Below, piece by piece: positions 1 through 55,602 of a stretch of 55,602 nt of DNA. The stretch's first letter is position 1. Each line of letters opens with the position of its first letter. The notes beneath the pieces are model-generated. The model had not been told where the DNA came from, ran no database searches, and worked only from the letters and a program-made list of their open reading frames with translations. The stretch spans positions 1 through 55,602 of the forward strand of contig CATJXY010000015.1 of NCBI GenBank assembly GCA_949744505.1. Direction: 5' to 3'. The translations under genes were made by a program, and so were the position numbers. The DNA is from an uncultured Erysipelotrichaceae bacterium. GTDB taxonomy: Bacteria; Bacillota_I; Bacilli_A; Erysipelotrichales; Erysipelotrichaceae.

Positions 1-64
1 AATTAAATCAAACATATTTATTTAAAAATGGAAAGTTGATAAAGAAATAAAATCTTTTTATGAT

Positions 65-87
65 GAAAAAGCTTTATCAGCTTTTTC
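65..87. terminator. Possible hairpin terminator at the left edge
   Basis: A 9-bp stem (GAAAAAGCT, loop TTATC, AGCTTTTTC) lies in otherwise empty AT-rich DNA. Neither side has a clean run of T residues, although the left side is A/T rich on the minus strand. It may end a gene lying left of the window. The rest of positions 1-281 holds nothing I can support. Confidence 0.3.
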
Positions 88-281
88 TCATTATAAATGT
101 ATTGGAATTATGACAATTCTTTATTCGTGCCAAAATGCGGTTAATATTAAACTTTTTTCTACAGAAATCAATAAAAATATATCTATATGCCAGAAAATCT
201 TATTCTTAATAACTAAAATAATCTCGAATATATTTACTAAAATTGAATATACTGTATATGTCAAGGTGATAATACATTTCC

Positions 282-309
282 TTGACTTATACACACAACA
301 GTGTATAAT
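282..309 (+). promoter_or_regulatory. Promoter of the type III toxin-antitoxin locus
   Basis: A -35 box TTGACT (282-287) and a perfect -10 box TATAAT (304-309) are separated by 16 bp. Transcription should start near 315-317, just ahead of the structured antitoxin RNA. No start codon with a ribosome site follows until the toxin at 430, which suits a promoter made for an RNA product. Confidence 0.8.
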
Positions 310-314
310 AGAGT

Positions 315-376
315 CGAAGGTAGAAATACCGAAACAGTACGGCTCCTACCGCCATAAGTGTAGGGCGTTAAAGTGT
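315..376 (+). ncRNA. Type III antitoxin RNA (ToxI/antiQ-like)
   Basis: This RNA lies between the promoter and a terminator directly in front of a ToxN/AbiQ-family toxin, which is the invariant layout of type III systems. A small hairpin GGTA-GAAA-TACC (319-330) comes first. Then GGC (341-343) can pair with GCC (351-353) while the enclosed CCTAC (345-349) pairs with GTAGG (360-364). These are interleaved stems, so they form an H-type pseudoknot, the fold known for ToxI RNAs. A competing hairpin CGCC (350-353)/GGCG (364-367) is also possible. Known antitoxins have several tandem repeats; I see only about one unit here, which is unusual. The end points are approximate. Confidence 0.65.
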
Positions 377-408
377 GGAAGGATTCAAATCCTTCCTTTT
401 ATTTTATT
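377..408 (+). terminator. Attenuating terminator between antitoxin RNA and toxin
   Basis: An 8-bp perfect stem GGAAGGAT/ATCCTTCC with loop TCAA (377-396) is followed by a T-rich tract to 408. In type III systems such a terminator makes antitoxin RNA outnumber toxin mRNA, so only read-through transcripts encode the toxin. Confidence 0.85.
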
Positions 409-429
409 GGGAAAGGACGTGTAATTAAG

Positions 430-972
430 GTGCATTTTTATACGATTGATATAGACTATATCAAATATTTATACTCTTTTGATACAGAAGTATATTTTAA
501 TAAAGAACGACATGATTATGAAAATAAACCTTATGTAGGCACTATCATTTATAATGATTCAACTCCTTATTTTGTTCCTTTGACTTCAGCAAAACCCAAA
601 CATCTAAAACTTAAAAATACTGGTATCGATTATTTAGTTATTTATGAAAACATTAAGCAATCAGAAATACATAAGAAAGATATAATCAAAAGAATGGACA
701 ATGGAGAAATCAAAAAATTATTATCTGTTGTAGATTTAAGAAAAGCAATTCCTGTTGCTGAAGGATGTTATCATAAAATAGATATAAGAACACACAAAAA
801 TCGAGATTTACTTGCCAAAGAATACGAATTTTGTAAGAAAAAGAAAGATACTATTTTCAATAAAACAAGAAGTATCATTAATCAGCAAAAGAAAACTAAA
901 TATATTAAATTCGCTTATTGTAAATATGATCTTCTAGAAGAAAAAATGAATGAATGGAATGGCTCGCATTGA
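430..972 (+). CDS. toxN: ToxN/AbiQ-family type III toxin (endoribonuclease)
   Basis: A 180-residue protein of the ToxN/AbiQ family, endoribonucleases that cut A-rich RNA and are held inactive by a pseudoknotted antitoxin RNA; many abort phage infection. The N-terminus reads HFYTIDIDYIKYL after the start, matching the family's opening strand and helix. Then come KPYVGTI, the hallmark PLTSAKPKH block (catalytic T/S and K region), an AIPV segment and a C-terminal LLEEKMNEW. I chose the GTG at 430 because it places the family N-terminus at residue 1 and AAAGGA lies at 412-417. Longer reading would translate the terminator. The promoter, antitoxin RNA and terminator lie directly upstream. No phage genes are adjacent. 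Family call firm; subfamily (toxIN, cptIN or tenpIN) not determined. Confidence 0.88.
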   Translation: MHFYTIDIDYIKYLYSFDTEVYFNKERHDYENKPYVGTIIYNDSTPYFVPLTSAKPKHLKLKNTGIDYLVIYENIKQSEIHKKDIIKRMDNGEIKKLLSVVDLRKAIPVAEGCYHKIDIRTHKNRDLLAKEYEFCKKKKDTIFNKTRSIINQQKKTKYIKFAYCKYDLLEEKMNEWNGSH

Positions 973-1061
973 GTCATTTTATTTTGTGCTGCATACTTGA
1001 GAATATGTGGTGAGAACATTGCTACATACTTGTTGCATACCGTTTTTATTTTATACAAACA

Positions 1062-1120
1062 GAAAAAAAACTCAAATCGAGTAAAAGCCGATAAATACTG
1101 ACTTTTTTTGATTTGAGTTT
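1062..1120 (-). terminator. Terminator of the rplM-rpsI transcript
   Basis: On the minus strand AAACTCAAATC (1120-1110) pairs with GATTTGAGTTT (1078-1068), followed by a run of T residues (1070-1063). The loop is long, about 31 nt. It lies about 30 bp past the rpsI stop codon. Confidence 0.7.
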
Positions 1121-1149
1121 CTTTGAGTTTCTCTGAATTAACGAATAAA

Positions 1150-1551
1150 TTAACGTTTTGAGAACTGTGGAGCACGACGAGCTGCTTTAAGACCGTATTT
1201 CTTACGTTCTTTAGCACGTGAATCACGTGTTAAGAAGCCAGCGCTCTTCAATTTTGGACGGTAGTCAGCAGATACTTCCAACAATGCACGAGCAATACCA
1301 TGACGCATAGCTCCTGCTTGTCCTGAATATCCACCACCACAAACATTTACTTTAACATCGAATTGTCCTGTTGTTTCTGTCACTTCAAACGGACTACGAA
1401 CAACCATTCTCAATGTTTCCAACGGAAGATATTCTTCCAATGTCTTTCCGTTTACTGTAATATTTCCTGTTCCCGGAGTCAAAAAGACACGAGCCACAGA
1501 AGATTTACGACGACCTGTACCTAAGTACATAATATTAGTTTTCTTTGCCAT
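1150..1551 (-). CDS. rpsI: 30S ribosomal protein S9 (uS9)
   Basis: 133 residues, close to the usual 130. It shows the S9 core: [13 protein letters not shown] near the N-terminus, [19 protein letters not shown] in the middle, and the basic tail ending in QFSKR, which reaches the P-site tRNA in the small subunit. The ATG at 1551 follows an AGGAGG-type ribosome site. It is the second gene of the rplM-rpsI pair, with 14 bp between them, as in most bacteria. Expression should follow the rplM promoter and leader. Confidence 0.98.
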
Positions 1552-1565
1552 GTTTTCTCTCCTCC

Positions 1566-2003
1566 TTACCCTTTAATTTTCAACTCAACAGGTTTTTGTG
1601 CTGCATGAGGATGTTCATTTCCTTTATAAACGAACAAATGTTTACGCTGAGCATTTCCCAACTTTGTATGAGGAAGCATACCATGAATTGCTTTTTCAAC
1701 CCATTCAACTGTATACTGTTCTCTCATTGTGCGAGTAGAACGAACACGAAGTCCTCCCGGATATTGAGAATGACTGTAGTAGAATTTCTTTTCATTTTGA
1801 TCACCTGTTACGACGATCTTATCTGCATTGATAACGATAACATAGTCACCTGTATCAACATTAGGTGTATAAGTCGGTTTATGTTTACCACGCAATACTG
1901 TTGCAACTTCTGTTGCAAGACGTCCTAATGTACATCCTGTTCCGTCAACGACATACCACTGACGAACAACTTCACTTGGCTTAGCCATTGTTGTTTGACG
2001 CAT
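1566..2003 (-). CDS. rplM: 50S ribosomal protein L13 (uL13)
   Basis: 145 residues from ATG 2003, the usual length for L13. The start is set by AAGGAG eight bases upstream and by the typical opening [12 protein letters not shown]; an in-frame extension to 2054 would translate the regulatory leader. Core motifs include [37 protein letters not shown] and the C-terminal [11 protein letters not shown]. It is an early-assembly large-subunit protein. A strong promoter and an L13-type leader lie directly upstream, so autoregulation is likely. Confidence 0.98.
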
Positions 2004-2009
2004 AATTTC

Positions 2010-2062
2010 AAATCTCCTTTTCCAATGTGTAGTTTCCGGGGCTACAATTGGCATAAGATGCC
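2010..2062 (-). promoter_or_regulatory. L13 ribosomal-protein leader (autoregulatory 5'UTR)
   Basis: Between the predicted transcript start (about 2062) and the rplM ribosome site, the minus strand holds a GGCAT/ATGCC hairpin and then a GTAG/CTAC hairpin carrying CCCCGGAAA, followed by ACATTGGAAAAGGAG. This resembles the L13 leader family known from Firmicutes, in which excess L13 represses its own mRNA. Assignment is by recalled consensus; a covariance-model search would settle it. Confidence 0.65.
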
Positions 2063-2069
2063 GTTTAAT

Positions 2070-2098
2070 ATTGTATTATTTTTAAACAATTCTGTCAA
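2070..2098 (-). promoter_or_regulatory. Promoter of rplM-rpsI
   Basis: Minus-strand TTGACA (2098-2093), 17-bp spacer and TACAAT (2075-2070). It is close to the sigma-A consensus, as expected for ribosomal genes. Confidence 0.85.
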
Positions 2099-2152
2099 TG
2101 TTTTTTATGATGTTTTTAAGCAAATTAAAGCTTTTTTAGCTTTATCCCAAAG

Positions 2153-4153
2153 CTATCGACTTGTCTTTTCCACCACTTCAAAATCTCTCACATTAAAGTA
2201 ATCTGTTCGATAAATCAAATTAGAAACTTTAAATAAATTATCCACACGAGTAATCACGTTTTCTACATATTTTGAATCCTTAAAGCTCTCATCAAAAGCT
2301 TGAAATTCACCCTCAGAAACACGATAAATCCCTTTATCTGTAATCCAATCCCCATTCGCAAAAATAACTGTTGCCGGAACATTCGAAAACAAATCCACTC
2401 CCACATAATAACGTGGATCATAATTTAAACCAAATAGATTGGCAATTGTCGGAAGCAAATCAAAAGTACTCGCTGTCATCGTATATTCCGTTGCCTCTAA
2501 ATTCGGATTATACAAAAAGTTAGGAGTTCTATCAATATTTTGGCCTTCTAAACGATCGATATCAACACATCTTGTATTTTCGGCAATCTGCGATAAAGAA
2601 GTCTTCAATGGATGATGGTCGGCAAAAACCCAAATATACGTGTCTTCCAACAAGCCATCTTCTTCAAGTAATTCCAAAAGACGAGCCATCGAAGCATCCA
2701 ATTCCATTGCCTTAGATAAATACCGTTTGATATTTGTCGGCATATTTGGATACACTCTGTTTATTTCCGATAAATACCGATCCCCTAATGTACTGGATTG
2801 ATCATATGGAAAATGAGTAGAAGAAGTAATGATATAGGCAAAAAACGGTTGTTCATCCTGCACAAATTCCGGATAAGCAGTTTCTATCAAATCCACATCA
2901 CTTTGCCATCCTTGAATAATCGGAATATCCAAATCATCCAAATCCATATATTTCATCGATCCCATATTTTTATGAATTGTCTTTCGCTCATAAAACTCAT
3001 CGTTCCAGTTATGATAGGAAGATGTTGTATATCCTTTTCTGTTAAACAATTCAAAAATTGATTCACTGAATATGTTATCACTATACGTATTCGGCGTACA
3101 TAAGTTCCCACTCGGAATCAAAGATGTCTCAGAAATAAATTCCGATTCCCCTGTCGTACAACTATATTTGGGTGTGTAATAATTCGAAAAGAACCATCCT
3201 TGAGTCATCATTTTATACAAGGTAGGTGTCAATTCTTCATCTATTGCCATATAATCAAATGCTTCTACCATCACAAAAATAAAGTTTTTCCCCTCAAACA
3301 ATCCGGTCATCTCATTTTTATCTGTTATCGGTCGACTCATCAAATATTCATCCACCATCTTTATATCTTCGTCTGTTTCTGCTTCCATCAATTGTTTCCA
3401 CTTAGTATCATCAAGATATCGTGTATTATCAATTGGATCTTCCTCACTCACATCCGGCTCCTCTATCTCATCAATCGGCTCTTCTACCGATAAAGAGATC
3501 TTTTGCCTCGGAATAAAAAGCATACGAAAATCGCGGAAACAAAAACGTACCACACCAAACTCACGAAGACCTAATTCCTGAAACTCCGTATTCCCATAGA
3601 GATCCCATAAATCCGAATTATAAGATGAGGCATTTAATGTGAGTAGACTTGTCCCATGTAGCAAAATAATCACACAAAAAGTTATCAAACAATTTTTCCA
3701 TTTAAAAGGAGTTGTTTCAATTCGAATTTTTTTGGTAAGTAACAAGATCAAATAAAGAATTACAGGAATATAGACAAGGTAATAAGAAAACGGTATAAAA
3801 AGTATAAACTGAACAATATAATCTTTAATCCTTCCTGCCCCATCATTTACTGCAACCCAAGAAAAATAATTCCCCATGAAATTACTAAATTCCATCTGAG
3901 CAATCGCATATGTTGCCATAAACAATAGAATAATTCCTAATAAAACTCTACTGATTTCCCATTTGATATGACACAAAATCAAGGATACCAACATTGAAAA
4001 AACAAGATTAAATATGGCAATACGCAACATCTGAAAATCCAAGTATCCACTAAATGTATTAAACTTAAACACAAGTTCAATTATTTCCAAGGAAATAAAT
4101 AAAATACTGCAATAAAGTAAATAAGAACGACTTTTATATAATATATTTTTCAT
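2153..4153 (-). CDS. LtaS-like membrane sulfatase (phosphoglycerol transferase type)
   Basis: 666 residues. About five membrane helices fill residues 8-172, then an acidic linker rich in EEP and DVSEEDP (about 222-245), then an extracytoplasmic alkaline-phosphatase/sulfatase domain (about 285-640). Likely metal and catalytic residues are E297 (FVMVEAFD), a Thr nucleophile at 333 or 334 (SCTTGESEF) and D512-H513 (VFADHHP). This matches lipoteichoic acid synthase relatives, which move glycerol-phosphate from phosphatidylglycerol to polymers or glycans outside the membrane. The start has GAGGAG upstream. It stands alone, divergent from the hypothetical gene at 4343. Whether it makes true LTA or decorates another glycan cannot be told from sequence. 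Confidence 0.85.
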   Translation of the reverse strand: MKNILYKSRSYLLYCSILFISLEIIELVFKFNTFSGYLDFQMLRIAIFNLVFSMLVSLILCHIKWEISRVLLGIILLFMATYAIAQMEFSNFMGNYFSWVAVNDGAGRIKDYIVQFILFIPFSYYLVYIPVILYLILLLTKKIRIETTPFKWKNCLITFCVIILLHGTSLLTLNASSYNSDLWDLYGNTEFQELGLREFGVVRFCFRDFRMLFIPRQKISLSVEEPIDEIEEPDVSEEDPIDNTRYLDDTKWKQLMEAETDEDIKMVDEYLMSRPITDKNEMTGLFEGKNFIFVMVEAFDYMAIDEELTPTLYKMMTQGWFFSNYYTPKYSCTTGESEFISETSLIPSGNLCTPNTYSDNIFSESIFELFNRKGYTTSSYHNWNDEFYERKTIHKNMGSMKYMDLDDLDIPIIQGWQSDVDLIETAYPEFVQDEQPFFAYIITSSTHFPYDQSSTLGDRYLSEINRVYPNMPTNIKRYLSKAMELDASMARLLELLEEDGLLEDTYIWVFADHHPLKTSLSQIAENTRCVDIDRLEGQNIDRTPNFLYNPNLEATEYTMTASTFDLLPTIANLFGLNYDPRYYVGVDLFSNVPATVIFANGDWITDKGIYRVSEGEFQAFDESFKDSKYVENVITRVDNLFKVSNLIYRTDYFNVRDFEVVEKTSR

Positions 4154-4220
4154 AATCTCCTCTTACATTAATTCATTAGTATGCCTTCCTATTGTAAAAC
4201 TTTCTGTCTTAAAAGAAAAG

Positions 4221-4244
4221 GAAATTTTAAAAATTTAAAATTTC
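4221..4244. repeat. AT-only inverted repeat in a divergent promoter region
   Basis: Arms GAAATTTTA (4221-4229) and TAAAATTTC (4236-4244) form a perfect 9-bp inverted repeat with a 6-nt centre. It lies between the divergent LtaS-like gene and the gene at 4343. It could be an operator or just part of an AT-rich promoter; there is no T-run that makes it a terminator. Confidence 0.4.
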
Positions 4245-4342
4245 TTAATCAAAAAGCAAATAAAAATAAAGAACTTAAACCAAAATCGTTTAATCTAAAC
4301 ATATTTTTCTAAATTCAGCAGAAACTAAATTTGGGTGAAATT

Positions 4343-4720
4343 ATGAAACTTTCTGAAAATAGACAAATCTTAATCTGTAGTAAAATTCGATATGAAGATG
4401 TGGAAAACTACTTCAAAGCTAAAAAAATAAGATATTCTTGGATTGATGAAACAGACTTAACTGCCCTTGAAGTTCTCATCGATCAAGAAATAGAAAATTT
4501 TAAAACGTCTTCTATTCATGAAGAATCTTGCCTCACTATCTTATTGTATGAAGATAGCTGTCGACTTGCTTTTTCTTTGCAACAAAAAACACAGGCACAA
4601 TTGATTCTCATCAATCCACCTGTGAAATATGTATTTGGCAACGAAATACCGATTATTGAATCTAAGGATGACTATCACGTATTACTTGCGATTAAAAATT
4701 TAATTGAAACCGGGACTTAA
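4343..4720 (+). CDS. Hypothetical protein
   Basis: 125 residues from ATG 4343, which has GGGTGA a few bases ahead; a TTG at 4331 is a weaker choice. I do not recognise the family. It appears soluble, without signal peptide or membrane segment. The pattern is alternating strand and helix (QILICSKI, CLTILLYED, AQLILINPP), suggestive of a small alpha/beta domain. It stands alone, divergent from the sulfatase, and its stop codon overlaps the stop codon of the convergent PHP phosphatase gene, so the two genes share no terminator space. Confidence 0.6.
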   Translation: MKLSENRQILICSKIRYEDVENYFKAKKIRYSWIDETDLTALEVLIDQEIENFKTSSIHEESCLTILLYEDSCRLAFSLQQKTQAQLILINPPVKYVFGNEIPIIESKDDYHVLLAIKNLIETGT

Positions 4721-5481
4721 AAATCAAGATGATTTAAAACTTCTAATCCCAACTGTTTTAACTTTACTCGAGACTCTAAAACCAAATTCACATCACAAAG
4801 ATGCTCCGGTGCATGTGCATCCAGACCAATAACTGCTTTATTTCCTACTTGCCCGGCTAATTTCCAAAATTCATCACAAGGATAACCACTTCTTGTGATT
4901 AACCCGGCAAGATTATATTCAATCGGAATATCTAATTCCTTACAAACTTTTAATATTTCAAGACATGGCTTTTCAAATTCTTTTTTCCATTCCCTATATG
5001 TTTTCATAAATAAATCAGGATGCGCTAAGTAAAGGTATGCCCCTGTGGATAACCCCTTGATTACAGTTTCTTTATACCGTTCTAAGCAGTTTTCCTGATT
5101 TTTATAATGTCCGAAATAAAGTTCATTTCGAATACGACTATCAAAATGATGCCCAAAAAGTATATAATCCAGTTTTTTCTCTTTTTTAAAGTTCAGCAAC
5201 CAATCCATGCGGTCTTCTAAAAATTCACATTCCAATCCGATATAAATTTTAATTTGGTCTTTATACTTTTCTTTTAATGAATGAATGCTTTTATAATATT
5301 CGTCAAATTCAGAAAGTTCCATTCTGATTCGACTATTTTCATCTTCATATAACGGCCATGGAGAATGATCCGAAAATCCAAGACAATCAAATCCGTTTTT
5401 TATTGCTTCCAACACATATTCTTCATCTTTACCTGATGCATGCTTACATCGGACTGTATGCGTGTGATAATTACATAACAT
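4717..5481 (-). CDS. PHP-domain phosphatase, histidinol-phosphatase (HisJ/HisK) type
   Basis: 254 residues. The PHP metal-binding signature is complete: NYHTHT at residues 4-9, GFSDHSP near 36-42, a Glu in GLECEF near 102, a His in GHHFDS near 128, YLAHPD near 172, and GLDAHAPEHL near 219-228. The family includes PHP histidinol-phosphatases that dephosphorylate L-histidinol phosphate, but no other his genes are nearby, so the substrate is open. The start overlaps the truA stop by 11 bp, pointing to translational coupling at the end of the ecf-truA operon. It lacks a good ribosome site of its own, in keeping with coupling. Confidence 0.8.
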   Translation of the reverse strand: MLCNYHTHTVRCKHASGKDEEYVLEAIKNGFDCLGFSDHSPWPLYEDENSRIRMELSEFDEYYKSIHSLKEKYKDQIKIYIGLECEFLEDRMDWLLNFKKEKKLDYILFGHHFDSRIRNELYFGHYKNQENCLERYKETVIKGLSTGAYLYLAHPDLFMKTYREWKKEFEKPCLEILKVCKELDIPIEYNLAGLITRSGYPCDEFWKLAGQVGNKAVIGLDAHAPEHLCDVNLVLESRVKLKQLGLEVLNHLDF

Positions 5482-6217
5482 CTTGATAATCCACCTTTAC
5501 TAAATATAATCCTTGAGGTGCCGCATTAAAGCGACAGACTTGTTTATCTTTACTTAAAAGCATTTTTTGTACTTGCTCCTTGCTTAATCGATGCCTTCCT
5601 ACCTCAATTAGGGTTGCCGTAATCATACGTACCATATAGCGCATAAATCCATCTCCCTCAAAAATCAAGCGGAGATGTTCATTCTCTTGCACCATCTCTA
5701 AGCAAGTAATGGTTCGTACTTGATTTGGCGTTTCCTCATGCGTATTGGCACAAAAAGCAGAGAAATCATGCTTACCGATAAAAACAGCTGACGCATCACG
5801 CATCGCTTCTACATCTAATTTATAGTACGGCTGAAAAGCATAATTCTGTTCAAATACATTGTATTCTCCTAAATTTATCAAATATTCATACCTTTTCTTT
5901 ATCACATGAAATCGTGCATGGAAATTCTCATCCACCTCAATTAGAGAAGATATGTGAATATCCTTTGGCAAATGACCGTTGATCGCTTTCAACCACCCTT
6001 TTGCATCCAATTTAAAATCACTGTCAAAATGAAACACTTGTGCTTTCGCATGAACTTTTTTATCTGTTCTTCCCGAAGCCACGATTGAAACTTTTTTTAA
6101 GCATATCTCTTCGATCACATCTTCAATGACCTGTTGAATGCTTAACCCATTTTTTTGTGTTTGCCAACCCACATAACGGGAACCATCATAACTGACTACA
6201 GCTTTATAACGACTCAT
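5471..6217 (-). CDS. truA: tRNA pseudouridine(38-40) synthase TruA
   Basis: 249 residues from ATG 6217. TruA converts uridines 38, 39 and 40 of the tRNA anticodon arm to pseudouridine. The catalytic aspartate is D52 in ASGRTDKKVHA. Other family blocks are MSRYKAVVSYDGSRYVGWQ at the N-terminus, FHARF, YEYLI, HDFSAFC and GDGFMRYMVRMI. The ATG overlaps the ecfT stop as ATGA, which decides the start against an upstream in-frame extension. The ecfA1-ecfA2-ecfT-truA order is conserved in many Firmicutes. The usual downstream rplM-rpsI pair has been separated here by the PHP gene and other genes. Confidence 0.96.
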   Translation of the reverse strand: MSRYKAVVSYDGSRYVGWQTQKNGLSIQQVIEDVIEEICLKKVSIVASGRTDKKVHAKAQVFHFDSDFKLDAKGWLKAINGHLPKDIHISSLIEVDENFHARFHVIKKRYEYLINLGEYNVFEQNYAFQPYYKLDVEAMRDASAVFIGKHDFSAFCANTHEETPNQVRTITCLEMVQENEHLRLIFEGDGFMRYMVRMITATLIEVGRHRLSKEQVQKMLLSKDKQVCRFNAAPQGLYLVKVDYQDVM

Positions 6218-7011
6218 AGAACCGCAATTCCTATCAAAGCAACATCCAACAAACAGCAAACCATAAGAAGACCCCAATCTCGAGATTGCATCGTTAATTT
6301 TTTATAGCGAGTTCTCTTCCATCCCGGATTATATCCACGGGCTTCCATGGCATTTGCCAAATCCTCTGCTCTTTGAAACGCAGAGATAAACAATGGCACG
6401 ATCAAAGATAAAACGGCCATAATTTTTTCTTTGATTTTCCCTTCTTGTAAATCTACACCACGACTTTGTTGGGCACGCATGATCCTTTCGGTTTCTTCAA
6501 TCAGCGTCGGAATAAACCGTAATGCAATAGAAATCATCATAGCGATTTCATGTGCCGGGACTTTGAACCGTACGAAAGGTTTCAATAAATCTTCAATTCC
6601 CAATGTCATTTCAAGTGGCTTCGTCGTGGCAGTTAATAAGGTCGTAATCACGATCATTAACATCAATCTGACCACAATATACAGCGTTTGCATAATGGCG
6701 CCACTATATATTGTAAATACCCAAATTGTCGCAAGCAAAGTACCGGTCTTAATCACCAATAAATTAATAATCAAAAGAAATACCAACATAAATAACATTG
6801 GTTTCATAGATCTCCATATAAAATCCAAACTCAACTTAGCAATAATAACTCCGGCACAAATCAATACGCCAATAACGGCATAGCCGATAAAGCCTGCCGG
6901 AATAAAAATACCAATCAAAAGGAGAATCATTGCCATGATTTTAGCACGAGGATCCATTCTATGAATCAATGAATCAAGAGGAACATATCTTCCCAATGCA
7001 AAACTCTTCAT
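6214..7011 (-). CDS. ecfT: Energy-coupling factor transporter transmembrane protein EcfT
   Basis: 265 residues, with about five to six membrane helices in residues 25-150 and at the C-terminus. EcfT is the scaffold linking the two ATPases to interchangeable vitamin-binding S components. The two Arg-containing coupling motifs are visible as AQQSRG and AMEARG in the cytoplasmic region (about 182-230). The start overlaps ecfA2 by ATGA and the end overlaps truA by ATGA, so the genes are translationally coupled. The FolT S component at 16895 is a likely partner elsewhere in the window. Confidence 0.95.
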   Translation of the reverse strand: MKSFALGRYVPLDSLIHRMDPRAKIMAMILLLIGIFIPAGFIGYAVIGVLICAGVIIAKLSLDFIWRSMKPMLFMLVFLLIINLLVIKTGTLLATIWVFTIYSGAIMQTLYIVVRLMLMIVITTLLTATTKPLEMTLGIEDLLKPFVRFKVPAHEIAMMISIALRFIPTLIEETERIMRAQQSRGVDLQEGKIKEKIMAVLSLIVPLFISAFQRAEDLANAMEARGYNPGWKRTRYKKLTMQSRDWGLLMVCCLLDVALIGIAVL

Positions 7012-7862
7012 CGTTTCACCTCTTTCGCAATAGCTTTCGCTAATGTTTTAATATCCATGATTGATGAATCCAACTTAAATCCTTTATCATTCAACATTTC
7101 TCTAAACTGAATCACAGACGGAGGCAAAATATGCAATTCATTCAATAAAGTCGTATCCTTAAAGAATTCCCTAACTTCTACATGAGTTACGATTTTACCA
7201 TCTCGAACCACAACCACTTCATCACAATAATTCAAGACATGCTCCATATCATGCGTTACCATAAGAACTGTTTTCTTTAATTTTTTATTCAAGTTCATAA
7301 ATAAACTCATCATTTGTTGAGCCCCCTGCGGATCCAATCCTGCAGTTGGTTCATCCAAAACTAAAACATCCGGATCCATTGCCAAAATTCCGGCAATAGC
7401 GACTCTTCTTTTCTGTCCACCGGAAAGATCCAAAGGACTTTTTTGTAAAAAAGATTCATCTAATCCTACTAATCGAATCACTTCATGAGCTCTTTTTTTT
7501 GCTTCCTGCTCGGAAACACCAAAATTTTTAGGTCCAAAACAGATGTCTTTCTCAATTGTTTCTTCAAAAAGTTGATACTCTGGGAATTGAAATACCAATC
7601 CCACTTTTTTTCTTAATTCTTTTAATTTTTTCGGTTTTTCGGCACTATCAATTACCCGATCAAGTACCGTAACCTTTCCGCTTGTCGGTAACAACAATGC
7701 ATTCAAATGCTGTACCAAAGTTGTCTTTCCACTTCCCGTAGCACCGATAATTGCTGTCACTTTTCCTTCTTTCAATGTCAAATCAATTTCATCCAAAGCA
7801 ACATACGCGAATTGTGTGCCGGCATTATAATGATGACTTACTTTTTCAAATTGTATTGGCAT
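7008..7862 (-). CDS. ecfA2: Energy-coupling factor transporter ATPase EcfA2
   Basis: 284 residues. A cytoplasmic ABC ATPase with Walker A GATGSGKTT (about 40-48), a Q-loop at VFQFPEYQLFE, signature LSGGQKRR, Walker B VLVLDEP and H-loop VTHD. Together with EcfA1 it powers vitamin uptake through EcfT. The start codon lies 25 bp inside the 3' end of ecfA1. The FPEYQLF stretch after the Q-loop is typical of EcfA2. Confidence 0.95.
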   Translation of the reverse strand: MPIQFEKVSHHYNAGTQFAYVALDEIDLTLKEGKVTAIIGATGSGKTTLVQHLNALLLPTSGKVTVLDRVIDSAEKPKKLKELRKKVGLVFQFPEYQLFEETIEKDICFGPKNFGVSEQEAKKRAHEVIRLVGLDESFLQKSPLDLSGGQKRRVAIAGILAMDPDVLVLDEPTAGLDPQGAQQMMSLFMNLNKKLKKTVLMVTHDMEHVLNYCDEVVVVRDGKIVTHVEVREFFKDTTLLNELHILPPSVIQFREMLNDKGFKLDSSIMDIKTLAKAIAKEVKR

Positions 7863-8665
7863 AACTCATTCACCAGCCCTTCCATGGATATATATTGATC
7901 TGCTTTGATTCCGTTTTTTGCAAGTTCAAGTTGCATCTTAACGCTAAATGGAATATCTAAATTCATCTTGATTAACTTATCCGTCTGTAAAAGAATCTCT
8001 TTCGGATCGCCCTCCATCACAACTTTACCCTTTTCAAGAACAAGAACATGGTCTGATTGAGCCACTTCTTCTATATTATGAGTAATTGAAATAATCGTCA
8101 TTTTTTTATCTGCATGTAGCTCTTGAATAACACGGTTAATTTCATCTTTTCCTTGAGGATCAAGCATACTGGTTGACTCATCGAAAATAATAACATCCGG
8201 ATTCATCGCTAAAACTCCGGCTATCGCAACACGCTGTTTCTGCCCCCCTGAAAGATGAGAAGGTTCACTATCCAAATAGCGTGTCATATTCACTTTTTCC
8301 GCAAAACGATTGATAATATCATCCATCTTTTCTTGTTCAACGCAATGGTTTTCCAACCCAAAAGCAATATCATCTCTCACTGTAGCACCGATAAACTGAT
8401 TATCCGGGTTTTGAAAAACAATTCCGACCTTGCTGCGAATCGCTGCCAAATTCTCTAAATTCAAAGGTAACCCATCAACAAAAATTTCACCACTTTCGGC
8501 TTCTAAAAGACCGATGATTAATTTCGCAATCGTCGATTTACCACTACCGTTATGTCCGATAATAGTTGTATAACTTCCTTTTTCAATAGAAAAAGACACA
8601 TGATCCACTGCTAATGATTCATGATCATAGGAATAAGTTAAATTCTTTATCTCTATCTGCTTCAT
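7838..8665 (-). CDS. ecfA1: Energy-coupling factor transporter ATPase EcfA1
   Basis: 275 residues, first gene of the ecfA1-ecfA2-ecfT-truA-PHP operon. Motifs are Walker A GHNGSGKST, Q-loop VFQNPDNQFIGATV (the EcfA1-type NPDNQ), signature LSGGQKQR, Walker B VIIFDES and H-loop SITHN. The residue after the Walker B Asp is the catalytic Glu, so this half appears active. The ATG at 8665 follows GAGGTGAG. Confidence 0.95.
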   Translation of the reverse strand: MKQIEIKNLTYSYDHESLAVDHVSFSIEKGSYTTIIGHNGSGKSTIAKLIIGLLEAESGEIFVDGLPLNLENLAAIRSKVGIVFQNPDNQFIGATVRDDIAFGLENHCVEQEKMDDIINRFAEKVNMTRYLDSEPSHLSGGQKQRVAIAGVLAMNPDVIIFDESTSMLDPQGKDEINRVIQELHADKKMTIISITHNIEEVAQSDHVLVLEKGKVVMEGDPKEILLQTDKLIKMNLDIPFSVKMQLELAKNGIKADQYISMEGLVNELCQYNLKK

Positions 8666-8688
8666 AGCTCACCTCAAATATCCAAGTT

Positions 8689-8717
8689 ATTATACAACAA
8701 CCCATTTCAAACTACAA
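8689..8717 (-). promoter_or_regulatory. Promoter of the ecf-truA operon
   Basis: Minus-strand TATAAT (8694-8689) with TTGTAG (8717-8712) 17 bp upstream. The -10 is perfect, the -35 weak. The leader to the ecfA1 start is short, about 15-20 nt. Confidence 0.6.
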
Positions 8718-8765
8718 ATATAAAGCGAAATATTAAAACAAAATTATATCGCTTGTCATAAATCC

Positions 8766-8797
8766 AAATGAAAAAGCGACTCATTGAGCCGCCTTTT
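8766..8797 (-). terminator. Terminator of gap
   Basis: On the minus strand AAAAGGCGGCTC, loop AAT, GAGTCGCTTTTT forms a 12-bp stem with two G-U pairs (8797-8771) ending in a T-run. It follows the gap stop codon by about 18 bp. Confidence 0.85.
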
Positions 8798-8815
8798 AGT
8801 ATCTTATTTGAACTC

Positions 8816-9826
8816 TTATTTAACTGATGCGAAGTACTTGATTGTACGAACCATCTGGCTTGTATAAGAGTTTTCGTTATCATACCAAGATACAACTTGT
8901 ACTTGATAAGTATCTTCATCAATCTTAGCAACCATTGTTTGTGTAGCATCGAACAATGAACCTTCTGTGATACCGATGATATCGCTTGAAACAAGCTGTT
9001 CTTCAGTATAACCGAAAGACTCTGTAGATGCAGCCTTCATAGCAGCATTGATGCCTTCAACAGTGATATCTTTACCCTTAACTACAGCGATAAGAATTGT
9101 TGTAGATCCTGTAGGAGTAGGAACACGCTGTGCAGAACCAATCAACTTACCGTTCAATTCAGGAATTACAAGACCGATAGCCTTTGCAGCACCTGTTGAG
9201 TTAGGAACGATGTTAATAGCACCGGCACGAGCACGACGCAAATCACCTTTACGTTGAGGTCCATCAAGAATCATCTGATCACCTGTATAAGCGTGAACTG
9301 TTGTCATGATACCGCTTTGAATTGGAGCGAAATCATTTAATGCTTTAGCCATTGGAGCCAAGCAGTTTGTTGTACAAGAAGCAGCAGAAATAACTGTATC
9401 TTCTGGTGTTAAAATTTCATGGTTTACATTATATACAACTGTTGGAAGGTCATTTCCAGCTGGAGCTGAAATAACAACTTTCTTAGCACCTGCATTAACA
9501 TGAGCCATTGCTTTAGCTTTGCTTGTATAGAATCCTGTACATTCCAAAACAACATCAACATCCAATTCACCCCATGGCAAATTGTTTGCATCTGCTTCTT
9601 TGTAAATTTTGATCTCTTTTCCATCAACTACGATAGAATCTTCTTTTGCTTCTACTGCATGACCATAACGACCTTGTGCTGAATCATATTTCAATAGATG
9701 AGCAAGCATTTTTGGATTTGTTAAGTCATTGATAGCAACTACATCGTATCCTTCAGCGCCAAACATTTGTCTGAATGCCAAACGACCGATACGTCCGAAA
9801 CCGTTAATCGCAACTTTTACTGTCAT
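8816..9826 (-). CDS. gap: Glyceraldehyde-3-phosphate dehydrogenase (type I)
   Basis: 336 residues, full length. It oxidises glyceraldehyde-3-phosphate to 1,3-bisphosphoglycerate with NAD in glycolysis. The Rossmann motif GFGRIGR is at residues 9-15, D34 in AINDLT favours NAD over NADP, the catalytic cysteine is C151 in ASCTTNC and its histidine partner is H178 in TTVHAY. The C-terminal [13 protein letters not shown] is intact. The ATG follows AAGGAGG. It is a single-gene transcript with its own strong promoter and terminator; no pgk or tpi is adjacent. Confidence 0.97.
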
Positions 9827-9855
9827 TATAATAATCCTCCTTATGACACATATTT

Positions 9856-9884
9856 ATTATACTTACACCAACTCTAAAAGTCAA
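9856..9884 (-). promoter_or_regulatory. Promoter of gap
   Basis: Minus-strand TTGACT (9884-9879), a 17-bp spacer and a perfect TATAAT (9861-9856). It is near consensus, consistent with a highly expressed glycolytic gene. Confidence 0.88.
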
Positions 9885-9995
9885 TTGAGAAACAACTCAC
9901 ATTCATATTTCTTTTTTCATTTTTTGAAATTCTTATTCTTTCATGCAAGTAGAATCATAAAGCCGGAATTCACTTTTTTTATTGATGCTTTACTA

Positions 9996-10052
9996 GTTTG
10001 AACCAATTTACTTCAAACAAACATTTTTTATAAATAAGTATTAATTTCAAAC
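9996..10052 (+). promoter_or_regulatory. GTTTGAA/TTCAAAC repeats upstream of clpP
   Basis: GTTTGAA (9996-10002) faces TTCAAAC (10012-10018), and a second TTCAAAC lies at 10046-10052. The spacing and order could be an operator in front of clpP. They do not match the CtsR heat-shock box. I see no convincing -35/-10 pair at fixed spacing, so the promoter itself is not placed. Confidence 0.35.
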
Positions 10053-10084
10053 TATCGAGCATACTCTTTAATGAGGTGAAAACA

Positions 10085-10672
10085 ATGATCATACCTACTG
10101 TCATTGAACAAAAAAATAATACTGAACGAGCCTATGATCTATATTCTTGTTTATTAAAAGAAAGAATCATCATGTTAACAGGAGAAATCGATGATCAAAC
10201 CGCAAGTATCATCTGTGCCCAACTCCTTTATTTAGACTCTTTATCTCATGAGGACATTCAGCTTTACATACAGTCCCCCGGTGGTTCTGTAAGTGCCGGT
10301 TTGGCCATCTATGATACAATGCAAACAATTCACAGCGATGTTTCGACAATTGCCATGGGACTTGCCGCAAGTATGGCGGCAATACTTCTAAGTAGCGGAA
10401 CGACGGGAAAAAGATATGCACTGCGCAATGCAGAAGTCATGATTCACCAACCCTTGGGTGGGTTTCAAGGTCAAGCAAAAGATATTGAAATTGAGGCAAA
10501 ACACATTTTAAAATATAAGAAACAATTAAATGAAATCTTAGCAGAACATTGTAATCAAAACATTGAAAGCATCATGATCCTTACTGATAGAAACACTTAT
10601 ATGAGTGCTTCAGAAGCCGTTGCTTTTGGATTAATCGATGATATCATTCAACCAAAAAATCAAGAAGAATGA
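10085..10672 (+). CDS. clpP: ClpP-family serine protease with Asn at the catalytic Asp position
   Basis: 195 residues from ATG 10085 (after GAGGTG), opening with the ClpP N-terminal IIPTVIEQ. ClpP forms the barrel protease used by Clp ATPases. The nucleophile is S96 in MGLAASMAA and the histidine is H121 in VMIHQP. The third triad member, normally Asp in a segment such as DRDNFMSAEEA, is replaced: this protein reads [11 protein letters not shown], with N170 at that position. Listeria ClpP1 also has Asn there and is a less active paralog that works with ClpP2, so this could be a ClpP1-type subunit. It is monocistronic, with no Clp ATPase alongside. Confidence 0.92.
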
Positions 10673-10673
10673 A

Positions 10674-10700
10674 AAAATCCGGTCTAACAAACCGGATTTT
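10674..10700. terminator. Bidirectional terminator between clpP and prmC
   Basis: AAAATCCGGT (10674-10683) and ACCGGATTTT (10691-10700) form a 10-bp perfect stem with a 7-nt loop. The A and T flanks serve both strands. It lies between convergent clpP and prmC and overlaps their stop codons. Confidence 0.88.
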
Positions 10701-11559
10701 ATTTACAATTGAAGTAAACAAACAACATACGATTTTTTCCGTTAATATCCTTAAGAACTTCTCCTTTAGCCTTCCCTTTAAAGAAAGCTTCCACTTCTTT
10801 TAATAAAGCTTCTTTTTGATTATATCCGATTTCAAAAGCCATCATGGATTTTTCTTTAAGCAAAAGCGGTGCTGCTTTAAATACTTCTCGATAATATTGA
10901 AGTCCATCACTTCCGCCAAACAAAGCAACATGGGGTTCATAATCCCGTACCGATTCTTCCAACTGTTCATCAACAGGAATATATGGAGGATTACATACAA
11001 GAATATCTAATTTCAAACCCTTTTCAATTAAAGGTTCTGCCATATTTCCAACCAAGAAATCAATCTTGACACCATTTTCTTCAGCATTTCTTTGTGCAAC
11101 TTTGATGGCACTTTCACTGATATCCGTAGCCGTCATATGTACCTTTTTTTCTTCGGCTGCCAAAGCAATTGCGATATCCCCACTTCCCGTTCCGATATCT
11201 GCACATTGAATTTCTTTCTCATCCGCAAAATATTCATCAATATCAGCCAAAATATTTGCCACCAATTCTTCTGTTTCAGGGCGAGGAATCAAAACATCTG
11301 AATTAACAATAAATTTATATCCATAAAACCAAGAATACCCTAATACGTATTCCATTGGTTCATGATTTAAAATTCTTTCTACCCCTTCTTCATATCTTTT
11401 TAAAAGTTCTTCCGGAACTTCATTTTGATATTCCATATAAAGGTTATAGCTTTCCATTTGTGCCAATTCGCTCATATAAAGCATTGCGGTTTGAGAAGAA
11501 ATCCCTTTCTCTTCCATCCGTTTGGAAGCGACTCTGATTGCCTGTTGATAACTAGGCAT
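10699..11559 (-). CDS. prmC: Release factor glutamine methyltransferase PrmC
   Basis: 286 residues. PrmC uses SAM to methylate the Gln of the GGQ motif in release factors. It has a helical N-terminal substrate-binding domain (about 1-80) and a Rossmann methyltransferase domain with ADIGTGSGDIAIALA as the SAM loop and the diagnostic NPPY in VCNPPYIPV. Its start overlaps the prfA stop by 8 bp (ATGCCTAG), so substrate and modifying enzyme are translated together. Confidence 0.95.
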   Translation of the reverse strand: MPSYQQAIRVASKRMEEKGISSQTAMLYMSELAQMESYNLYMEYQNEVPEELLKRYEEGVERILNHEPMEYVLGYSWFYGYKFIVNSDVLIPRPETEELVANILADIDEYFADEKEIQCADIGTGSGDIAIALAAEEKKVHMTATDISESAIKVAQRNAEENGVKIDFLVGNMAEPLIEKGLKLDILVCNPPYIPVDEQLEESVRDYEPHVALFGGSDGLQYYREVFKAAPLLLKEKSMMAFEIGYNQKEALLKEVEAFFKGKAKGEVLKDINGKNRMLFVYFNCK

Positions 11560-12631
11560 TTTCTTCTCCTGCCATCTTGACTCTTTGTTCTTCCTCTAAT
11601 AAGGCATTGATAATATCATCCATCTTTCCTTCCATGATTCGATCCAATTGGTTCAATGTAAATCCAATACGATGATCTGTCACACGATTTTGTGGATAAT
11701 TGTATGTTCTGATTTTTTCAGAACGATCTCCCGTACCAATCTTAGAACGACGAATTGCCCCTTCTTCTTCTTCTTTTCTTCTTTGATACTCTTCATATAC
11801 ACGAGCACGAATCAATCTTAATGCCGTTTCGCGGTTTTCAATTTGTGAACGTCCGTCTTGACAATTGACTGTAATTCCGGTCGGAAGATGCACGATTCTG
11901 ACTGCTGAATCTGTTTTATTGATATGTTGCCCTCCGGCACCTGATGCACGATGGGTTTCGATTGTCAAATCGCTATCATTAATTTCAATATCTTGTTCTT
12001 CGGCATCCGGCATAACTAAAACAGTTGCGGTAGAAGTATGAATTCTTCCTTGTGTTTCTGTCTTCGGAACCCGTTGTACACGATGTGCTCCTGATTCAAA
12101 TTTCAATTGACGATAAACTTCATTTCCTTTGACAAGGAAGCTGATTTGTGAGAATCCCCCTGCTTCGGATTCACTCATTTCAAGTACTTGAAACTTCCAA
12201 CCTTGAGACTCTCCATATTTTACATACATGCGATAAAGATCTCCGGCAAAAATATTTCCCTCATCTCCACCGGCTGCACCACGAATTTCGACAATCGCAT
12301 CATGGTCATCGTTTGGATCCTTCGGAATCAACAAAACCCGTAAATGTTCTATTAATTCTTCTTTTTTCGGAGTCAATTCTTCCAGTTCCATTTGTGCCAT
12401 TTCTTTCAGATCAGCATCATTTTCATGTAAAAGCTCTTCTGCTTGCTCAATATGACCTAGCACTTCTTTTAATTTCAAATAAGCATCCACAGCTCCTTTC
12501 AAAGAAGCCTGTTCCTTGGAAAGACGTGCCATTTCACGGGGGTTAGATACGATTTGAGGATCCATCAAAAGTTCATTAATTTCATTATATCTTTGATACA
12601 TCCCTTCAAGACGTTGTAGCATTGCATCCAT
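11552..12631 (-). CDS. prfA: Peptide chain release factor 1
   Basis: 359 residues, full length for RF1, which reads UAA and UAG stop codons. The GGQ tripeptide that triggers peptidyl-tRNA hydrolysis is in ASGAGGQHINKTDSAVRI, and the RF1-type KIGTGDRSEKIRTYN block follows. ATG 12631 has GGAGG nine bases upstream; a second ATG at 12622 also gives a plausible start. It is cotranscribed with prmC, and rpmE lies 84 bp upstream behind its own terminator. Confidence 0.96.
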   Translation of the reverse strand: MDAMLQRLEGMYQRYNEINELLMDPQIVSNPREMARLSKEQASLKGAVDAYLKLKEVLGHIEQAEELLHENDADLKEMAQMELEELTPKKEELIEHLRVLLIPKDPNDDHDAIVEIRGAAGGDEGNIFAGDLYRMYVKYGESQGWKFQVLEMSESEAGGFSQISFLVKGNEVYRQLKFESGAHRVQRVPKTETQGRIHTSTATVLVMPDAEEQDIEINDSDLTIETHRASGAGGQHINKTDSAVRIVHLPTGITVNCQDGRSQIENRETALRLIRARVYEEYQRRKEEEEGAIRRSKIGTGDRSEKIRTYNYPQNRVTDHRIGFTLNQLDRIMEGKMDDIINALLEEEQRVKMAGEENA

Positions 12632-12683
12632 ATTTCTTTCCTCCTTCTATTCGTTATATTAATCTCTAAATTACTATTTCCAA

Positions 12684-12716
12684 CTTAAAAAAATAAGGGT
12701 CATGTCAACCCTTATT
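12684..12716 (-). terminator. Terminator of rpmE
   Basis: The minus strand has AATAAGGGT, a 7-nt loop, ACCCTTATT (12716-12692), followed by seven T residues. The stem overlaps the rpmE stop codon. It separates rpmE from prfA. Confidence 0.85.
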
Positions 12717-12918
12717 ATTTTAAACCGTACTTCTTATTGAATTTTTCTATTCTACCAGCTGCAGCTGCGAAACGTTGTCTACCTGTATAGAATGGATGAC
12801 AGTTTGAACATGTGTCGACTCTAATTTCAGATTTTGTTGAACCAGTTTCGAATTCAGCACCGCATGATGTACAAATTACCTTACATTTTTGGTACTTTGG
12901 ATGAATATCTTTCTTCAT
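12715..12918 (-). CDS. rpmE: 50S ribosomal protein L31 (bL31, zinc-binding type)
   Basis: 67 residues from ATG 12918 ([10 protein letters not shown]), set by AAGGAGA upstream; a longer reading would cover the leader. Two CxxC pairs are present, CTSCGAEF and CSNCHPF, so this is the zinc-binding form, which can act as a zinc store. The C-terminal block [22 protein letters not shown] is typical. It has its own promoter and terminator. Confidence 0.95.
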
Positions 12919-12973
12919 AATACATCTCCTTCCGCCTTGAATCTCTTTTGAATTCAAAGTAAGTTACCGTGAT

Positions 12974-13002
12974 ATTTTAACACAATTCATGGCCTTTGAC
13001 AA
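12974..13002 (-). promoter_or_regulatory. Promoter of rpmE
   Basis: Minus-strand TTGTCA (13002-12997), 17-bp spacer and TAAAAT (12979-12974). No Zur-type inverted repeat was evident around it. Confidence 0.7.
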
Positions 13003-13127
13003 GAAGAGTTTTACCAAAATCACCACTTTTTACTGCCTTATGTTTCATCTGTGATTTATTGTATAAATATTTTCAATTATGATACATTTTTTTGCTTAAT
13101 TTTATCCTTTTCACATTATGATTATAC

Positions 13128-13156
13128 TTTGCAAAACGTCCCTCATCTTGTATAAT
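13128..13156 (+). promoter_or_regulatory. Promoter of the hypothetical gene at 13181
   Basis: A perfect TATAAT (13151-13156) lies 17 bp after a weak -35 (TTTGCA, 13128-13133). The ATG at 13181 is 25 bp downstream. Confidence 0.6.
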
Positions 13157-13180
13157 AGTGAGAAAAGTGAGGAAAATATT

Positions 13181-13822
13181 ATGCTATTATGTGAAAAAAC
13201 TCAAATCATGAATTTAGAAGGTGCAATACGTGGTGCTAGAAATCCGATGAATAGTTGGAACAGAATGGATTCTTATTATAATGAAGACGGTCAATTCATT
13301 TTAGGAAGTAATGATTTAGATTTAGCAGTAAGATTGTGTAAGGCCGGCAGCGATCACAGAAAGTTTATCCGTCAAATTCTTGTCTGTGTTGATATCACCG
13401 CCCCTTTATATTGGTGGAAAGAATTCGATACATACAAAGTCGGGACTGTTGCCAACTCTACAAGTACGATGCATAAAATTCATTCAAAACCCTTTTCAAT
13501 CGATGATTTCAGCCATGATAATTTAACTGATAAATCTTTGGATAAACTCAATGAGTTCATTCACTATTTGGAAGAAATCCGGCTTGAGTTTATCGAAACA
13601 AAAGAGAAGGCTCTCTGGTATGATATGATTACTCTTTTACCTGAAAGTTATAATCAAAAAAGAACTGTAACACTGAATTATGAAGTTCTCTTTAATATTT
13701 TCTATGCACGTAGAGGTCATAAGTTGAACGAATGGCATACTTTCTGCGATTGGATACAATCTCTTCCTTATGCCAAAGAATTAATCACAACATGCAAAGA
13801 TGAAAATAAGTCGACAATTTAA
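13181..13822 (+). CDS. Conserved hypothetical protein, phage-associated type
   Basis: 213 residues from ATG 13181, after GAGGAAAA; an in-frame upstream start would overlap the promoter. I do not know the function. The centre is dense in conserved-looking residues: KAGSDHRKFIRQI, then PLYWWKEFDTYKVG and ANSTSTMHKI, followed by helices and a cytosine/serine-free C-terminal half with NQKRTVTLNYE and WHTFCDWI. I recall similar proteins in Firmicute genomes and their phages. The many His/Arg/Ser and Trp residues would suit a nucleotide-binding enzyme, and a distant ThyX-like fold is conceivable but unproven. It ends in its own terminator and is convergent with the DUF5131 gene. Confidence 0.65.
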   Translation: MLLCEKTQIMNLEGAIRGARNPMNSWNRMDSYYNEDGQFILGSNDLDLAVRLCKAGSDHRKFIRQILVCVDITAPLYWWKEFDTYKVGTVANSTSTMHKIHSKPFSIDDFSHDNLTDKSLDKLNEFIHYLEEIRLEFIETKEKALWYDMITLLPESYNQKRTVTLNYEVLFNIFYARRGHKLNEWHTFCDWIQSLPYAKELITTCKDENKSTI

Positions 13823-13839
13823 TGTCGGCTTATTTTTTT
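13808..13839 (+). terminator. Terminator of the 13181 gene
   Basis: AAGTCGACA, loop ATTTAA, TGTCGGCTT (one G-U pair) form a 9-bp stem (13808-13831), followed by TATTTTTTTA. It overlaps the stop codons of both convergent genes. Confidence 0.8.
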
Positions 13840-14570
13840 AAGAGTTCATTCAAATATTGTGTCCCTTTCTTTGCCTGTTTATATTCATCCCGATGATTGA
13901 TATGATATCTCTTCCCATTCATCACAAAATTCGATCCGGTTTGATGGAAATCAAATTTCACATGATACCGGTCACAAGTTTCTTTAATTTTTCGAATCCA
14001 ATCAAAATGACACTCTCTTGCCCCTTTATAAGATTCCCCACTCACAGAAATCATTTCAATTTCACCGGTTGCTAAAAATTTACTGAAATCAACACTCTCC
14101 AACAGCGGTGCGGCAAAAATAACTTTATGTTTTGCCTTTATGCTTAATAAGATGGGAAGTCTTTCCTCTGCTTTTTGTTGATTCTCGCAAGAAACCGCAA
14201 GCGTCACATTTTCGTATCCTTCACCCCAATCCTCTGGGATACATTGATTAAAACGCGCGATCCTTTTTGTACATATCAAAAAATTAATATCTTTCCTAAA
14301 TCGTATTATTTCCCAAGCTTCCGCTCTCCACTTATCCGCTTCCTCTAAAAAGAAATCAGAAGTAAAACAGGTTGCCAACTCAATTTTAGGAGGAATTTTA
14401 AATTCTCCATTACGATTTTTTTTCATCGGCAAATTGAAATTAGTTTTTGATTTCGTCACAATACTCGGATCTTTATCTCTGATCTTATCTAAATAATACA
14501 CATAACAGTTCAAACATCCGGGACTGCATTTATGACAACCATGCCACGGATTCCACTGAAACTTATTCAT
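13830..14570 (-). CDS. DUF5131 (phage gp37/gp68-type) family protein
   Basis: 246 residues. The N-terminus has the family opening FQWNPWHGCHKCSPGCLNCY with cysteines C12, C15, C19 and C22, a spacing that resembles radical-SAM or other Fe-S loops. Later blocks include ATCFTSDFF, FLICTKRI, VTLAVSCENQ, VIFAAPLLE and the C-terminal FDFHQTGSNFV. Members occur in bacteria and phages as DUF5131; the reaction is not established. It is convergent with the 13181 gene and 10 bp downstream of the acetyltransferase gene, so it may share that transcript. Confidence 0.8.
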   Translation of the reverse strand: MNKFQWNPWHGCHKCSPGCLNCYVYYLDKIRDKDPSIVTKSKTNFNLPMKKNRNGEFKIPPKIELATCFTSDFFLEEADKWRAEAWEIIRFRKDINFLICTKRIARFNQCIPEDWGEGYENVTLAVSCENQQKAEERLPILLSIKAKHKVIFAAPLLESVDFSKFLATGEIEMISVSGESYKGARECHFDWIRKIKETCDRYHVKFDFHQTGSNFVMNGKRYHINHRDEYKQAKKGTQYLNELLKK

Positions 14571-14580
14571 ACGTATTCCT

Positions 14581-15114
14581 TTATTTAAAATCTTCTCTTA
14601 AAAGTTCCATCATGATGATATCATGCAATTGACCTTGATGGTATTTGACTTTATGCCAACGGCCACATTCTTTAAATCCCAATTTCTGATAGGCTTTGAT
14701 AGCATTTTTATTGAAACTGAATACTTCCAAATGAATTGCATTGAATCTTTGAAAGTCAAAAATATATCTTAACAATAATCGAATTGCTTCTTGACCATAT
14801 CCGCAATGACGAAACTCTTTTCCCAAATAAATTCCCATTGTGACGAATTGTTCATGAGAATCCATACCAAACAAGGAAACATGTCCCATAAATTCATTTT
14901 TCTCTTGTGATACAATTGAAAAAATGAAAGGTCCTTCATTCCATTTACTCATCATTTCACGCACTTTCTCTTCCCCCAAAAGACTTCCGTAAAATCCATT
15001 GAAATGGGCAATATCCTCATCTTCATTCATCCATTTTGTCATCGTTTTCACTTCATTTTCAATATCGATCGGAGATAAATACAAACGTTCTCCCACCAGT
15101 TTCTTATAATACAT
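14581..15114 (-). CDS. GNAT-family N-acetyltransferase (RimJ/RimL-like)
   Basis: 177 residues of a single GNAT domain. It opens with the RimJ/RimL-style KLVGERLYLSPID. The acetyl-CoA loop is HCGYGQEAI (near 116-124), and the C-terminal segment is NKNAIKAYQKLGFKECG. Relatives acetylate N-termini of ribosomal proteins, spermidine or small amines; the substrate here is unknown. Two bases separate it from the M32 carboxypeptidase gene upstream, so they are cotranscribed. Confidence 0.85.
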   Translation of the reverse strand: MYYKKLVGERLYLSPIDIENEVKTMTKWMNEDEDIAHFNGFYGSLLGEEKVREMMSKWNEGPFIFSIVSQEKNEFMGHVSLFGMDSHEQFVTMGIYLGKEFRHCGYGQEAIRLLLRYIFDFQRFNAIHLEVFSFNKNAIKAYQKLGFKECGRWHKVKYHQGQLHDIIMMELLREDFK

Positions 15115-15116
15115 CT

Positions 15117-16631
15117 TTATTTTCCTTCTTTCATTTCTAGTCCATATAATTTAGAATATTTTTCAATTAATCCATCGATATAATAATTCGGATTAAATTT
15201 TTCACGAGTCACTTCCATTAAAATTTCATCTGCCCTTTTAAATGAGCCATAATGGTGAATCTTTTCTTTTAACCAAGACTGAATCTTTGCAAAATCATTC
15301 CCACTCAATGCTTCATCTACATCCACTTCTTTTTGCATTGCATTGAAAAACTGTGCCGCATAAGCAGACCCTAAAGCATAGGTCGGAAAATAACCGAACA
15401 TAGCCGATGCCCAATGCATATCTTGTAAGATTCCCTGTGATGGTTTACTCGGTCGAATTCCGAGATATTTTTCAACACGATCATTCCACTCATTTTCCAA
15501 ATTGGAAAGGTCTAAATTCCCATCAAATATTTCCTTTTCCAACTCATAACGAATAAGAATATGAAGCGGATAAGTCAGTTCATCTGCTTCTGTTCGAATC
15601 AAGCTCGGATAAGATGCGTTGATCATTTTCACAAAATCAGTTAATTCCACTTCATTAAATTCCGGAAAAATTTCTTGTAATTTCGGATAGTTACAAACCC
15701 AATAACTTTCTCTTTTTCCGATATAATTTTCTAAAAAACGAGACTGCGATTCATGCATACCACTGCTCATCCCATCCTCAAGAATCGTTCCATCATATTT
15801 TGAATCCACTTGCATTCCATATAAAGCATGTCCATACTCATGAATAATAGAGAAAATACTGCTTGCCAAAGAATTTTCCACATACTTTGTCGTAATTCTT
15901 GTATCCTTGTTAGATATCTTCATCGTAAACGGATGTTCTGTTTCACCCATGTAAACTCTATCCGGATCATAATTCATATAATCTTGTAAAACTTTCATAA
16001 GTTTTGCCTGCTTTTCTGCCGGAAAATGCCCATATAACATTGAGTCGTTGATAACACTTTTTCTATCTGCCACTCTTTTGATAAACGGGATCAGCTTTTC
16101 TTTGATTAATGAAAAAAATTCATCATACTTTTCAATCGTCATTCCCACTTCATAATCATCCAACAACTTTTGATAATCCGATCCTTCATCATTTCGATAA
16201 GATAAAAGCTTTTTTTGAATCTCGATCAAGCGTAGCAAAGTGCCTTCAAACAGAGCATAGTTTTCTTCTCTTTTTGCCTTTCTCCAAAGCACATCCGCAT
16301 CGGCACAACATTTCTGAAATTCAATATATAATTCTTTCGGTAAGATTCGGATATCCCTTAAACTTCTCAAACGTTGTCTAAGTGCCTCTTTCGTGATCGC
16401 ATCCAAATCTTCTTTTTTGTCTAACTCATCTAATTTTGCTAAACTATCTTGATTTGTCATGATACTAAAATAATCTCCTTGGACAATAGATATCATTTTA
16501 TTTCGATATTCCGCACCTGCACTTGGAGCAATTGTCGATGCATCAAATGAACATAGAGCTAAAACCGTACCATAAGCGCTTAATTTTTCTTCATATTCCA
16601 TAAAAAAAGTTTTTAATTCTTGTGTTGTCAT
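15117..16631 (-). CDS. M32-family metallocarboxypeptidase
   Basis: 504 residues, the usual family length. It is a cytoplasmic zinc carboxypeptidase (Taq carboxypeptidase type) that trims C-terminal residues from peptides. The HEXXH zinc motif is HEYGH (H264, H268), the third ligand glutamate lies in MHESQSRFLEN (E294), and the typical DGMSSGMHESQ and IRPSKPSQGILQDMHWA blocks are present. No signal peptide. It heads a short operon with the acetyltransferase gene. Confidence 0.95.
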   Translation of the reverse strand: MTTQELKTFFMEYEEKLSAYGTVLALCSFDASTIAPSAGAEYRNKMISIVQGDYFSIMTNQDSLAKLDELDKKEDLDAITKEALRQRLRSLRDIRILPKELYIEFQKCCADADVLWRKAKREENYALFEGTLLRLIEIQKKLLSYRNDEGSDYQKLLDDYEVGMTIEKYDEFFSLIKEKLIPFIKRVADRKSVINDSMLYGHFPAEKQAKLMKVLQDYMNYDPDRVYMGETEHPFTMKISNKDTRITTKYVENSLASSIFSIIHEYGHALYGMQVDSKYDGTILEDGMSSGMHESQSRFLENYIGKRESYWVCNYPKLQEIFPEFNEVELTDFVKMINASYPSLIRTEADELTYPLHILIRYELEKEIFDGNLDLSNLENEWNDRVEKYLGIRPSKPSQGILQDMHWASAMFGYFPTYALGSAYAAQFFNAMQKEVDVDEALSGNDFAKIQSWLKEKIHHYGSFKRADEILMEVTREKFNPNYYIDGLIEKYSKLYGLEMKEGK

Positions 16632-16694
16632 CTTATATCACCTCAACTTTTTTTAACATTATACCGTTTTTTTTAATAAATTAATACAGAATAA

Positions 16695-16723
16695 ATGACA
16701 ATTCAAAACTTTTATGATATGCT
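16695..16723 (+). promoter_or_regulatory. Promoter of the riboswitch-folT transcript
   Basis: ATGACA (16695-16700), 17-bp spacer and TATGCT (16718-16723). Transcription would begin near 16730, exactly at the start of the conserved riboswitch sequence. Confidence 0.6.
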
Positions 16724-16730
16724 TAACGAC

Positions 16731-16826
16731 ATCAGAGTAGAAAGACAAGCGTTAAGTGCTTTCAGAACGGGGAGTTGTCTGAAGGACGAAAAGAATTCTT
16801 GCGGTTTGTCTTTCGCATCCCGCTGA
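16731..16826 (+). promoter_or_regulatory. Tetrahydrofolate (THF) riboswitch
   Basis: The leader carries the conserved THF-aptamer blocks in order: CAGAGTAGA, GCGTTAAGTG, an AACGGGGAGTTG region, GGACGAA, GCGG and a closing CGCATCCCGCTGA. These form the outer stem, internal loops and the long-range pseudoknot of this class. It lies ahead of folT, which imports folate, so binding of reduced folates should reduce folT expression. Confidence 0.85.
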
Positions 16827-16846
16827 ATCTCGCATTTTTTTAATGT

Positions 16847-16869
16847 GGGCGCAGAGGACGCTCTTTTAT
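16847..16869 (+). terminator. Expression-platform terminator of the THF riboswitch
   Basis: GGGCG, a 7-nt loop and CGCTC make a short stem directly followed by TTTTATTTT. It sits between the aptamer and the folT ribosome site, so control is probably by early termination. The alternative antiterminator pairing was not resolved. Confidence 0.6.
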
Positions 16870-16894
16870 TTTGCAAAAAAGGAGGTTTTCTACT

Positions 16895-17488
16895 ATGTCT
16901 AAGACACTAAAAGTTCTATCACCCTTTTCCAAAGAATATTGGAAAGAAGCAACCAAAGAATGCAGTAAAATCAACATGATTGCATTAGCCGCAATGCTTA
17001 TTGCCCTAAGAAGTGTTGTCAATTTTATCCGCATTCCTGTCGGAGAAAATTTAAACATTTTCTTCACTTATCTTATTTCAGCATTAGGTGGTGCCATCTA
17101 TGGACCTGTAATGGCATTCATCACGGGAGCTGTGTATGACATTCTCTCATTCATCATCTATCCGGATGGTCCGTTTTTTATCGGATATACACTCAATACA
17201 GCTTTGGCCGCTGCCATTTATGGATTATTTCTTTATCGACAAAGAATCACGGTCTTTAAATGTTTATTTGCCAAATTATCCAACAACTTAATCGTAAATG
17301 TATTATTAGGTGCATTGTGGAGCTCTATGCTCTATAGTAAGGGATATATTTATTATTTAATCAAAGCATTAAGTAAAAACTTCATTTTACTCCCTCTTGA
17401 AGTTTTATTGATGATTTCATTCTTTAAACTCTTGGCACCCTTTTTGGTTAAAAGAAACTTAATTGTCAATCAATCTGACAAAGAATAA
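16895..17488 (+). CDS. folT: Folate ECF transporter S component FolT
   Basis: 197 residues from ATG 16895, seven bases after AAGGAGG. It has about six membrane helices, with the S-component pattern including ALAAMLIALRSVVNFIRIPVG, GGAIYGPVMAFITGAVYD and the GPFFIGYT loop. S components capture the vitamin and dock to EcfA1-EcfA2-EcfT, whose genes lie at 6.2-8.7 kb. The folate assignment rests on family resemblance and, more strongly, on the THF riboswitch directly upstream. Confidence 0.9.
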   Translation: MSKTLKVLSPFSKEYWKEATKECSKINMIALAAMLIALRSVVNFIRIPVGENLNIFFTYLISALGGAIYGPVMAFITGAVYDILSFIIYPDGPFFIGYTLNTALAAAIYGLFLYRQRITVFKCLFAKLSNNLIVNVLLGALWSSMLYSKGYIYYLIKALSKNFILLPLEVLLMISFFKLLAPFLVKRNLIVNQSDKE

Positions 17489-17592
17489 AAACTAAATAGA
17501 CTCATTAAACGGGAATTATTCACTTAAAAATCACAATCTTTTGATATTTTTCCCACATTTATGAATTAAAATAGAAGAATATCGGAGGTTTT

Positions 17593-18063
17593 ATGTCATT
17601 ATTCAACAAAAAAAGTCCCAAAATGAAATCAGAATCACAGCTTATGAAAGAAGTAGAAAAAATTATAAGTGAAAATCCCGAAAAAAAATACTGTGGTTTC
17701 TTTAAAGACAAAGAAAGAAAGAGTGTAGCACTATTTGTAAATCAAGACGAATCGAAGATTGAAATTACACTTTTAGATCTTTATATGGAATACTCCCAAA
17801 TTTGTGCAGAGATTTCAGAAAATAAAGCAATCATAAAAAGTTTGTCGATTTCATTAATTAATATGGGATATGGAAGTTTATTGATGCGTGAATTTTTGTA
17901 TCAATGTAAAATTCATGCCATTACTGATATTGAAGGAGAATTATATTTTAACAAGTTAAAAAATGAAGATCTTTTACGAATCGATCACTTCTTCAAAAAG
18001 CATGAATTCGAAATACAATTTGACACTAAAAACACAAAAGCAATTATTCAGTGGTCTGAGTAA
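17593..18063 (+). CDS. Hypothetical protein, possible GNAT-like fold
   Basis: 156 residues after GGAGG. I do not recognise a named family. The C-terminal half (about 85-150) resembles part of a GNAT acetyltransferase: an MGYGSLLMREFLYQC segment like the acetyl-CoA loop and helix, then LRIDHFFKKHEFEIQ like the usual GF-type C-terminal motif. The N-terminal half is charged (many K and E) with a short beta-sheet pattern. No membrane segment. It is monocistronic with a terminator downstream. Function unknown. Confidence 0.65.
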   Translation: MSLFNKKSPKMKSESQLMKEVEKIISENPEKKYCGFFKDKERKSVALFVNQDESKIEITLLDLYMEYSQICAEISENKAIIKSLSISLINMGYGSLLMREFLYQCKIHAITDIEGELYFNKLKNEDLLRIDHFFKKHEFEIQFDTKNTKAIIQWSE

Positions 18064-18101
18064 TTGCTTTTAATTTGATGGAAATCTATCGGGAATAATT
18101 C

Positions 18102-18150
18102 AAGAAATAAAAAATACAAGATTTATGAAATCCTGTATTTTTATTTCTTT
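18102..18150. terminator. Bidirectional terminator
   Basis: AAGAAATAAAAAATACAAGAT and its near-complement ending in TATTTTTATTTCTT form a long AT-rich stem with loop TTATGAA. It lies between the convergent genes at 17593 and 18141 and overlaps the end of the latter. Confidence 0.7.
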
Positions 18151-18650
18151 TTTGAACATTTAATGCGTAAATCTTCAACGATTCGCAAATGCTCTTTGTT
18201 AATCTCTATTTTTTCTCCGGAATAGAGAATCACTTCTGCGGATTTAGAAAACTGTTTTCCCATCTTGATTTCACGAATACTACGACATCGAATAAACTGC
18301 TTATTACTGAAAAACCCTTCATCTGCATAGTATAAACACTGACGTGGCTTTCCCAAAACCAAATTAATGATGAAAAGAAATGCTAACATGATACTGAATG
18401 CAATATACAGATAATAATCATCTTGCGGTACTGATGTCGGATTTTGCCAAATGTAAATTGCCAAAGCCACGCAAATCATTGCCACAAAAACCGTTAAAAC
18501 GATAAACGACTTAGACATCGCTGATTCATAAACTTTTTTCTTTTTAGTTTGCTCAAAGTCTTTAATCATTTTTTTAAATTTTAAATATTCCCTGACTTGA
18601 ATATAAGTTGTAAATAAAACAACCGCAACTAAAAGTAAAACGACTAGCAT
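18141..18650 (-). CDS. Small membrane protein of unknown function
   Basis: 169 residues. Three predicted membrane helices at about 1-18, 48-68 and 80-100, and a basic linker KKKKVYES. The soluble C-terminal part (about 105-169) alternates short strands, as in small PH-like domains: CLYYADEGFF, CRSIREIKMG and AEVILYSGEKIEI. The layout resembles the membrane protein at 37134. The gene stands alone upstream of a bidirectional terminator. I do not assign a function. Confidence 0.65.
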   Translation of the reverse strand: MLVVLLLVAVVLFTTYIQVREYLKFKKMIKDFEQTKKKKVYESAMSKSFIVLTVFVAMICVALAIYIWQNPTSVPQDDYYLYIAFSIMLAFLFIINLVLGKPRQCLYYADEGFFSNKQFIRCRSIREIKMGKQFSKSAEVILYSGEKIEINKEHLRIVEDLRIKCSKKK

Positions 18651-18739
18651 ACTTAGCCTCCCGAACCTGTTTTTTTAATTATACGCAAAAATGATTCATT
18701 CATTCAAGCTTTTTTTTACATTCTTCTTAAAACTGCATG

Positions 18740-20557
18740 CTAATTCGCTGATTCAAACTGAGAATTATACAATTGTGCATAAAATCCGTTTCTTGCCAAT
18801 AACTCTTGATGGTTTCCACTTTCCACAATATCTCCGTCTTTCATAACCAAAATCAAATCTGCATCTCGTATTGTTGAAAGACGATGGGCAATGATAAAAC
18901 TTGTTCTTCCCTTCATCAAATTTTCCATACCCTTTTGAATTAGAATTTCCGTACGTGTATCTACCGAAGAAGTTGCCTCATCTAAAATCAGGATTTTCGG
19001 ATCTTTCAAAAAGGCTCGGGCAATCGTCAACAACTGCTTTTGCCCTTGTGATATATTGGTACTCTCTTCATTGATTTCCGTTTGATATCCATGATCTAGG
19101 GTACGAATGAAATGATCAACATAAGCCAAATCAGCCGCATGGATAACCTCTTCATCTGTTGCATCCAATTTACCATAGCGCAAATTCTCCATTATCGTTC
19201 CATTAAACAACCAACTATCCTGAAGAACCATTCCAAATTGATTTCTTAAATCACTTCTTGTAAATTGTGTGATGTCTGTTCCATCCAATAAAATAGAACC
19301 GCTGTTAAGTTCATAGAACCGCATCAACAGTTTTACGATCGTTGTCTTTCCCGCTCCGGTCGGCCCTACAATCGCAATCTTTTGTCCGGCATGAATATTG
19401 ATACTGAAATCATGAATGATAATTTTACTTGGATCATAGCCAAATGAAACATGATCAAATACGATATCTCCCTGAACATGATCAACAGATACCGGATTTG
19501 AAACTTCCGCACATTCTTCTTGTTCATCCAAAAATTCAAATACTCGCTCACTTGCAGCCATTGTTGACTGCAAAGTATTCATAATCTGAGCTGCTTGAGT
19601 AATCGGTTGATTAAAAGAACGCACATATTGAATAAAGGCTTGAATATCCCCAATAGAAAGTCGTCCTTTTATTGCCAAAAATCCTCCTGCAAAACATACC
19701 GCAACATAACCCAAATTCCCGACAAATGTAGAAAGCGGCATCATCAATCCTGATAAGAACTGACTTTTCCAAGCACTGTTATAGAGTTTACTATTTAATT
19801 CACTAAAATGAGTAATCGTTTTTTCTTCATTTCCAAACGCCTTTACTACCGAATGTCCACCGTAAATTTCTTCTACATATCCATTCAAATTTCCTAATTC
19901 AGCTTGTTGTGCTCGGAAATATTTCTGAGATTTACTGATAACCAACATCGCTAAAACACCAGTAAGTGGCACGATACATAATGCAATCAAAGTCAACCAA
20001 CCGGATATCGAAATCATCATAATCAATACACCGATCAGTGTTGCCAAACTCGTAATGATCTGAGAAAGACTTTGATTTAAACTTTGTGCTACTGTATCAA
20101 CATCGTTGCTGATACGGGATAGAAGATCCCCATTGCTATGACTATCATAAAAAGAAAGCGGTAAACGATTCATTTTTTCTGAAATAGCCTTACGAAGATT
20201 ATAAGAGATCTTCTGAGTCATTGATGACATCAGATAACTTTGTATATAATTACATAATGCACTGATAAGATAATATACGACCAACGTTAATAAAATAACT
20301 TTTATTCCATCAAAATCAATGGATCCCTCATTTTTAACTTTCAATACAAATCCATTTGCCAAAAGAGTGGTTGCCTCTCCTAACTTTTTCGGACCGATAA
20401 TCGTAAATACAGTTGAAAAAGCGGAGAAAATAACGGCAATTAAAATTGACCATTTAAAAGGAGATAAATACATTGCAAGTTTATGAAATGCTCCTTTAAA
20501 ATTCTTTGGCTTTTCCATTGCGCCTCTTGGACCCGGTCCATGATGTTTGTTACTCAT
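18740..20557 (-). CDS. ABC exporter half-transporter (catalytically complete half)
   Basis: 605 residues: a six-helix exporter domain (about 25-320) fused to an ATPase domain (about 355-590). Motifs are Walker A GPTGAGKTT, Q-loop MVLQDSWLF, signature ISQGQKQ, Walker B ILILDEATSSVD and H-loop IIAHR. The N-terminus is Gly/Pro/His rich (HHGPGPRG), common in the second subunit of heterodimeric multidrug exporters such as BmrCD or LmrCD. The start overlaps the partner gene by 8 bp. Its Walker B glutamate is intact, unlike the partner's. Substrate unknown. Confidence 0.9.
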   Translation of the reverse strand: MSNKHHGPGPRGAMEKPKNFKGAFHKLAMYLSPFKWSILIAVIFSAFSTVFTIIGPKKLGEATTLLANGFVLKVKNEGSIDFDGIKVILLTLVVYYLISALCNYIQSYLMSSMTQKISYNLRKAISEKMNRLPLSFYDSHSNGDLLSRISNDVDTVAQSLNQSLSQIITSLATLIGVLIMMISISGWLTLIALCIVPLTGVLAMLVISKSQKYFRAQQAELGNLNGYVEEIYGGHSVVKAFGNEEKTITHFSELNSKLYNSAWKSQFLSGLMMPLSTFVGNLGYVAVCFAGGFLAIKGRLSIGDIQAFIQYVRSFNQPITQAAQIMNTLQSTMAASERVFEFLDEQEECAEVSNPVSVDHVQGDIVFDHVSFGYDPSKIIIHDFSINIHAGQKIAIVGPTGAGKTTIVKLLMRFYELNSGSILLDGTDITQFTRSDLRNQFGMVLQDSWLFNGTIMENLRYGKLDATDEEVIHAADLAYVDHFIRTLDHGYQTEINEESTNISQGQKQLLTIARAFLKDPKILILDEATSSVDTRTEILIQKGMENLMKGRTSFIIAHRLSTIRDADLILVMKDGDIVESGNHQELLARNGFYAQLYNSQFESAN

Positions 20558-22745
20558 GGCTCAATTCCTCCTTTGAAAGTTGTGAAGTTGCGATTTGTTT
20601 ATACACTTCACATGACTCTAATAATTCTTTATGTGTACCCTTGCCGACAATTTCACCTTTATCTAATACAATAATTTGATCCGCATCCATAATAGACGCT
20701 ATACGTTGACCGACAATCAACACTGTACTTTTAGTTTCTTGCACCATTTCATTTAAAGATTTTCTTAATGCCGCCTCGGTTTTGAAATCCAATGCAGAAA
20801 AACTATCATCAAATATAAAGACTTCCGCTTTTCGAATCAATGCTCGTGCAATAGCAAGGCGTTGTTTTTGTCCGCCGGAAACATTCGTTCCCCCTTGAGA
20901 AATCTCTTCTAAATATTGATTCGGTTTATTTTCGACAAAATCTTTTGCCTGTGCAATTTCAATTGCCTCTTTTATTTCATCTTCACTTGCATCCGCTTTT
21001 CCATTTTGAAGATTGGATGTAATCGTTCCTTTAAAAAGAATTCCTTTTTGCGGAACATATCCGATTTTATCTCTTAGATCATGCTGACGAACCTCTTTGA
21101 TATTCACTCCATCCAGCAAAATCTCGCCTTCACTTACATCAAAAAACCTTAACAAAAGATTCATAACCGTAGATTTTCCTGAACCGGTACTACCGATAAA
21201 GGCCGTAGTTTGTGATGGTAATGCTGTAAAACTGATATTATGCAACACATCATTTTCAGCACCCGGATAACGGAAAGAAACATTTTTAAACTCAACTGTT
21301 CCCTTTTGTGTTTCATCAAAGGAAATCGGTTGAACCGGATCATGAATTACCGGTTCTGTTTCCAACACTTCCAAAATACGGTCTGCTGCAACAGTTGCTC
21401 GAGGAAGCATGATCGCAACCATGGCAATCATCAAAAACGACATGATTACCTGCATTGAATACTGAATAAATGCCATCATATCTCCAATCATCAAATTTCC
21501 TAGATCCAACTGACCTGCACCTACCCATACAATTAAAAGTGTTCCGCAGTTTAAAACCAAATTCATAATCGGAGTAAGTGAAATCATTACTTTGTTAATA
21601 TAAAGGTTCGTATCTCGAATATCTTTACTTGCCTGATCAAAGCGTTTCTCTTCATGCTTTTGTGTATTAAAAGCACGAATGACTAATAAACCATTCAAAT
21701 TTTCTCTCATGACAAGATTCATTTTATCAATCAATTTCTGAATAATTTTAAATTTCGGCATGACAAAGACAAAGGCAATTCCGACCAATCCCAAACACAA
21801 AGCAATTATCAACCCAATGATCCAACTCATGCTCAAATTGGTATTCAACACTTTAGTCAACGCCCCAATTCCCATAAGCGGAGCATAAACAACGATTCTA
21901 AACACCATGATAATAACCATTTGTACTTGTTGAACATCATTCGTTGTACGTGTAATCAAAGAGGCTGTAGAGAATTTATCAAACTCCGCTTGGGAGAAAC
22001 TTTCTACTTTTTCAAACACTTCACTTCTTAGCATTCTAGAAATCCCGGCAGACATACGAGAACATAAAAATCCTACCAGAATCGCTATAGCCATAATTCC
22101 TAAAGATAAAAAAAGCATTTCCTTCCCAGATGAAATCAAGTAATTCATTTGAATTTGATTTAAATCCAATCCAATTTCCGTATATTCATTCAAAACCAAC
22201 TGTTTGCTAATGCTTTGAATCGTAGATTCTCCCAAGTTCTCCATCTGTATTTCCGCCTGGTTAATGATTTCCTGCTTTTGCGCATCATTCATCATTGAAA
22301 GAATCAAAGAAAAATCTCCGTTTCCTTGTTGAGATAAACTCTCTTTCATCATCGTATTAATAAGCATTGATTTAGAAAAGGCTTCATCTAAAAGTTCAAA
22401 ATTTTCTTGACTCAAATTTGTTTTTTTAATATAAAGATTTTCTTCGTTCAATAAAGGGTATTTATCAACAAGCTGTCCATTTTCTCCTACGGATGCCAAA
22501 TCAAAACAATCTAAAAAAGCTTCTTGATCCGTTTCACTCATCCAAACAAGAAGTTCTTCCACTGTTTCTTCACGAAGAACATCTGGTACAGAACTTGAAA
22601 TACCCCCACCTTGAATTCCATTATTCACGATATTGCTCATCGTATTCGGCAAAGCCAATTCCAGTTGGACCTGCCCATAAAGTAAACCACAAAGCAAAAT
22701 CATGATCGGCCAATATTTTTTACATCGAATAAATATCTTAATCAT
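20550..22745 (-). CDS. ABC exporter half-transporter with degenerate ATP site and large extracellular insert
   Basis: 731 residues. TM1 (about 10-30) is followed by an insert of roughly 170 residues (about 40-210) before the next helix, an extracytoplasmic domain like those on some heterodimeric exporters. The ATPase domain has Walker A GSTGSGKST and signature VSGGQKQR. Walker B reads VFIFDDSFSALD, with Asp replacing the catalytic Glu, as in the degenerate site of heterodimeric ABC exporters. With the overlapping gene at 18740 it forms one exporter. The ATG follows AAGGAA. No regulator is adjacent. Confidence 0.9.
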   Translation of the reverse strand: MIKIFIRCKKYWPIMILLCGLLYGQVQLELALPNTMSNIVNNGIQGGGISSSVPDVLREETVEELLVWMSETDQEAFLDCFDLASVGENGQLVDKYPLLNEENLYIKKTNLSQENFELLDEAFSKSMLINTMMKESLSQQGNGDFSLILSMMNDAQKQEIINQAEIQMENLGESTIQSISKQLVLNEYTEIGLDLNQIQMNYLISSGKEMLFLSLGIMAIAILVGFLCSRMSAGISRMLRSEVFEKVESFSQAEFDKFSTASLITRTTNDVQQVQMVIIMVFRIVVYAPLMGIGALTKVLNTNLSMSWIIGLIIALCLGLVGIAFVFVMPKFKIIQKLIDKMNLVMRENLNGLLVIRAFNTQKHEEKRFDQASKDIRDTNLYINKVMISLTPIMNLVLNCGTLLIVWVGAGQLDLGNLMIGDMMAFIQYSMQVIMSFLMIAMVAIMLPRATVAADRILEVLETEPVIHDPVQPISFDETQKGTVEFKNVSFRYPGAENDVLHNISFTALPSQTTAFIGSTGSGKSTVMNLLLRFFDVSEGEILLDGVNIKEVRQHDLRDKIGYVPQKGILFKGTITSNLQNGKADASEDEIKEAIEIAQAKDFVENKPNQYLEEISQGGTNVSGGQKQRLAIARALIRKAEVFIFDDSFSALDFKTEAALRKSLNEMVQETKSTVLIVGQRIASIMDADQIIVLDKGEIVGKGTHKELLESCEVYKQIATSQLSKEELSHE

Positions 22746-22930
22746 ATCGGTTCCTTTCTATTTCAATTCACATTTATTTAATTCATAAACGCAAACTAAT
22801 ATTCAAAAATATAAACTCTTTTTCTAACAAATTCAAGATTATTTTTTCTATATCAGACATTTAATCAGTGAGTGTTAAACTTTTATTCTTAGTTAATAAA
22901 TTTGACCCGTTTTCTAATGTAAACCAAACA

Positions 22931-22974
22931 AAAATTGTGATTGTTGATAATCAAATCATCTTTAAATCACAATT
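22931..22974 (-). terminator. Terminator of the M20-like gene
   Basis: On the minus strand AAATTGTGATT (22974-22964) pairs with AATCACAATTT (22941-22931), followed by TTGTTTGG. The loop contains a smaller internal stem (GAT/ATC). The rest of 22746-22930 shows no gene. Confidence 0.7.
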
Positions 22975-22989
22975 TCTAAAACATAACTT

Positions 22990-24277
22990 TTATTTTTGAT
23001 CAAAGTTACAATATTCAAATAAAATACTCGCTAAGATCTTTACTCCATTTATATAGTCATCAATACTGATCCATTCCATTTGTCCGCTATTCTGTTGTGG
23101 TAAAGCACATGCCGGTCCGATCCCTACACAATGACTTTTTCCATAAAGCATCGGTAGACGGATATCACTCCCGCCATGATATTGATGAATGAATTGATGA
23201 ATCCCCGTCACATCCGTAATCTTTTTTTCAATTAACTGAACAAACGGATCCTCTGTTTCAACCTGTGCCGGTGTTGCTCTAAATGAACCTCTTTCAATTA
23301 TCACATCCGCAAAGTTCACTTTTCCTTCTTTTTCACAACATTCTTTTAAATACTTGCTCAAATCTTCTACTACACCTTCAATAGTAAGCGGTTTATAAAA
23401 TCGTATTCGGACACAGCATTTTGCCCTTTGATTGATTCCACCGTATCCACCCTTCGCTTCAATTGTACCGACATTTAAAATAAAAGAAGGTTCTCCTTTA
23501 AATGATCCAAAATCAAAACGATTCTTATCACGCATCTGTTGATTGTATTTTTCTAAATACGTAACAAGATAACTGATCAATACCGCTGCATTCACGCCCT
23601 CTGAAAGATCATCATGTAACTTTCCCGGTTTTCCTTTTACAGATATATCAAGATCGACCACACCTAATGAAATATTCTTTATTTCCGCAAATCCATGACC
23701 GGTTTCTGCCGGATGCAAATAAATGGAATTTTCTCCTGTGTATCCTTTCATCAAAGCTGATAAAGTACCAAATCCTCCACCATGCTTTCCTAATATAGAC
23801 ATAACACACAAATCATATGGCAACTGCGGTACATACTTCAAAAGAGTTTTAACGGCATAAAGCATCATCGCCACGCCGCCCTTATCATCGCTTGCTCCCA
23901 ATCCGATTATTTTCCCATCGTGAATCGTACTCTGATAAGGATTCTCAAACTTCCCAAAATAATTTTCTGCTTCGGTATCAATATGAGAAAACAGCATTAA
24001 AGAAGGAACGGTTCCCTTCCCCTTGATCGTTCCCGCCACATTATACGCTTCAGGATGATATTCAAAATCTGTTGGGGGAATAATCCACTTGAGATGAACT
24101 TCGTTCATCCTCTCGAAAGCACTCTGTCATAAATCCCATTTCTTTTAATTCTTTTAAAACAAATTCTTGTGCTTTTGTAGCTTTCCCATCACTGCTTTCC
24201 ATTTCAATCAATTTTCTAAGTCCTGCTATTATTTCAGCTTGATTTTGATCAATATCATTTAAAATCTGTTTAATCAT
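22990..24277 (-). pseudogene. Frameshifted M20-family metallohydrolase (ArgE/DapE/YgeY-like)
   Basis: Two adjoining frames make one protein of about 425 residues. The first 60 residues (24277 to about 24110) end in MGFMTECFRE; the rest continues in another frame from about ERMNEVHLKWIIPP (near 24114) to 22990. A one-base indel near 24110-24120 explains this. No slippery heptamer is present there, so programmed shifting is unlikely. Metal-binding parts LFSHIDTEAENYF, GLGASDDKGG and the late YHGGSDIRLP are kept. The segment that usually carries the Glu-Glu catalytic pair before GGGxGT reads SILGKHGGGFGT, without them. Sequencing error is possible for the shift. Substrate unknown. Confidence 0.75.
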
Positions 24278-24319
24278 AAATAACCACCTATATAAATCAT
24301 CTATTTTAAAATCCTACAA

Positions 24320-24353
24320 AAAGAATCTCTGTGCAAATGTACAAAGATTCTTT
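24320..24353 (-). terminator. Terminator of murQ
   Basis: The minus strand reads AAAGAATCT-TTGT, a short loop, then ACA-GAGATTCTTT followed by TTGTAGG. The 9-bp outer stem is perfect. It lies 17 bp after the murQ stop. Confidence 0.75.
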
Positions 24354-24370
24354 ACTTATTTCGACTTAAT

Positions 24371-25264
24371 TTATGCAATCGCACGTCTTACTGAATTCTC
24401 ATTGTCAGCTAAAGCTTTTTTAGCTTCATCTGCATTGCATTTCTTTTCAATCATGACGATTGCTGTTTTTGGTTTAAATTCACACTGTTCAAGAGCTTTT
24501 TCAGCAGTTTCATAATCACATTCCGTTGCCATCATGACAATTCTCTTACAGCGTTCGATTAATTTAAGATTGCTTGCTTTTACATCAACCATTAAATTTT
24601 TATATACCTTGTTTAAACCAACCATGCTTGCAGTTGAAAGCATATTCAAAATTAACTTCTGAGCTGTTCCGGATTTTAAGCGTGTAGAACCAGTCAAAAC
24701 TTCCGGTCCACAGTTAACTTCGATCGGAGCATCGACAAGTGCTCCAATTTCAGTGTTTACATTGCAACAAACACCTACTGTTTTTGCACCTAAACTCTTT
24801 GCATATTCAATACCACCAATAACATAAGGTGTTCTTCCTGATGCAGCAAGTCCGCATACAACATCTTTCGCAGTTAATTCAAATGCCTTCAAATCTTCTA
24901 CGGCAAGCTCTTTTGAATCCTCAGCACCTTCTACAGCATTTCTGATCGCATGATCGCCACCGGCCATGATTCCTTGAATTTCTGTTGTTGTTGAGAATGT
25001 TGGTGGGCATTCAGATGCATCCAAAATTCCCAAACGACCCGATGTTCCGGCACCGATATATAAAAGTCTTCCTCCATTTTTAATTGCCTCAACAATTATT
25101 TTTACAGCCTTTTCAATATTCGGTAAAGCTTTTTCGATTGCCTCCGGTACTCTTCTGTCTTCTTCGTTCATGATCTTCAAAACTTCCAAAGTTGATAAAG
25201 TATCCAGATTCATTGTCTTCTCATTGCGATTTTCGGTAGATAATTTTCCTAAGTTCAATGACAT
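24371..25264 (-). CDS. murQ: N-acetylmuramic acid 6-phosphate etherase MurQ
   Basis: 297 residues from ATG 25264, chosen because GGAGGG lies eight bases upstream. MurQ cleaves the lactyl ether of MurNAc-6-phosphate to give GlcNAc-6-phosphate and D-lactate in cell-wall recycling. The SIS domain carries YIGAGTSGRLGILDASECPPTFS and GGDHAIRNAVEGAEDS, both family hallmarks, with ASGRTPYVIGGI and CNVNTEIG further on. A MurP-type PTS is not adjacent. The M20-like pseudogene lies downstream and the ktr genes upstream. Confidence 0.96.
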   Translation of the reverse strand: MSLNLGKLSTENRNEKTMNLDTLSTLEVLKIMNEEDRRVPEAIEKALPNIEKAVKIIVEAIKNGGRLLYIGAGTSGRLGILDASECPPTFSTTTEIQGIMAGGDHAIRNAVEGAEDSKELAVEDLKAFELTAKDVVCGLAASGRTPYVIGGIEYAKSLGAKTVGVCCNVNTEIGALVDAPIEVNCGPEVLTGSTRLKSGTAQKLILNMLSTASMVGLNKVYKNLMVDVKASNLKLIERCKRIVMMATECDYETAEKALEQCEFKPKTAIVMIEKKCNADEAKKALADNENSVRRAIA

Positions 25265-25313
25265 AATATTTCCCTCCATGATTATGTTCATTATATCATC
25301 ATACTCACTTTTT

Positions 25314-25973
25314 TTAAAGCGTTTTCATATCCTTCGTTAATTTCATGACATCTTTCGGATAACCCAATACAAGAATATGTTCATGCCCGAAGAATCTTGT
25401 CTCAGCAGTTGGCATTGCATTTGTATTATGACCGTGTTTTACTGCTAGGATATTTAAATTATACTTGGCCCTGAAATCCAATTCTCTAATACTCTTTCCA
25501 ACCCATTCATCCAAGATACCAATTTCAAAAATACCGGCATTATCCCCAAGCGGAGTATAACTGTACACATGATTGAAATGGTAACGAACTGCCATGTTCT
25601 CTGCCATATCTTTTTCCGGGTAAACCACTTCATCCGCACCATTCCTTAATAAGAATTTTGCATGAATGTCCGTATTTGCCTTTGAAACTACCATTTTAGC
25701 CCCAAGTTCTTTGAGCTGACTTGTAATTTCCAAACTATTTTGAAAGTTTGTTGCCATGCATACAAAACATGTATCAAAATTATTCACTCCCAAACTTTTT
25801 AAAACTTCTACTTTTGTACAGTCCGCTACCTGAACATTATCGACTACATTGATCAAGTCTTGCACATACTCTTCATGAGAATCGACAACCATAACTTCAT
25901 TTCCAAGCTCTGTAAGTCTTCTCGCAAGATGATTCCCGAATTTACCGATTCCAATAACTAAAAATGATTTCAT
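25314..25973 (-). CDS. ktrA: Potassium uptake regulatory subunit KtrA (TrkA-type)
   Basis: 219 residues from ATG 25973. The in-frame ATG at 25979 sits right against the GGAGGA, so 25973 has the better spacing. An RCK_N Rossmann domain opens with VIGIGKFGNHLARRL and includes VMVVDSHEEY, which reads a nucleotide. The C-terminal RCK_C domain (about 135-219) contains the fold that binds c-di-AMP in KtrA/KtrC proteins. It gates KtrB from the cytoplasmic side. The ktrB gene lies 15 bp upstream, so the two are one operon. Confidence 0.92.
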   Translation of the reverse strand: MKSFLVIGIGKFGNHLARRLTELGNEVMVVDSHEEYVQDLINVVDNVQVADCTKVEVLKSLGVNNFDTCFVCMATNFQNSLEITSQLKELGAKMVVSKANTDIHAKFLLRNGADEVVYPEKDMAENMAVRYHFNHVYSYTPLGDNAGIFEIGILDEWVGKSIRELDFRAKYNLNILAVKHGHNTNAMPTAETRFFGHEHILVLGYPKDVMKLTKDMKTL

Positions 25974-25987
25974 ACCCATTCCTCCAT

Positions 25988-27328
25988 TTATCCAATTAGA
26001 ACTTTCTCTTTAATTTGTTGAAGTGCCACATTCTGCTTCTTCTTTATAAATAATAACGCAAAGGAATAACTTCCCAATCTACCTGAAAACATGAGAAGAA
26101 TAATAAGAACTCTTGCGATCGTTCCCAATTCTCGAGTCACTCCGGTAGACATTCCCGCTGTTCCGATTGCCGAAAAGACTTCAAATAAAATATCAGACAT
26201 AGCTAAATTCGGTTGAATTGCCAAGATAATCAGCATCACCGCAAAAGCCAAGAAAAAATAAACTGAAATTACACTTGCCGCTTTTTTAATAATGTTATCT
26301 TCCAATGAACGATTGAACACCGAGCTACTATCTTTTCCAATCATTTGATTGATTAATAAAATCACGATTACAGCTAAGGTTGTCGTTTTGATTCCTCCGG
26401 CTGTCGATCCGGAACTTCCCCCCACAAACATCAAAAACATTGTTAAAAGCTTGCTGGAAGAAGAAAGTGAAGCCGTATCAATAGAATTAAACCCTGCAGT
26501 TCGCGGTGTTACTGCACTGAAAAAACTCATCAAAAAGGAATCAAAAAATCCGGCATCAGCCAACAAATTATTTCTTTCAAATAAATAAAAAGAAATTGTT
26601 CCAAAAATCAAAAGAAATGCAGTCATGATTAATGTTAACTTAGTATGTAATTTATACTTTTTAAAGTTCAAACGATTTTGGCTGAGATCATCCCATACAA
26701 AAAAGCCAATTCCACCGATGATAATCAATGCGGATAAAGTCAAAATAACAAGTGGATCCGTTGCATAATTACAAAAAGAATTATAGACTTGCTGAACTCC
26801 CATCAAATCAAATCCGGCATTACAAAACGCAGAAACTGAATGAAAGACCGAATAAAATAATCCTTGTGCCCACCCAAATTGGGGTATAAAACGAATTGAT
26901 AAAAGAATTGCACCAATCCCTTCAAACAGCATCGTTCCTCTTATAATTCTTTTGATCAATTGATCAACACTCCCGATACTCATCGCATTGATACTTTCTT
27001 GTAACAACCCTCTTGTTCGAAGTCCCATCTGTTTATTTAACGCAACAAAAATCAGACAGATAATTGTAATGAATCCCAACCCACCGATTTGAATTAAAAG
27101 AAGCAAAATAATCTGTCCAAATATTGACCATTGTGTATAAGTATCCACAACGACTAAACCTGTCACACAGGTTGAAGAAGTTGCAGTAAATAATGCTGTT
27201 AAAAATGAAACGCTTTGATTGTCTTTTGACGATATCGGAAGCATCAATAAGAGAGTTCCACATAAAATCACTGTTGCGAAGCTTAGCGCAATAATTTTAG
27301 GAGCACTCATTTTTTTCAATAATGTCAT
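25988..27328 (-). CDS. ktrB: Potassium uptake membrane subunit KtrB (TrkH/Ktr family)
   Basis: 446 residues with repeated M1-P-M2 units. The four pore-loop signatures are visible: SSTCVTGLVV, SAFCNAGFDL, TPRTAGFNSID and IGTAGMSTGVT, whose glycines line the K+ filter. It takes up K+, generally coupled to Na+. The ATG has AAGGTG upstream. Transcription runs into ktrA. The upstream darA gene is separated by a terminator. Confidence 0.95.
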   Translation of the reverse strand: MTLLKKMSAPKIIALSFATVILCGTLLLMLPISSKDNQSVSFLTALFTATSSTCVTGLVVVDTYTQWSIFGQIILLLLIQIGGLGFITIICLIFVALNKQMGLRTRGLLQESINAMSIGSVDQLIKRIIRGTMLFEGIGAILLSIRFIPQFGWAQGLFYSVFHSVSAFCNAGFDLMGVQQVYNSFCNYATDPLVILTLSALIIIGGIGFFVWDDLSQNRLNFKKYKLHTKLTLIMTAFLLIFGTISFYLFERNNLLADAGFFDSFLMSFFSAVTPRTAGFNSIDTASLSSSSKLLTMFLMFVGGSSGSTAGGIKTTTLAVIVILLINQMIGKDSSSVFNRSLEDNIIKKAASVISVYFFLAFAVMLIILAIQPNLAMSDILFEVFSAIGTAGMSTGVTRELGTIARVLIILLMFSGRLGSYSFALLFIKKKQNVALQQIKEKVLIG

Positions 27329-27463
27329 AACATCACCTTTTTTATTATAACACTGAATATACCGAAAATTAAAACTCTTTATTGCTTTTTTATAAATCTT
27401 TAAGAAACCCTCTTTCTCTTTCTTATAATAGAATTCGTAATTTACAAATGCTTACAATTTCAA

Positions 27464-27492
27464 TCAAAAAAAGAGAAGATTTCTCTTCTCTT
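27464..27492 (-). terminator. Terminator of darA
   Basis: Minus strand AAGAGAAGA, loop GAAA, TCTTCTCTT followed by TTTTT: a 9-bp perfect stem with a GNRA loop, overlapping the darA stop codon. Confidence 0.9.
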
Positions 27493-27814
27493 ATAGTTTA
27501 ACAAACTGTTCAACATTCAAAATAAAGATTGTCGCTCCGCCTACCTGTACTTCTACCGGAAATGAAGCATATCTTCCAATATCGTAAGAGGCCGTTGATG
27601 GAACAATTTCTGTTCTTCTTTTACTCTCGTTTCCGATAATTTCAACAGCTTTGTCAACTAACTTATCCTCACATCCAACAATGAGGGTTGTATTTCCTGC
27701 TCTAAGGAATCCTCCTGTAGTTGCCAGTCTTGTCACTTGAAAGTTTGCCTTTGTTAATGAAGATGAGACGCTGGAACTGTCATCATTCGATACGATCGCT
27801 AAAATTAACTTCAT
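27491..27814 (-). CDS. darA: c-di-AMP receptor protein DarA (PII-like, YaaQ/PstA)
   Basis: 107 residues from ATG 27814, after AAGGAGG; the upstream in-frame extension is not needed. It opens with MKLILAIVSNDDSSSVSSSLTK and continues with FQVTRLATTGGFLRAGNTTLIVG, the T-loop region that binds c-di-AMP in DarA trimers, and ends with EVQVGGATIFILNVEQF. DarA is a cytoplasmic sensor of c-di-AMP and relays nutrient and K+ status. Lying next to ktrAB, another c-di-AMP-controlled system, suggests a shared physiological theme. Confidence 0.93.
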   Translation of the reverse strand: MKLILAIVSNDDSSSVSSSLTKANFQVTRLATTGGFLRAGNTTLIVGCEDKLVDKAVEIIGNESKRRTEIVPSTASYDIGRYASFPVEVQVGGATIFILNVEQFVKL

Positions 27815-27886
27815 CGTAATATCCTCCTTTATTACTTTTATTTTATCATATTTTGTCCAAATAATCACTACCGGAAACAAAATACT

Positions 27887-29107
27887 TTAGTGTTTCATCC
27901 AATTTTCAATATCTTCCACCGTTTTTAGTATATTAGCGGAAAGATTAATTGCTTTATCTTCTGTAATTAAAATATCATCCTCAATACGAACACCGATATT
28001 TTCTTCTTCGATATAAAGCCCCGGTTCAACCGTAATTACCATTCCAGGCTCTAATTTTGCACCTCTATCTCCTACATCATGACAATCCAATCCTAATTGG
28101 TGTGAAACACTGTGATAGTAATAATCCTGCACTATCTTTCCATCTTTTAATAGCCCTAATTCATCACATTTCTTCTCATAAAACTTTATGACCTGATCAT
28201 TAAGATCCTTTAATGTCATTCCCACTTTTGCAGTATTGATGATTTGATTCTGAATTTCAAGCACTGCATTATAGACTTCTTTTTGACGTTTTGTGAATTT
28301 ACCGTTGATTGGGAAAGTACGAGAAATATCGGCACAATAGTGATTATAGGAACTTCCCAAATCAATCAAAACCAATTCCCCGTCATTCACAACTTGATTA
28401 TTGTCAGAATAATGAAGAATCGTAGATCTCTTACCCCCTGCAACAATGCTTTGGAATGCATACTCTTTGACTTGATGCTTTTTAAGCTCAAAATCAAAAG
28501 CTCCCTCCAACTCGGATTCATTCATATTCGGACGGGCATGCCGCATCATGGCTTCAATCGCCATTCTTGTGTGTTCTTGGGCTACTTTCATATTCTCAAT
28601 TTCATCTTCCGATTTGATCATGCGCTGTCTGCTTACCGTTGCATAAACATCCTCAATCTTAACTTGCGGGAAAGTTTCTTTTAATTCATTTGCCAATTTA
28701 AGTGCCGGATTTACCTTTCCCTCACTTGTCCATAAATCAAATCCCACCGTGATTTCTTTTCCTCGCAAACTTCCTATCATAGAATTTAAAGTTTGTTTAA
28801 AATCTTCTATATACCCGACTTGTCGAATTCCGCTTATCTGAGTCGCTTCCTCTTTTTTCATACGGCCTCCCACCCATTTAGCCAGCCATTCATCATAAGG
28901 TTCAATAAATAAACGGGACATTGCCATACCTTCTTGAAGCTTTGCCATGACTAAAACCATATTTTCTCTTTTTAAATTTGTATAATAATAGAAATTACGG
29001 TTTACATCAAAATGTTCTGTAGGGATACCTGAAAACAATACCGCAATGTACGGAGCTTTTTTATCTGCTAAAAATTCCTGTCTTCTTTTATTCAAAACTT
29101 CTTTCAT
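27887..29107 (-). CDS. M24-family Xaa-Pro aminopeptidase (aminopeptidase P)
   Basis: 406 residues: an N-terminal creatinase-like domain (about 1-165, including GIPTEHFDVNRNFYYYTNL) and a C-terminal pita-bread metallopeptidase domain. The metal ligands appear in order: Asp in VLIDLGSSY, Asp in CADISRTF, His in HQLGLDCHD, Glu in VEPGLYIEE and Glu in VRIEDDILI. It removes an N-terminal residue ahead of proline from peptides. The ATG has AGGAAA upstream. The darA gene follows after 72 bp. Confidence 0.95.
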   Translation of the reverse strand: MKEVLNKRRQEFLADKKAPYIAVLFSGIPTEHFDVNRNFYYYTNLKRENMVLVMAKLQEGMAMSRLFIEPYDEWLAKWVGGRMKKEEATQISGIRQVGYIEDFKQTLNSMIGSLRGKEITVGFDLWTSEGKVNPALKLANELKETFPQVKIEDVYATVSRQRMIKSEDEIENMKVAQEHTRMAIEAMMRHARPNMNESELEGAFDFELKKHQVKEYAFQSIVAGGKRSTILHYSDNNQVVNDGELVLIDLGSSYNHYCADISRTFPINGKFTKRQKEVYNAVLEIQNQIINTAKVGMTLKDLNDQVIKFYEKKCDELGLLKDGKIVQDYYYHSVSHQLGLDCHDVGDRGAKLEPGMVITVEPGLYIEEENIGVRIEDDILITEDKAINLSANILKTVEDIENWMKH

Positions 29108-29290
29108 AAGATTTCCTCTTTTCTTTCTTTATTTTAACTCAAAATAGATTTAATGAAAAGAATATTGATTTGCTACTCTTTGAAATCATAATAACTATTT
29201 AAATTTTGGTACTAAAATTTAAATATCTTCATCATTCAATTTTATCATTTTTCGATTTTTGATATAATTGAACTCAAAATGATAAAATTA

Positions 29291-29320
29291 AAAAAGCATG
29301 TAATCCAATTTTTACATGCT
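29291..29320 (-). terminator. Terminator retained behind the ATPase remnant
   Basis: Minus strand AGCATGTAA, 8-nt loop, TTACATGCT (29320-29295) then TTTTTT. It lies 52 bp after the remnant reading frame and is still perfect, so it probably served the original full-length gene. Confidence 0.75.
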
Positions 29321-29372
29321 CAATTTACACTCGTCTCATTTTATTCCAAATAGTTGTTTTCATTTATCATCA

Positions 29373-29549
29373 TTATTCAACTGTGATATTTTCTATCGCA
29401 TACAGTGGCAAATTCACAAGCCAATCTTCTTTTTTATAATCGGCTACCGAAACACGAATAGACAATTCAGGAGAAAATCTCTCTCGATAGGTTTTGAGAC
29501 TCTTACTGCATTTCCATTCATATAATTTTTCAATTGCGATTCTGTACAT
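29373..29549 (-). pseudogene. Internally deleted AAA ATPase (DUF4143 type) remnant
   Basis: The surviving frame starts MYRIAIEKLYEWKCSK, like the opening of AAA/DUF4143 ATPases, where a 'KxRKPLILRGARQVGK'-style Walker A normally follows. Instead it runs straight into KTYRERFSPELSIRVSVAD and KKEDWLVNLPLYAIENI, which resembles the extreme C-terminus of the same family. The roughly 350 residues between are gone, including both Walker motifs, so this looks like an in-frame internal deletion. A terminator follows. The surrounding 29150-29372 and 29586-29721 hold nothing else I can support. Confidence 0.6.
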
Positions 29550-29721
29550 ACTCCACTTCCATATAATAAAGCAGTATATCATCACAATCCAAAAAATACA
29601 GCGAATATATGGATTGTGAGTCCACTTTTTACAACGAACTTAGTAAAAACATTTTGTAAAAATCTACATCCTAATGATTTGTCCTATATCCTTTCTCAGT
29701 TTATTCTAGATTACCATTCTT

Positions 29722-30720
29722 CTAACTTTCACAATGATTACAAAATGATATGTACATCGATGACTTGTGTGTCAAAGTATCTGTATCTTTCATAGATATT
29801 TCATCTACTTTCTTTTTAGAGTCACTAGCTTTCTCTATTTTATCTTTTATACTGCAATAAATCCCACATAAAATGTCCGTTCCCGATGAATGCCCAAAGT
29901 CTTTGACCTCATACATCATCTTTACAAAATTGTCATCATCACAATAAAACGAATTCAATAGTTTTTTTACTGCTTGATTCGCTAATCCATCCGCTGCCAT
30001 TCGCAACATATGATAACTGATTAAATTTGTTTTTGATCTTGCATTCGATAGAACTTCATGATACTTTTCTATAATTTTATGTATATCCATTTTTAAAGCT
30101 TGACAGTAAAAAATATCACTCAATATCAATCCACATAACATATCATCAAAACTCGGAGTTAATCCGACACCCAATCCAATTAAATTTTGTGTTTGGGTAA
30201 CAAAATCAACTTGAGTCTTATAAGATTTTTGCCAAGCAATTATATCTTCGTAAATTATTTGATTCAATGAATTTAATTGCGAATTCATTATAAAAGGGTA
30301 CATGCCATCATGTCTTCCATTTTGTAACAAAAATAAAGATAGTTCTTTAAACCTTTTTTCCACTCTTTCCCAATCCATTTCTAAGCAAAGATTCTCACTT
30401 GATCCATCATAAATTTCAAAATCCCGCAAATCAATTTCCTTATCCTCATTTAAGAAAATTTTCCCACTACTAAGAAGGATTTTCTCTTTATCAGAAATTT
30501 GAGGAAGACTCGGAAGCATGATACTACATGGCATCATGGTTTTGGTATTATCTAAGATCGTTATCAATCGGTCATTTTTATCTATGAGATTTATAGAGTG
30601 TTCAAAAAGAAAATGAACTTGTAGTTCTCTTTCATTTTTATAACTCTCTTCTAATAGCTGTTTACATATCATCTTATTTAACATATTAACAAAAACAGAA
30701 GTATTCCAATCAAGCCACAT
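29722..30720 (-). CDS. allH: DUF2877 protein, AllH/YlbF-like carbamoyltransferase subunit
   Basis: Up to 332 residues. The two DUF2877 signatures are clear: GLGVGLTPSFDDMLCGLI (about 188-205) and GHSSGTDILCGIY (about 280-292). In E. coli AllF, AllG and AllH together form oxamate transcarbamylase, which moves a carbamoyl group to phosphate during allantoin use; this is the AllH-like part. The start is uncertain: GTG/ATG options at 30720, 30684 and 30672 all overlap the permease gene, and none has a strong ribosome site, so coupling to the permease is likely. The C-terminal tail has three extra cysteines (CNHCES and nearby) of unclear meaning. Confidence 0.82.
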   Translation of the reverse strand: MWLDWNTSVFVNMLNKMICKQLLEESYKNERELQVHFLFEHSINLIDKNDRLITILDNTKTMMPCSIMLPSLPQISDKEKILLSSGKIFLNEDKEIDLRDFEIYDGSSENLCLEMDWERVEKRFKELSLFLLQNGRHDGMYPFIMNSQLNSLNQIIYEDIIAWQKSYKTQVDFVTQTQNLIGLGVGLTPSFDDMLCGLILSDIFYCQALKMDIHKIIEKYHEVLSNARSKTNLISYHMLRMAADGLANQAVKKLLNSFYCDDDNFVKMMYEVKDFGHSSGTDILCGIYCSIKDKIEKASDSKKKVDEISMKDTDTLTHKSSMYISFCNHCES

Positions 30721-32273
30721 AGAATTAATGCTATCGGGAATGACTTACGTAAAATTTTTCCTTCCTGACCGATAATAGAAGCGGTTGTCGCCCCCAATAT
30801 AAGATTGCTTGTGCTTATCGAATTTCCTATAGAAGCTCCCGCTGCTTGTGCTGCCAAAATCGCAACGACCTTATAATCTAAAAGAACTGCGGTTGTTTCT
30901 TGAAATTTACCAAACAAAATACAAGAAGCCATGGTTGAACTCGTCATAAAGGTTCCTAACAATCCGATATAAGGGGCAATCAACGGGTAAAACCCTTGAA
31001 ATACTTTCGATACCCCCATCGCTAATTGCTCGGTTTGGCCACTTCCCGACATAACTTTAGACATCATCAACAAAATCATGATTGACAAAGAAGAAGGAAT
31101 TACTTTTTTCAATGTTCTTTGAAGAACATTTTTTGTACTGCGTATCGGTAAATATTTTTTATGTATGTAATAACAAGCACTCATCACTGAAGCTCCCATT
31201 AAAAATGTTCCTGCATGAACTAATAATTTAATCGGTGAATATTTATCCACCGCACTATTAATAATCCCATATCCTGTTACTGTTTCTTTAAACGCAAAAC
31301 CGATTTCCCAACTACTGAGAAAATGATGAATCGGTTTGATCATAAGGCAGGTTATAGCCAAAATTGTCAGAATAATATAAGGTAGAAAGGCTTCTATTAA
31401 AGTCATCGAACTTTTATGTTGTGTCTTCAAAACAACTTCTCGATTCATGATTTCACTGTTTTCAATCTTCCATGGTTTATTATACATAGGTAGTTTATTC
31501 AAAAGAAAGACAGCAACAATGCCAATCACTGTCGGTATAAAGCATGCAACGGTTGGATTGACTTGACTAAGTAGAATTTCGCCCCCTCCTTGAATCAAAC
31601 TGATTACTAAGATTGCGAAAAAGCCTTTCTTTAACCCCTCTTTTTTACCATAAATCCAACAAACTATAAGACCATTCAAAAAATTAATAATCGCCAAAAA
31701 ACAGGCAATCCATAAAGCCGTTGAAAAGTATTGTTCACTATATAAAACAATTCCTGTTGTCTCTACTAACGCATCCCATGCCGCAGCTAATGTTCCGAAC
31801 GTTGCTCCCCAAGCATGTCCGATCATCGGAATCAAAACTGCATAAAGCGGTTTTACCCCAATTCCAATCAACAATGGCGCACCTACGGCAATCGGGACAC
31901 CAAACCCTGTAATTCCTTGCATAAAACTAACAAATCCAAGTCCGATGATCAAAATCTGCATGAGTTCATTTTGGCACCATTTTGACATTTTTTCTTGAAA
32001 TACCGCCATTGCATTTACTTCATTGCTAATCTCATAAATCAAAATTGCGAAAATGATGACCAAAATAATCGAAAGAGCACTCCACATCCCTTTTAAACAT
32101 TCATTCAACAGAAGTTCAAAGGGTGCTTTATAAAACACTACAGCACAAACAGATGCAATGATAAATCCGACAAAAGCTGCTTTATAAGCGGGAATTTGTT
32201 TTCCCACCATCAAAATAAGCAAAGCAAGAATCGGTAAAAATGCAATGAACCAGAGGGAAATATGAATAGGCAT
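30678..32273 (-). CDS. LctP-family (L-lactate permease type) transporter
   Basis: 531 residues, about 12-14 membrane helices. It carries the LctP-type block MQGITGFGVPIAVGAPLLI followed by PMIGHAWGATFGTLAAAW, and a C-terminal TSSTMASCILFGKFQE and GNSISTSNLILGATTA. Family members move lactate or glycolate; in this cluster the cargo may be a substrate or product carboxylate such as a ureido acid or oxamate. It lies between allG and allH. Its ribosome site GGAGAA is inside the allG stop region five bases upstream. Confidence 0.85.
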   Translation of the reverse strand: MPIHISLWFIAFLPILALLILMVGKQIPAYKAAFVGFIIASVCAVVFYKAPFELLLNECLKGMWSALSIILVIIFAILIYEISNEVNAMAVFQEKMSKWCQNELMQILIIGLGFVSFMQGITGFGVPIAVGAPLLIGIGVKPLYAVLIPMIGHAWGATFGTLAAAWDALVETTGIVLYSEQYFSTALWIACFLAIINFLNGLIVCWIYGKKEGLKKGFFAILVISLIQGGGEILLSQVNPTVACFIPTVIGIVAVFLLNKLPMYNKPWKIENSEIMNREVVLKTQHKSSMTLIEAFLPYIILTILAITCLMIKPIHHFLSSWEIGFAFKETVTGYGIINSAVDKYSPIKLLVHAGTFLMGASVMSACYYIHKKYLPIRSTKNVLQRTLKKVIPSSLSIMILLMMSKVMSGSGQTEQLAMGVSKVFQGFYPLIAPYIGLLGTFMTSSTMASCILFGKFQETTAVLLDYKVVAILAAQAAGASIGNSISTSNLILGATTASIIGQEGKILRKSFPIALILCGLIGILLFLLIC

Positions 32274-32278
32274 AAAAT

Positions 32279-33706
32279 TTATTCTCCCAATTGTTCATGG
32301 ACAAAAACACGTAACGCTTCTTCAAAAATCTCCATTGGTGGCTGAGCAATCCCTGCACCAACCTGACCGATACCCGGCTTTTTATGTGCCATTCCGGTAT
32401 TGATTACAGGCAAAATTCCGGTTTCCACGATTTTTCTTATATCAAAACCATTTGGAACTCCTTCAAAATTTAAATTCGGCATCGGTAAATTATAATTCTT
32501 TGCCACGGTAATTTCACCCATAGATTGAGAATATTCAATTGCTTTACTGACACTTCCGGCTCCGACAAAATTAACAACCGCCGGAGAACATCCCATAGCA
32601 CATCCACCGATTCCGATACATTCGGTAATGGAGCTATCGCCCATATCCCCATTCGCATCTTTTTCACTAAACCCCGGGAAATATAAACCGACCGGCATTT
32701 TAACAGGAGCGGTAAACCAACGATATCCTAAAGAACTGATGTTCAGGCCAAAATCAACGCCATTACGACTGAGGGCAGTCACTACCGTACTCTTTTTCAC
32801 ATTTCTTGCCGCATCCATGATGCTTTTAGAACTTGCCATCGCCAGATTCAAGAAGAACTGATCGTTTTTCTTAACCAAAAATTCAATAACCTCATGAGCA
32901 TACGGTTTCCCATTTACAACATCCTGTATTTCACCACATAATTGTTTGTAAAATTGTAAGCTGGCCGCAACATTCCGTTGATGCATTTCATCACCCATTG
33001 CCAATGCCTGAGCCATGACATTTTTCAAATTTAATCCTCCTGCTTTTTTTACCGCTTCATCTAAAACAGGAGCCAATACTTTTTCAATCCATCGCAAACG
33101 TTCTATGACCTTAGGACCGTTCGCTCCAAATCTCATAACTTCCCCGATACCTTCATTAATCGTACAATAGGCACGATTCTTATATTTCTCATTTTCCACT
33201 ACAAATACCGGCATAGAAGAAGTAATCATCCCCGTCATCGGACCTACAGCATGATGATGATGGTTGCAGTCAAATTGAATCTTTCCTTCCAAAATCAATT
33301 TTTCTGCTTCTTCTTCATCTTTTGCCCACCCCTCATAAATCATGGCTCCGACGACAGCCCCTTTCATCGGACCACACATCTCGTTATATTCGATTGGTGG
33401 ACCGGCATGTAAAATCATATGATCGACCAACCCCGGAACAACTTCTCTTGCCGGTCTTACTGCTAATAAAACAGGCTGACCACTCATGATAATATCCACG
33501 ACTTCTTTATTTGCCGCATCAATTTCTTCACTATGTAACTCACATTTAAACAACAAGTCCACCAATTCCGTATTCCCGCTTGCCGGTGGTGTCCACTTAA
33601 CATGAGTTATCTTCCCACCGATATTATCAATACTATCAGAAAAGGACTTAAGTCCGATATTCACAACATCGACTTCTTCCTTAAATAAATTTCTTGCATC
33701 AGACAT
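32279..33706 (-). CDS. allG: DUF1116 protein, AllG/YlbE-like carbamoyltransferase subunit
   Basis: 475 residues from ATG 33706, set by AAAGGAG nine bases upstream. DUF1116 hallmarks include VKWTPPASGNTELVDLL, NEMCGPMKGAVVGAMIYEGWA, NHHHHAVGPMTGMI and CIGIGGCAMGCSPAVVNFVG. The run of histidines NHHHHAVGPM is typical of the family and could bind metal. E. coli YlbE (AllG) is one of three subunits of oxamate transcarbamylase. The gene overlaps the end of the allF-like gene by 8 bp, and the permease follows. Confidence 0.9.
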   Translation of the reverse strand: MSDARNLFKEEVDVVNIGLKSFSDSIDNIGGKITHVKWTPPASGNTELVDLLFKCELHSEEIDAANKEVVDIIMSGQPVLLAVRPAREVVPGLVDHMILHAGPPIEYNEMCGPMKGAVVGAMIYEGWAKDEEEAEKLILEGKIQFDCNHHHHAVGPMTGMITSSMPVFVVENEKYKNRAYCTINEGIGEVMRFGANGPKVIERLRWIEKVLAPVLDEAVKKAGGLNLKNVMAQALAMGDEMHQRNVAASLQFYKQLCGEIQDVVNGKPYAHEVIEFLVKKNDQFFLNLAMASSKSIMDAARNVKKSTVVTALSRNGVDFGLNISSLGYRWFTAPVKMPVGLYFPGFSEKDANGDMGDSSITECIGIGGCAMGCSPAVVNFVGAGSVSKAIEYSQSMGEITVAKNYNLPMPNLNFEGVPNGFDIRKIVETGILPVINTGMAHKKPGIGQVGAGIAQPPMEIFEEALRVFVHEQLGE

Positions 33707-35264
33707 GATCACACTCTCCTTTATTTTGTTTCATGATATCCAAACACAGCTTGATTGCTTCTTCATTGCTGGAAGCAACAAGGATTCCTGCCTCCTGAAG
33801 CTTCTTTACTTGTGTAGAATAAACTTGAAAATCTTCTTCCGTTCCACATACCGAAGTTACAACAAGCGGAATTTGGTCGCATTCTTTTCTCGTACTCATC
33901 ACTGCATCCGCAATGACTTGTGCCGGATCTTCAAATGAACCATAACCAATTACACAATCGGTTAAAACAACTGCTACTTCTTTATCTTGCAATTCTTGTT
34001 TGATACGCTTTACTTTTTCAGTCGGATCAATCATCGGATGAGGCTTTCCTACAGTAAATTCATCTTCTCCCATATCCAAAAACAGATTCTTCATCGATTT
34101 TCTGACATTCTCCAATTTATTTACACCTTTCATTGGGGTATTAGAATATAAATCAGATAAACATTTTCTCGCAAAATACATAGCCTCATAACATAAACTT
34201 CCGCCACTGTAAATTCCTCTTAGATATTTTCTTTCTTGGCTCAAGTTTGCAATTTCATCACTCAACTTCTTCTGATCCAATGTACAAATTTCTTCCGGAC
34301 ATTCATGAAGCCCACTTAATTCTAATGCTGCAATTGCCGCCCTCTTTAAAGAATCAAAACCTTGTCCTCCGGCTTCTTCAATTAAACTATAATCTTCATT
34401 CCCAGCAAAATTAACAACAACCGGCTTATTCGTAGAACGGATAAAAGATGCGATTTTATTTTGGACTTCCATGCAAGGTGGTTTCGATACAATTAAAATG
34501 ACTTGAGTTTCCTCATCTTCCTTTAATAATTCCAAAGCATCCATCATCGTAATTCCACCGATTTCCTTTTTCGGATCTCTTCCCCCTGTTCCGATAGCTT
34601 GTGAAATACCCCCGTGATTACGATGAATAATGGAAGTTACTTCTTGTATTCCTGTTCCGGAAGCCCCTACAACACCGATACTTCCTTTTCTTATGTTGTT
34701 CGCAAAAGCTAAAGGAACTTGATTGATAATAGATGTACCGCAATCCGGTCCCATTACCAACAAGCCTTTTTCATGTGCTTTTTGTTTTAAAGCCAATTCG
34801 TCTTCAATGCTGATATTATCGGAATAAAGCATGATATTCATGCCTTTGCTCAGTCCTTTCGCTGCTTCATATTTGGCATAATCTCCCGCACATGACAACA
34901 TGAGGACATTGGCATTTTTATCTTCTTTTAATGCCTGTTCCAATCTTTTGATTTGACGGGTTTCATTTGATTCATTTTGAGTTGAAACTGATGTACTTAA
35001 CAATTCTTTTGCCTTTACAATTGAATCATTCAATACCTTCTCATTCTCTGCTTTAATTGAAATAATCAAATCATCAGACTTAGCCGCTTTTACTTGATCA
35101 TTCGATAAACCGCTTTTTAAAAATAAATCTTTATTTCTATCTGTACCCATCATGGCACTCGCTTCAATTATCCCCTCCATTGAACATATTTCACTGGAGA
35201 TTTTCATCAAAAAAACAGAATCCCGGTATGTATTATTTAATACAATTGCCCCTAAACTTTCCAT
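33699..35264 (-). CDS. allF: FdrA/AllF-like acyl-CoA-synthetase-fold carbamoyltransferase subunit
   Basis: 521 residues from ATG 35264 (TTG at 35279 is a weaker start; GAGG precedes). The architecture is that of succinyl-CoA synthetase alpha: an N-terminal ferredoxin-like part with ICSMEGIIEASAMMGTDRNK, a CoA-binding Rossmann domain with GPDCGTSIIN and IGVVGASGTGIQEVTSIIHRNHGG, GTGGRDPKKEIGG, and a C-terminal ligase domain. FdrA (now AllF) in E. coli belongs to oxamate transcarbamylase. Directly upstream is the dihydroorotase-like gene (4 bp gap). Confidence 0.9.
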   Translation of the reverse strand: MESLGAIVLNNTYRDSVFLMKISSEICSMEGIIEASAMMGTDRNKDLFLKSGLSNDQVKAAKSDDLIISIKAENEKVLNDSIVKAKELLSTSVSTQNESNETRQIKRLEQALKEDKNANVLMLSCAGDYAKYEAAKGLSKGMNIMLYSDNISIEDELALKQKAHEKGLLVMGPDCGTSIINQVPLAFANNIRKGSIGVVGASGTGIQEVTSIIHRNHGGISQAIGTGGRDPKKEIGGITMMDALELLKEDEETQVILIVSKPPCMEVQNKIASFIRSTNKPVVVNFAGNEDYSLIEEAGGQGFDSLKRAAIAALELSGLHECPEEICTLDQKKLSDEIANLSQERKYLRGIYSGGSLCYEAMYFARKCLSDLYSNTPMKGVNKLENVRKSMKNLFLDMGEDEFTVGKPHPMIDPTEKVKRIKQELQDKEVAVVLTDCVIGYGSFEDPAQVIADAVMSTRKECDQIPLVVTSVCGTEEDFQVYSTQVKKLQEAGILVASSNEEAIKLCLDIMKQNKGECDHV

Positions 35265-35283
35265 ATTCTTATTCCTCAACCTT

Positions 35284-36594
35284 CTAAAAAGCCTTTTCCA
35301 CTTGTTTCAAAATATTCCAATCACGACAAACAATTTCTCCCCCAATAATTGTTAAGGTAACTTTCCCAATCATTTCATCTCCATCATAAGGGTTATTTGA
35401 AGATTTGCTTTTAAATTCTTTTAAATCTACGACCCATTTCTTATTCGGATCAAATACCGTAATATCGGCGTCAGCTCCAATCGATAAAGTTCCACGATTC
35501 GCAAGTCGCATGATTCTAGCCGGATTCACTGTCATACAACGAATAATGTAAGAATAGTCCGCATAACCCAATCGTACCATTTCCAATGCCAAAGGAAGCG
35601 TTGTTTCAAACCCGGAAAGTCCAAACAAATTGGTTGCGGTAATTCCACCCTCTATTTCACTATCTGCATAAGGACAATGGTCAGTCGCAATCACATCAAT
35701 TAATCGCTCTTTTATTCCCTGACGAATTCCCTCGACATCTTTAACTCCTCTAAAAGGTGGCTTAACTTTTGCCCGAACCCCTTTTTCTTTAACGATTTCT
35801 TCTGTTCTTGAAAATTGATGCGGAATCAATTCACATGTAAAATTAACACCTCGTTGTTTAAATAAGCGAACTAAATCAATTGAGCGTTCACTTCCTAAAT
35901 GAGCAATGTGCATGTGTCCGTTGATTTCTTCTTGAATAATCAAATTTCTTGCAATCTCCACATCTTCGGCTACCGAAGAAATCCCCGGTAAATTCATTTC
36001 TTTTACCAACTTTCCCGCATTCACAACTCCTTTACCGGTATAAGCTTTATCTTCACAATGTAAATCAACAACTAAATCCACTTCTTTTGTTGCCTCTAAA
36101 ATATCACGCATCATCACTGCCTCTTTAATGGCATTTCCATCATCCGAAAAAGCAACCACTCCGGCTTCTTTCAAAGCTTTCATATCGACGATTTCTTCAC
36201 CTTTTCTGCCAACGGTTACCGCTCCAAATGGATACAACCGGCACAACGCACTTTCTTTTGCCCTTTTGAAAAACTCTTCAACCATTTTCACATTATCAAT
36301 GATCGGATCGCTGTTTGGCATCACCCCGATCGATGTATACCCACCGCAAACAGCACTGCTTGTTCCGGTATAAAATGTTTCCCTTTGCGGTTCATTAAAA
36401 TCTCTTAAGTGCGCATGCATTTCAACAAACCCCGGGGCAACGATCTGCCCGCTTACATCTTCTACAATCGCTTCTTCATCAATTATATTTTTTTCAATCT
36501 TGCTGATTTTCCCATCCACTATCAATAAATCCAAAAAATCATCCACATCATTGGCAGGATCAATTACCCGTCCATTTTTCAATAACAATTTCAT
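35284..36594 (-). CDS. Dihydroorotase-like cyclic amidohydrolase
   Basis: 436 residues of the class I dihydroorotase/allantoinase/hydantoinase superfamily. The metal motif is HAHLRD (H60, H62, R64), then VMPNSDP (N93, substrate contact in dihydroorotases), VAFSDDG (D151/D152), DLHCED, HIAHLGS and ATDHCPYAD. Sequence style is closest to PyrC dihydroorotase, but there are no pyrimidine-synthesis genes here; neighbours are carbamoyltransferase subunits and carbamate kinase lies in the same run. I infer that it opens a cyclic ureide (dihydroorotate, hydantoin or similar) to an N-carbamoyl compound for breakdown. It could still be the cell's only PyrC. Substrate not fixed by sequence. Confidence 0.88.
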   Translation of the reverse strand: MKLLLKNGRVIDPANDVDDFLDLLIVDGKISKIEKNIIDEEAIVEDVSGQIVAPGFVEMHAHLRDFNEPQRETFYTGTSSAVCGGYTSIGVMPNSDPIIDNVKMVEEFFKRAKESALCRLYPFGAVTVGRKGEEIVDMKALKEAGVVAFSDDGNAIKEAVMMRDILEATKEVDLVVDLHCEDKAYTGKGVVNAGKLVKEMNLPGISSVAEDVEIARNLIIQEEINGHMHIAHLGSERSIDLVRLFKQRGVNFTCELIPHQFSRTEEIVKEKGVRAKVKPPFRGVKDVEGIRQGIKERLIDVIATDHCPYADSEIEGGITATNLFGLSGFETTLPLALEMVRLGYADYSYIIRCMTVNPARIMRLANRGTLSIGADADITVFDPNKKWVVDLKEFKSKSSNNPYDGDEMIGKVTLTIIGGEIVCRDWNILKQVEKAF

Positions 36595-36613
36595 GCCATA
36601 CTCTCGCTTTCTT

Positions 36614-37150
36614 CTATTTCACTAAAGCTTTTATAATACGATATCCATAGTACAATGCATAAAGTACTAAAAATCCTGTTCCAATTACCATGATAATATT
36701 GTTCGTTTTTTTCAGTTCTTCCAAATTAGGAATAGAAAGATATAAATTTAAAAATAACAGAACAATCAAAACGACTAAAGCAATTAACACAATGATATTT
36801 TTCATTCTCGGTTGCTGTTTCAAATCATCAAATGATTCAAGCTTCTTTCCAAATTCCACATTCGTTATAATAGGCAACTTAGATAAGAACATCTTCCGAT
36901 AACAAGCCTCACTTACCAAAAGTGTAATAAACCCAACACCTAAACCAAGTTTCCAATCTATTTGAAGCATGATCAAAACACATATCGCAAAAGATAATAA
37001 ATACCGTCCTGCAAATACATTGTATTTATTTTCATCCTTGGATGTCAAAACATAAGCTATATTCTTTTTAGGTACTCCGATATATTGTTTTCCATATTCA
37101 TCAACATACAAATCCAGTGTTTTTTTATGTAAATTAGTATTTTTCTTCAT
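36614..37150 (-). CDS. Membrane protein of unknown function
   Basis: 178 residues with four predicted helices: a close pair at about 48-82 (LLSFAICVLIMLQI and GFITLLVSEACY) and a second pair at about 117-138 and 148-168. N-terminal 45 residues are polar and cytoplasmic-looking. No recognised domain. Its start lies 17 bp inside the end of the upstream membrane-protein gene, so the two are translated together. They sit between the PTS/carbamate kinase genes and the amidohydrolase; their role in that context is unknown. Confidence 0.65.
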   Translation of the reverse strand: MKKNTNLHKKTLDLYVDEYGKQYIGVPKKNIAYVLTSKDENKYNVFAGRYLLSFAICVLIMLQIDWKLGLGVGFITLLVSEACYRKMFLSKLPIITNVEFGKKLESFDDLKQQPRMKNIIVLIALVVLIVLLFLNLYLSIPNLEELKKTNNIIMVIGTGFLVLYALYYGYRIIKALVK

Positions 37151-37691
37151 GTTTCTTGTTCCTTTTATTCATTATTTTCTTAATATCCTTAATTCCTAAA
37201 ATGACTTCATCATTATTCTGTCTGAATTGAGCCATTTCTTTTTCATTTTTTTCCTTATTTCCAATTGTCTTCATGAGCAAATTATTCACTTTGCCTGCTT
37301 GTGTTATCGGATAATTTATCTGATTTCCATCCATGAGATTGATAATCAAAGCATTTCCTTCTGATTTTTCAATTTCCCAATCCATAATCTGTTCATTATC
37401 GATCAGAATACCCTTCTCATGATCCAAACGATCTGTTAATACAATCTTATCTTCATATACTCGGATCGTCGTATATTGTTTGACTCGTATAAAAATAATC
37501 AACGCACAAATCATATTGATTGATCCGATCACAAATAAAAACCAATAATTATGATAAAAAACGCCTTTACAAATCATGAGTAAAGAACCTATAAACCAAA
37601 TTATTGCCAATCCGGTCGGTCTATTTTTCACAAATCCGATTAACGGTAACTTTTCAAAAGATTCATCTTTAAAATAAATTCTATCCTTCAT
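37134..37691 (-). CDS. Membrane protein with PH-like cytoplasmic domain
   Basis: 185 residues from ATG 37691, seven bases after GGAGGG. Two helices form a hairpin at about 28-70. A strand-rich segment follows (TIRVYEDKIVLTDRL, ALIINLMDGNQINYPIT), as in bacterial PH-like or YcxB-like proteins, then a basic C-terminus ending KIMNKRNKKHEEKY. It overlaps the next membrane-protein gene by 17 bp. The pattern recalls the protein at 18141. No function assigned. Confidence 0.65.
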   Translation of the reverse strand: MKDRIYFKDESFEKLPLIGFVKNRPTGLAIIWFIGSLLMICKGVFYHNYWFLFVIGSINMICALIIFIRVKQYTTIRVYEDKIVLTDRLDHEKGILIDNEQIMDWEIEKSEGNALIINLMDGNQINYPITQAGKVNNLLMKTIGNKEKNEKEMAQFRQNNDEVILGIKDIKKIMNKRNKKHEEKY

Positions 37692-37712
37692 CAACAAGCC
37701 CTCCCATGAAAC

Positions 37713-37803
37713 AAAAGAGATAAAACTGTCTCGTTTAACTCAACAAGCTTTATCTCACCAATTCAAATATGATTATTAAAATTTATAGATAAAGCCATTA
37801 TCT
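37713..37803 (-). terminator. Hairpins between the PTS/kinase half and the carbamoyltransferase half
   Basis: Two hairpins fall in the only sizeable gap of this gene run. One is AGATAA-TGGCT-TTATCT on the minus strand (37803-37787), overlapping the stop of the Cys-rich gene and followed by an AT-rich tract. The other is GAGATAAA/TTTATCTC with a loop of about 24 nt, followed by TTTTGTTTC, ending near 37710. Either could end the upstream transcript or act as a processing stem. Both are weak. Confidence 0.4.
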
Positions 37804-38414
37804 TATAAGAATTCCTTTATCAATAATGCGGCTCTTACCGGATTACATGCTCCGCATACACATGGTTTAGCCACTTCTATGCCGGCTTGTTCCAAAGTCA
37901 TTTTTCCACTTTTTACTTTTTCTGCCAAATCATAAATTAATGTAGCGGTAATCAGCCCATGTCCACACATCGTCATGATATTCATGCATTTCTCTTCCGG
38001 TAATTTTTCTACATTTCCCCAGACTCCTAAAGATCTTGCGACAGTATGTCTTTGAAGTCCCGCTTCTTGACAACACTCCTTCGTATGTTCCATAAGTCCG
38101 GTTACAACAACACTCATCCCATTTTGTAAATCTTTAATTTCCTTTAATGTCTTGATTACATTCTCTTTTTTATCAAAGGTTAGATTCAAGACCGCTCCAT
38201 CTTTCATTCTTTCTTTCAATCCATCCAATCCTACCGAATAGATATTTCCGGATTGTGTATCTCCGGCATTCACAGCACCGTTTTTAATTCCGATATCCAA
38301 AATATCAATTAATTTCTGTTTTGATCCTTCTTTATTGACTCCTTTAACCGGCATCGCTAAGATAATGTAATCATTCTCTAATGTATTCCCTGTTCTATGT
38401 AATGTATGTGTCAT
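37803..38414 (-). CDS. Unrecognised Cys-rich cytoplasmic protein partnered with ferredoxin protein
   Basis: 203 residues. I do not recognise the family. It opens MTHTLHRTGNTLENDYIIL and contains VTGLMEHTKECCQEAGLQRHTVA, a second cysteine cluster CMNIMTMCGHGLI, and a C-terminal CVCGACNPVRAALLI in which three cysteines are spaced C-x-C-x2-C. Seven cysteines plus several histidines in a protein this small suggest metal or Fe-S binding. No signal or membrane segment. It starts 3 bp after the ferredoxin-type gene, so the two are surely coexpressed and may form one complex, perhaps an oxidoreductase or a carbamoyl-handling enzyme. Confidence 0.75.
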   Translation of the reverse strand: MTHTLHRTGNTLENDYIILAMPVKGVNKEGSKQKLIDILDIGIKNGAVNAGDTQSGNIYSVGLDGLKERMKDGAVLNLTFDKKENVIKTLKEIKDLQNGMSVVVTGLMEHTKECCQEAGLQRHTVARSLGVWGNVEKLPEEKCMNIMTMCGHGLITATLIYDLAEKVKSGKMTLEQAGIEVAKPCVCGACNPVRAALLIKEFL

Positions 38415-38417
38415 TTC

Positions 38418-39143
38418 TTATCTCTCCTTATCAAAATCATAAAGGGGTCTGCCTAGTCCTACATTCGTTTTTCCACCTGCATACATGGACAATCCCATCT
38501 TTTCTATTGCTTCATCAAAATAAGCTGTTCCATCCTCTTTTAAAAGAGAGGATACGCCGACAGAGAATACCGTATCCACTTCTTTCGACAATTTTTGACA
38601 AGATTTTAATACTTCTTCCAATTTATCCGCATCGATCAGTGCCTCTACAATTGCCGATAAAACAAATAAAGGTCTTACATCTTCTTGAATTTCTCCAGTT
38701 GTTGTATCCTTCATGACATAAGTAACCGGATTTAAAGGTTCAAAATATGCTCCGTGTTTAGCAAGCGCCATACATGCCTTTTCTACATCAATAAATGTTG
38801 TGCCGGTAAATGGTCTTCCCATCTCAAGACATATTCCGACTTTTTGATGTCCGATTCTTCCGGTAACCTCATTGGTCTTCATTTCCGCTGTTCCTCTGCC
38901 TGAAACTCCTGATTTTTCATCTACACCTGTCGGGCAACTTAGTGATTCAGCTAAAGTTCTTGGCCAGCTCAATTCTTCTTTTGCTAAAGCATTTACCGGA
39001 CATCCTTCACGAATGCAGTTGTAACATTCTACACATTTCAAAGGATCCACTTTTGCTTTATGATCTTCTATTTTAATCGCCTTCATCGGACAGAATTTTG
39101 CACATTTTCCACATCCGACACAACTTTCTTCTCTAATTCTCAT
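38418..39143 (-). CDS. Two-[4Fe-4S] ferredoxin domain protein with unique C-terminal domain
   Basis: 241 residues from ATG 39143, set by GAGGAGGAAAAGGA and overlapping the carbamate kinase stop as ATGA. The first 60 residues form a bacterial ferredoxin with CVGCGKCAKFCP and CVECYNCIREGCP, giving two [4Fe-4S] clusters. The remaining 180 residues are unrecognised: GICLEMGRPFTGTTFIDVEKACMALAKHG, a helical middle and GGKTNVGLGRPLYDF. It would carry electrons for a redox step, but the partner is not obvious; the Cys-rich protein 3 bp downstream is the best candidate. Confidence 0.82.
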   Translation of the reverse strand: MRIREESCVGCGKCAKFCPMKAIKIEDHKAKVDPLKCVECYNCIREGCPVNALAKEELSWPRTLAESLSCPTGVDEKSGVSGRGTAEMKTNEVTGRIGHQKVGICLEMGRPFTGTTFIDVEKACMALAKHGAYFEPLNPVTYVMKDTTTGEIQEDVRPLFVLSAIVEALIDADKLEEVLKSCQKLSKEVDTVFSVGVSSLLKEDGTAYFDEAIEKMGLSMYAGGKTNVGLGRPLYDFDKER

Positions 39144-40087
39144 TCCTTTTCCTCCTCGATAATTGTTCCTGCCTGACCCTTGATTGCCATGCATGCATGC
39201 TCCTCATCTGTTATGATAGAAAGGCGTCCTTTTTTAGATGTGGCAAACGCAAGTGCCGCTTCCACTTTGGGCAGCATACTTCCTTCATAAAAATGACCCT
39301 GTTCTTTTAAATTTATTAATTCTTTTGTCGATATTTTATGAATTTTTTGTTCATTCTTCTTTCCAAAATTAATACAAACATTTTTAACTCCGGTTAAAAT
39401 CAATAAAATATCCGCATTTAACTCTTCCGCTAAAATCTCAGAAGCATAATCTTTATCAATTACCGCTTCAATTCCTTTATAGCCGAATTCTTCCTCAATA
39501 ACGGGAATGCCACCGCCTCCTGTCGAAACCACGATAACACCTTGATCTACAAGATCTTTAATTACATCCGCTTCAACTATTTTTTCAGGTTTAGGTGATG
39601 GAACAACTCTTCGATACCCCTTACCGGAATCATTTTTAAAAATTACAGAATCCTTATTAGGTAATTTTTTCACTTGTTCTTGGCTGTAAAATGGTCCTAC
39701 CGGTTTAGTCGGATCCGCAAATGCTTTATCATTCGCATCAACAACGACCTGAGTAATGACAGTACATACAGATTTTTGAATATTCCTCGAATTCAATTCC
39801 GCTTTTAAGGCACTTTGAATATGATAACCAATCATGCCCTGTGTAGATGCACCATGCAAATCTAATGTTAAAGGAGGTGTAATTTCCTTGGCAGCTTCAT
39901 TTTGAAGCATTAATCTTCCTACTTGGGGTCCATTCCCATGAGAAATCACGACTTCATGTCCCATTTCAATCAAATCCGCAATTTTTTTAACTGCTTTTCT
40001 TATATTTTTAAGTTGATTTTGTCCGTTAGCTTCTTCATTTTTCTTTTCCAGTGCATTTCCACCCAGTGCTACAACAATAACACTCAT
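39140..40087 (-). CDS. arcC: Carbamate kinase
   Basis: 315 residues, usual family length. It makes ATP from carbamoyl phosphate and ADP, giving CO2 and ammonia. Motifs are VVALGGNALEKK (N-terminal phosphate loop), VISHGNGPQVG, LDLHGASTQGMIGY, YRRVVPSPKPE, VSTGGGGIPV and EGSMLPKVEAA. The ATG overlaps the PTS IIA stop (ATGA), and its stop overlaps the ferredoxin gene start (ATGA), so all three are coupled. No arginine deiminase genes are present, pointing to another carbamoyl-phosphate source, most simply the AllFGH-like enzyme downstream. Confidence 0.96.
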   Translation of the reverse strand: MSVIVVALGGNALEKKNEEANGQNQLKNIRKAVKKIADLIEMGHEVVISHGNGPQVGRLMLQNEAAKEITPPLTLDLHGASTQGMIGYHIQSALKAELNSRNIQKSVCTVITQVVVDANDKAFADPTKPVGPFYSQEQVKKLPNKDSVIFKNDSGKGYRRVVPSPKPEKIVEADVIKDLVDQGVIVVSTGGGGIPVIEEEFGYKGIEAVIDKDYASEILAEELNADILLILTGVKNVCINFGKKNEQKIHKISTKELINLKEQGHFYEGSMLPKVEAALAFATSKKGRLSIITDEEHACMAIKGQAGTIIEEEKE

Positions 40088-40491
40088 GATCCTTCACCAA
40101 AAAAGCTGTTGTTATTGAAAATGTGTCCGGAATTTTGAGAAACTTCTTTCATTTTCTCAGCCACTTCCATCATGTCATCTGTATCTAAAAAAGCGAGTTC
40201 TAACAACATTCCCAAACATAATCCTGTTACAATATTATATTTATGTTCTTTCAATAAACTGGATGAGCTATTAAAAGGAGTACCCCCCAATATATCACAT
40301 ATCACGATAAAAGGCTTATCCTTTATTTTTTCAATTTCAGCTCTGATTTTACTCGAAAAACTCAAAGGATCATCCTCGGCAAGAAGTGGAATTGGAATTA
40401 ATTTATCATTTTTTCCGGTAATCATTTCTGCACTTTTTATAATTTCCTCACAAAATCTTCCATGTGTTACAATCAATACTTTATAATCCAT
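40084..40491 (-). CDS. PTS mannose-family IIA component
   Basis: 135 residues. The phosphorylated histidine is H10 in KVLIVTHGRF, which accepts phosphate from HPr, and the family block VICDILGGTPFNSS follows. The ATG has GAGGAGG upstream. It lies away from the IIB-IIC-IID genes, with the M28-like gene between, and its stop overlaps carbamate kinase. Coupling of a PTS IIA to carbamate kinase is uncommon and hints at linked control. Confidence 0.9.
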   Translation of the reverse strand: MDYKVLIVTHGRFCEEIIKSAEMITGKNDKLIPIPLLAEDDPLSFSSKIRAEIEKIKDKPFIVICDILGGTPFNSSSSLLKEHKYNIVTGLCLGMLLELAFLDTDDMMEVAEKMKEVSQNSGHIFNNNSFFGEGS

Positions 40492-40515
40492 TGCTTTTCC
40501 TCCTCATAAAAGCTT

Positions 40516-41421
40516 CTATATCAAAGTTTCAATCAGTGCTTTCTCTATATTTTCAAGCCGTTCGACATTCACTTTAAAATCATTTTTATTCCTAGTATTT
40601 TCAATATAAACCATATCCTCTTGCATCTCTGCCGAAAATACCATTAATGAATTTTCAAACATGCCTACTACTGTTCTCTCGTATTCTTCTTGTGTCATCT
40701 TAATCAGTTTTGCAGATTTAAGATGATCTTGAAAATTTTTCGCAAGTTCAAATGTACTTGGATTCGCACATATAACCAAATCAGTTCCGTATCCGATATT
40801 ATTTAATATGATTATTTTTTTATTTTGAATTTCTTCAATCATTTTAATATCCCGATATCCGCTTGTCAGCATTGCTGCATTATCCACTAAAATAAGTGCG
40901 GTTTTCTTCAATTTTTTTGACATCATTATTTTATATAGCACTGCAATTGCCGCAGAATTCGCATTCATATTTATCTTCTTTTCGACTCCTTTAGCCATTT
41001 TTGCAGCCAAGAATCCGAGAATGATATCAAATAAATAAACAAGTACTCTAATAAAGAAATTCGTTGTTTTGATTTTCAGTGTTAATATCACAATAAGGGC
41101 AATCAATGAAATTGAAATCATCGCGTAAATGAGAGAATTTAATCGTTCTTTTTTTGCGACATTCTTTGCATCTAAAGGTGTATAGCGATAATTTTTTAGT
41201 AGCATCAAATCTGCTGTATCGTAATAAGCAAGAACAACAATTGCGGCAGTTTCTAAATTTCCAACACATAAATGATGTCCGCTACCACCAAAAATCTTAT
41301 ATTCAATCTTTTTCTCTTTCAATTTATTAACAAGATAATTGATAAAATTATTTTTATTCTTAGTCTTATATCTTTTGGAAAAATAGACTCCCATTTCCGT
41401 TAATGATTGTTTCAACTCCAT
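40516..41421 (-). CDS. Membrane protein resembling a catalytically dead M28 peptidase
   Basis: 301 residues from ATG 41421 (after GAGGG). I do not recognise a named family, but the pattern follows M28 aminopeptidases. GNLETAAIVVLAYYDT parallels the usual 'NVIA...GAHYDT' with the zinc His changed to Tyr. NMNANSAAIAVLYKIM parallels 'DDNASGVAxLLEIA' with the metal Asp lost, and ALILVDNAAMLTSGYRDI parallels 'xFVFFDGEExGLLGS' with the Glu pair lost. Two membrane helices (about 95-150) are inserted between them. It lies between PTS IID and IIA genes, so may be a binding or assembly protein for the PTS. Inference from pattern only. Confidence 0.6.
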   Translation of the reverse strand: MELKQSLTEMGVYFSKRYKTKNKNNFINYLVNKLKEKKIEYKIFGGSGHHLCVGNLETAAIVVLAYYDTADLMLLKNYRYTPLDAKNVAKKERLNSLIYAMISISLIALIVILTLKIKTTNFFIRVLVYLFDIILGFLAAKMAKGVEKKINMNANSAAIAVLYKIMMSKKLKKTALILVDNAAMLTSGYRDIKMIEEIQNKKIIILNNIGYGTDLVICANPSTFELAKNFQDHLKSAKLIKMTQEEYERTVVGMFENSLMVFSAEMQEDMVYIENTRNKNDFKVNVERLENIEKALIETLI

Positions 41422-41504
41422 TTTGTTCAACCACCCTCTATATAAATAGGAATAAGTAGTTGATTTATCTTTCAATAAATCAACTTACTTAATCCTTTTT
41501 TATC

Positions 41505-42329
41505 TTAAACTAATCCAACAAGTGCCAATAAAATACAAACTGCCAGCGATCCTAAAACCAACCACGCAAAGTTTACTTTCTTGCCCACGAAATAGTAATA
41601 AATAGCTACAGCAATTAAAGTTAACATTCCCGGAATTGCGGCATCCAGCTTATCTTGTAAGAAATAAACCGATTCACCGACAGACCATGAATAACTGAGA
41701 CCGAATGTAGTATATTTAGAAGCCATGCCACCCATGATTACCATCGATGCAAGAGTACATGCACTCGTCAAAGCACCGAGCCATGGAGTACCAAGCAATT
41801 TAGCAATCGCCTGTTTACCATATTTATAACCGGTATTACAGAAAATAACGATTAATGGGGTATTGATTAAGATACTGTACACTAAAATGAATCCCAAACC
41901 TGCCCAAGTCGCTCCATCCAAAGCTAATCCGATGAAGAATACCATAATTAACTGACGAACAGTTGAACCCATCAAAGAGTCACCCATACCGGATAGTGGA
42001 CCCATGATACTTGATTTAATCTGACGAATCGTTTCCGGATCAAAATCAGCTCCGTTGGCATATTGTTCTTCCATGGATAAATAGATTCCAAATGCTAAAG
42101 AGGCAAATGTCTGTTCACACAACCAATAATCTCTTGTCCTCAACAAAGCCGCTTGAAGTGCTTCTTCATCATCTTGATAGAGATACTTTAAAGCCGGTAA
42201 TGCAGCAACTGTCCAAGAATTGACATAACCACGGTCATATCCGAAAGAGACCTGATTCCAAGTATGCTGTTTAAATAAAGTTCTGATAATTAAATTTTTT
42301 GGTAACGCTCTATATTCTTTTTCTGACAT
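41505..42329 (-). CDS. PTS mannose-family IID component
   Basis: 274 residues. Family features include the N-terminal TWNQVSFGYDRGY region, the GPLSGMGDSLMGSTVRQ block (about 112-128) and two to four C-terminal membrane helices ending in ILLALVGLV. IID forms the membrane channel together with IIC. The ATG has a GGGGTGAA upstream. It is separated from IIC by 10 bp. Confidence 0.94.
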   Translation of the reverse strand: MSEKEYRALPKNLIIRTLFKQHTWNQVSFGYDRGYVNSWTVAALPALKYLYQDDEEALQAALLRTRDYWLCEQTFASLAFGIYLSMEEQYANGADFDPETIRQIKSSIMGPLSGMGDSLMGSTVRQLIMVFFIGLALDGATWAGLGFILVYSILINTPLIVIFCNTGYKYGKQAIAKLLGTPWLGALTSACTLASMVIMGGMASKYTTFGLSYSWSVGESVYFLQDKLDAAIPGMLTLIAVAIYYYFVGKKVNFAWLVLGSLAVCILLALVGLV

Positions 42330-42339
42330 AATTTCACCC

Positions 42340-43095
42340 CTATCCCATTAATTCCTTGTTCATATAAATTGTTAAATAAGCTAAGATGAAACCGAAAATA
42401 GCAACACCCAAAATGGATAGATCAAAGAATTCCATCATAAAGAATCCCAAGATAAAGAACGGAATTGTTTTTGTTGTACCGATAATTCTGACATACATCG
42501 CAAATCCCAATGCAGGCAACAATTTACTCATTGCGGTTAGTCCGTTACTAAACCATGCCGGTAATGTATTTAACAGAATTTCAACAAAGTTCTGCCCAAA
42601 ATATAAAGCAACAAAGCATAGCGGAGCACTCAAAAGTACTGCAAATAAGAACGGATAAAGTGTAGAACCAAGTTCGACTTTACGTAAATTTCTTTCTTCA
42701 ATTGCTTTTTCAACAAATGGAATCCAAATTGCTGTATTCATTGTTCTTAAGAATGTAACAATAAATACACCCAATGTAGCTGCCGGGACTGCAATTAATA
42801 ATGTTTCTTCATAGGAATATCCAAATTTAATCGCCATCGGAACGGCAATACACGTCGCCATGAAAGTATCTGCCGGTAATGCGCCTCCATAAAAGGTCAT
42901 TCCCAAAAATAAAGTATTTAATTGAGCTCCAACCAAAGCTCCGGTTGCTGCATCCCCCATTATCGCACCAATGATCAATCCTCCAGTAAGGCCATGATAG
43001 AACCATACCCATAAATAAGTATGTAAGATGTGAGATGAACCAATACCATAAAGCAATGATATGATAATAATTCGAATAAGATACAATGTATCCAT
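42340..43095 (-). CDS. PTS mannose-family IIC component
   Basis: 251 residues, about seven membrane helices. The family blocks GLTGGLIIGAIMGDAATGALVGAQL and MTFYGGALPADTFMATCIAVPMA are present. IIC and IID carry the sugar, and IIB phosphorylates it on entry. The ATG follows GGAGGAAG. Sugar identity cannot be read from IIC alone. Confidence 0.94.
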   Translation of the reverse strand: MDTLYLIRIIIISLLYGIGSSHILHTYLWVWFYHGLTGGLIIGAIMGDAATGALVGAQLNTLFLGMTFYGGALPADTFMATCIAVPMAIKFGYSYEETLLIAVPAATLGVFIVTFLRTMNTAIWIPFVEKAIEERNLRKVELGSTLYPFLFAVLLSAPLCFVALYFGQNFVEILLNTLPAWFSNGLTAMSKLLPALGFAMYVRIIGTTKTIPFFILGFFMMEFFDLSILGVAIFGFILAYLTIYMNKELMG

Positions 43096-43148
43096 AATAC
43101 TCTTCCTCCTTTTTGTTTATCGCAAAAATTCAGCTTAACAAAAGTTGT

Positions 43149-43643
43149 TTAAAAACCCGCATTTTTGCATCCTGTTTCAACGCTGACAGGTTCGCCTTCA
43201 TCCGGCATCAATTGGAAATATGCATTCATTCCACTTGCTGCCATTTCTCTTAGCTTCTCAGCATCTTCTTTTGAGATATACACTAATTTGTTTGCCAATT
43301 TCATATCCGGACCATCACATTTAATAGACCCGATTGCTAATTCCGGTATCTCAAGTCCTGCTTTAAAGGACTTATAAGCATTAGCGATACTCGCAAACAA
43401 CAGCATATATCGAGAAGTAAACCCATTATTCTGTTGTTTTAAAACAGCCTGTTCAACAGTAATGATTTCTACTTTAGCTCCGCATGCCTGAGATGAAATT
43501 TGATAGATACTTTTCATAAATTCATCTTTTGCAACTTCATCATCGACGATGCAAATATTGGAAATATTCAAATGTCTTACAAGCTTTGCACCGACCTGAC
43601 CGTGAACTAGTCTACTGTCAACTCTGGAATATACGATTGCCAT
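43149..43643 (-). CDS. PTS mannose-family IIB component
   Basis: 164 residues. The phosphorylated histidine is H14 in SRVDSRLVHGQV. The fold blocks VDDEVAKDEFMKSIYQ and GSIKCDGPDMKLANKLVYIS match the mannose/sorbose IIB family. The ATG follows AAGGAGG. The aldolase gene lies 109 bp upstream, a gap without a convincing terminator. Confidence 0.94.
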   Translation of the reverse strand: MAIVYSRVDSRLVHGQVGAKLVRHLNISNICIVDDEVAKDEFMKSIYQISSQACGAKVEIITVEQAVLKQQNNGFTSRYMLLFASIANAYKSFKAGLEIPELAIGSIKCDGPDMKLANKLVYISKEDAEKLREMAASGMNAYFQLMPDEGEPVSVETGCKNAGF

Positions 43644-43752
43644 ATTCTATCCTCCTTTCTTTTTTTGAATCTCTGATCATCGAAAGTATTGTTCTCATGA
43701 ATTCCTATGATCTGATATTCTTATTTCAACTATTTTCATAGTTTTAACTAAA

Positions 43753-44622
43753 TTAAGCTTTATTTGTAGAACCGAATACATCCATGTAATATTCGATTTT
43801 TTCTCTATATCCCTGATGGAAATTTGTATGGAAATCCAGTCTTCCTTTCTTTGGATTTTCATTTAATTTTTCAACGGCTAATTCAGAGCCTGATTTAGCG
43901 ATATCCGTTGAAACATTAATCTTACAAATACCACGAGTACATGCTTTCGCCATATTCTCATCACCCGTACCACTTCCGCCGTGAAGAACAAGTGGAATCG
44001 GTGTGATTTCGGCAATCTTATCCAATAATTCAAAATTGATATGAGGAATGATATCCTTTGCATACGGTCCATGTGCATTTCCGATTGAAACTGCCAAGCA
44101 ATCTACTCCTGTTTTTTCAATAAAGTCGGCTACATCATTCGGATTTGTTTCTGTTGTATGAGAATACTTCCCATCAATTTTAAAGTTCGGATCCCCCATA
44201 CCAACACATCCAAGTTCAGCTTCAACACTGATACCGATTGCATGAGCAGCTTCCACTACTTGTTTGGTGATTGCCACATTTTCTTCATAAGGACGAGCAC
44301 TCGCATCAATCATAACAGAGCCAAACCCATAATGAATTCCTCGCATACATGTAGCAAAATCTTTACCATGATCAACATTTAATGCAACCGGAACAGAAGA
44401 TCTCATCGCTCTTTCTCTTGCCACTAACATCACCAGTTCCAAATCAGCATCCTCGGCCACAAAATCATATGTAATATTAAAGTTCAAAATAACAGGTGAA
44501 TTTTTATGTTCTGCCGCTTCAATGGCATGTTTGATTTCATCTGCACTTCTGATTGTCGGAGCAATCACTCCGTAATGTCCTTCTCTTGCCTTGACAAGAA
44601 TATCTTTCATGTTTACTAACAT
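43753..44622 (-). CDS. Class II ketose-bisphosphate aldolase (FbaA/GatY/KbaY family)
   Basis: 289 residues. The zinc ligands are H85 (NVDHGKDF), H184 (GNAHGPY) and H214 (LHGGSGTG); the proton-donor Asp is D84; EAELGCVG supplies the glutamate. It cleaves a phosphorylated ketose to glyceraldehyde-3-P or DHAP and a second piece. Within a PTS operon it most likely handles the phosphorylated sugar from this PTS (as GatY or KbaY do) rather than glycolysis. The start has GAGG upstream. The hydroxyacid dehydrogenase gene is 16 bp upstream. Confidence 0.92.
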   Translation of the reverse strand: MLVNMKDILVKAREGHYGVIAPTIRSADEIKHAIEAAEHKNSPVILNFNITYDFVAEDADLELVMLVARERAMRSSVPVALNVDHGKDFATCMRGIHYGFGSVMIDASARPYEENVAITKQVVEAAHAIGISVEAELGCVGMGDPNFKIDGKYSHTTETNPNDVADFIEKTGVDCLAVSIGNAHGPYAKDIIPHINFELLDKIAEITPIPLVLHGGSGTGDENMAKACTRGICKINVSTDIAKSGSELAVEKLNENPKKGRLDFHTNFHQGYREKIEYYMDVFGSTNKA

Positions 44623-44638
44623 TTTTCTTAACCTCTTT

Positions 44639-45694
44639 CTATTTATTTACTTGGAATTTTAAAGCTTCGCCTTTTAAATAACGTTCAACTTCTTCCTGCA
44701 TTGCCGCAATCGTTAATCTTGTCCAATCTCCTGCTGTTCCGGCAATATGCGGAGATAAGATTACATTATCCAATTCAAAGAATTTTGAATCTAGCGGTAA
44801 CGGTTCTTCATCATATACATCTAAGGCCGCTCCGCGAATTTGATGATTCTGTAATGCTTCAAGCATCGCTTCCTCATTAATCAGTCTTGACCTGGCTGTA
44901 TTGACTATAAATGCATCCGGTTTCATCATAGCGAATTGCTCTTTACCAATCATATCCTTTGTTTCTTCCATATAACGTGCATGCATCGTCACACAATCCG
45001 ATTCTTTTAATAACTGTTCTAAAGATACTGCCTCAACTCCCATTTTTTCCGCAGCTTCTTTATTGATGAACGGATCATATGCAAGTAATCGACAACCAAA
45101 TCCGCTTAATCTTTGTGCCACTTTTCTTCCGATAATTCCAAATCCCACAAGACCGATTGTCATGTCTTTAATAAGCTTTGGATTTTTAGGGAATGTTCTG
45201 TTAAAGTCTTTAGTAATTACCATATCTTTTTTAGTAATGCATCGATGGAATGCCAAGATAAGGGATACAGTATAGTCTGCAACCGGTTCACTTACTCTTC
45301 CCGGAGAATTACATACGATGATTCCTTTTTCTTTCGCAGCATCCATTTCAACATTCTCTGTTCCGCTTCTCATGATTCCGATCATTTTCAAACCCGGTAT
45401 TGCATCCATCATTTTTTTATTAACGGCACTGTAATGGGCAATAATAACTTCGGAGTCCTTTAAACTTTCCAAAAACTCAGGTTCATAATCAAAAACTGTC
45501 GGCCCCTCAAATTCAATACGATGATCCGGAGTCGTGTAGTTGCTTCCTTCCGGAAGAATTCGATATAACTTATCTGTTACCAATTGCACATCTGCATCCA
45601 ACTCTTTCACAAAAGAAAATTGGTCCAACACATCCTTGATCGTTGCCTCGTCACTCGCAAATCTCCCATCAGAAATTATTGTTACTTTTCTCAT
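44639..45694 (-). CDS. D-isomer-specific 2-hydroxyacid dehydrogenase
   Basis: 351 residues, first gene of the PTS operon. The NAD-binding loop is GLVGFGIIGRKVAQRL; the catalytic Arg is in NTARSRLINEEA and the catalytic His in LSPHIAGT, with substrate-binding residues in MRSGTENV and GRVSEPVADY. It reduces a 2-keto acid or oxidises a D-2-hydroxy acid using NAD. The pairing with a PTS and a class II aldolase suggests it acts on a sugar-acid intermediate. It is divergent from the PRD activator. Confidence 0.9.
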   Translation of the reverse strand: MRKVTIISDGRFASDEATIKDVLDQFSFVKELDADVQLVTDKLYRILPEGSNYTTPDHRIEFEGPTVFDYEPEFLESLKDSEVIIAHYSAVNKKMMDAIPGLKMIGIMRSGTENVEMDAAKEKGIIVCNSPGRVSEPVADYTVSLILAFHRCITKKDMVITKDFNRTFPKNPKLIKDMTIGLVGFGIIGRKVAQRLSGFGCRLLAYDPFINKEAAEKMGVEAVSLEQLLKESDCVTMHARYMEETKDMIGKEQFAMMKPDAFIVNTARSRLINEEAMLEALQNHQIRGAALDVYDEEPLPLDSKFFELDNVILSPHIAGTAGDWTRLTIAAMQEEVERYLKGEALKFQVNK

Positions 45695-45753
45695 TTCATC
45701 ATTTCTCCTTTCACAAAAATTTTTAATGAAACCCTTCTACTTCATCTGATTTA

Positions 45754-45782
45754 ATTGTACATATTTTCATTCAATTTAGGTC
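45754..45782 (-). promoter_or_regulatory. Activator-dependent promoter of the PTS operon
   Basis: Minus-strand TACAAT (45759-45754) with a poor -35 (GACCTA, 45782-45777) at 17 bp. A good -10 with a weak -35 fits activation by the divergent PRD regulator. The distance from the inverted repeat centre (45801) to the start site is about 50 bp. Confidence 0.6.
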
Positions 45783-45789
45783 ACAATGA

Positions 45790-45812
45790 ATTGCACCAAC
45801 AAATCGTGCAAT
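45790..45812. promoter_or_regulatory. Inverted-repeat operator for the PRD activator
   Basis: ATTGCAC (45790-45796) and GTGCAAT (45806-45812) form a perfect 7-bp inverted repeat with a 9-bp centre, about 50 bp upstream of the PTS operon start and about 60 bp upstream of the regulator start codon. Position and symmetry suit an MtlR/LicR-type activator. Confidence 0.65.
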
Positions 45813-45869
45813 CTTTTATAGAATTTCCTTTTCTAAATTTGGTAAAATAATTATAAGGAGAAATGCATC

Positions 45870-47774
45870 ATGCTTATTGAAAGACAACGGACTATTATTA
45901 ACATTCTTGTAAAAAATACAGATGTTTATACAACAGCCAAATCACTCTCTGCTGAATGTAATGTAAGTTTGCGTACTATCAAATCAGATATGCAGTCAAT
46001 CAAAGCAGAGATAAGTGTAAATGGGGGTTATATTGAATCAATCAGTTCAAAAGGATTTAAGCTAGTAATAGAGGATCCAATTAAGTTTGAAACTTATATG
46101 AATGAAATTAATACAAATTCATTAACTTATTCTTACTATGCCCAATCCGAAAGAGTCTCATCCATCATGGCAAGGTTAATAAATGATAGAAAGCCACTAA
46201 ATTATGATGATTTAGCTGATGAGTTTTTTATTTCTCGTTCAACTTTATCTAATGATATAAAAATAGCTAAATCCCTCTTTTCAAAGTATGATTTAGACAT
46301 TGTTTCGTATAAGAAAAAATATTTTGTGTTAAAGGGTGATGAGAAGAATATGCGACAGTGTATCATCAAAGAAAATTTATTAATCCCTTCTACAGGGCCT
46401 AATAACACCGATGATACCTCTTTTGAAAAGAATGTTTCTACGATTAAAAATATATTACTCGAATCTTTCATCTGTCATAAGATAATCATCTCTGATTTTG
46501 TATTCCAAAATTTAGTTATTCATATCTATACTTCAATATGCCGTATGAAACAAGAGCATTACATTGATGATGATAATGTTCTTGTGGATCCTTCTTATAA
46601 ACATATTCAACTGATTGCGGATGAAATCATGCATAATATTTGCAGAGTTTACGGAGTCCAGTTCTCAAAATATGAAAGTGATTTATTAGCGATTCATATT
46701 CAAGGAAAACGAGAAGTTTATGATGATAAGTACATTTCCAAAGAAATTGATGATTTCGTTGCCAGTGCTTTAACAACAATCAAAAATTTGTATGGATTCG
46801 ATTTTTTAGATGATCTAAGTTTAAGAATGTCCCTAGCTCTTCATATTTATCCTCTGCTTTCAAGAATTCAATCAAATCTACAGATCAAAAATTCAATCAA
46901 GTATGAAATCAAACAAAGTTACATACTTCCTTTTGATATTGCTTCTTCATTTTGTTATGAATTGTCAAAAAAATATAATATTGAAATCTCCGAAGATGAA
47001 ATATCTTACATTGCTTTGCATTTTTTAAACGCAACTAATGATAAGATTTCTTCCAAGCATTTAAAAATCGCTTTATTTTCTGCTGAAAAGAAAAGTAATA
47101 CTTTTATCATTCGACAAAAGTTCAATCAGTGGTTCGGAAAAGATATTGAAGCATTTGATATCTATTTCTTAAGTCAAAGAGATGTAAACTTATGTAATTA
47201 TGATGTTATTTTTTCCACAGATAAAGCATTTTGCGAAGAGTTTAATGTTGTTTATTTAGACTTATTCTTAAATGAATCCGATTATCAAAAAGTGGAGTTT
47301 GCCATAAACGGATTCAAAGATGCAAAAGACTTTCTCAAGAAATTTAATCGGAATTTATTTTTCAATCAAGACTTTAATAGTAAAGCTGAAATCATTCAAT
47401 TCTTATGCGATAAAGCATCCGATGAATATCAAATCGATTCAACACTTTATGAATCAATTATTGAACATGAAAATATCAACACTTCTTACTTCGGTCACAA
47501 TATCGCACTCTTACATCCGAAAGAACCGATAACAGAAAAAACTTTTATCGCTACAAACATTCTGAATAAACCTATTAACTGGGATGATAACTCCGTACAA
47601 TTGGTCATGTTGGTCTCTATTGAAAAAAATAATCCGAAAGCATTAACGGTATGGTATTACCTATCTTTCTTCATCTCAAATCAAACCATTATCGATCAAA
47701 TTTTAGATGAGCCGACTTATGATAACTTTTATCAAACATTACAAGAACTATATGAGCACATTATTAAAAAGTAA
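45870..47774 (+). CDS. PRD-type transcriptional activator (MtlR/LicR architecture)
   Basis: 634 residues. Two winged-helix motifs come first (residues 8-45 with CNVSLRTIKSDM, and 109-137 with DEFFISRSTLSNDI), then PRD1 with H218 and H276, and PRD2 with H325 and H384: all four PRD histidines are kept. An EIIB-like domain (about 398-480) lacks the usual P-loop cysteine (ALFSAEKKS). The C-terminal EIIA-like domain (490-634) keeps H549 in IALLHP. Phosphorylation by HPr and by the PTS would set its activity. It is divergent from the 17-gene run and its most probable regulator. No RNA antiterminator domain, so it acts on DNA. Confidence 0.93.
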   Translation: MLIERQRTIINILVKNTDVYTTAKSLSAECNVSLRTIKSDMQSIKAEISVNGGYIESISSKGFKLVIEDPIKFETYMNEINTNSLTYSYYAQSERVSSIMARLINDRKPLNYDDLADEFFISRSTLSNDIKIAKSLFSKYDLDIVSYKKKYFVLKGDEKNMRQCIIKENLLIPSTGPNNTDDTSFEKNVSTIKNILLESFICHKIIISDFVFQNLVIHIYTSICRMKQEHYIDDDNVLVDPSYKHIQLIADEIMHNICRVYGVQFSKYESDLLAIHIQGKREVYDDKYISKEIDDFVASALTTIKNLYGFDFLDDLSLRMSLALHIYPLLSRIQSNLQIKNSIKYEIKQSYILPFDIASSFCYELSKKYNIEISEDEISYIALHFLNATNDKISSKHLKIALFSAEKKSNTFIIRQKFNQWFGKDIEAFDIYFLSQRDVNLCNYDVIFSTDKAFCEEFNVVYLDLFLNESDYQKVEFAINGFKDAKDFLKKFNRNLFFNQDFNSKAEIIQFLCDKASDEYQIDSTLYESIIEHENINTSYFGHNIALLHPKEPITEKTFIATNILNKPINWDDNSVQLVMLVSIEKNNPKALTVWYYLSFFISNQTIIDQILDEPTYDNFYQTLQELYEHIIKK

Positions 47775-47780
47775 GTGCTA

Positions 47781-47819
47781 AAAAACCATCTGTTCTCCCT
47801 CCCTCAGATGGTTTTTTTA
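47781..47819 (+). terminator. Terminator of the PRD activator gene
   Basis: ACCATCTG (47785-47792), 12-nt loop, CAGATGGT (47805-47812) followed by seven T residues. The A-run before the stem may also help the opposite strand. Confidence 0.9.
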
Positions 47820-47895
47820 TATTCAAATTCAGATAGAAACTATATTTTTTACAAATTCAAGACAAAAATATACTAATCGATTAGATATATGAATC

Positions 47896-48189
47896 CTATT
47901 TTTTTAAGCTTTCACAAGTATCAAGAACGATCTCTTTTAATGCTTCTCGATTATCTATATCCTCTACCAGGTACATTGGTTTTGCCCTATCATAAGGGAT
48001 TGATTTTTTCATATTATACTTTTCATTTGTAGGAACAATTTTCACCAGTAATCTATCATCATAAATTCCACCGAATAAGATTCCCTTATAATAAAGCAGA
48101 TATTCTCCCATCATAGCTCTACAAGTAATATCTTCCAATAAACTTAGTTGTCCTAATATAAAATCTTTATAGTCTTTTGTTGTAGCCAT
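47896..48189 (-). CDS. TfoX N-terminal-domain protein
   Basis: 97 residues from ATG 48189 (GTG at 48198 also possible; GGAGAG precedes). It is a single TfoX_N domain, recognisable by TCRAMMGEYLLYYKGILFGGIYDDRLLVK and the later PYDRAKPMYLVED. Stand-alone TfoX_N proteins are small cytoplasmic proteins of unclear function; they lack the HTH-like C-terminal half of true competence regulator TfoX. Last gene of the TetR operon, 16 bp after the radical SAM gene. Confidence 0.88.
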   Translation of the reverse strand: MATTKDYKDFILGQLSLLEDITCRAMMGEYLLYYKGILFGGIYDDRLLVKIVPTNEKYNMKKSIPYDRAKPMYLVEDIDNREALKEIVLDTCESLKK

Positions 48190-48204
48190 TCTCTCCACTC
48201 ACTT

Positions 48205-49092
48205 TCAAAATAACGATATTTGTTCATTGCTTTTTACTTCTTTTTTATAAGCTCTGATTATATCTTTCATGTTATATAATATCCCATATTTATTGCATTC
48301 ATCAACAAATATTTTATAACAATGCTTATAATTAGGCACAGCACAGTAATATTTATTTCCATAATATTTGATATATCTTTGCTTTAACCCATTAAAATTT
48401 CTATCTAACTCATCAAAATAGTAATCTCTTTGATTTTCTCTTAAAGTCACTCCCATATAAGTGTGAATAAATCTAGCACCCGCTTCACTTGCTAATTTCA
48501 CCAATTTTTTAATATCTTCCTCATTGTCAGTAATGAACGGAAGAACCGGATTCATCATAATTCCCGCAAATATCCCATGATTCCTCAATTCTCTGATTGC
48601 TTGAAATCTTCTTGAAGAAACGCATACATTCGGTTCTATTATCTTAGATAGTTCATCACTCGGGGTTGTAATTGTAAACTTAACAATAACATTATTTTTA
48701 CTATTTATTTCTTCTAGTAAGTCTAGATCCCTCAATATCAAATCACTTTTTGTATCAATCGAAACCCCAAAACCATATTTAGAGATTAGTTTGAGGGCCC
48801 CTCTTGTTTGTTCATATTTTACTTCTAACGGATTATATGTATCCGACATGGCCCCAATCCCCACAACACCTTTTATTCTTTTTTTAGACAATTCTTCACT
48901 TAAAATTTGAAGGGCGTTTTCTTTTCCTTTAACCACATCGAAATTATCTATATGGTAACAATTACTTCTGCTATCACAATAAATACATTTATGAGGACAA
49001 CCTCTATACAAATTGATATTATAATCAATGCCATACCATGTTGAACCCTCTTTTACTTTTGTAAGAATCGTTTTTGCTTTTATGAATTCCAT
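48205..49092 (-). CDS. Radical SAM protein, SPL/Rv2578c type
   Basis: 295 residues. The radical-SAM cysteine motif CPHKCIYC (CX3CX2C) is near residue 31, after GIDYNINLYRG, an opening typical of the SPL-like (spore-photolyase-related) subgroup. GAMSDTYNPLEVKYEQTRGALKLI and MMNPVLPFITDNEEDI are also typical. It would bind [4Fe-4S] and SAM in the cytoplasm. The C-terminal part has more cysteines (CAVPNYKHC, DECNKYG). Substrate unknown. Four bases from the acetyltransferase gene. Confidence 0.88.
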   Translation of the reverse strand: MEFIKAKTILTKVKEGSTWYGIDYNINLYRGCPHKCIYCDSRSNCYHIDNFDVVKGKENALQILSEELSKKRIKGVVGIGAMSDTYNPLEVKYEQTRGALKLISKYGFGVSIDTKSDLILRDLDLLEEINSKNNVIVKFTITTPSDELSKIIEPNVCVSSRRFQAIRELRNHGIFAGIMMNPVLPFITDNEEDIKKLVKLASEAGARFIHTYMGVTLRENQRDYYFDELDRNFNGLKQRYIKYYGNKYYCAVPNYKHCYKIFVDECNKYGILYNMKDIIRAYKKEVKSNEQISLF

Positions 49093-49095
49093 ATT

Positions 49096-49842
49096 TTATT
49101 CCTTTATCAATTTTTCAAATGAATTTGCATTTAATATTGTATTTGAGATAAATTCTCCCTTATAAAAATTTGCCCAATTATTAAATATACATGGAGCATT
49201 TTTCGCTTTATCTAAAGTATCTATTTTTATAAAATTAAGCTTAACATGGTTATTTTTTGCATACTCAGTTAATTCTTGTACCTCATATTCAACATACGGA
49301 CATTCCGGACTGTAATAGACTGTAAATTCATCGTTATCAATTTTCATATTTCTGGCATGATCATTGAACTTCGGAACTTCATTGTTATCAAATTGTAATA
49401 CCAATAATTCATAATCTTTAATGCTATCTACAACTTTAAAACCATAATGCTCGAAAAACTTTTTTTCTCCAATAAAAGGCTTTTTCTTTTTAGAGGTCAA
49501 AGTACATAACCCACTCATCCCTTTTTCTTTTGAATCACGGATAGCGTATTCTAAAAGCTCCTTACCGATACCTTTTCCTTTAAAACTTCCCGCAACCCAT
49601 AAACAATAAATATATTCGTAATTTTTACCGCAGATAGGAACCCATGCAGTTTCTATTGGTTCATATTCAATAAAGATTTTCCCGCGAGCATTTAATTTCC
49701 TAAAAACATGCCCATCTTTTAATTTCTCTTTTATCCATTCTTTTTTACAGTCAACTCCCTTTTGATGCTTTTTATCTCCAATTGCACAACAGATATGCTC
49801 TGATTCGATGTTTTCTAATGTCAAATTAATATATTCATTCAT
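49096..49842 (-). CDS. GNAT acetyltransferase with YoaP-like C-terminal domain
   Basis: 248 residues from ATG 49842 after AAGGAG, immediately past the tetR stop codon. N-terminal GNAT domain (about 1-155) with the acetyl-CoA loop AGSFKGKGIGKELLEYAI. The C-terminal domain (about 165-248) matches the YoaP-like type, thioredoxin-related, starting FTVYYSPECPYVEYEVQEL with one exposed cysteine. The two-domain layout resembles B. subtilis YoaP. Acceptor unknown; conditions of use may involve an electrophile or antibiotic sensed by TetR. Confidence 0.85.
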   Translation of the reverse strand: MNEYINLTLENIESEHICCAIGDKKHQKGVDCKKEWIKEKLKDGHVFRKLNARGKIFIEYEPIETAWVPICGKNYEYIYCLWVAGSFKGKGIGKELLEYAIRDSKEKGMSGLCTLTSKKKKPFIGEKKFFEHYGFKVVDSIKDYELLVLQFDNNEVPKFNDHARNMKIDNDEFTVYYSPECPYVEYEVQELTEYAKNNHVKLNFIKIDTLDKAKNAPCIFNNWANFYKGEFISNTILNANSFEKLIKE

Positions 49843-49843
49843 T

Positions 49844-50416
49844 TTATTCAACTCCTTCCAAAGCTTTGATTCCATTCATAATTATTTCTAATGACAAATC
49901 AAAACTTTCTTTAATTGATATGGGATTCCCAAAAGCATTATTATTTACAAGTAATGAAAATCCTTCTAAAAAACTCCTTAATGTTCTTATCGTATGATTT
50001 ATATTTTCTTCGCTGATATTCAAAGGTTTCATCACTTTAAATAAGAGGGTAAATAATCTTTTGGTAGTATTATTGGCTTCTTCATTGTCATATTTGTTAT
50101 ACCAAAGCATGGCTGTAAAAACACCTTTATTATTAATCGCATAATCATAAAAGGCATAGCACATACTCTTTAATGCTTCATAACCGGATATCCCAACAGC
50201 TGAGTCAATCATCTTACTTTCCACTTGATTCCATCCATAAATCATAAGTCTTTCTTTAATATTATCCAGACTGGAAATATGATTGTATAATGAGGGGGAT
50301 TTAATATTTAATTCTTCCGCAATCAATTTCAACGATAAATTTTCTAATCCCACTTTATTGGAAATATGAGCAGAAGTTTCAATAATGAGTTCATCACTAA
50401 TATTATTTTTTGGCAT
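49844..50416 (-). CDS. TetR/AcrR-family transcriptional repressor
   Basis: 190 residues. The helix-turn-helix (about 25-48) reads LSLKLIAEELNIKSPSLYNHISSLD; the ligand-binding part is of the WHG type (IRTLRSFLEGFSLL). The ATG follows TAGGAGG. It leads the operon with the acetyltransferase, radical SAM and TfoX_N genes. Its probable operator lies inside its own promoter, so it is likely self-repressed and lifted by an unknown ligand. Confidence 0.92.
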   Translation of the reverse strand: MPKNNISDELIIETSAHISNKVGLENLSLKLIAEELNIKSPSLYNHISSLDNIKERLMIYGWNQVESKMIDSAVGISGYEALKSMCYAFYDYAINNKGVFTAMLWYNKYDNEEANNTTKRLFTLLFKVMKPLNISEENINHTIRTLRSFLEGFSLLVNNNAFGNPISIKESFDLSLEIIMNGIKALEGVE

Positions 50417-50443
50417 AGCAACCTCCTAACTAATCATATTAAT

Positions 50444-50472
50444 ATAATAACTAATTAAATTAGTTATGTCAA
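50444..50472 (-). promoter_or_regulatory. Promoter and overlapping TetR operator
   Basis: Minus-strand TTGACA (50472-50467), 17-bp spacer, TATTAT (50449-50444). In the spacer is a perfect inverted repeat: ATAACTAATT (50447-50456) and AATTAGTTAT (50458-50467) about a single central base, 21 bp in all. A further ACTAAT half-like sequence lies at 50429-50434, near the ribosome site. A repressor bound here would block RNA polymerase directly. Confidence 0.82.
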
Positions 50473-50475
50473 TAT

Positions 50476-50508
50476 AAAAAAGAGATGATTTCATTTCAAA
50501 ACCATCTC
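50476..50508 (-). terminator. Terminator of murA
   Basis: Minus strand GAGATG (50508-50503), about 15-nt loop, CATCTC (50487-50482) followed by six T residues. It sits between the murA stop and the TetR promoter. Confidence 0.75.
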
Positions 50509-50514
50509 ACTAAT

Positions 50515-51780
50515 TTAATCTACATTCTCACGCCAGATAACAGCACCCAAATTTTTAAGTTTACCTACTAAATCATCATATCCGCGATCAATGTGATAGA
50601 TATCATGAATTTCGGTAATTCCCTCGGCAATTAGCCCCGCTGTAACAAGACTCGCTCCACAACGTAAGTCTGTTGCACGAACACGATCCCCATATAGCTG
50701 TGTCGGTCCGTGAATCACAGCACTGCCACTTCCAAGTTCAATATCTGCCCCCATACGTTGAAGTTCAAGACAATGTTTAAATCTTTCCGGATAAATAGTT
50801 TCTTTGATTTTACAATCACCACTTACTTGTGTTAATAAAGCTGTAATCGGAGCTTGCAAGTCTGTTGCGAATCCCGGATATGGAAGTGTCTTGATATCTG
50901 TCTCTTCCATTTTTTTCTTCATCCCACGAATCGTAATACTATCAATATCGATTGTCATATCGACTCCGATTTCTTGCAATTTTGAAATTAAACTTTCTAA
51001 ATGTTGAGGAATGATATTACTGATTTTCATCTCATTTGCTGCGGCGGCACCAATGATGATAAAAGTTCCCGCTTCAATACGATCCGGTATAATTTCATGG
51101 AAACATCCATTTAAATTTTCCACTCCATCAATTGTGATGACATTTGTACCGGCCCCACGAATCACTGCCCCCATTTTATTTAACAGTGAAGCCACATCAA
51201 TAATTTCCGGTTCTTTTGCCGCATTCTCTATAATTGTTCTTCCTTCTGCATAGACCGCAGCCATCATAATATTGATTGTCGCCCCTACAGAAGCAATATC
51301 TAAAAACACTTTATTTCCAACCAATTTATCCGCTTTGATCAGATAACAACCTTGCTGATAGTCAACCGTAGCACCTAAAGCTTCAAATCCTTTTAAGTGA
51401 AGATCAATTGGGCGAGGTCCTAAATAACAGCCTCCCGGCATTTTCATTTTAACTTCTTTATATTTTCCAAGAAGTGCACCCATAAAATAATAAGACGCTC
51501 TTAGTTTTGTAACAGCCGGATGAACCAAGGGTTCATTTGTCATATGGGTCGGATCGATAATGATATGATCTCCTGATTTGAAGACAACTTCAACTCCCAA
51601 CTCTTCTAATAAAACCGCCAACGAATCAACATCGGCAATATCAGGAATTCCGCAAATTGTTACCGGGCCATTTGCTAAAATCGCAGCTGGTATCAATGCA
51701 ACAGTTGCATTTTTAGAACCACTGATAAAAACTTCCCCGGATAGAGGATGTCCACCTTCTATTTTAATTACTTCTTCCAT
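50515..51780 (-). CDS. murA: UDP-N-acetylglucosamine 1-carboxyvinyltransferase MurA
   Basis: 421 residues. MurA joins enolpyruvate from PEP to UDP-GlcNAc, the first committed step of peptidoglycan synthesis in the cytoplasm. The active-site cysteine is C118 in [15 protein letters not shown], so it should be sensitive to fosfomycin. Other blocks are [42 protein letters not shown] and [19 protein letters not shown]. It is monocistronic, with AAGGAG upstream. Many Firmicutes have two copies; this could be either. Confidence 0.95.
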
Positions 51781-51886
51781 GAGGATTCTCCTTACTATAT
51801 TACTATTTTATCAAAATTCATAAATTTTGTGAATCATTTATAATGAACTCTTCTATTATATAGTGTCCCGGTGATTGTTGCAAATG

Positions 51887-51916
51887 AAAATGAATCTCAA
51901 GAATGAGATTCATTTT
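51887..51916. terminator. Bidirectional terminator between MATE gene and murA
   Basis: AAAATGAATCTCA (51887-51899), loop AGAA, TGAGATTCATTTT (51904-51916): a 13-bp perfect stem. It lies 14 bp after the MATE stop codon. murA's upstream region starts on its far side. Confidence 0.88.
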
Positions 51917-51929
51917 AAAAGTTTTATGA

Positions 51930-53330
51930 TTAAATTGTAATTTTTGTCCACTTCGCTTGATTAAAACGCCATTTTGAAGCCACCAATCGAATTAACTGAT
52001 CCAAAAATACTGAAAGCCATGCTCCCGGAAGTCCCAGTCCCATTGTATAAGCAAATAAATATGTCGAACACGGACGAATGATCGTTACTGTAATAAGCGA
52101 GATAAATGCTACAAACTTCGCATCACCTGCACCTCTTAAGCACCCCATTGTAATAACCTGATTGACTTGAAATTGGATCGTTACCGCCAACATAATCAGA
52201 ATTTCTGCTCCCATTCGAATGACTTCGGTTTCCTTTGAAAATAACCACATAATTTCAGACCTTGTCAAAACGATTCCGATTCCCAAAAGAACAGACATGA
52301 TAAATCCGATACGTTGCAAAACTTTTCCATAAACAATAGCCAAATCGCTTCTTCTTGCCCCAAGACTTTGACCGACAAGAGTGGAAGATGCAACTGATAA
52401 TCCATCTCCCAAACCAAAACTAATCGTCATAATATTCATGCATATCTGATGTGTTGCATAACGAACTGTTCCTAAATTCGCAACTGCTTTTGTATAGGTG
52501 AAGAATCCAATTCTTAAAAAGATCTGCTCAATAAATGAAGGCAACGAAATACGATATAGTGCAACCAATGTTTCACGGTCAAACTTCCAATTATCTTTAA
52601 AACTCAAATGTAAATATCCGTCTTTCTTAGATACTGAATACAGTGCCATGATAAATGCCACAATATTTCCAAGCATAGTTGCAATGGCAGCTCCTTTCAC
52701 CTCCAGACGAGGAAAGAAAAAGAGCCCGTTTATTAACATCGCATTCATAATTACATTAACGACATTGGCACTTAAATTAGTTATCATCGAAATCTTTGTA
52801 TTTCCGGCCCCACGCTGTGCGGCAGTCATGGTCAGTGACATACAATAAAAGAAATTACCGATCATAATATATCTGAAATAGGTAACTGATAAATCAAGGT
52901 AATCCGCATTCGCTCCCGCAAAAGCCAGACCCGGGCTTGCACAAATATATCCGATAGCCGAAAGAATTGCAGAAAGAAATACAGAAAGAACTAATGCATT
53001 TCTTAAAGTTAAATTTGCTTTAGCTTGATCTTTTTCTCCTTTTCTTCTTGCCACAATGACATTTACCCCGACATTCAATCCCAAAATTGTTGCCATGATT
53101 ACAAACTTAGGTTGATTACATATTCCGACAGCCGCAATCGCAGCAGTTCCCAATGTTCCGACCATCATCGTATCAACAGCACCGATCAAAGCTACAAGAA
53201 TTGACTCCAAAGCACTTGGCCACGCAACTTGAAAGGCTTTATTGAAAATAGATTTATTACTTGGAAATTCTCCTAATTTTGCTTCATCTTTAATCATTTT
53301 ATTACAATCTAAAAAACCCGATCCTATCAT
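51930..53330 (-). CDS. MATE-family multidrug/organic cation transporter
   Basis: 466 residues from ATG 53330. An earlier in-frame start is excluded because the probable -10 box lies at 53372-53367. Twelve membrane helices in two similar halves. Family features are SALESILVALIGAVDTMMVGTLGTAAIAAVGICNQ in the first half and GLSVASSTLVGQSLG in the second. Uses Na+ or H+ to export drugs or metabolites. The extra 30-40 residue soluble N-terminus MIGSGFLDCNKMIKDE is slightly longer than usual. Confidence 0.9.
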   Translation of the reverse strand: MIGSGFLDCNKMIKDEAKLGEFPSNKSIFNKAFQVAWPSALESILVALIGAVDTMMVGTLGTAAIAAVGICNQPKFVIMATILGLNVGVNVIVARRKGEKDQAKANLTLRNALVLSVFLSAILSAIGYICASPGLAFAGANADYLDLSVTYFRYIMIGNFFYCMSLTMTAAQRGAGNTKISMITNLSANVVNVIMNAMLINGLFFFPRLEVKGAAIATMLGNIVAFIMALYSVSKKDGYLHLSFKDNWKFDRETLVALYRISLPSFIEQIFLRIGFFTYTKAVANLGTVRYATHQICMNIMTISFGLGDGLSVASSTLVGQSLGARRSDLAIVYGKVLQRIGFIMSVLLGIGIVLTRSEIMWLFSKETEVIRMGAEILIMLAVTIQFQVNQVITMGCLRGAGDAKFVAFISLITVTIIRPCSTYLFAYTMGLGLPGAWLSVFLDQLIRLVASKWRFNQAKWTKITI

Positions 53331-53366
53331 TTTCAAAAAACCCCTTTCATTTTTATACATTACGGT

Positions 53367-53395
53367 ATTATAACAAAATATTCTACTCTTTAAAA
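53367..53395 (-). promoter_or_regulatory. Promoter of the MATE gene
   Basis: Minus-strand TATAAT (53372-53367) and a poor -35 (TTTTAA, 53395-53390) at 17 bp. The -10 is perfect. It decides the start codon at 53330 because upstream ATG codons would lie in or before the promoter. Confidence 0.55.
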
Positions 53396-53492
53396 GAAAA
53401 AGGATTTTCAAAAAATAAAAATGGAAAATAGACTTAATCTTTTCCATATCCCCATTTACTCAAAGAGATATTTTTCTTCAAAGTTTAATTCT

Positions 53493-53534
53493 AAAAAAAC
53501 AAGGTCGAACCATTTTTCTGCTTCATCCTTGTTT
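53493..53534 (-). terminator. Terminator of the M81 hydrolase gene
   Basis: Minus strand AAACAAGG (53534-53527), internal TGAA/TTCG pairing, CCTTGTTT (53504-53497) and further T residues to 53493. Confidence 0.75.
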
Positions 53535-53609
53535 TATAGAGTATCACAATGAATCTCATTTATTCTCATCAAAACATTTATCAAAATGATTTGACTTATT
53601 TTGTTAAAC

Positions 53610-55064
53610 TTATATCTCGTCAATCGGATACATCGGTCTCATAATTCTTTTAAATTTTAAACGACGCGTATCTTGCAAAGTTGCTCCATCTGTCAAAGAC
53701 ATGACATAGAAACCGGCTTTTGCTTTTAAGGCCGGGAAAATATATCCGAGTTTAACAACTATGATATCGTATTCATCCCAATCTACCCCGGCAGCCACAT
53801 ATTGATCTTCTAATGTGTAAGCCTGACGACGATTCGCAACAATAATATCAATCGGTGCCCCTTCAACACTTACCGTAACACATTCGCCAAATTTATTGAA
53901 GCCGCCTGCACCACCGGAATATCCAACCGGTTGTAGAACATTTCCTTTATGCTTTATCTTGACCGTTAGATCAACCGACTTTGACAATTCATCATATCCC
54001 ACACCTAAAGAAATACGAACTGTTTCTCCCACCTCTGACTGCAATAGTTTTGCCGTTGTATCAGGATCACATATTGATGCAAACAAGAATTTCTTTTCAC
54101 TCTTTGTCTCTAAAGCCTGGCGTAAGACAACTGTATTCCATCCGGTTGCACCACTTGTTGTATTATCTCCGCTATCTGTAATAAATGCCGGTTTATTCTC
54201 ATTTTCAAGAGCCATACGCATTGCTTCCTTTGGCTCCGCAGTAAGTCCGGTATAATGGAATTCATGTCTTTTTTCCCAAATGAAACGGGCAAGTTCATCC
54301 GCTTTCTCTTCGGCAAAACTGCGATATTGATTATCATTTGGAACGACTACAACCCCACATCCGGCAACATCGGTATCATGACGAATATAACCTACATGCC
54401 ATGACACACTTAGCAAGCGCTCATCTTTTTCCATTTCATCCATAAACTGATTGATCGTTTTAACCGGTTCATCTGTAGAAACAGATTGTTCTCCACCCAA
54501 AATCATCGGCAATTTACGATAAACCGGTGTAATAAATCGGCGATTCTTTAAAACATCAATTAACATTCTGGATACTATGTGCAATGTCTCTTCCATATCG
54601 GTATGAGGACTTTCACGATAACTGCGTATAATAGTAGCTCCCTCAACATATTCCTTAGAGAGATTTCCATGTGGATCACAAGCAATTGCGATCGGCATAT
54701 ATTCTCCGACAATTTTACGTATTTCTTTTAACATATGATGTTCTCCCGAACCCAATCCATCAACTTCACTGGCTCCATGCATGAACATCAAAATTCCATC
54801 TAATTCATTCATGTGTTTTCTCACCTGATTTAAAACACATGACTCAATATAATCAAAACAATTTCTTTCAATAACTCCGGATGGTCCGGATGTAGCTAAA
54901 ACTGAGGGGATCAATTCGATTCCTTCTTTTTCGAATTCATCTCTGACAAGCATTCCATCCAACATTTTTTCACTGTTAATCTCTAAATTAAAATCCAAAA
55001 TCGTGTTCTTTAATGGAATATTCGCATTAGATTCTGTGGCAGTACGTACAGCTAAAACTTTCAT
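53610..55064 (-). CDS. M81-family (MlrC/microcystinase-C-like) metallohydrolase
   Basis: 484 residues. It matches the M81 group with an N-terminal DUF1485 domain and a C-terminal MlrC_C domain. Metal-binding segments are MFMHGASEVDGLG, AIACDPHGNLSKE and PHTDMEETLH, then DSGDNTTSGATGWNTVVLR and LGYIFPALKAKA in the C-terminal part. Most members act on small peptides or amides and their real substrates are unknown. Transcribed alone from a promoter overlapping a long palindrome, with a DeoR regulator gene upstream. Confidence 0.85.
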   Translation of the reverse strand: MKVLAVRTATESNANIPLKNTILDFNLEINSEKMLDGMLVRDEFEKEGIELIPSVLATSGPSGVIERNCFDYIESCVLNQVRKHMNELDGILMFMHGASEVDGLGSGEHHMLKEIRKIVGEYMPIAIACDPHGNLSKEYVEGATIIRSYRESPHTDMEETLHIVSRMLIDVLKNRRFITPVYRKLPMILGGEQSVSTDEPVKTINQFMDEMEKDERLLSVSWHVGYIRHDTDVAGCGVVVVPNDNQYRSFAEEKADELARFIWEKRHEFHYTGLTAEPKEAMRMALENENKPAFITDSGDNTTSGATGWNTVVLRQALETKSEKKFLFASICDPDTTAKLLQSEVGETVRISLGVGYDELSKSVDLTVKIKHKGNVLQPVGYSGGAGGFNKFGECVTVSVEGAPIDIIVANRRQAYTLEDQYVAAGVDWDEYDIIVVKLGYIFPALKAKAGFYVMSLTDGATLQDTRRLKFKRIMRPMYPIDEI

Positions 55065-55088
55065 ATCTTTTCTCCTCTCGACATTAAC

Positions 55089-55116
55089 ATCAAAATGTTC
55101 TAATGAACATTTTGAT
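55089..55116. promoter_or_regulatory. 28-bp palindromic operator at the M81 promoter
   Basis: Arms ATCAAAATGTTC (55089-55100) and GAACATTTTGAT (55105-55116) with centre TAAT form a perfect inverted repeat. It covers the -10 box and start site of the M81 promoter. It is the natural target for the adjacent DeoR-family regulator. Confidence 0.8.
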
Positions 55117-55143
55117 TATAGATTATAAAAAGAGATTTGTCAA
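55115..55143 (-). promoter_or_regulatory. Promoter of the M81 hydrolase gene
   Basis: Minus-strand TTGACA (55143-55138), 17-bp spacer and TATAAT (55120-55115): a full consensus promoter, overlapped by the palindromic operator. Such a strong promoter makes repression the sensible mode of control. Confidence 0.88.
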
Positions 55144-55148
55144 TTTTA

Positions 55149-55180
55149 AAAGGCTATTCAAACTAAGATGAATAACCTTT
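55149..55180 (-). terminator. Possible terminator of the DeoR gene
   Basis: Minus strand AAAGGTTATTCA, 8-nt loop, TGAATAGCCTTT forms an 11-12 bp stem with one mismatch, followed by a short AT tract. It separates the regulator from the M81 promoter. Confidence 0.55.
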
Positions 55181-55187
55181 AAAGCAA

Positions 55188-55602
55188 TTAATTTTGTATC
55201 AATTTCACTTTCTTTCGATAACGACTTTTCTGTTCTTCTGTCAAATGATGATCGGTAATTAAAATATCAATCTGTTCCAGAGGACAAACTCCGAAATAGC
55301 CATTTTGATCAAACTTGGAACTATCTGCCACACAAATCACCTGATTAGCATGTCGAATGACCTTCTTTTTCAATCCGCTTTCGGGATGCCATACAACTGT
55401 CAGTCCCTTTTCAATATCAATCATGGAAGCAGATAAAAATGCTGTATCAAAATGAAAATTCTCAATAAAATCATTCGTAAAACTATCAATATATGCCATT
55501 GAGCTCATCACATATCTACCCGGACACATAATAATTTCCAAATCTTGATTATCTGCCAAACAATCCGCAACAAGCAATGAATTTGTAACAATTGTTAATT
55601 TC
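55188..55602 (-). CDS. DeoR-family sugar regulator, C-terminal part (gene cut by window edge)
   Basis: The reading frame is open to the window's end, giving about 138 residues: KLTIVTNSLLVAD near the edge, then DNQDLEIIMCPGRY, FHFDTAFLSASMIDIEKGLTV, a KKKVIRHANQVICVADSSKFDQNGYF segment and ICPLEQIDILITDH, all typical of the DeoR C-terminal sensor domain, which binds a phosphorylated sugar or related ligand. The N-terminal DNA-binding domain lies outside. Probably controls the M81 gene through the palindrome at 55089-55116. Confidence 0.88.
   Translation of the reverse strand, partial: KLTIVTNSLLVADCLADNQDLEIIMCPGRYVMSSMAYIDSFTNDFIENFHFDTAFLSASMIDIEKGLTVVWHPESGLKKKVIRHANQVICVADSSKFDQNGYFGVCPLEQIDILITDHHLTEEQKSRYRKKVKLIQN

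Follow-up and report, generated by a model that had tools for sequence, protein, structure and literature searches.

The window analysed here (the whole stretch of DNA, 55,602 nucleotides) carries an operon of a gut-type Bacillota bacterium whose probable role is to open a cyclic urea compound and, by way of AllFGH, to gain ATP from its carbamoyl group. The minus-strand gene set from 40087 to 29722 contains a carbamate kinase, a dihydroorotase-family amidohydrolase, AllF, AllG, a lactate-permease-family transporter and AllH; all four gene classes named here by the initial annotation were recovered, by family profile matches and by conserved order in a relative. Its treatment of these genes as a complete pathway proved too narrow. 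The interval also holds two iron-sulfur genes (FeSA and FeSB) and two small ORFs that it left unnamed, and the apparent transcription unit runs upstream to 45694, adding PTS genes, an aldolase and a 2-hydroxyacid dehydrogenase, with a PTS-type regulator flanking it. It is somewhat probable, taking both points together, that 29722-40087 makes up the downstream half of a single catabolic operon (45694 to 29722, minus strand) and that this operon takes a cyclic ureide through import or release, ring opening, carbamoyl transfer by AllFGH, ATP formation by carbamate kinase and processing of the carbon skeleton. A carboxylated cyclic ureide would be imported via the LctP-type permease, or freed intracellularly from a PTS-imported compound. 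The dihydroorotase paralogue would open the ring to give an N-carbamoyl compound, AllF-AllG-AllH would pass the carbamoyl group to phosphate, and carbamate kinase would yield ATP, ammonia and CO2. The carbon skeleton may be handled by FeSA/FeSB, the hydroxyacid dehydrogenase and the aldolase. The sequence itself establishes the gene identities, the arrangement of the operon, a biosynthetic PyrC located apart from it, a single carbamate kinase and the lack of a further catabolic transcarbamylase, whereas each of these reactions is inferred, the substrate and the part played by FeSA/FeSB most of all.

The upstream part is tightly coupled and, like the interval itself, lies on the minus strand. 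It begins with a D-isomer-specific 2-hydroxyacid dehydrogenase (44639..45694; PF02826/PF00389), followed by a class II ketose-bisphosphate-type aldolase (43753..44622; PF01116, 276 bits) and PTS mannose/sorbose family components IIB (43149..43643; PF03830), IIC (42340..43095; PF03609) and IID (41505..42329; PF03613). A 319-aa ORF without a family at E<0.001 (40516..41475) precedes the mannose-family IIA (40084..40491; PF03610). The regulator is divergent, on the plus strand (45870..47774), and has an HTH, two PRD domains and an EIIA-like domain (Pfam PF00874, PF00359, PF08279). Within the interval the genes run collinearly, separated by short gaps or slightly overlapping, the single exception being a 105-bp gap; tight or overlapping junctions include those of IIA with carbamate kinase (39140..40087; TIGR00746 405 bits, over cut-off) and of carbamate kinase with FeSA. 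The two small ORFs (37134..37697 and 36614..37150) have no family. Between them and FeSB lies a terminator-like hairpin of -15.9 kcal/mol, which counts against the single-operon reading. No riboswitch or other known RNA was found across the operon at E<0.5. GC content (0.36 vs 0.35) gives no sign of foreign origin for the island. In a relative of another genus (G458) the gene order is kept at 45-82% protein identity, most proteins being 61-82% identical; the dehydrogenase orthologue is 62% identical and the regulator orthologue (48%) occupies the same place. Missing from the G458 operon (L021) are the 319-aa ORF and both small ORFs, and its carbamate kinase lies outside the operon, beside an OTC-type gene.

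AllF (FdrA) (33699..35279; NF004760 492 bits; PDB 3dmy E=2.5e-77), AllG (DUF1116) (32279..33712; PF06545 293 bits) and AllH (DUF2877) (29722..30720; PF11392 82.6 bits) all score over their family cut-offs and are contiguous save for the LctP gene between AllG and AllH. AllFGH of E. coli is a proven phosphate-linked carbamoyltransferase (PMC11326118). The allFGHK genes of that organism (oxamate carbamoyltransferase and carbamate kinase, in anaerobic allantoin degradation; PMC11326118, PMC9843812) likewise group AllF, AllG, AllH and carbamate kinase in a single operon, with a cyclic amidohydrolase supplying them from earlier in the pathway. The island differs in having no allantoinase that could be found, its amidohydrolase being a dihydroorotase paralogue, in the addition of the LctP permease, PTS genes and FeSA/FeSB, and in a shifted AllF/AllG boundary, the N-terminal ~50 aa of AllG matching the C-terminus of E. 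coli-type AllF. In targeted searches of the genome, the island carbamate kinase was the only one over the TIGR00746 cut-off, and PyrB was the only OTC/ATC-fold transcarbamylase. AllFGH is therefore the sole plausible source of carbamoyl phosphate in catabolism, and the route from AllFGH to carbamate kinase proposed at the outset stands as the only evident one of this kind. Service of the kinase to an arginine deiminase pathway was ruled out, since such a pathway works with OTC and the genome has PyrB but no OTC. The same logic (a cyclic ureide opened, carbamoyl transferred, ATP made) is shared by cyclic amidohydrolase-carbamoyltransferase-carbamate kinase modules (Barba et al. 2013, PMC4016543) and by the reductive uric acid cluster (PMC12507026), but those systems use ATC/OTC-fold transcarbamylases (UGTCase, YgeW), to which AllFGH is unrelated. 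Against the ureide reading counts the chemistry of the donor, which is an acylurea (oxalurate) for E. coli AllFGH, whereas dihydroorotase-type opening would give an alkylurea, from which transfer is thermodynamically harder.

Not until 2024 was AllFGH recognised as an enzyme, and then for oxalurate only. The present operon and its relatives place the same three subunits with several kinds of ring opener and with carbamate kinase or acetokinases, and these varied partners make the substrate range of AllFGH directly testable. In relatives, AllFGH and carbamate kinase adjoin ring-opening enzymes of the AtzD/TrzD (barbiturase/cyanurate) family. Five loci of the bacterial family (L113, L114, L116, L118, L119) combine AllFGH with AtzD/TrzD-type ring openers, cytosine-deaminase-like enzymes and an LctP permease. 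They share with the island a related AllFGH, permeases 45-50% identical, a ring-opening enzyme and, in some, carbamate kinase; they differ in the barbiturase/cyanurate family of the ring opener, the lack of FeSA/FeSB and PTS, and PucR-like regulators. Elsewhere in the bacterial family AllFGH homologues are grouped with acetokinases and sugar-acid genes, without carbamate kinase, so it is not certain that carbamoyl is the group being transferred.

FeSA (38418..39143) and FeSB (37803..38414, 203 aa) lie mid-operon. FeSA carries two ferredoxin [4Fe-4S] motifs, with Fer4 matching the N-terminal part only, followed by a C-terminal domain without a match; this architecture is conserved in 31 full-length copies. 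FeSB has invariant CGH...CxCG cysteines in 32 aligned copies. Beyond the ferredoxin part of FeSA, the pair matched no family in Pfam or NCBIfam and no PDB sequence, a fold search returned no solved fold at E<0.001, and FeSB had no match in a plasmid search. All 32 copies inspected have the two genes side by side, in many cases next to carboxylate transporters; the pair is widespread in other anaerobes, with up to nine copies in one genome. Tentatively, and as a possibility short of a likely one, FeSA/FeSB may represent a hitherto undescribed type of iron-sulfur enzyme built from two subunits: electrons would enter through 2[4Fe-4S], FeSB would provide a catalytic cluster bound by three cysteines, and the enzyme would process small hydroxy or keto acids across anaerobes. 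Here it would be linked to a route via carbamoyl phosphate, with AllFGH as a member of a general family of phosphorolytic transferases whose products go to carbamate kinase or acetokinase. It was the operon that led to this pair, and knowing its reaction would supply a missing piece in many clusters that degrade carboxylates.

The permease (30678..32273) is present as annotated, matching PF02652 at 240.7 bits, although its type is lactate/glycolate rather than nucleobase permease. It misses the TIGR00795 lctP cut-off (223 vs 341 bits) and is thus a family member and not an assured lactate carrier. With PTS, aldolase, 2-hydroxyacid dehydrogenase and FeSA/FeSB in the operon and a PTS-type regulator beside it, the substrate that induces the operon may be a PTS compound; the PTS and the PTS-type regulator are unexplained by the ureide reading and count against it. 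The locus might instead serve chiefly the use of a PTS sugar or sugar acid, which we consider rather unlikely. AllFGH would then move an acyl or carbamoyl group from a sugar derivative, the amidohydrolase would open an intermediate lactam or cyclic ureide, and the hydroxy or keto acid so formed would be the substrate of FeSA/FeSB. The contiguity of PTS IIABCD, aldolase, dehydrogenase and PRD regulator, conserved with the remainder in two genera, favours such a pathway, as do the 4-bp overlap of IIA with carbamate kinase, the carboxylate transporters and hydroxyacid dehydrogenases adjoining FeSA/FeSB at other loci, and the KDPG-aldolase-like and sugar-kinase-like genes near AllFGH-acetokinase loci. 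The carbamate kinase of the operon nevertheless points to carbamoyl phosphate, and the LctP permease, being separate, suggests another substrate, a carboxylate.

For the ureide reading, the ring opener would be the amidohydrolase (35284..36594; TIGR00857 348 bits, over cut-off), and dihydroorotases top all its matches in a PDB sequence search. The cut-offs of allantoinase and hydantoinase equivalogs were not reached (TIGR03178 209/358 bits, ErtD NF058539 178/650, TIGR02033 162/393). A search of the genome found no other amidohydrolase of the allantoinase kind; an allantoin pathway was ruled out on this ground, in line with the absence of allantoin genes noted initially. With type I dihydroorotase (PyrC) the enzyme shares its family, the metal ligands H60, H62, H179, H232 and D305 (D151 is also kept), and the carboxylate contacts R64 (HxHLR motif) and N94. 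Ligand contacts are made by the Arg, Asn and His of the corresponding motifs in human dihydroorotase (PMC9856072). The island enzymes of this genome and of G458 carry K278 and Y309, where 28 of 28 aligned PyrC-type sequences (27 relatives and the genome's own PyrC) have Asn and His. The human enzyme presumably has Arg (R1661) at the position equivalent to 278, so Lys there is not by itself disqualifying for a PyrC.

A pathway fermenting dihydroorotate, orotate or 5-carboxymethylhydantoin, with N-carbamoylaspartate as intermediate and aspartate and carbamoyl phosphate as products, is distinctly unlikely. It would suit the dihydroorotase membership and the retained carboxylate-binding Arg and Asn; carboxymethylhydantoinase (EC 3.5.2.4), moreover, counts as an orphan activity of an orotate fermenter. 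Opposed to this are the two altered substrate positions and the phosphorolysis of N-carbamoylaspartate, which is strongly uphill. A search of the genome for dihydroorotate dehydrogenase (PF01180) found none, the only match over cut-off being a Dus-like protein; orotate would not be readily reduced and is an unlikely substrate, so that classical orotate fermentation is disfavoured. That the amidohydrolase is a spare or foreign PyrC placed in the operon by chance is highly improbable: it belongs among the homologues of type I dihydroorotase, and G458 has no other dihydroorotase match at E<=1e-30, but the genome has its own PyrC, the island enzymes depart from all 28 aligned PyrC-type sequences at two substrate positions, and PyrB was not found in G458 (88% complete; the one match is the ornithine-type enzyme adjoining carbamate kinase), which makes a biosynthetic role there unlikely. 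The check for another pyrC, named beforehand in the initial annotation, disclosed this second, canonical PyrC on another contig, in pyrB-pyrC-carA-carB, ruling out the island enzyme as sole biosynthetic PyrC; the island paralogue, outside the pyr operon, is 29% identical to it.

The genes that the initial annotation had named at 29722-40087 are all present, on the minus strand, as confirmed by family models: AllH (PF11392), an LctP-family permease (PF02652), AllG (PF06545), AllF/FdrA (NF004760), a dihydroorotase-family amidohydrolase (TIGR00857) and carbamate kinase (TIGR00746). Structure-database matches relate AllF to E. coli FdrA (3dmy) and AllG to the uncharacterised structure 3clq; the AllG N-terminus carries a segment of about 50 residues that is C-terminal in E. 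coli-type AllF. Carbamate kinase is not the first gene of the unit. Co-directional genes upstream of it encode PTS mannose-family IIA, IID, IIC and IIB, a class II aldolase and a D-2-hydroxyacid dehydrogenase, flanked by a divergent regulator with PRD and EIIA-like domains. Junctions are tight (IIA-carbamate kinase -4 bp, carbamate kinase-FeSA -4 bp, FeSA-FeSB +3 bp, amidohydrolase-AllF +4 bp, AllF-AllG -14 bp, AllG-LctP +5 bp, LctP-AllH -43 bp). The sole larger gap in the interval, 105 bp 3' of FeSB, contains a terminator-like hairpin (-15.9 kcal/mol) with a T-rich tail; beyond it lie two small ORFs that belong to no family. Two mutually exclusive hairpins at 37698-37802 share the AGATAAAGC segment, the second preceding the T-rich tail; this pair between FeSB and the small ORFs resembles an attenuator. 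An M81-family MlrC-like metallopeptidase (DUF1485, MlrC_C) lies at 53610-55064, about 6 kb past the operon's regulator.

The operon recurs in the same order in the genome G458, from a different genus of the family: regulator, dehydrogenase, aldolase, IIB, IIC, IID, IIA, FeSA, FeSB, amidohydrolase, AllF, AllG, LctP and AllH. Most proteins compared are 61-82% identical (regulator 48%, LctP 45%). The G458 operon lacks the small ORFs, a 319-aa ORF and carbamate kinase; its amidohydrolase lies directly 3' of FeSB, the corresponding genes abut and the hairpin arrangement is absent. Its carbamate kinase adjoins an ornithine-type carbamoyltransferase away from the operon. AllG was found in 34 of the 316 genomes of the order, and among 26 AllG loci whose neighbourhoods were read, the amidohydrolase adjoins it only in the window and G458. 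In trees the island AllG groups, at moderate support (88/89), with the AllG proteins associated with LctP; AllF has no firm placement.

Most likely, the operon couples import, ring opening and carbamoyl transfer to ATP formation. A carboxylated cyclic ureide would enter via the LctP-type permease, or arise from a PTS-imported compound, and be opened by the amidohydrolase; AllFGH would move the carbamoyl group onto phosphate, carbamate kinase would yield ATP, and FeSA/FeSB, the dehydrogenase and the aldolase would handle the carbon skeleton. In E. coli, AllFGH splits oxalurate with phosphate, giving oxamate and carbamoyl phosphate (PMC11326118). In the window's genome no carbamate kinase but that of the island exceeds the cut-off, and PyrB is the only ATC/OTC-type protein, which leaves AllFGH as the only evident catabolic carbamoyl phosphate supplier. 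The sequence amidohydrolase, carbamoyltransferase, carbamate kinase is already known (PMC4016543, PMC12507026), as is AllFGH; the gene combination and FeSA/FeSB were not found in the literature searched on them and appear new to us.

A reading based on a ureide alone is weakest at the PTS half and its regulator. Orotate fermentation in its classical form is unlikely, since a search of the 97.9% complete genome revealed no dihydroorotate dehydrogenase (PF01180), the sole match over the cut-off being Dus-like. From its gene content the organism is predicted to make dihydroorotate, and an enzyme oxidising it is not evident. The island amidohydrolase is not this genome's biosynthetic PyrC: the search for another pyrC, suggested initially, located one on a different contig (C23; L003, L162), flanked by pyrB and carA-carB, with aro genes 3' of the cluster; its product is 29% identical to the island enzyme.

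In human dihydroorotase, R1475, N1505, R1661 and H1690 contact ligands (PMC9856072). The island enzymes of the window and G458 retain the metal ligands, Arg64 and Asn94, and both have Lys at 278 and Tyr at 309, where all aligned PyrC-type sequences (27 relatives and the genome's own) have Asn and His. Human R1661 is presumably the counterpart of position 278, so Lys there is by itself compatible with dihydroorotate. Combined, the two replacements point to a carboxylated substrate that is not, or not only, dihydroorotate. Retention of the Arg/Asn pair speaks for a carboxylate; the donor of E. coli AllFGH is an acylurea, which would speak for a substrate of the imide type, for instance parabanate. 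These two clues are not yet reconciled.

FeSA (38418..39143, minus strand) has two ferredoxin-type four-cysteine motifs, N-terminal to a C-terminal domain without a Pfam or NCBIfam match; FeSB (37803..38414, minus strand) likewise matches no family in these collections. AlphaFold models built from seven-sequence alignments (mean pLDDT 79 and 83) gave no match to solved folds at E<0.001. FeSB was found only in the window's genome and G458 among 196 genomes sampled from the family, only in the former, bar one marginal match, among 392 genomes of its phylum, and in 15 of 199 genomes of the phylum of a Peptococcaceae MAG (nine copies in one). FeSA lies directly upstream in 32 of 32 copies inspected (29 called by script; L027, L063 and L060 by eye). 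FeSB residues kept in at least 97% include R7, G9, D15, N27, C150, G151, H152, C185, C187, G188 and N191; eight cysteines, R83, T85, E87, K89, N91, T94, E107, R110, K122, E167, K225 and N227 of FeSA are kept in at least 95%. Three invariant FeSB cysteines, together with numerous invariant polar positions, suggest that the pair forms a catalytic complex and does more than carry electrons. The usual neighbours, named by eye from sequence and not by model, are tripartite tricarboxylate or TRAP transporters, hydroxyacid or alcohol dehydrogenases, aldehyde:ferredoxin oxidoreductase, and PdxA-like, glycerate-kinase-like and lactate-racemase-like proteins. In the 2.9 Mb genome G569 (L058-L064), many of nine FeSB copies adjoin TTT or TRAP transporters and several adjoin aldehyde:ferredoxin oxidoreductase.

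In the relatives inspected, AllFGH neighbours include AtzD/TrzD-family (barbiturase/cyanurate) ring openers, cytosine-deaminase-like and isochorismatase-family proteins, permeases or a pseudouridine-glycosidase-type protein, and carbamate kinase accompanies most of these clusters. Clusters without carbamate kinase carry AllF, with or without AllG, and an acetokinase-family kinase (PF00871, 323-341 bits) at L123:9382-13558 and L124:10604-13594, and AllH in addition at L025:5925-12573 and L125:7402-12352; some adjoin KDPG-aldolase-like, sugar-kinase-like or LarA-like genes. The product of these versions is possibly an acyl phosphate in place of carbamoyl phosphate. Loci L118, L119 and L116 each hold two different AllG copies, one with AllF/AllH/LctP and the other beside an AtzD/TrzD-type enzyme, and L116 and L118 also hold xanthine-dehydrogenase-like genes; the three clusters are candidates for an anaerobic oxidative pyrimidine route via barbiturate. 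A single 998-aa open frame matching AllG (L112:4531-7527), whose start resembles AllF, is long enough for a putative AllF-AllG fusion.

Follow-up and report, generated by a model that had tools for sequence, protein, structure and literature searches.

A paired cysteine protein and two-cluster ferredoxin fusion, a possible family of ferredoxin-linked Fe-S oxidoreductases, in an operon with AllFGH genes

Two adjacent genes of an uncultured Erysipelotrichaceae bacterium encode proteins, here called P1 and P2, which judging by their sequences are cognate subunits that form an obligate pair and diverge together. The chances seem about even that the pair represents a family of two-subunit ferredoxin-linked Fe-S oxidoreductases for small carboxylates or their derivatives. 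P1 is predicted to be the catalytic, Fe-S-carrying subunit, and P2 the electron-transfer or substrate subunit. The original prediction of an undescribed redox-type unit of two proteins is supported in that the genes encode a strictly paired Fe-S/redox-type unit in an operon with AllF, AllG, AllH, and carbamate kinase. The whole stretch of DNA that was analysed, 55,602 nucleotides, is called the window, and its relevant features are as follows.

29722..30720, minus strand, AllH subunit (PF11392, 83 bits)
30678..32273, minus strand, LctP-family permease (PF02652, 241 bits)
32279..33712, minus strand, AllG subunit (PF06545, 293 bits)
33699..35279, minus strand, AllF (FdrA) subunit of an oxamate-carbamoyltransferase-type enzyme (NF004760, 492 bits, over cut-off)
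35284..36594, minus strand, dihydroorotase-like cyclic amidohydrolase (the biosynthetic PyrC is a different gene, on contig C23)
36614..37697, minus strand, two small proteins of 178 and 187 aa, probably in the membrane, encoded between P1 and the hydrolase; not in the G865 operon
37803..38414, minus strand, P1 (203 aa, ATG start at 38414; family-conserved MTHxLHR N-terminus, TMCGHGLI, and KPCxCGxxNxxRA)
38415..38417, minus strand, gap of 3 bp between P2 and P1
38418..39143, minus strand, P2 (two [4Fe-4S] ferredoxin motifs and an unnamed domain of about 180 aa with GRGTxExKTNDVTGR, GRP, and GLGRP)
39140..40087, minus strand, carbamate kinase, arcC (TIGR00746, 405 bits, over cut-off)
40084..40491, minus strand, PTS EIIA of the mannose family
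41505..43643, minus strand, PTS EIID, EIIC, and EIIB genes of the mannose/sorbose family
43753..44622, minus strand, class II fructose-bisphosphate-type aldolase
44639..45694, minus strand, D-2-hydroxyacid dehydrogenase
45870..47774, plus strand, divergent PRD-domain regulator with a counterpart in G865

Read along the minus strand, the operon encodes the D-2-hydroxyacid dehydrogenase, the class II aldolase, EIIB-EIIC-EIID, a 319-aa protein, EIIA, carbamate kinase, P2, P1, the two small proteins, the hydrolase, AllF, AllG, the LctP permease, and AllH. No gene for a dedicated redox partner was found in it. The original prediction had placed a pair of open reading frames 3 bp apart at 37803-39143, and both were found there on the minus strand. 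The ATG start of P2 at 39143 is internal to a longer listed open reading frame starting at 39194. The predicted coupling to carbamate kinase is seen in the window as a 4-bp overlap between P2 and the stop of the kinase gene (39140-39143), but it is not kept in the syntenic operon of G865, a genome from another genus of the same family. Compared with the G865 copies, dN/dS is about 0.06 for P1 and about 0.09 for P2, with dS near saturation. Because of these low values, and because homologous pairs are found in many genomes, P1 and P2 are not chance open reading frames.

The operon order is kept in G865, where only ArcC, the 319-aa protein, and the two small proteins are missing; given their absence there, the two small proteins are probably not part of the P2-P1 unit. 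The identities between the two operons are 81% for P1, 77% for P2, 76% for the hydrolase, 73% for AllG, 62% for AllF, 45% for LctP, 44% for EIIA, and 29% for AllH, and since P1 and P2 have the highest values, the pair lies at the conserved core of the operon. The three unnamed proteins of the window that are missing from the G865 operon (40516-41475 and 36614-37697) are probably all membrane proteins. It can also be noted that the mannose-family PTS, the class II aldolase, and the D-2-hydroxyacid dehydrogenase share a syntenic operon (window 29722-45694) with the ureide genes; the substrate of the PTS would be what links sugar and ureide chemistry.

When 53 P1 members were scanned singly against Pfam-A (Pfam 2025) and NCBIfam (2026), no match over cut-off was obtained. 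The best single family match is SHOCT-like (E 6e-4, under its cut-off), and each family matches at most six of the 53 members. The C-terminal domain of P2 likewise gave no match over cut-off in either library (54 members scanned singly); its best single match has an E of 0.0024, and each family matches at most four members. The N-terminus of P2 is a 2[4Fe-4S] ferredoxin, with PF12837, PF00037, PF13237, and PF12838 over cut-off. The second protein had been predicted to combine two [4Fe-4S] sites with a domain of about 180 residues that could not be named, and indeed two four-Cys sites are present, followed by a C-terminal domain without a family match. Sequence searches against the PDB gave only chance matches for P1 and P2 outside the ferredoxin motifs of P2. 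Outside these motifs no well-known enzyme was matched in Pfam, NCBIfam, or the PDB sequences, in line with what had been predicted. Pfam detects no flavin domain in either protein (Fer4-type domains only in P2, none in P1), and the FMN-binding dihydroorotate-dehydrogenase-like domain is also absent by Pfam, which separates the pair from ferredoxin-dependent dihydropyrimidine dehydrogenase. Searches of open-access text found no literature on the P2-P1 pair, which is weak evidence of absence, as unnamed proteins are hard to find by words.

A relationship between P1 and DUF2099 (PF09872), presumably methanogenesis marker 8, was suspected from the CGH-type motif but not supported by the HMM matches; one of the 53 members matches, with an E of 0.021 and 14.5 bits against a threshold of 25 bits. 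When 12 genomes were scanned, including 11 with many P1 copies, the same single P1 locus was the only one found at E up to 10. Homology between the N-terminal half of P1 and the C-terminal domain of P2 is not claimed either; the second beta-alpha-beta unit is in register, but the hhalign probability is about 1% (E 0.05-0.09).

AlphaFold2 models of both proteins were built with three sequences. In the P1 model (pLDDT 73.8, pTM 0.71) the N-terminal half is alpha/beta, and the Cys-bearing C-terminal half is helical. The P2 model (pLDDT 62.2, pTM 0.59) is trustworthy only at residues 100-220, approximately, where it is ferredoxin-like/ACT-like; the ferredoxin part is mostly below 50. Foldseek gave no match at E ≤ 0.001 for either model, and the P2 matches include McrD at an insignificant E of 0.05. 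The best VIA Z values are 6.9 and 6.5 for the P1 and P2 models, i.e. at the level of a common arrangement and obtained with models that are middling.

P1 of the window contains seven Cys residues (114, 115, 143, 150, 185, 187, and 190), the predicted CVCGACNP motif among them. The description of P1 as a seven-cysteine protein holds for the window, but only three of the residues are invariant in the family. C150, C185, and C187 are kept in all 76 distinct full-length P1 sequences, as are H152 and R7, and H123 is kept in 74 of them. C115 is found in 54 and C114 in 30 of the 76, while C143 and C190 are not conserved, each being Cys in one of 64 sequences of a smaller set. Each of the eight ferredoxin Cys of P2 is kept in 61-63 of 63 sequences, and GRGT, E88, K90, N92, G110-R111, and K226 of its new domain are invariant among 54. 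The three invariant Cys of P1 point to a metal site, either a [4Fe-4S] cluster in which one iron is open or a metal bound by Cys3-His, and the conserved residues fit a putative catalytic Fe-S site in P1 that would be fed by P2. The three Cys and a His might also bind Zn, which counts against an oxidoreductase.

The first relatives were found in L002, a Peptococcaceae MAG, and L003, a deltaproteobacterial MAG, with P2 directly upstream of P1 in both. Profile searches found P1 in 21 of 198 genomes, about a tenth, from the phylum to which the genome of L003 belongs, and in 21 of 299, about a fourteenth, from that of L002, one of the latter (G606) being doubtful since the P1 match has an E of 2e-4 and P2 was not found there. 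There are up to nine P1 matches per genome. In the window's own class P1 is rare (1/296 genomes), and it was found in five of 244 genomes of the family. In a phylum sample it was found in one of 392, when three weak partial matches are set aside (E 2e-4 to 8e-4; they cover model positions 16-120, have an in-frame TGA, and lack the Cys region). Two scans found no viral relatives of the pair.

Six-frame HMM searches identified 79 P1 stretches in 69 loci. P2 is located directly upstream on the same strand in 78 cases and directly downstream in the remaining one (L114). The gaps between P2 and P1 range from -68 to 119 bp and are mostly -4 to 20 (59 pairs, gene-call set). The P1 and P2 distances are correlated over the 59 pairs (r 0.76, reached in 0 of 2000 permutations), and also in 46 comparisons of paralogues within genomes (r 0.92). 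At L087:6578-7043 an intact P2-P1 pair is closely preceded by a second P2-like stretch that is broken into two pieces.

The gene neighbourhoods were tabulated for the 56 of 63 loci that had usable gene calls, using a simple longest-ORF filter. The filter gave no pair in L068, L072, L092, L107, and L114, and L079 and L081 were poorly called; all seven proved to have the pair in the six-frame search. Of the 56 loci, 35 contain a gene for a TTT or TRAP carboxylate transporter. In 18 loci TctC is one of the two nearest genes, and in three it lies at least five genes away (Fisher p 5e-4, kinship ignored). An FAD-NAD(P) oxidoreductase (FNOR) is found in 11 loci, always within two genes and never at a distance of at least five (p 4e-4). 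CODH-like proteins are encoded in 10 loci, CooF-like in 11, AOR in eight, and GntR in 16. FNOR, CooF-like, and/or CODH-like genes adjoin the pair in 12 loci, and this set recurs in three separate P1 clades (FastTree, midpoint-rooted, without support values). Other neighbours, some named by eye where no family check was made, are PdxA, IlvD, 3-hydroxyisobutyrate-type dehydrogenases, LarA, CaiB, a TPP enzyme, an old-yellow-enzyme-type FMN oxidoreductase, and PucR. In G1007 and G1008 the pair lies beside an Ldh_2-type dehydrogenase (Pfam-checked in G1008 only) and a probable LysR regulator. According to the neighbour tables the contexts share no catabolic enzyme, the recurrent genes being transporters and regulators. 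The neighbourhoods look as would be expected of a substrate-specific redox enzyme family, which is not proof.

The CODH/prismane-family neighbours (422-573 aa; L109:5411-6976, L070:14111-15580, L084:4516-6003, and seven more loci) have four invariant Cys among the 10 members, which in L109 are C48, C51, C56, and C70. The C-cluster ligands of CODH are presumably provided by the motifs HGHNP, ICDTG, AGCNN, and TGCGAG. In the member aligned to CODH-2, HGHNP is replaced by AGLSP, AGCNN by GGAGN, and TGCGAG by YGNAAV, and ICDTG is lost too. With these Cys/His ligands missing, the proteins do not qualify as Ni-CODH; they seem to have a CODH fold without the CO site and are unlikely to oxidize CO. 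The lack of a C-cluster in CODH-like proteins would be surprising in its own right, apart from the pair. At L176:8308-12481 and L177:5739-11573, AllF/AllG homologues adjoin a gene of the acetate kinase family (PF00871) instead of carbamate kinase, along with HIBADH- or IlvD-like genes, and the AllFG enzymes there may produce an acyl phosphate other than carbamoyl phosphate.

The pairing and co-divergence, the invariant P1 residues, and the ferredoxin Cys of P2 all count for reading the pair as an oxidoreductase. So do the redox neighbours (FNOR, CODH-like, CooF-like, AOR) together with TTT/TRAP import, and the conservation of the operon order in G865 with P1 as the most conserved protein. Against it count that the pair shows neither a flavin nor a known redox-catalytic domain, that the middling structure models have no significant fold match, that FNOR is missing nearby in 45 of the 56 loci and a redox partner gene from the window operon, and that the contexts have transporters and regulators, not a catabolic enzyme, in common. 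An unlikely alternative is that P1 is a redox-neutral Fe-S lyase, hydratase, or isomerase, where a [4Fe-4S] cluster on the three Cys would be an aconitase-type Lewis acid and the P2 clusters would keep it reduced or be structural. That P1 has exactly three invariant Cys is as such an enzyme would require, and IlvD, PdxA, Ldh_2, the 3-hydroxyisobutyrate-dehydrogenase type, and LarA are neighbours pointing to hydroxy-acid chemistry. A hydro-lyase would, however, have no need of an obligate partner with two further low-potential clusters; no known dehydratase family is matched in sequence, and the recurrence of the NAD(P)H/Fe-S module speaks for a supply of electrons. Release of CO by the pair, with removal by the adjoining CODH-like protein, is hardly credible. 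CODH-like, CooF-like, and FNOR genes do adjoin the pair in 10-11 of the 56 loci, but the CODH-like proteins retain only the four invariant Cys, and this reading was rejected since the C-cluster motifs are missing.

It is also quite unlikely that the pair converts no substrate and serves in substrate or redox sensing, cluster delivery, or regulation of uptake or of another enzyme. Such a role could explain why very different enzymes accompany P2-P1 and why GntR is one of the two genes closest to the pair in 11 of the 56 loci, and in the models the N-terminal half of P1 and the C-terminal domain of P2 appear ferredoxin-like and PII- or ACT-like, a regulator-type arrangement. These fold matches only reach the level of a common arrangement, though (Z below 7), a DNA-binding domain is missing, and a PRD regulator already belongs to the window operon. 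Substrate-specific catalysis is also a better fit for the divergent and co-diverging copies, of which a genome can have up to nine. A sulfur-inserting enzyme working like L-aspartate semialdehyde sulfurtransferase, which consists of a COG1900 protein and a small NIL-ferredoxin, is very improbable. The layout of a Cys protein and a small double-cluster ferredoxin with an ACT-like domain does seem to be shared, as far as the P2 model and the description in PMC12068725 go. But COG1900 (HcyBio) is not among the Pfam and NCBIfam matches listed for the 53 P1 members (the best 25 of 32 and of 50 families by member count), and the neighbours are genes for uptake and catabolism, not thiol biosynthesis.

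The original prediction further held that the pair adds a step to the allantoin route, and this was not upheld. The hydrolase is dihydroorotase-like, and most copies of the pair lie beside TTT/TRAP transporters and quite different enzymes. Among the 244 genomes of the family, AllG is found in 32 and P1 in five, and three genomes (G000, G865, and G1008) have both. The proposed co-occurrence with AllFGH genes is thus limited to three of 32 AllG genomes, with linkage in two, as AllG and P1 are on different contigs in G1008; P1/P2 are missing from the other 29. Twenty AllG regions from 18 genomes without P1 have other operon types and none of the window type, so that no non-homologous substitute for the pair, which was also considered, could be named for other AllFGH operons. 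Allantoin metabolism does not in general include the P2-P1 pair.

In the window AllF, AllG, and AllH are encoded together, as in an oxamate carbamoyltransferase AllFGH system, and the operon seems to degrade a cyclic ureide. Against PDB sequences the hydrolase scores 354 bits with dihydroorotases and 120 bits with allantoinase. It is not recognized as an allantoinase by TIGR03178 (209 bits, cut-off 357.85), while it passes the subfamily-domain model TIGR00857 (348, cut-off 279) and, among the matches listed, stays below the PRK09357 equivalog cut-offs. It is the second dihydroorotase-type enzyme of the genome. The other, PyrC, is encoded on another contig in a pyrB-pyrC-carA-carB-like operon (pyr/car names by eye) and is the probable biosynthetic dihydroorotase, the window copy then being a catabolic paralogue. 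Where the aligned dihydroorotase has DHAPH, the His of which presumably helps to bind the substrate carboxylate, the window hydrolase has DHCPY; a related cyclic ureide is for this reason a likelier substrate than dihydroorotate.

If the pair is an oxidoreductase, P1 would carry a [4Fe-4S] or other metal site on C150, C185, and C187, perhaps together with H123 or H152, and one coordination position would be kept free for the substrate. An acidic substrate might be held by the basic N-terminal MTHxLHRxG of P1 and the GRGT/GRP motifs of P2. The two [4Fe-4S] clusters of P2 would carry low-potential electrons between P1 and external carriers, for which ferredoxin, aldehyde:ferredoxin oxidoreductase, or the CooF/FAD-NAD(P)H oxidoreductase module are candidates, and the substrate would differ among paralogues. 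In the window, an imported cyclic ureide might first be reduced by P2-P1. Its ring would then be opened by the dihydroorotase-like hydrolase, and AllFGH and carbamate kinase would turn the carbamoyl group into carbamoyl phosphate and ATP. This specific reduction step, suggested by analogy, is rather doubtful. The reductive direction is the most likely one in the window operon because of the analogy with ferredoxin-dependent reductases preceding cyclic amidohydrolases (PMC12507026).

A wider proposal, put forward only tentatively, is that P2-P1 constitutes a new flavin-free two-subunit ferredoxin-dependent class, in which the catalytic subunit has a three-Cys Fe-S site, a 2[4Fe-4S] subunit is dedicated to it, and a genome has up to nine substrate-specific copies. 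In several lineages it would be powered by NAD(P)H via FNOR, CooF, and a CODH-fold protein turned into an electron-transfer part after loss of the C-cluster, and in the window it would supply the missing reductive step of an undescribed PTS-linked route from cyclic ureides to carbamoyl phosphate. That a pair invisible to Pfam, NCBIfam, and the PDB sequences is yet widespread and multi-copy suggests that anaerobic carboxylate chemistry has a branch not yet assigned. The substrate of each copy is limited by its operon, which makes the function directly testable.

Several known systems share features with the pair. The FNOR, CooF-like, and/or CODH-like genes near it are reminiscent of the CooF/FNOR modules of Ni-CODH clusters, but the CODH-like neighbours lack the C-cluster motifs, unlike the mini-CooS described in PMC8776680, which has a complete metal-cluster motif. 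In pyrimidine and urate breakdown, the ferredoxin-dependent reductases PydAc, UacX, and YgfK precede cyclic amidohydrolases, and as with these and with ferredoxin-dependent dihydropyrimidine dehydrogenase, the neighbourhood of the window pair includes genes for a cyclic amidohydrolase, a carbamoyltransferase, and carbamate kinase; those described in PMC12507026 are flavo-Fe-S proteins, whereas P1 and P2 have no flavin domain detectable by Pfam. The window operon has homologues of AllF, AllG, AllH, and ArcC like the E. coli AllFGH and carbamate kinase system (PMC11326118), in the main text of which the word ferredoxin does not occur. It differs from that system in the dihydroorotase-like hydrolase and in the presence of a PTS and an aldolase. 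L-aspartate semialdehyde sulfurtransferase (L-ASST), formed by MA1821 (COG1900) and MA1822 (NIL-ferredoxin), is described in PMC12068725 as having two neighbouring subunits, one of them a Cys-dependent protein and the other a small ferredoxin extended by an ACT-like domain, and is like P2-P1 found in anaerobes. P1 and P2 differ from it in having no sequence match to L-ASST, another Cys pattern, and a catabolic context with transporters. In P2, moreover, the extra domain follows the ferredoxin, which is the reverse of the domain order in NIL-ferredoxin. The architecture of P2-P1 thus appears to resemble that of L-ASST without a relation in sequence. The reaction of the pair could still prove to be a familiar one, and its architecture would place it among the two-subunit ferredoxin-linked enzymes.
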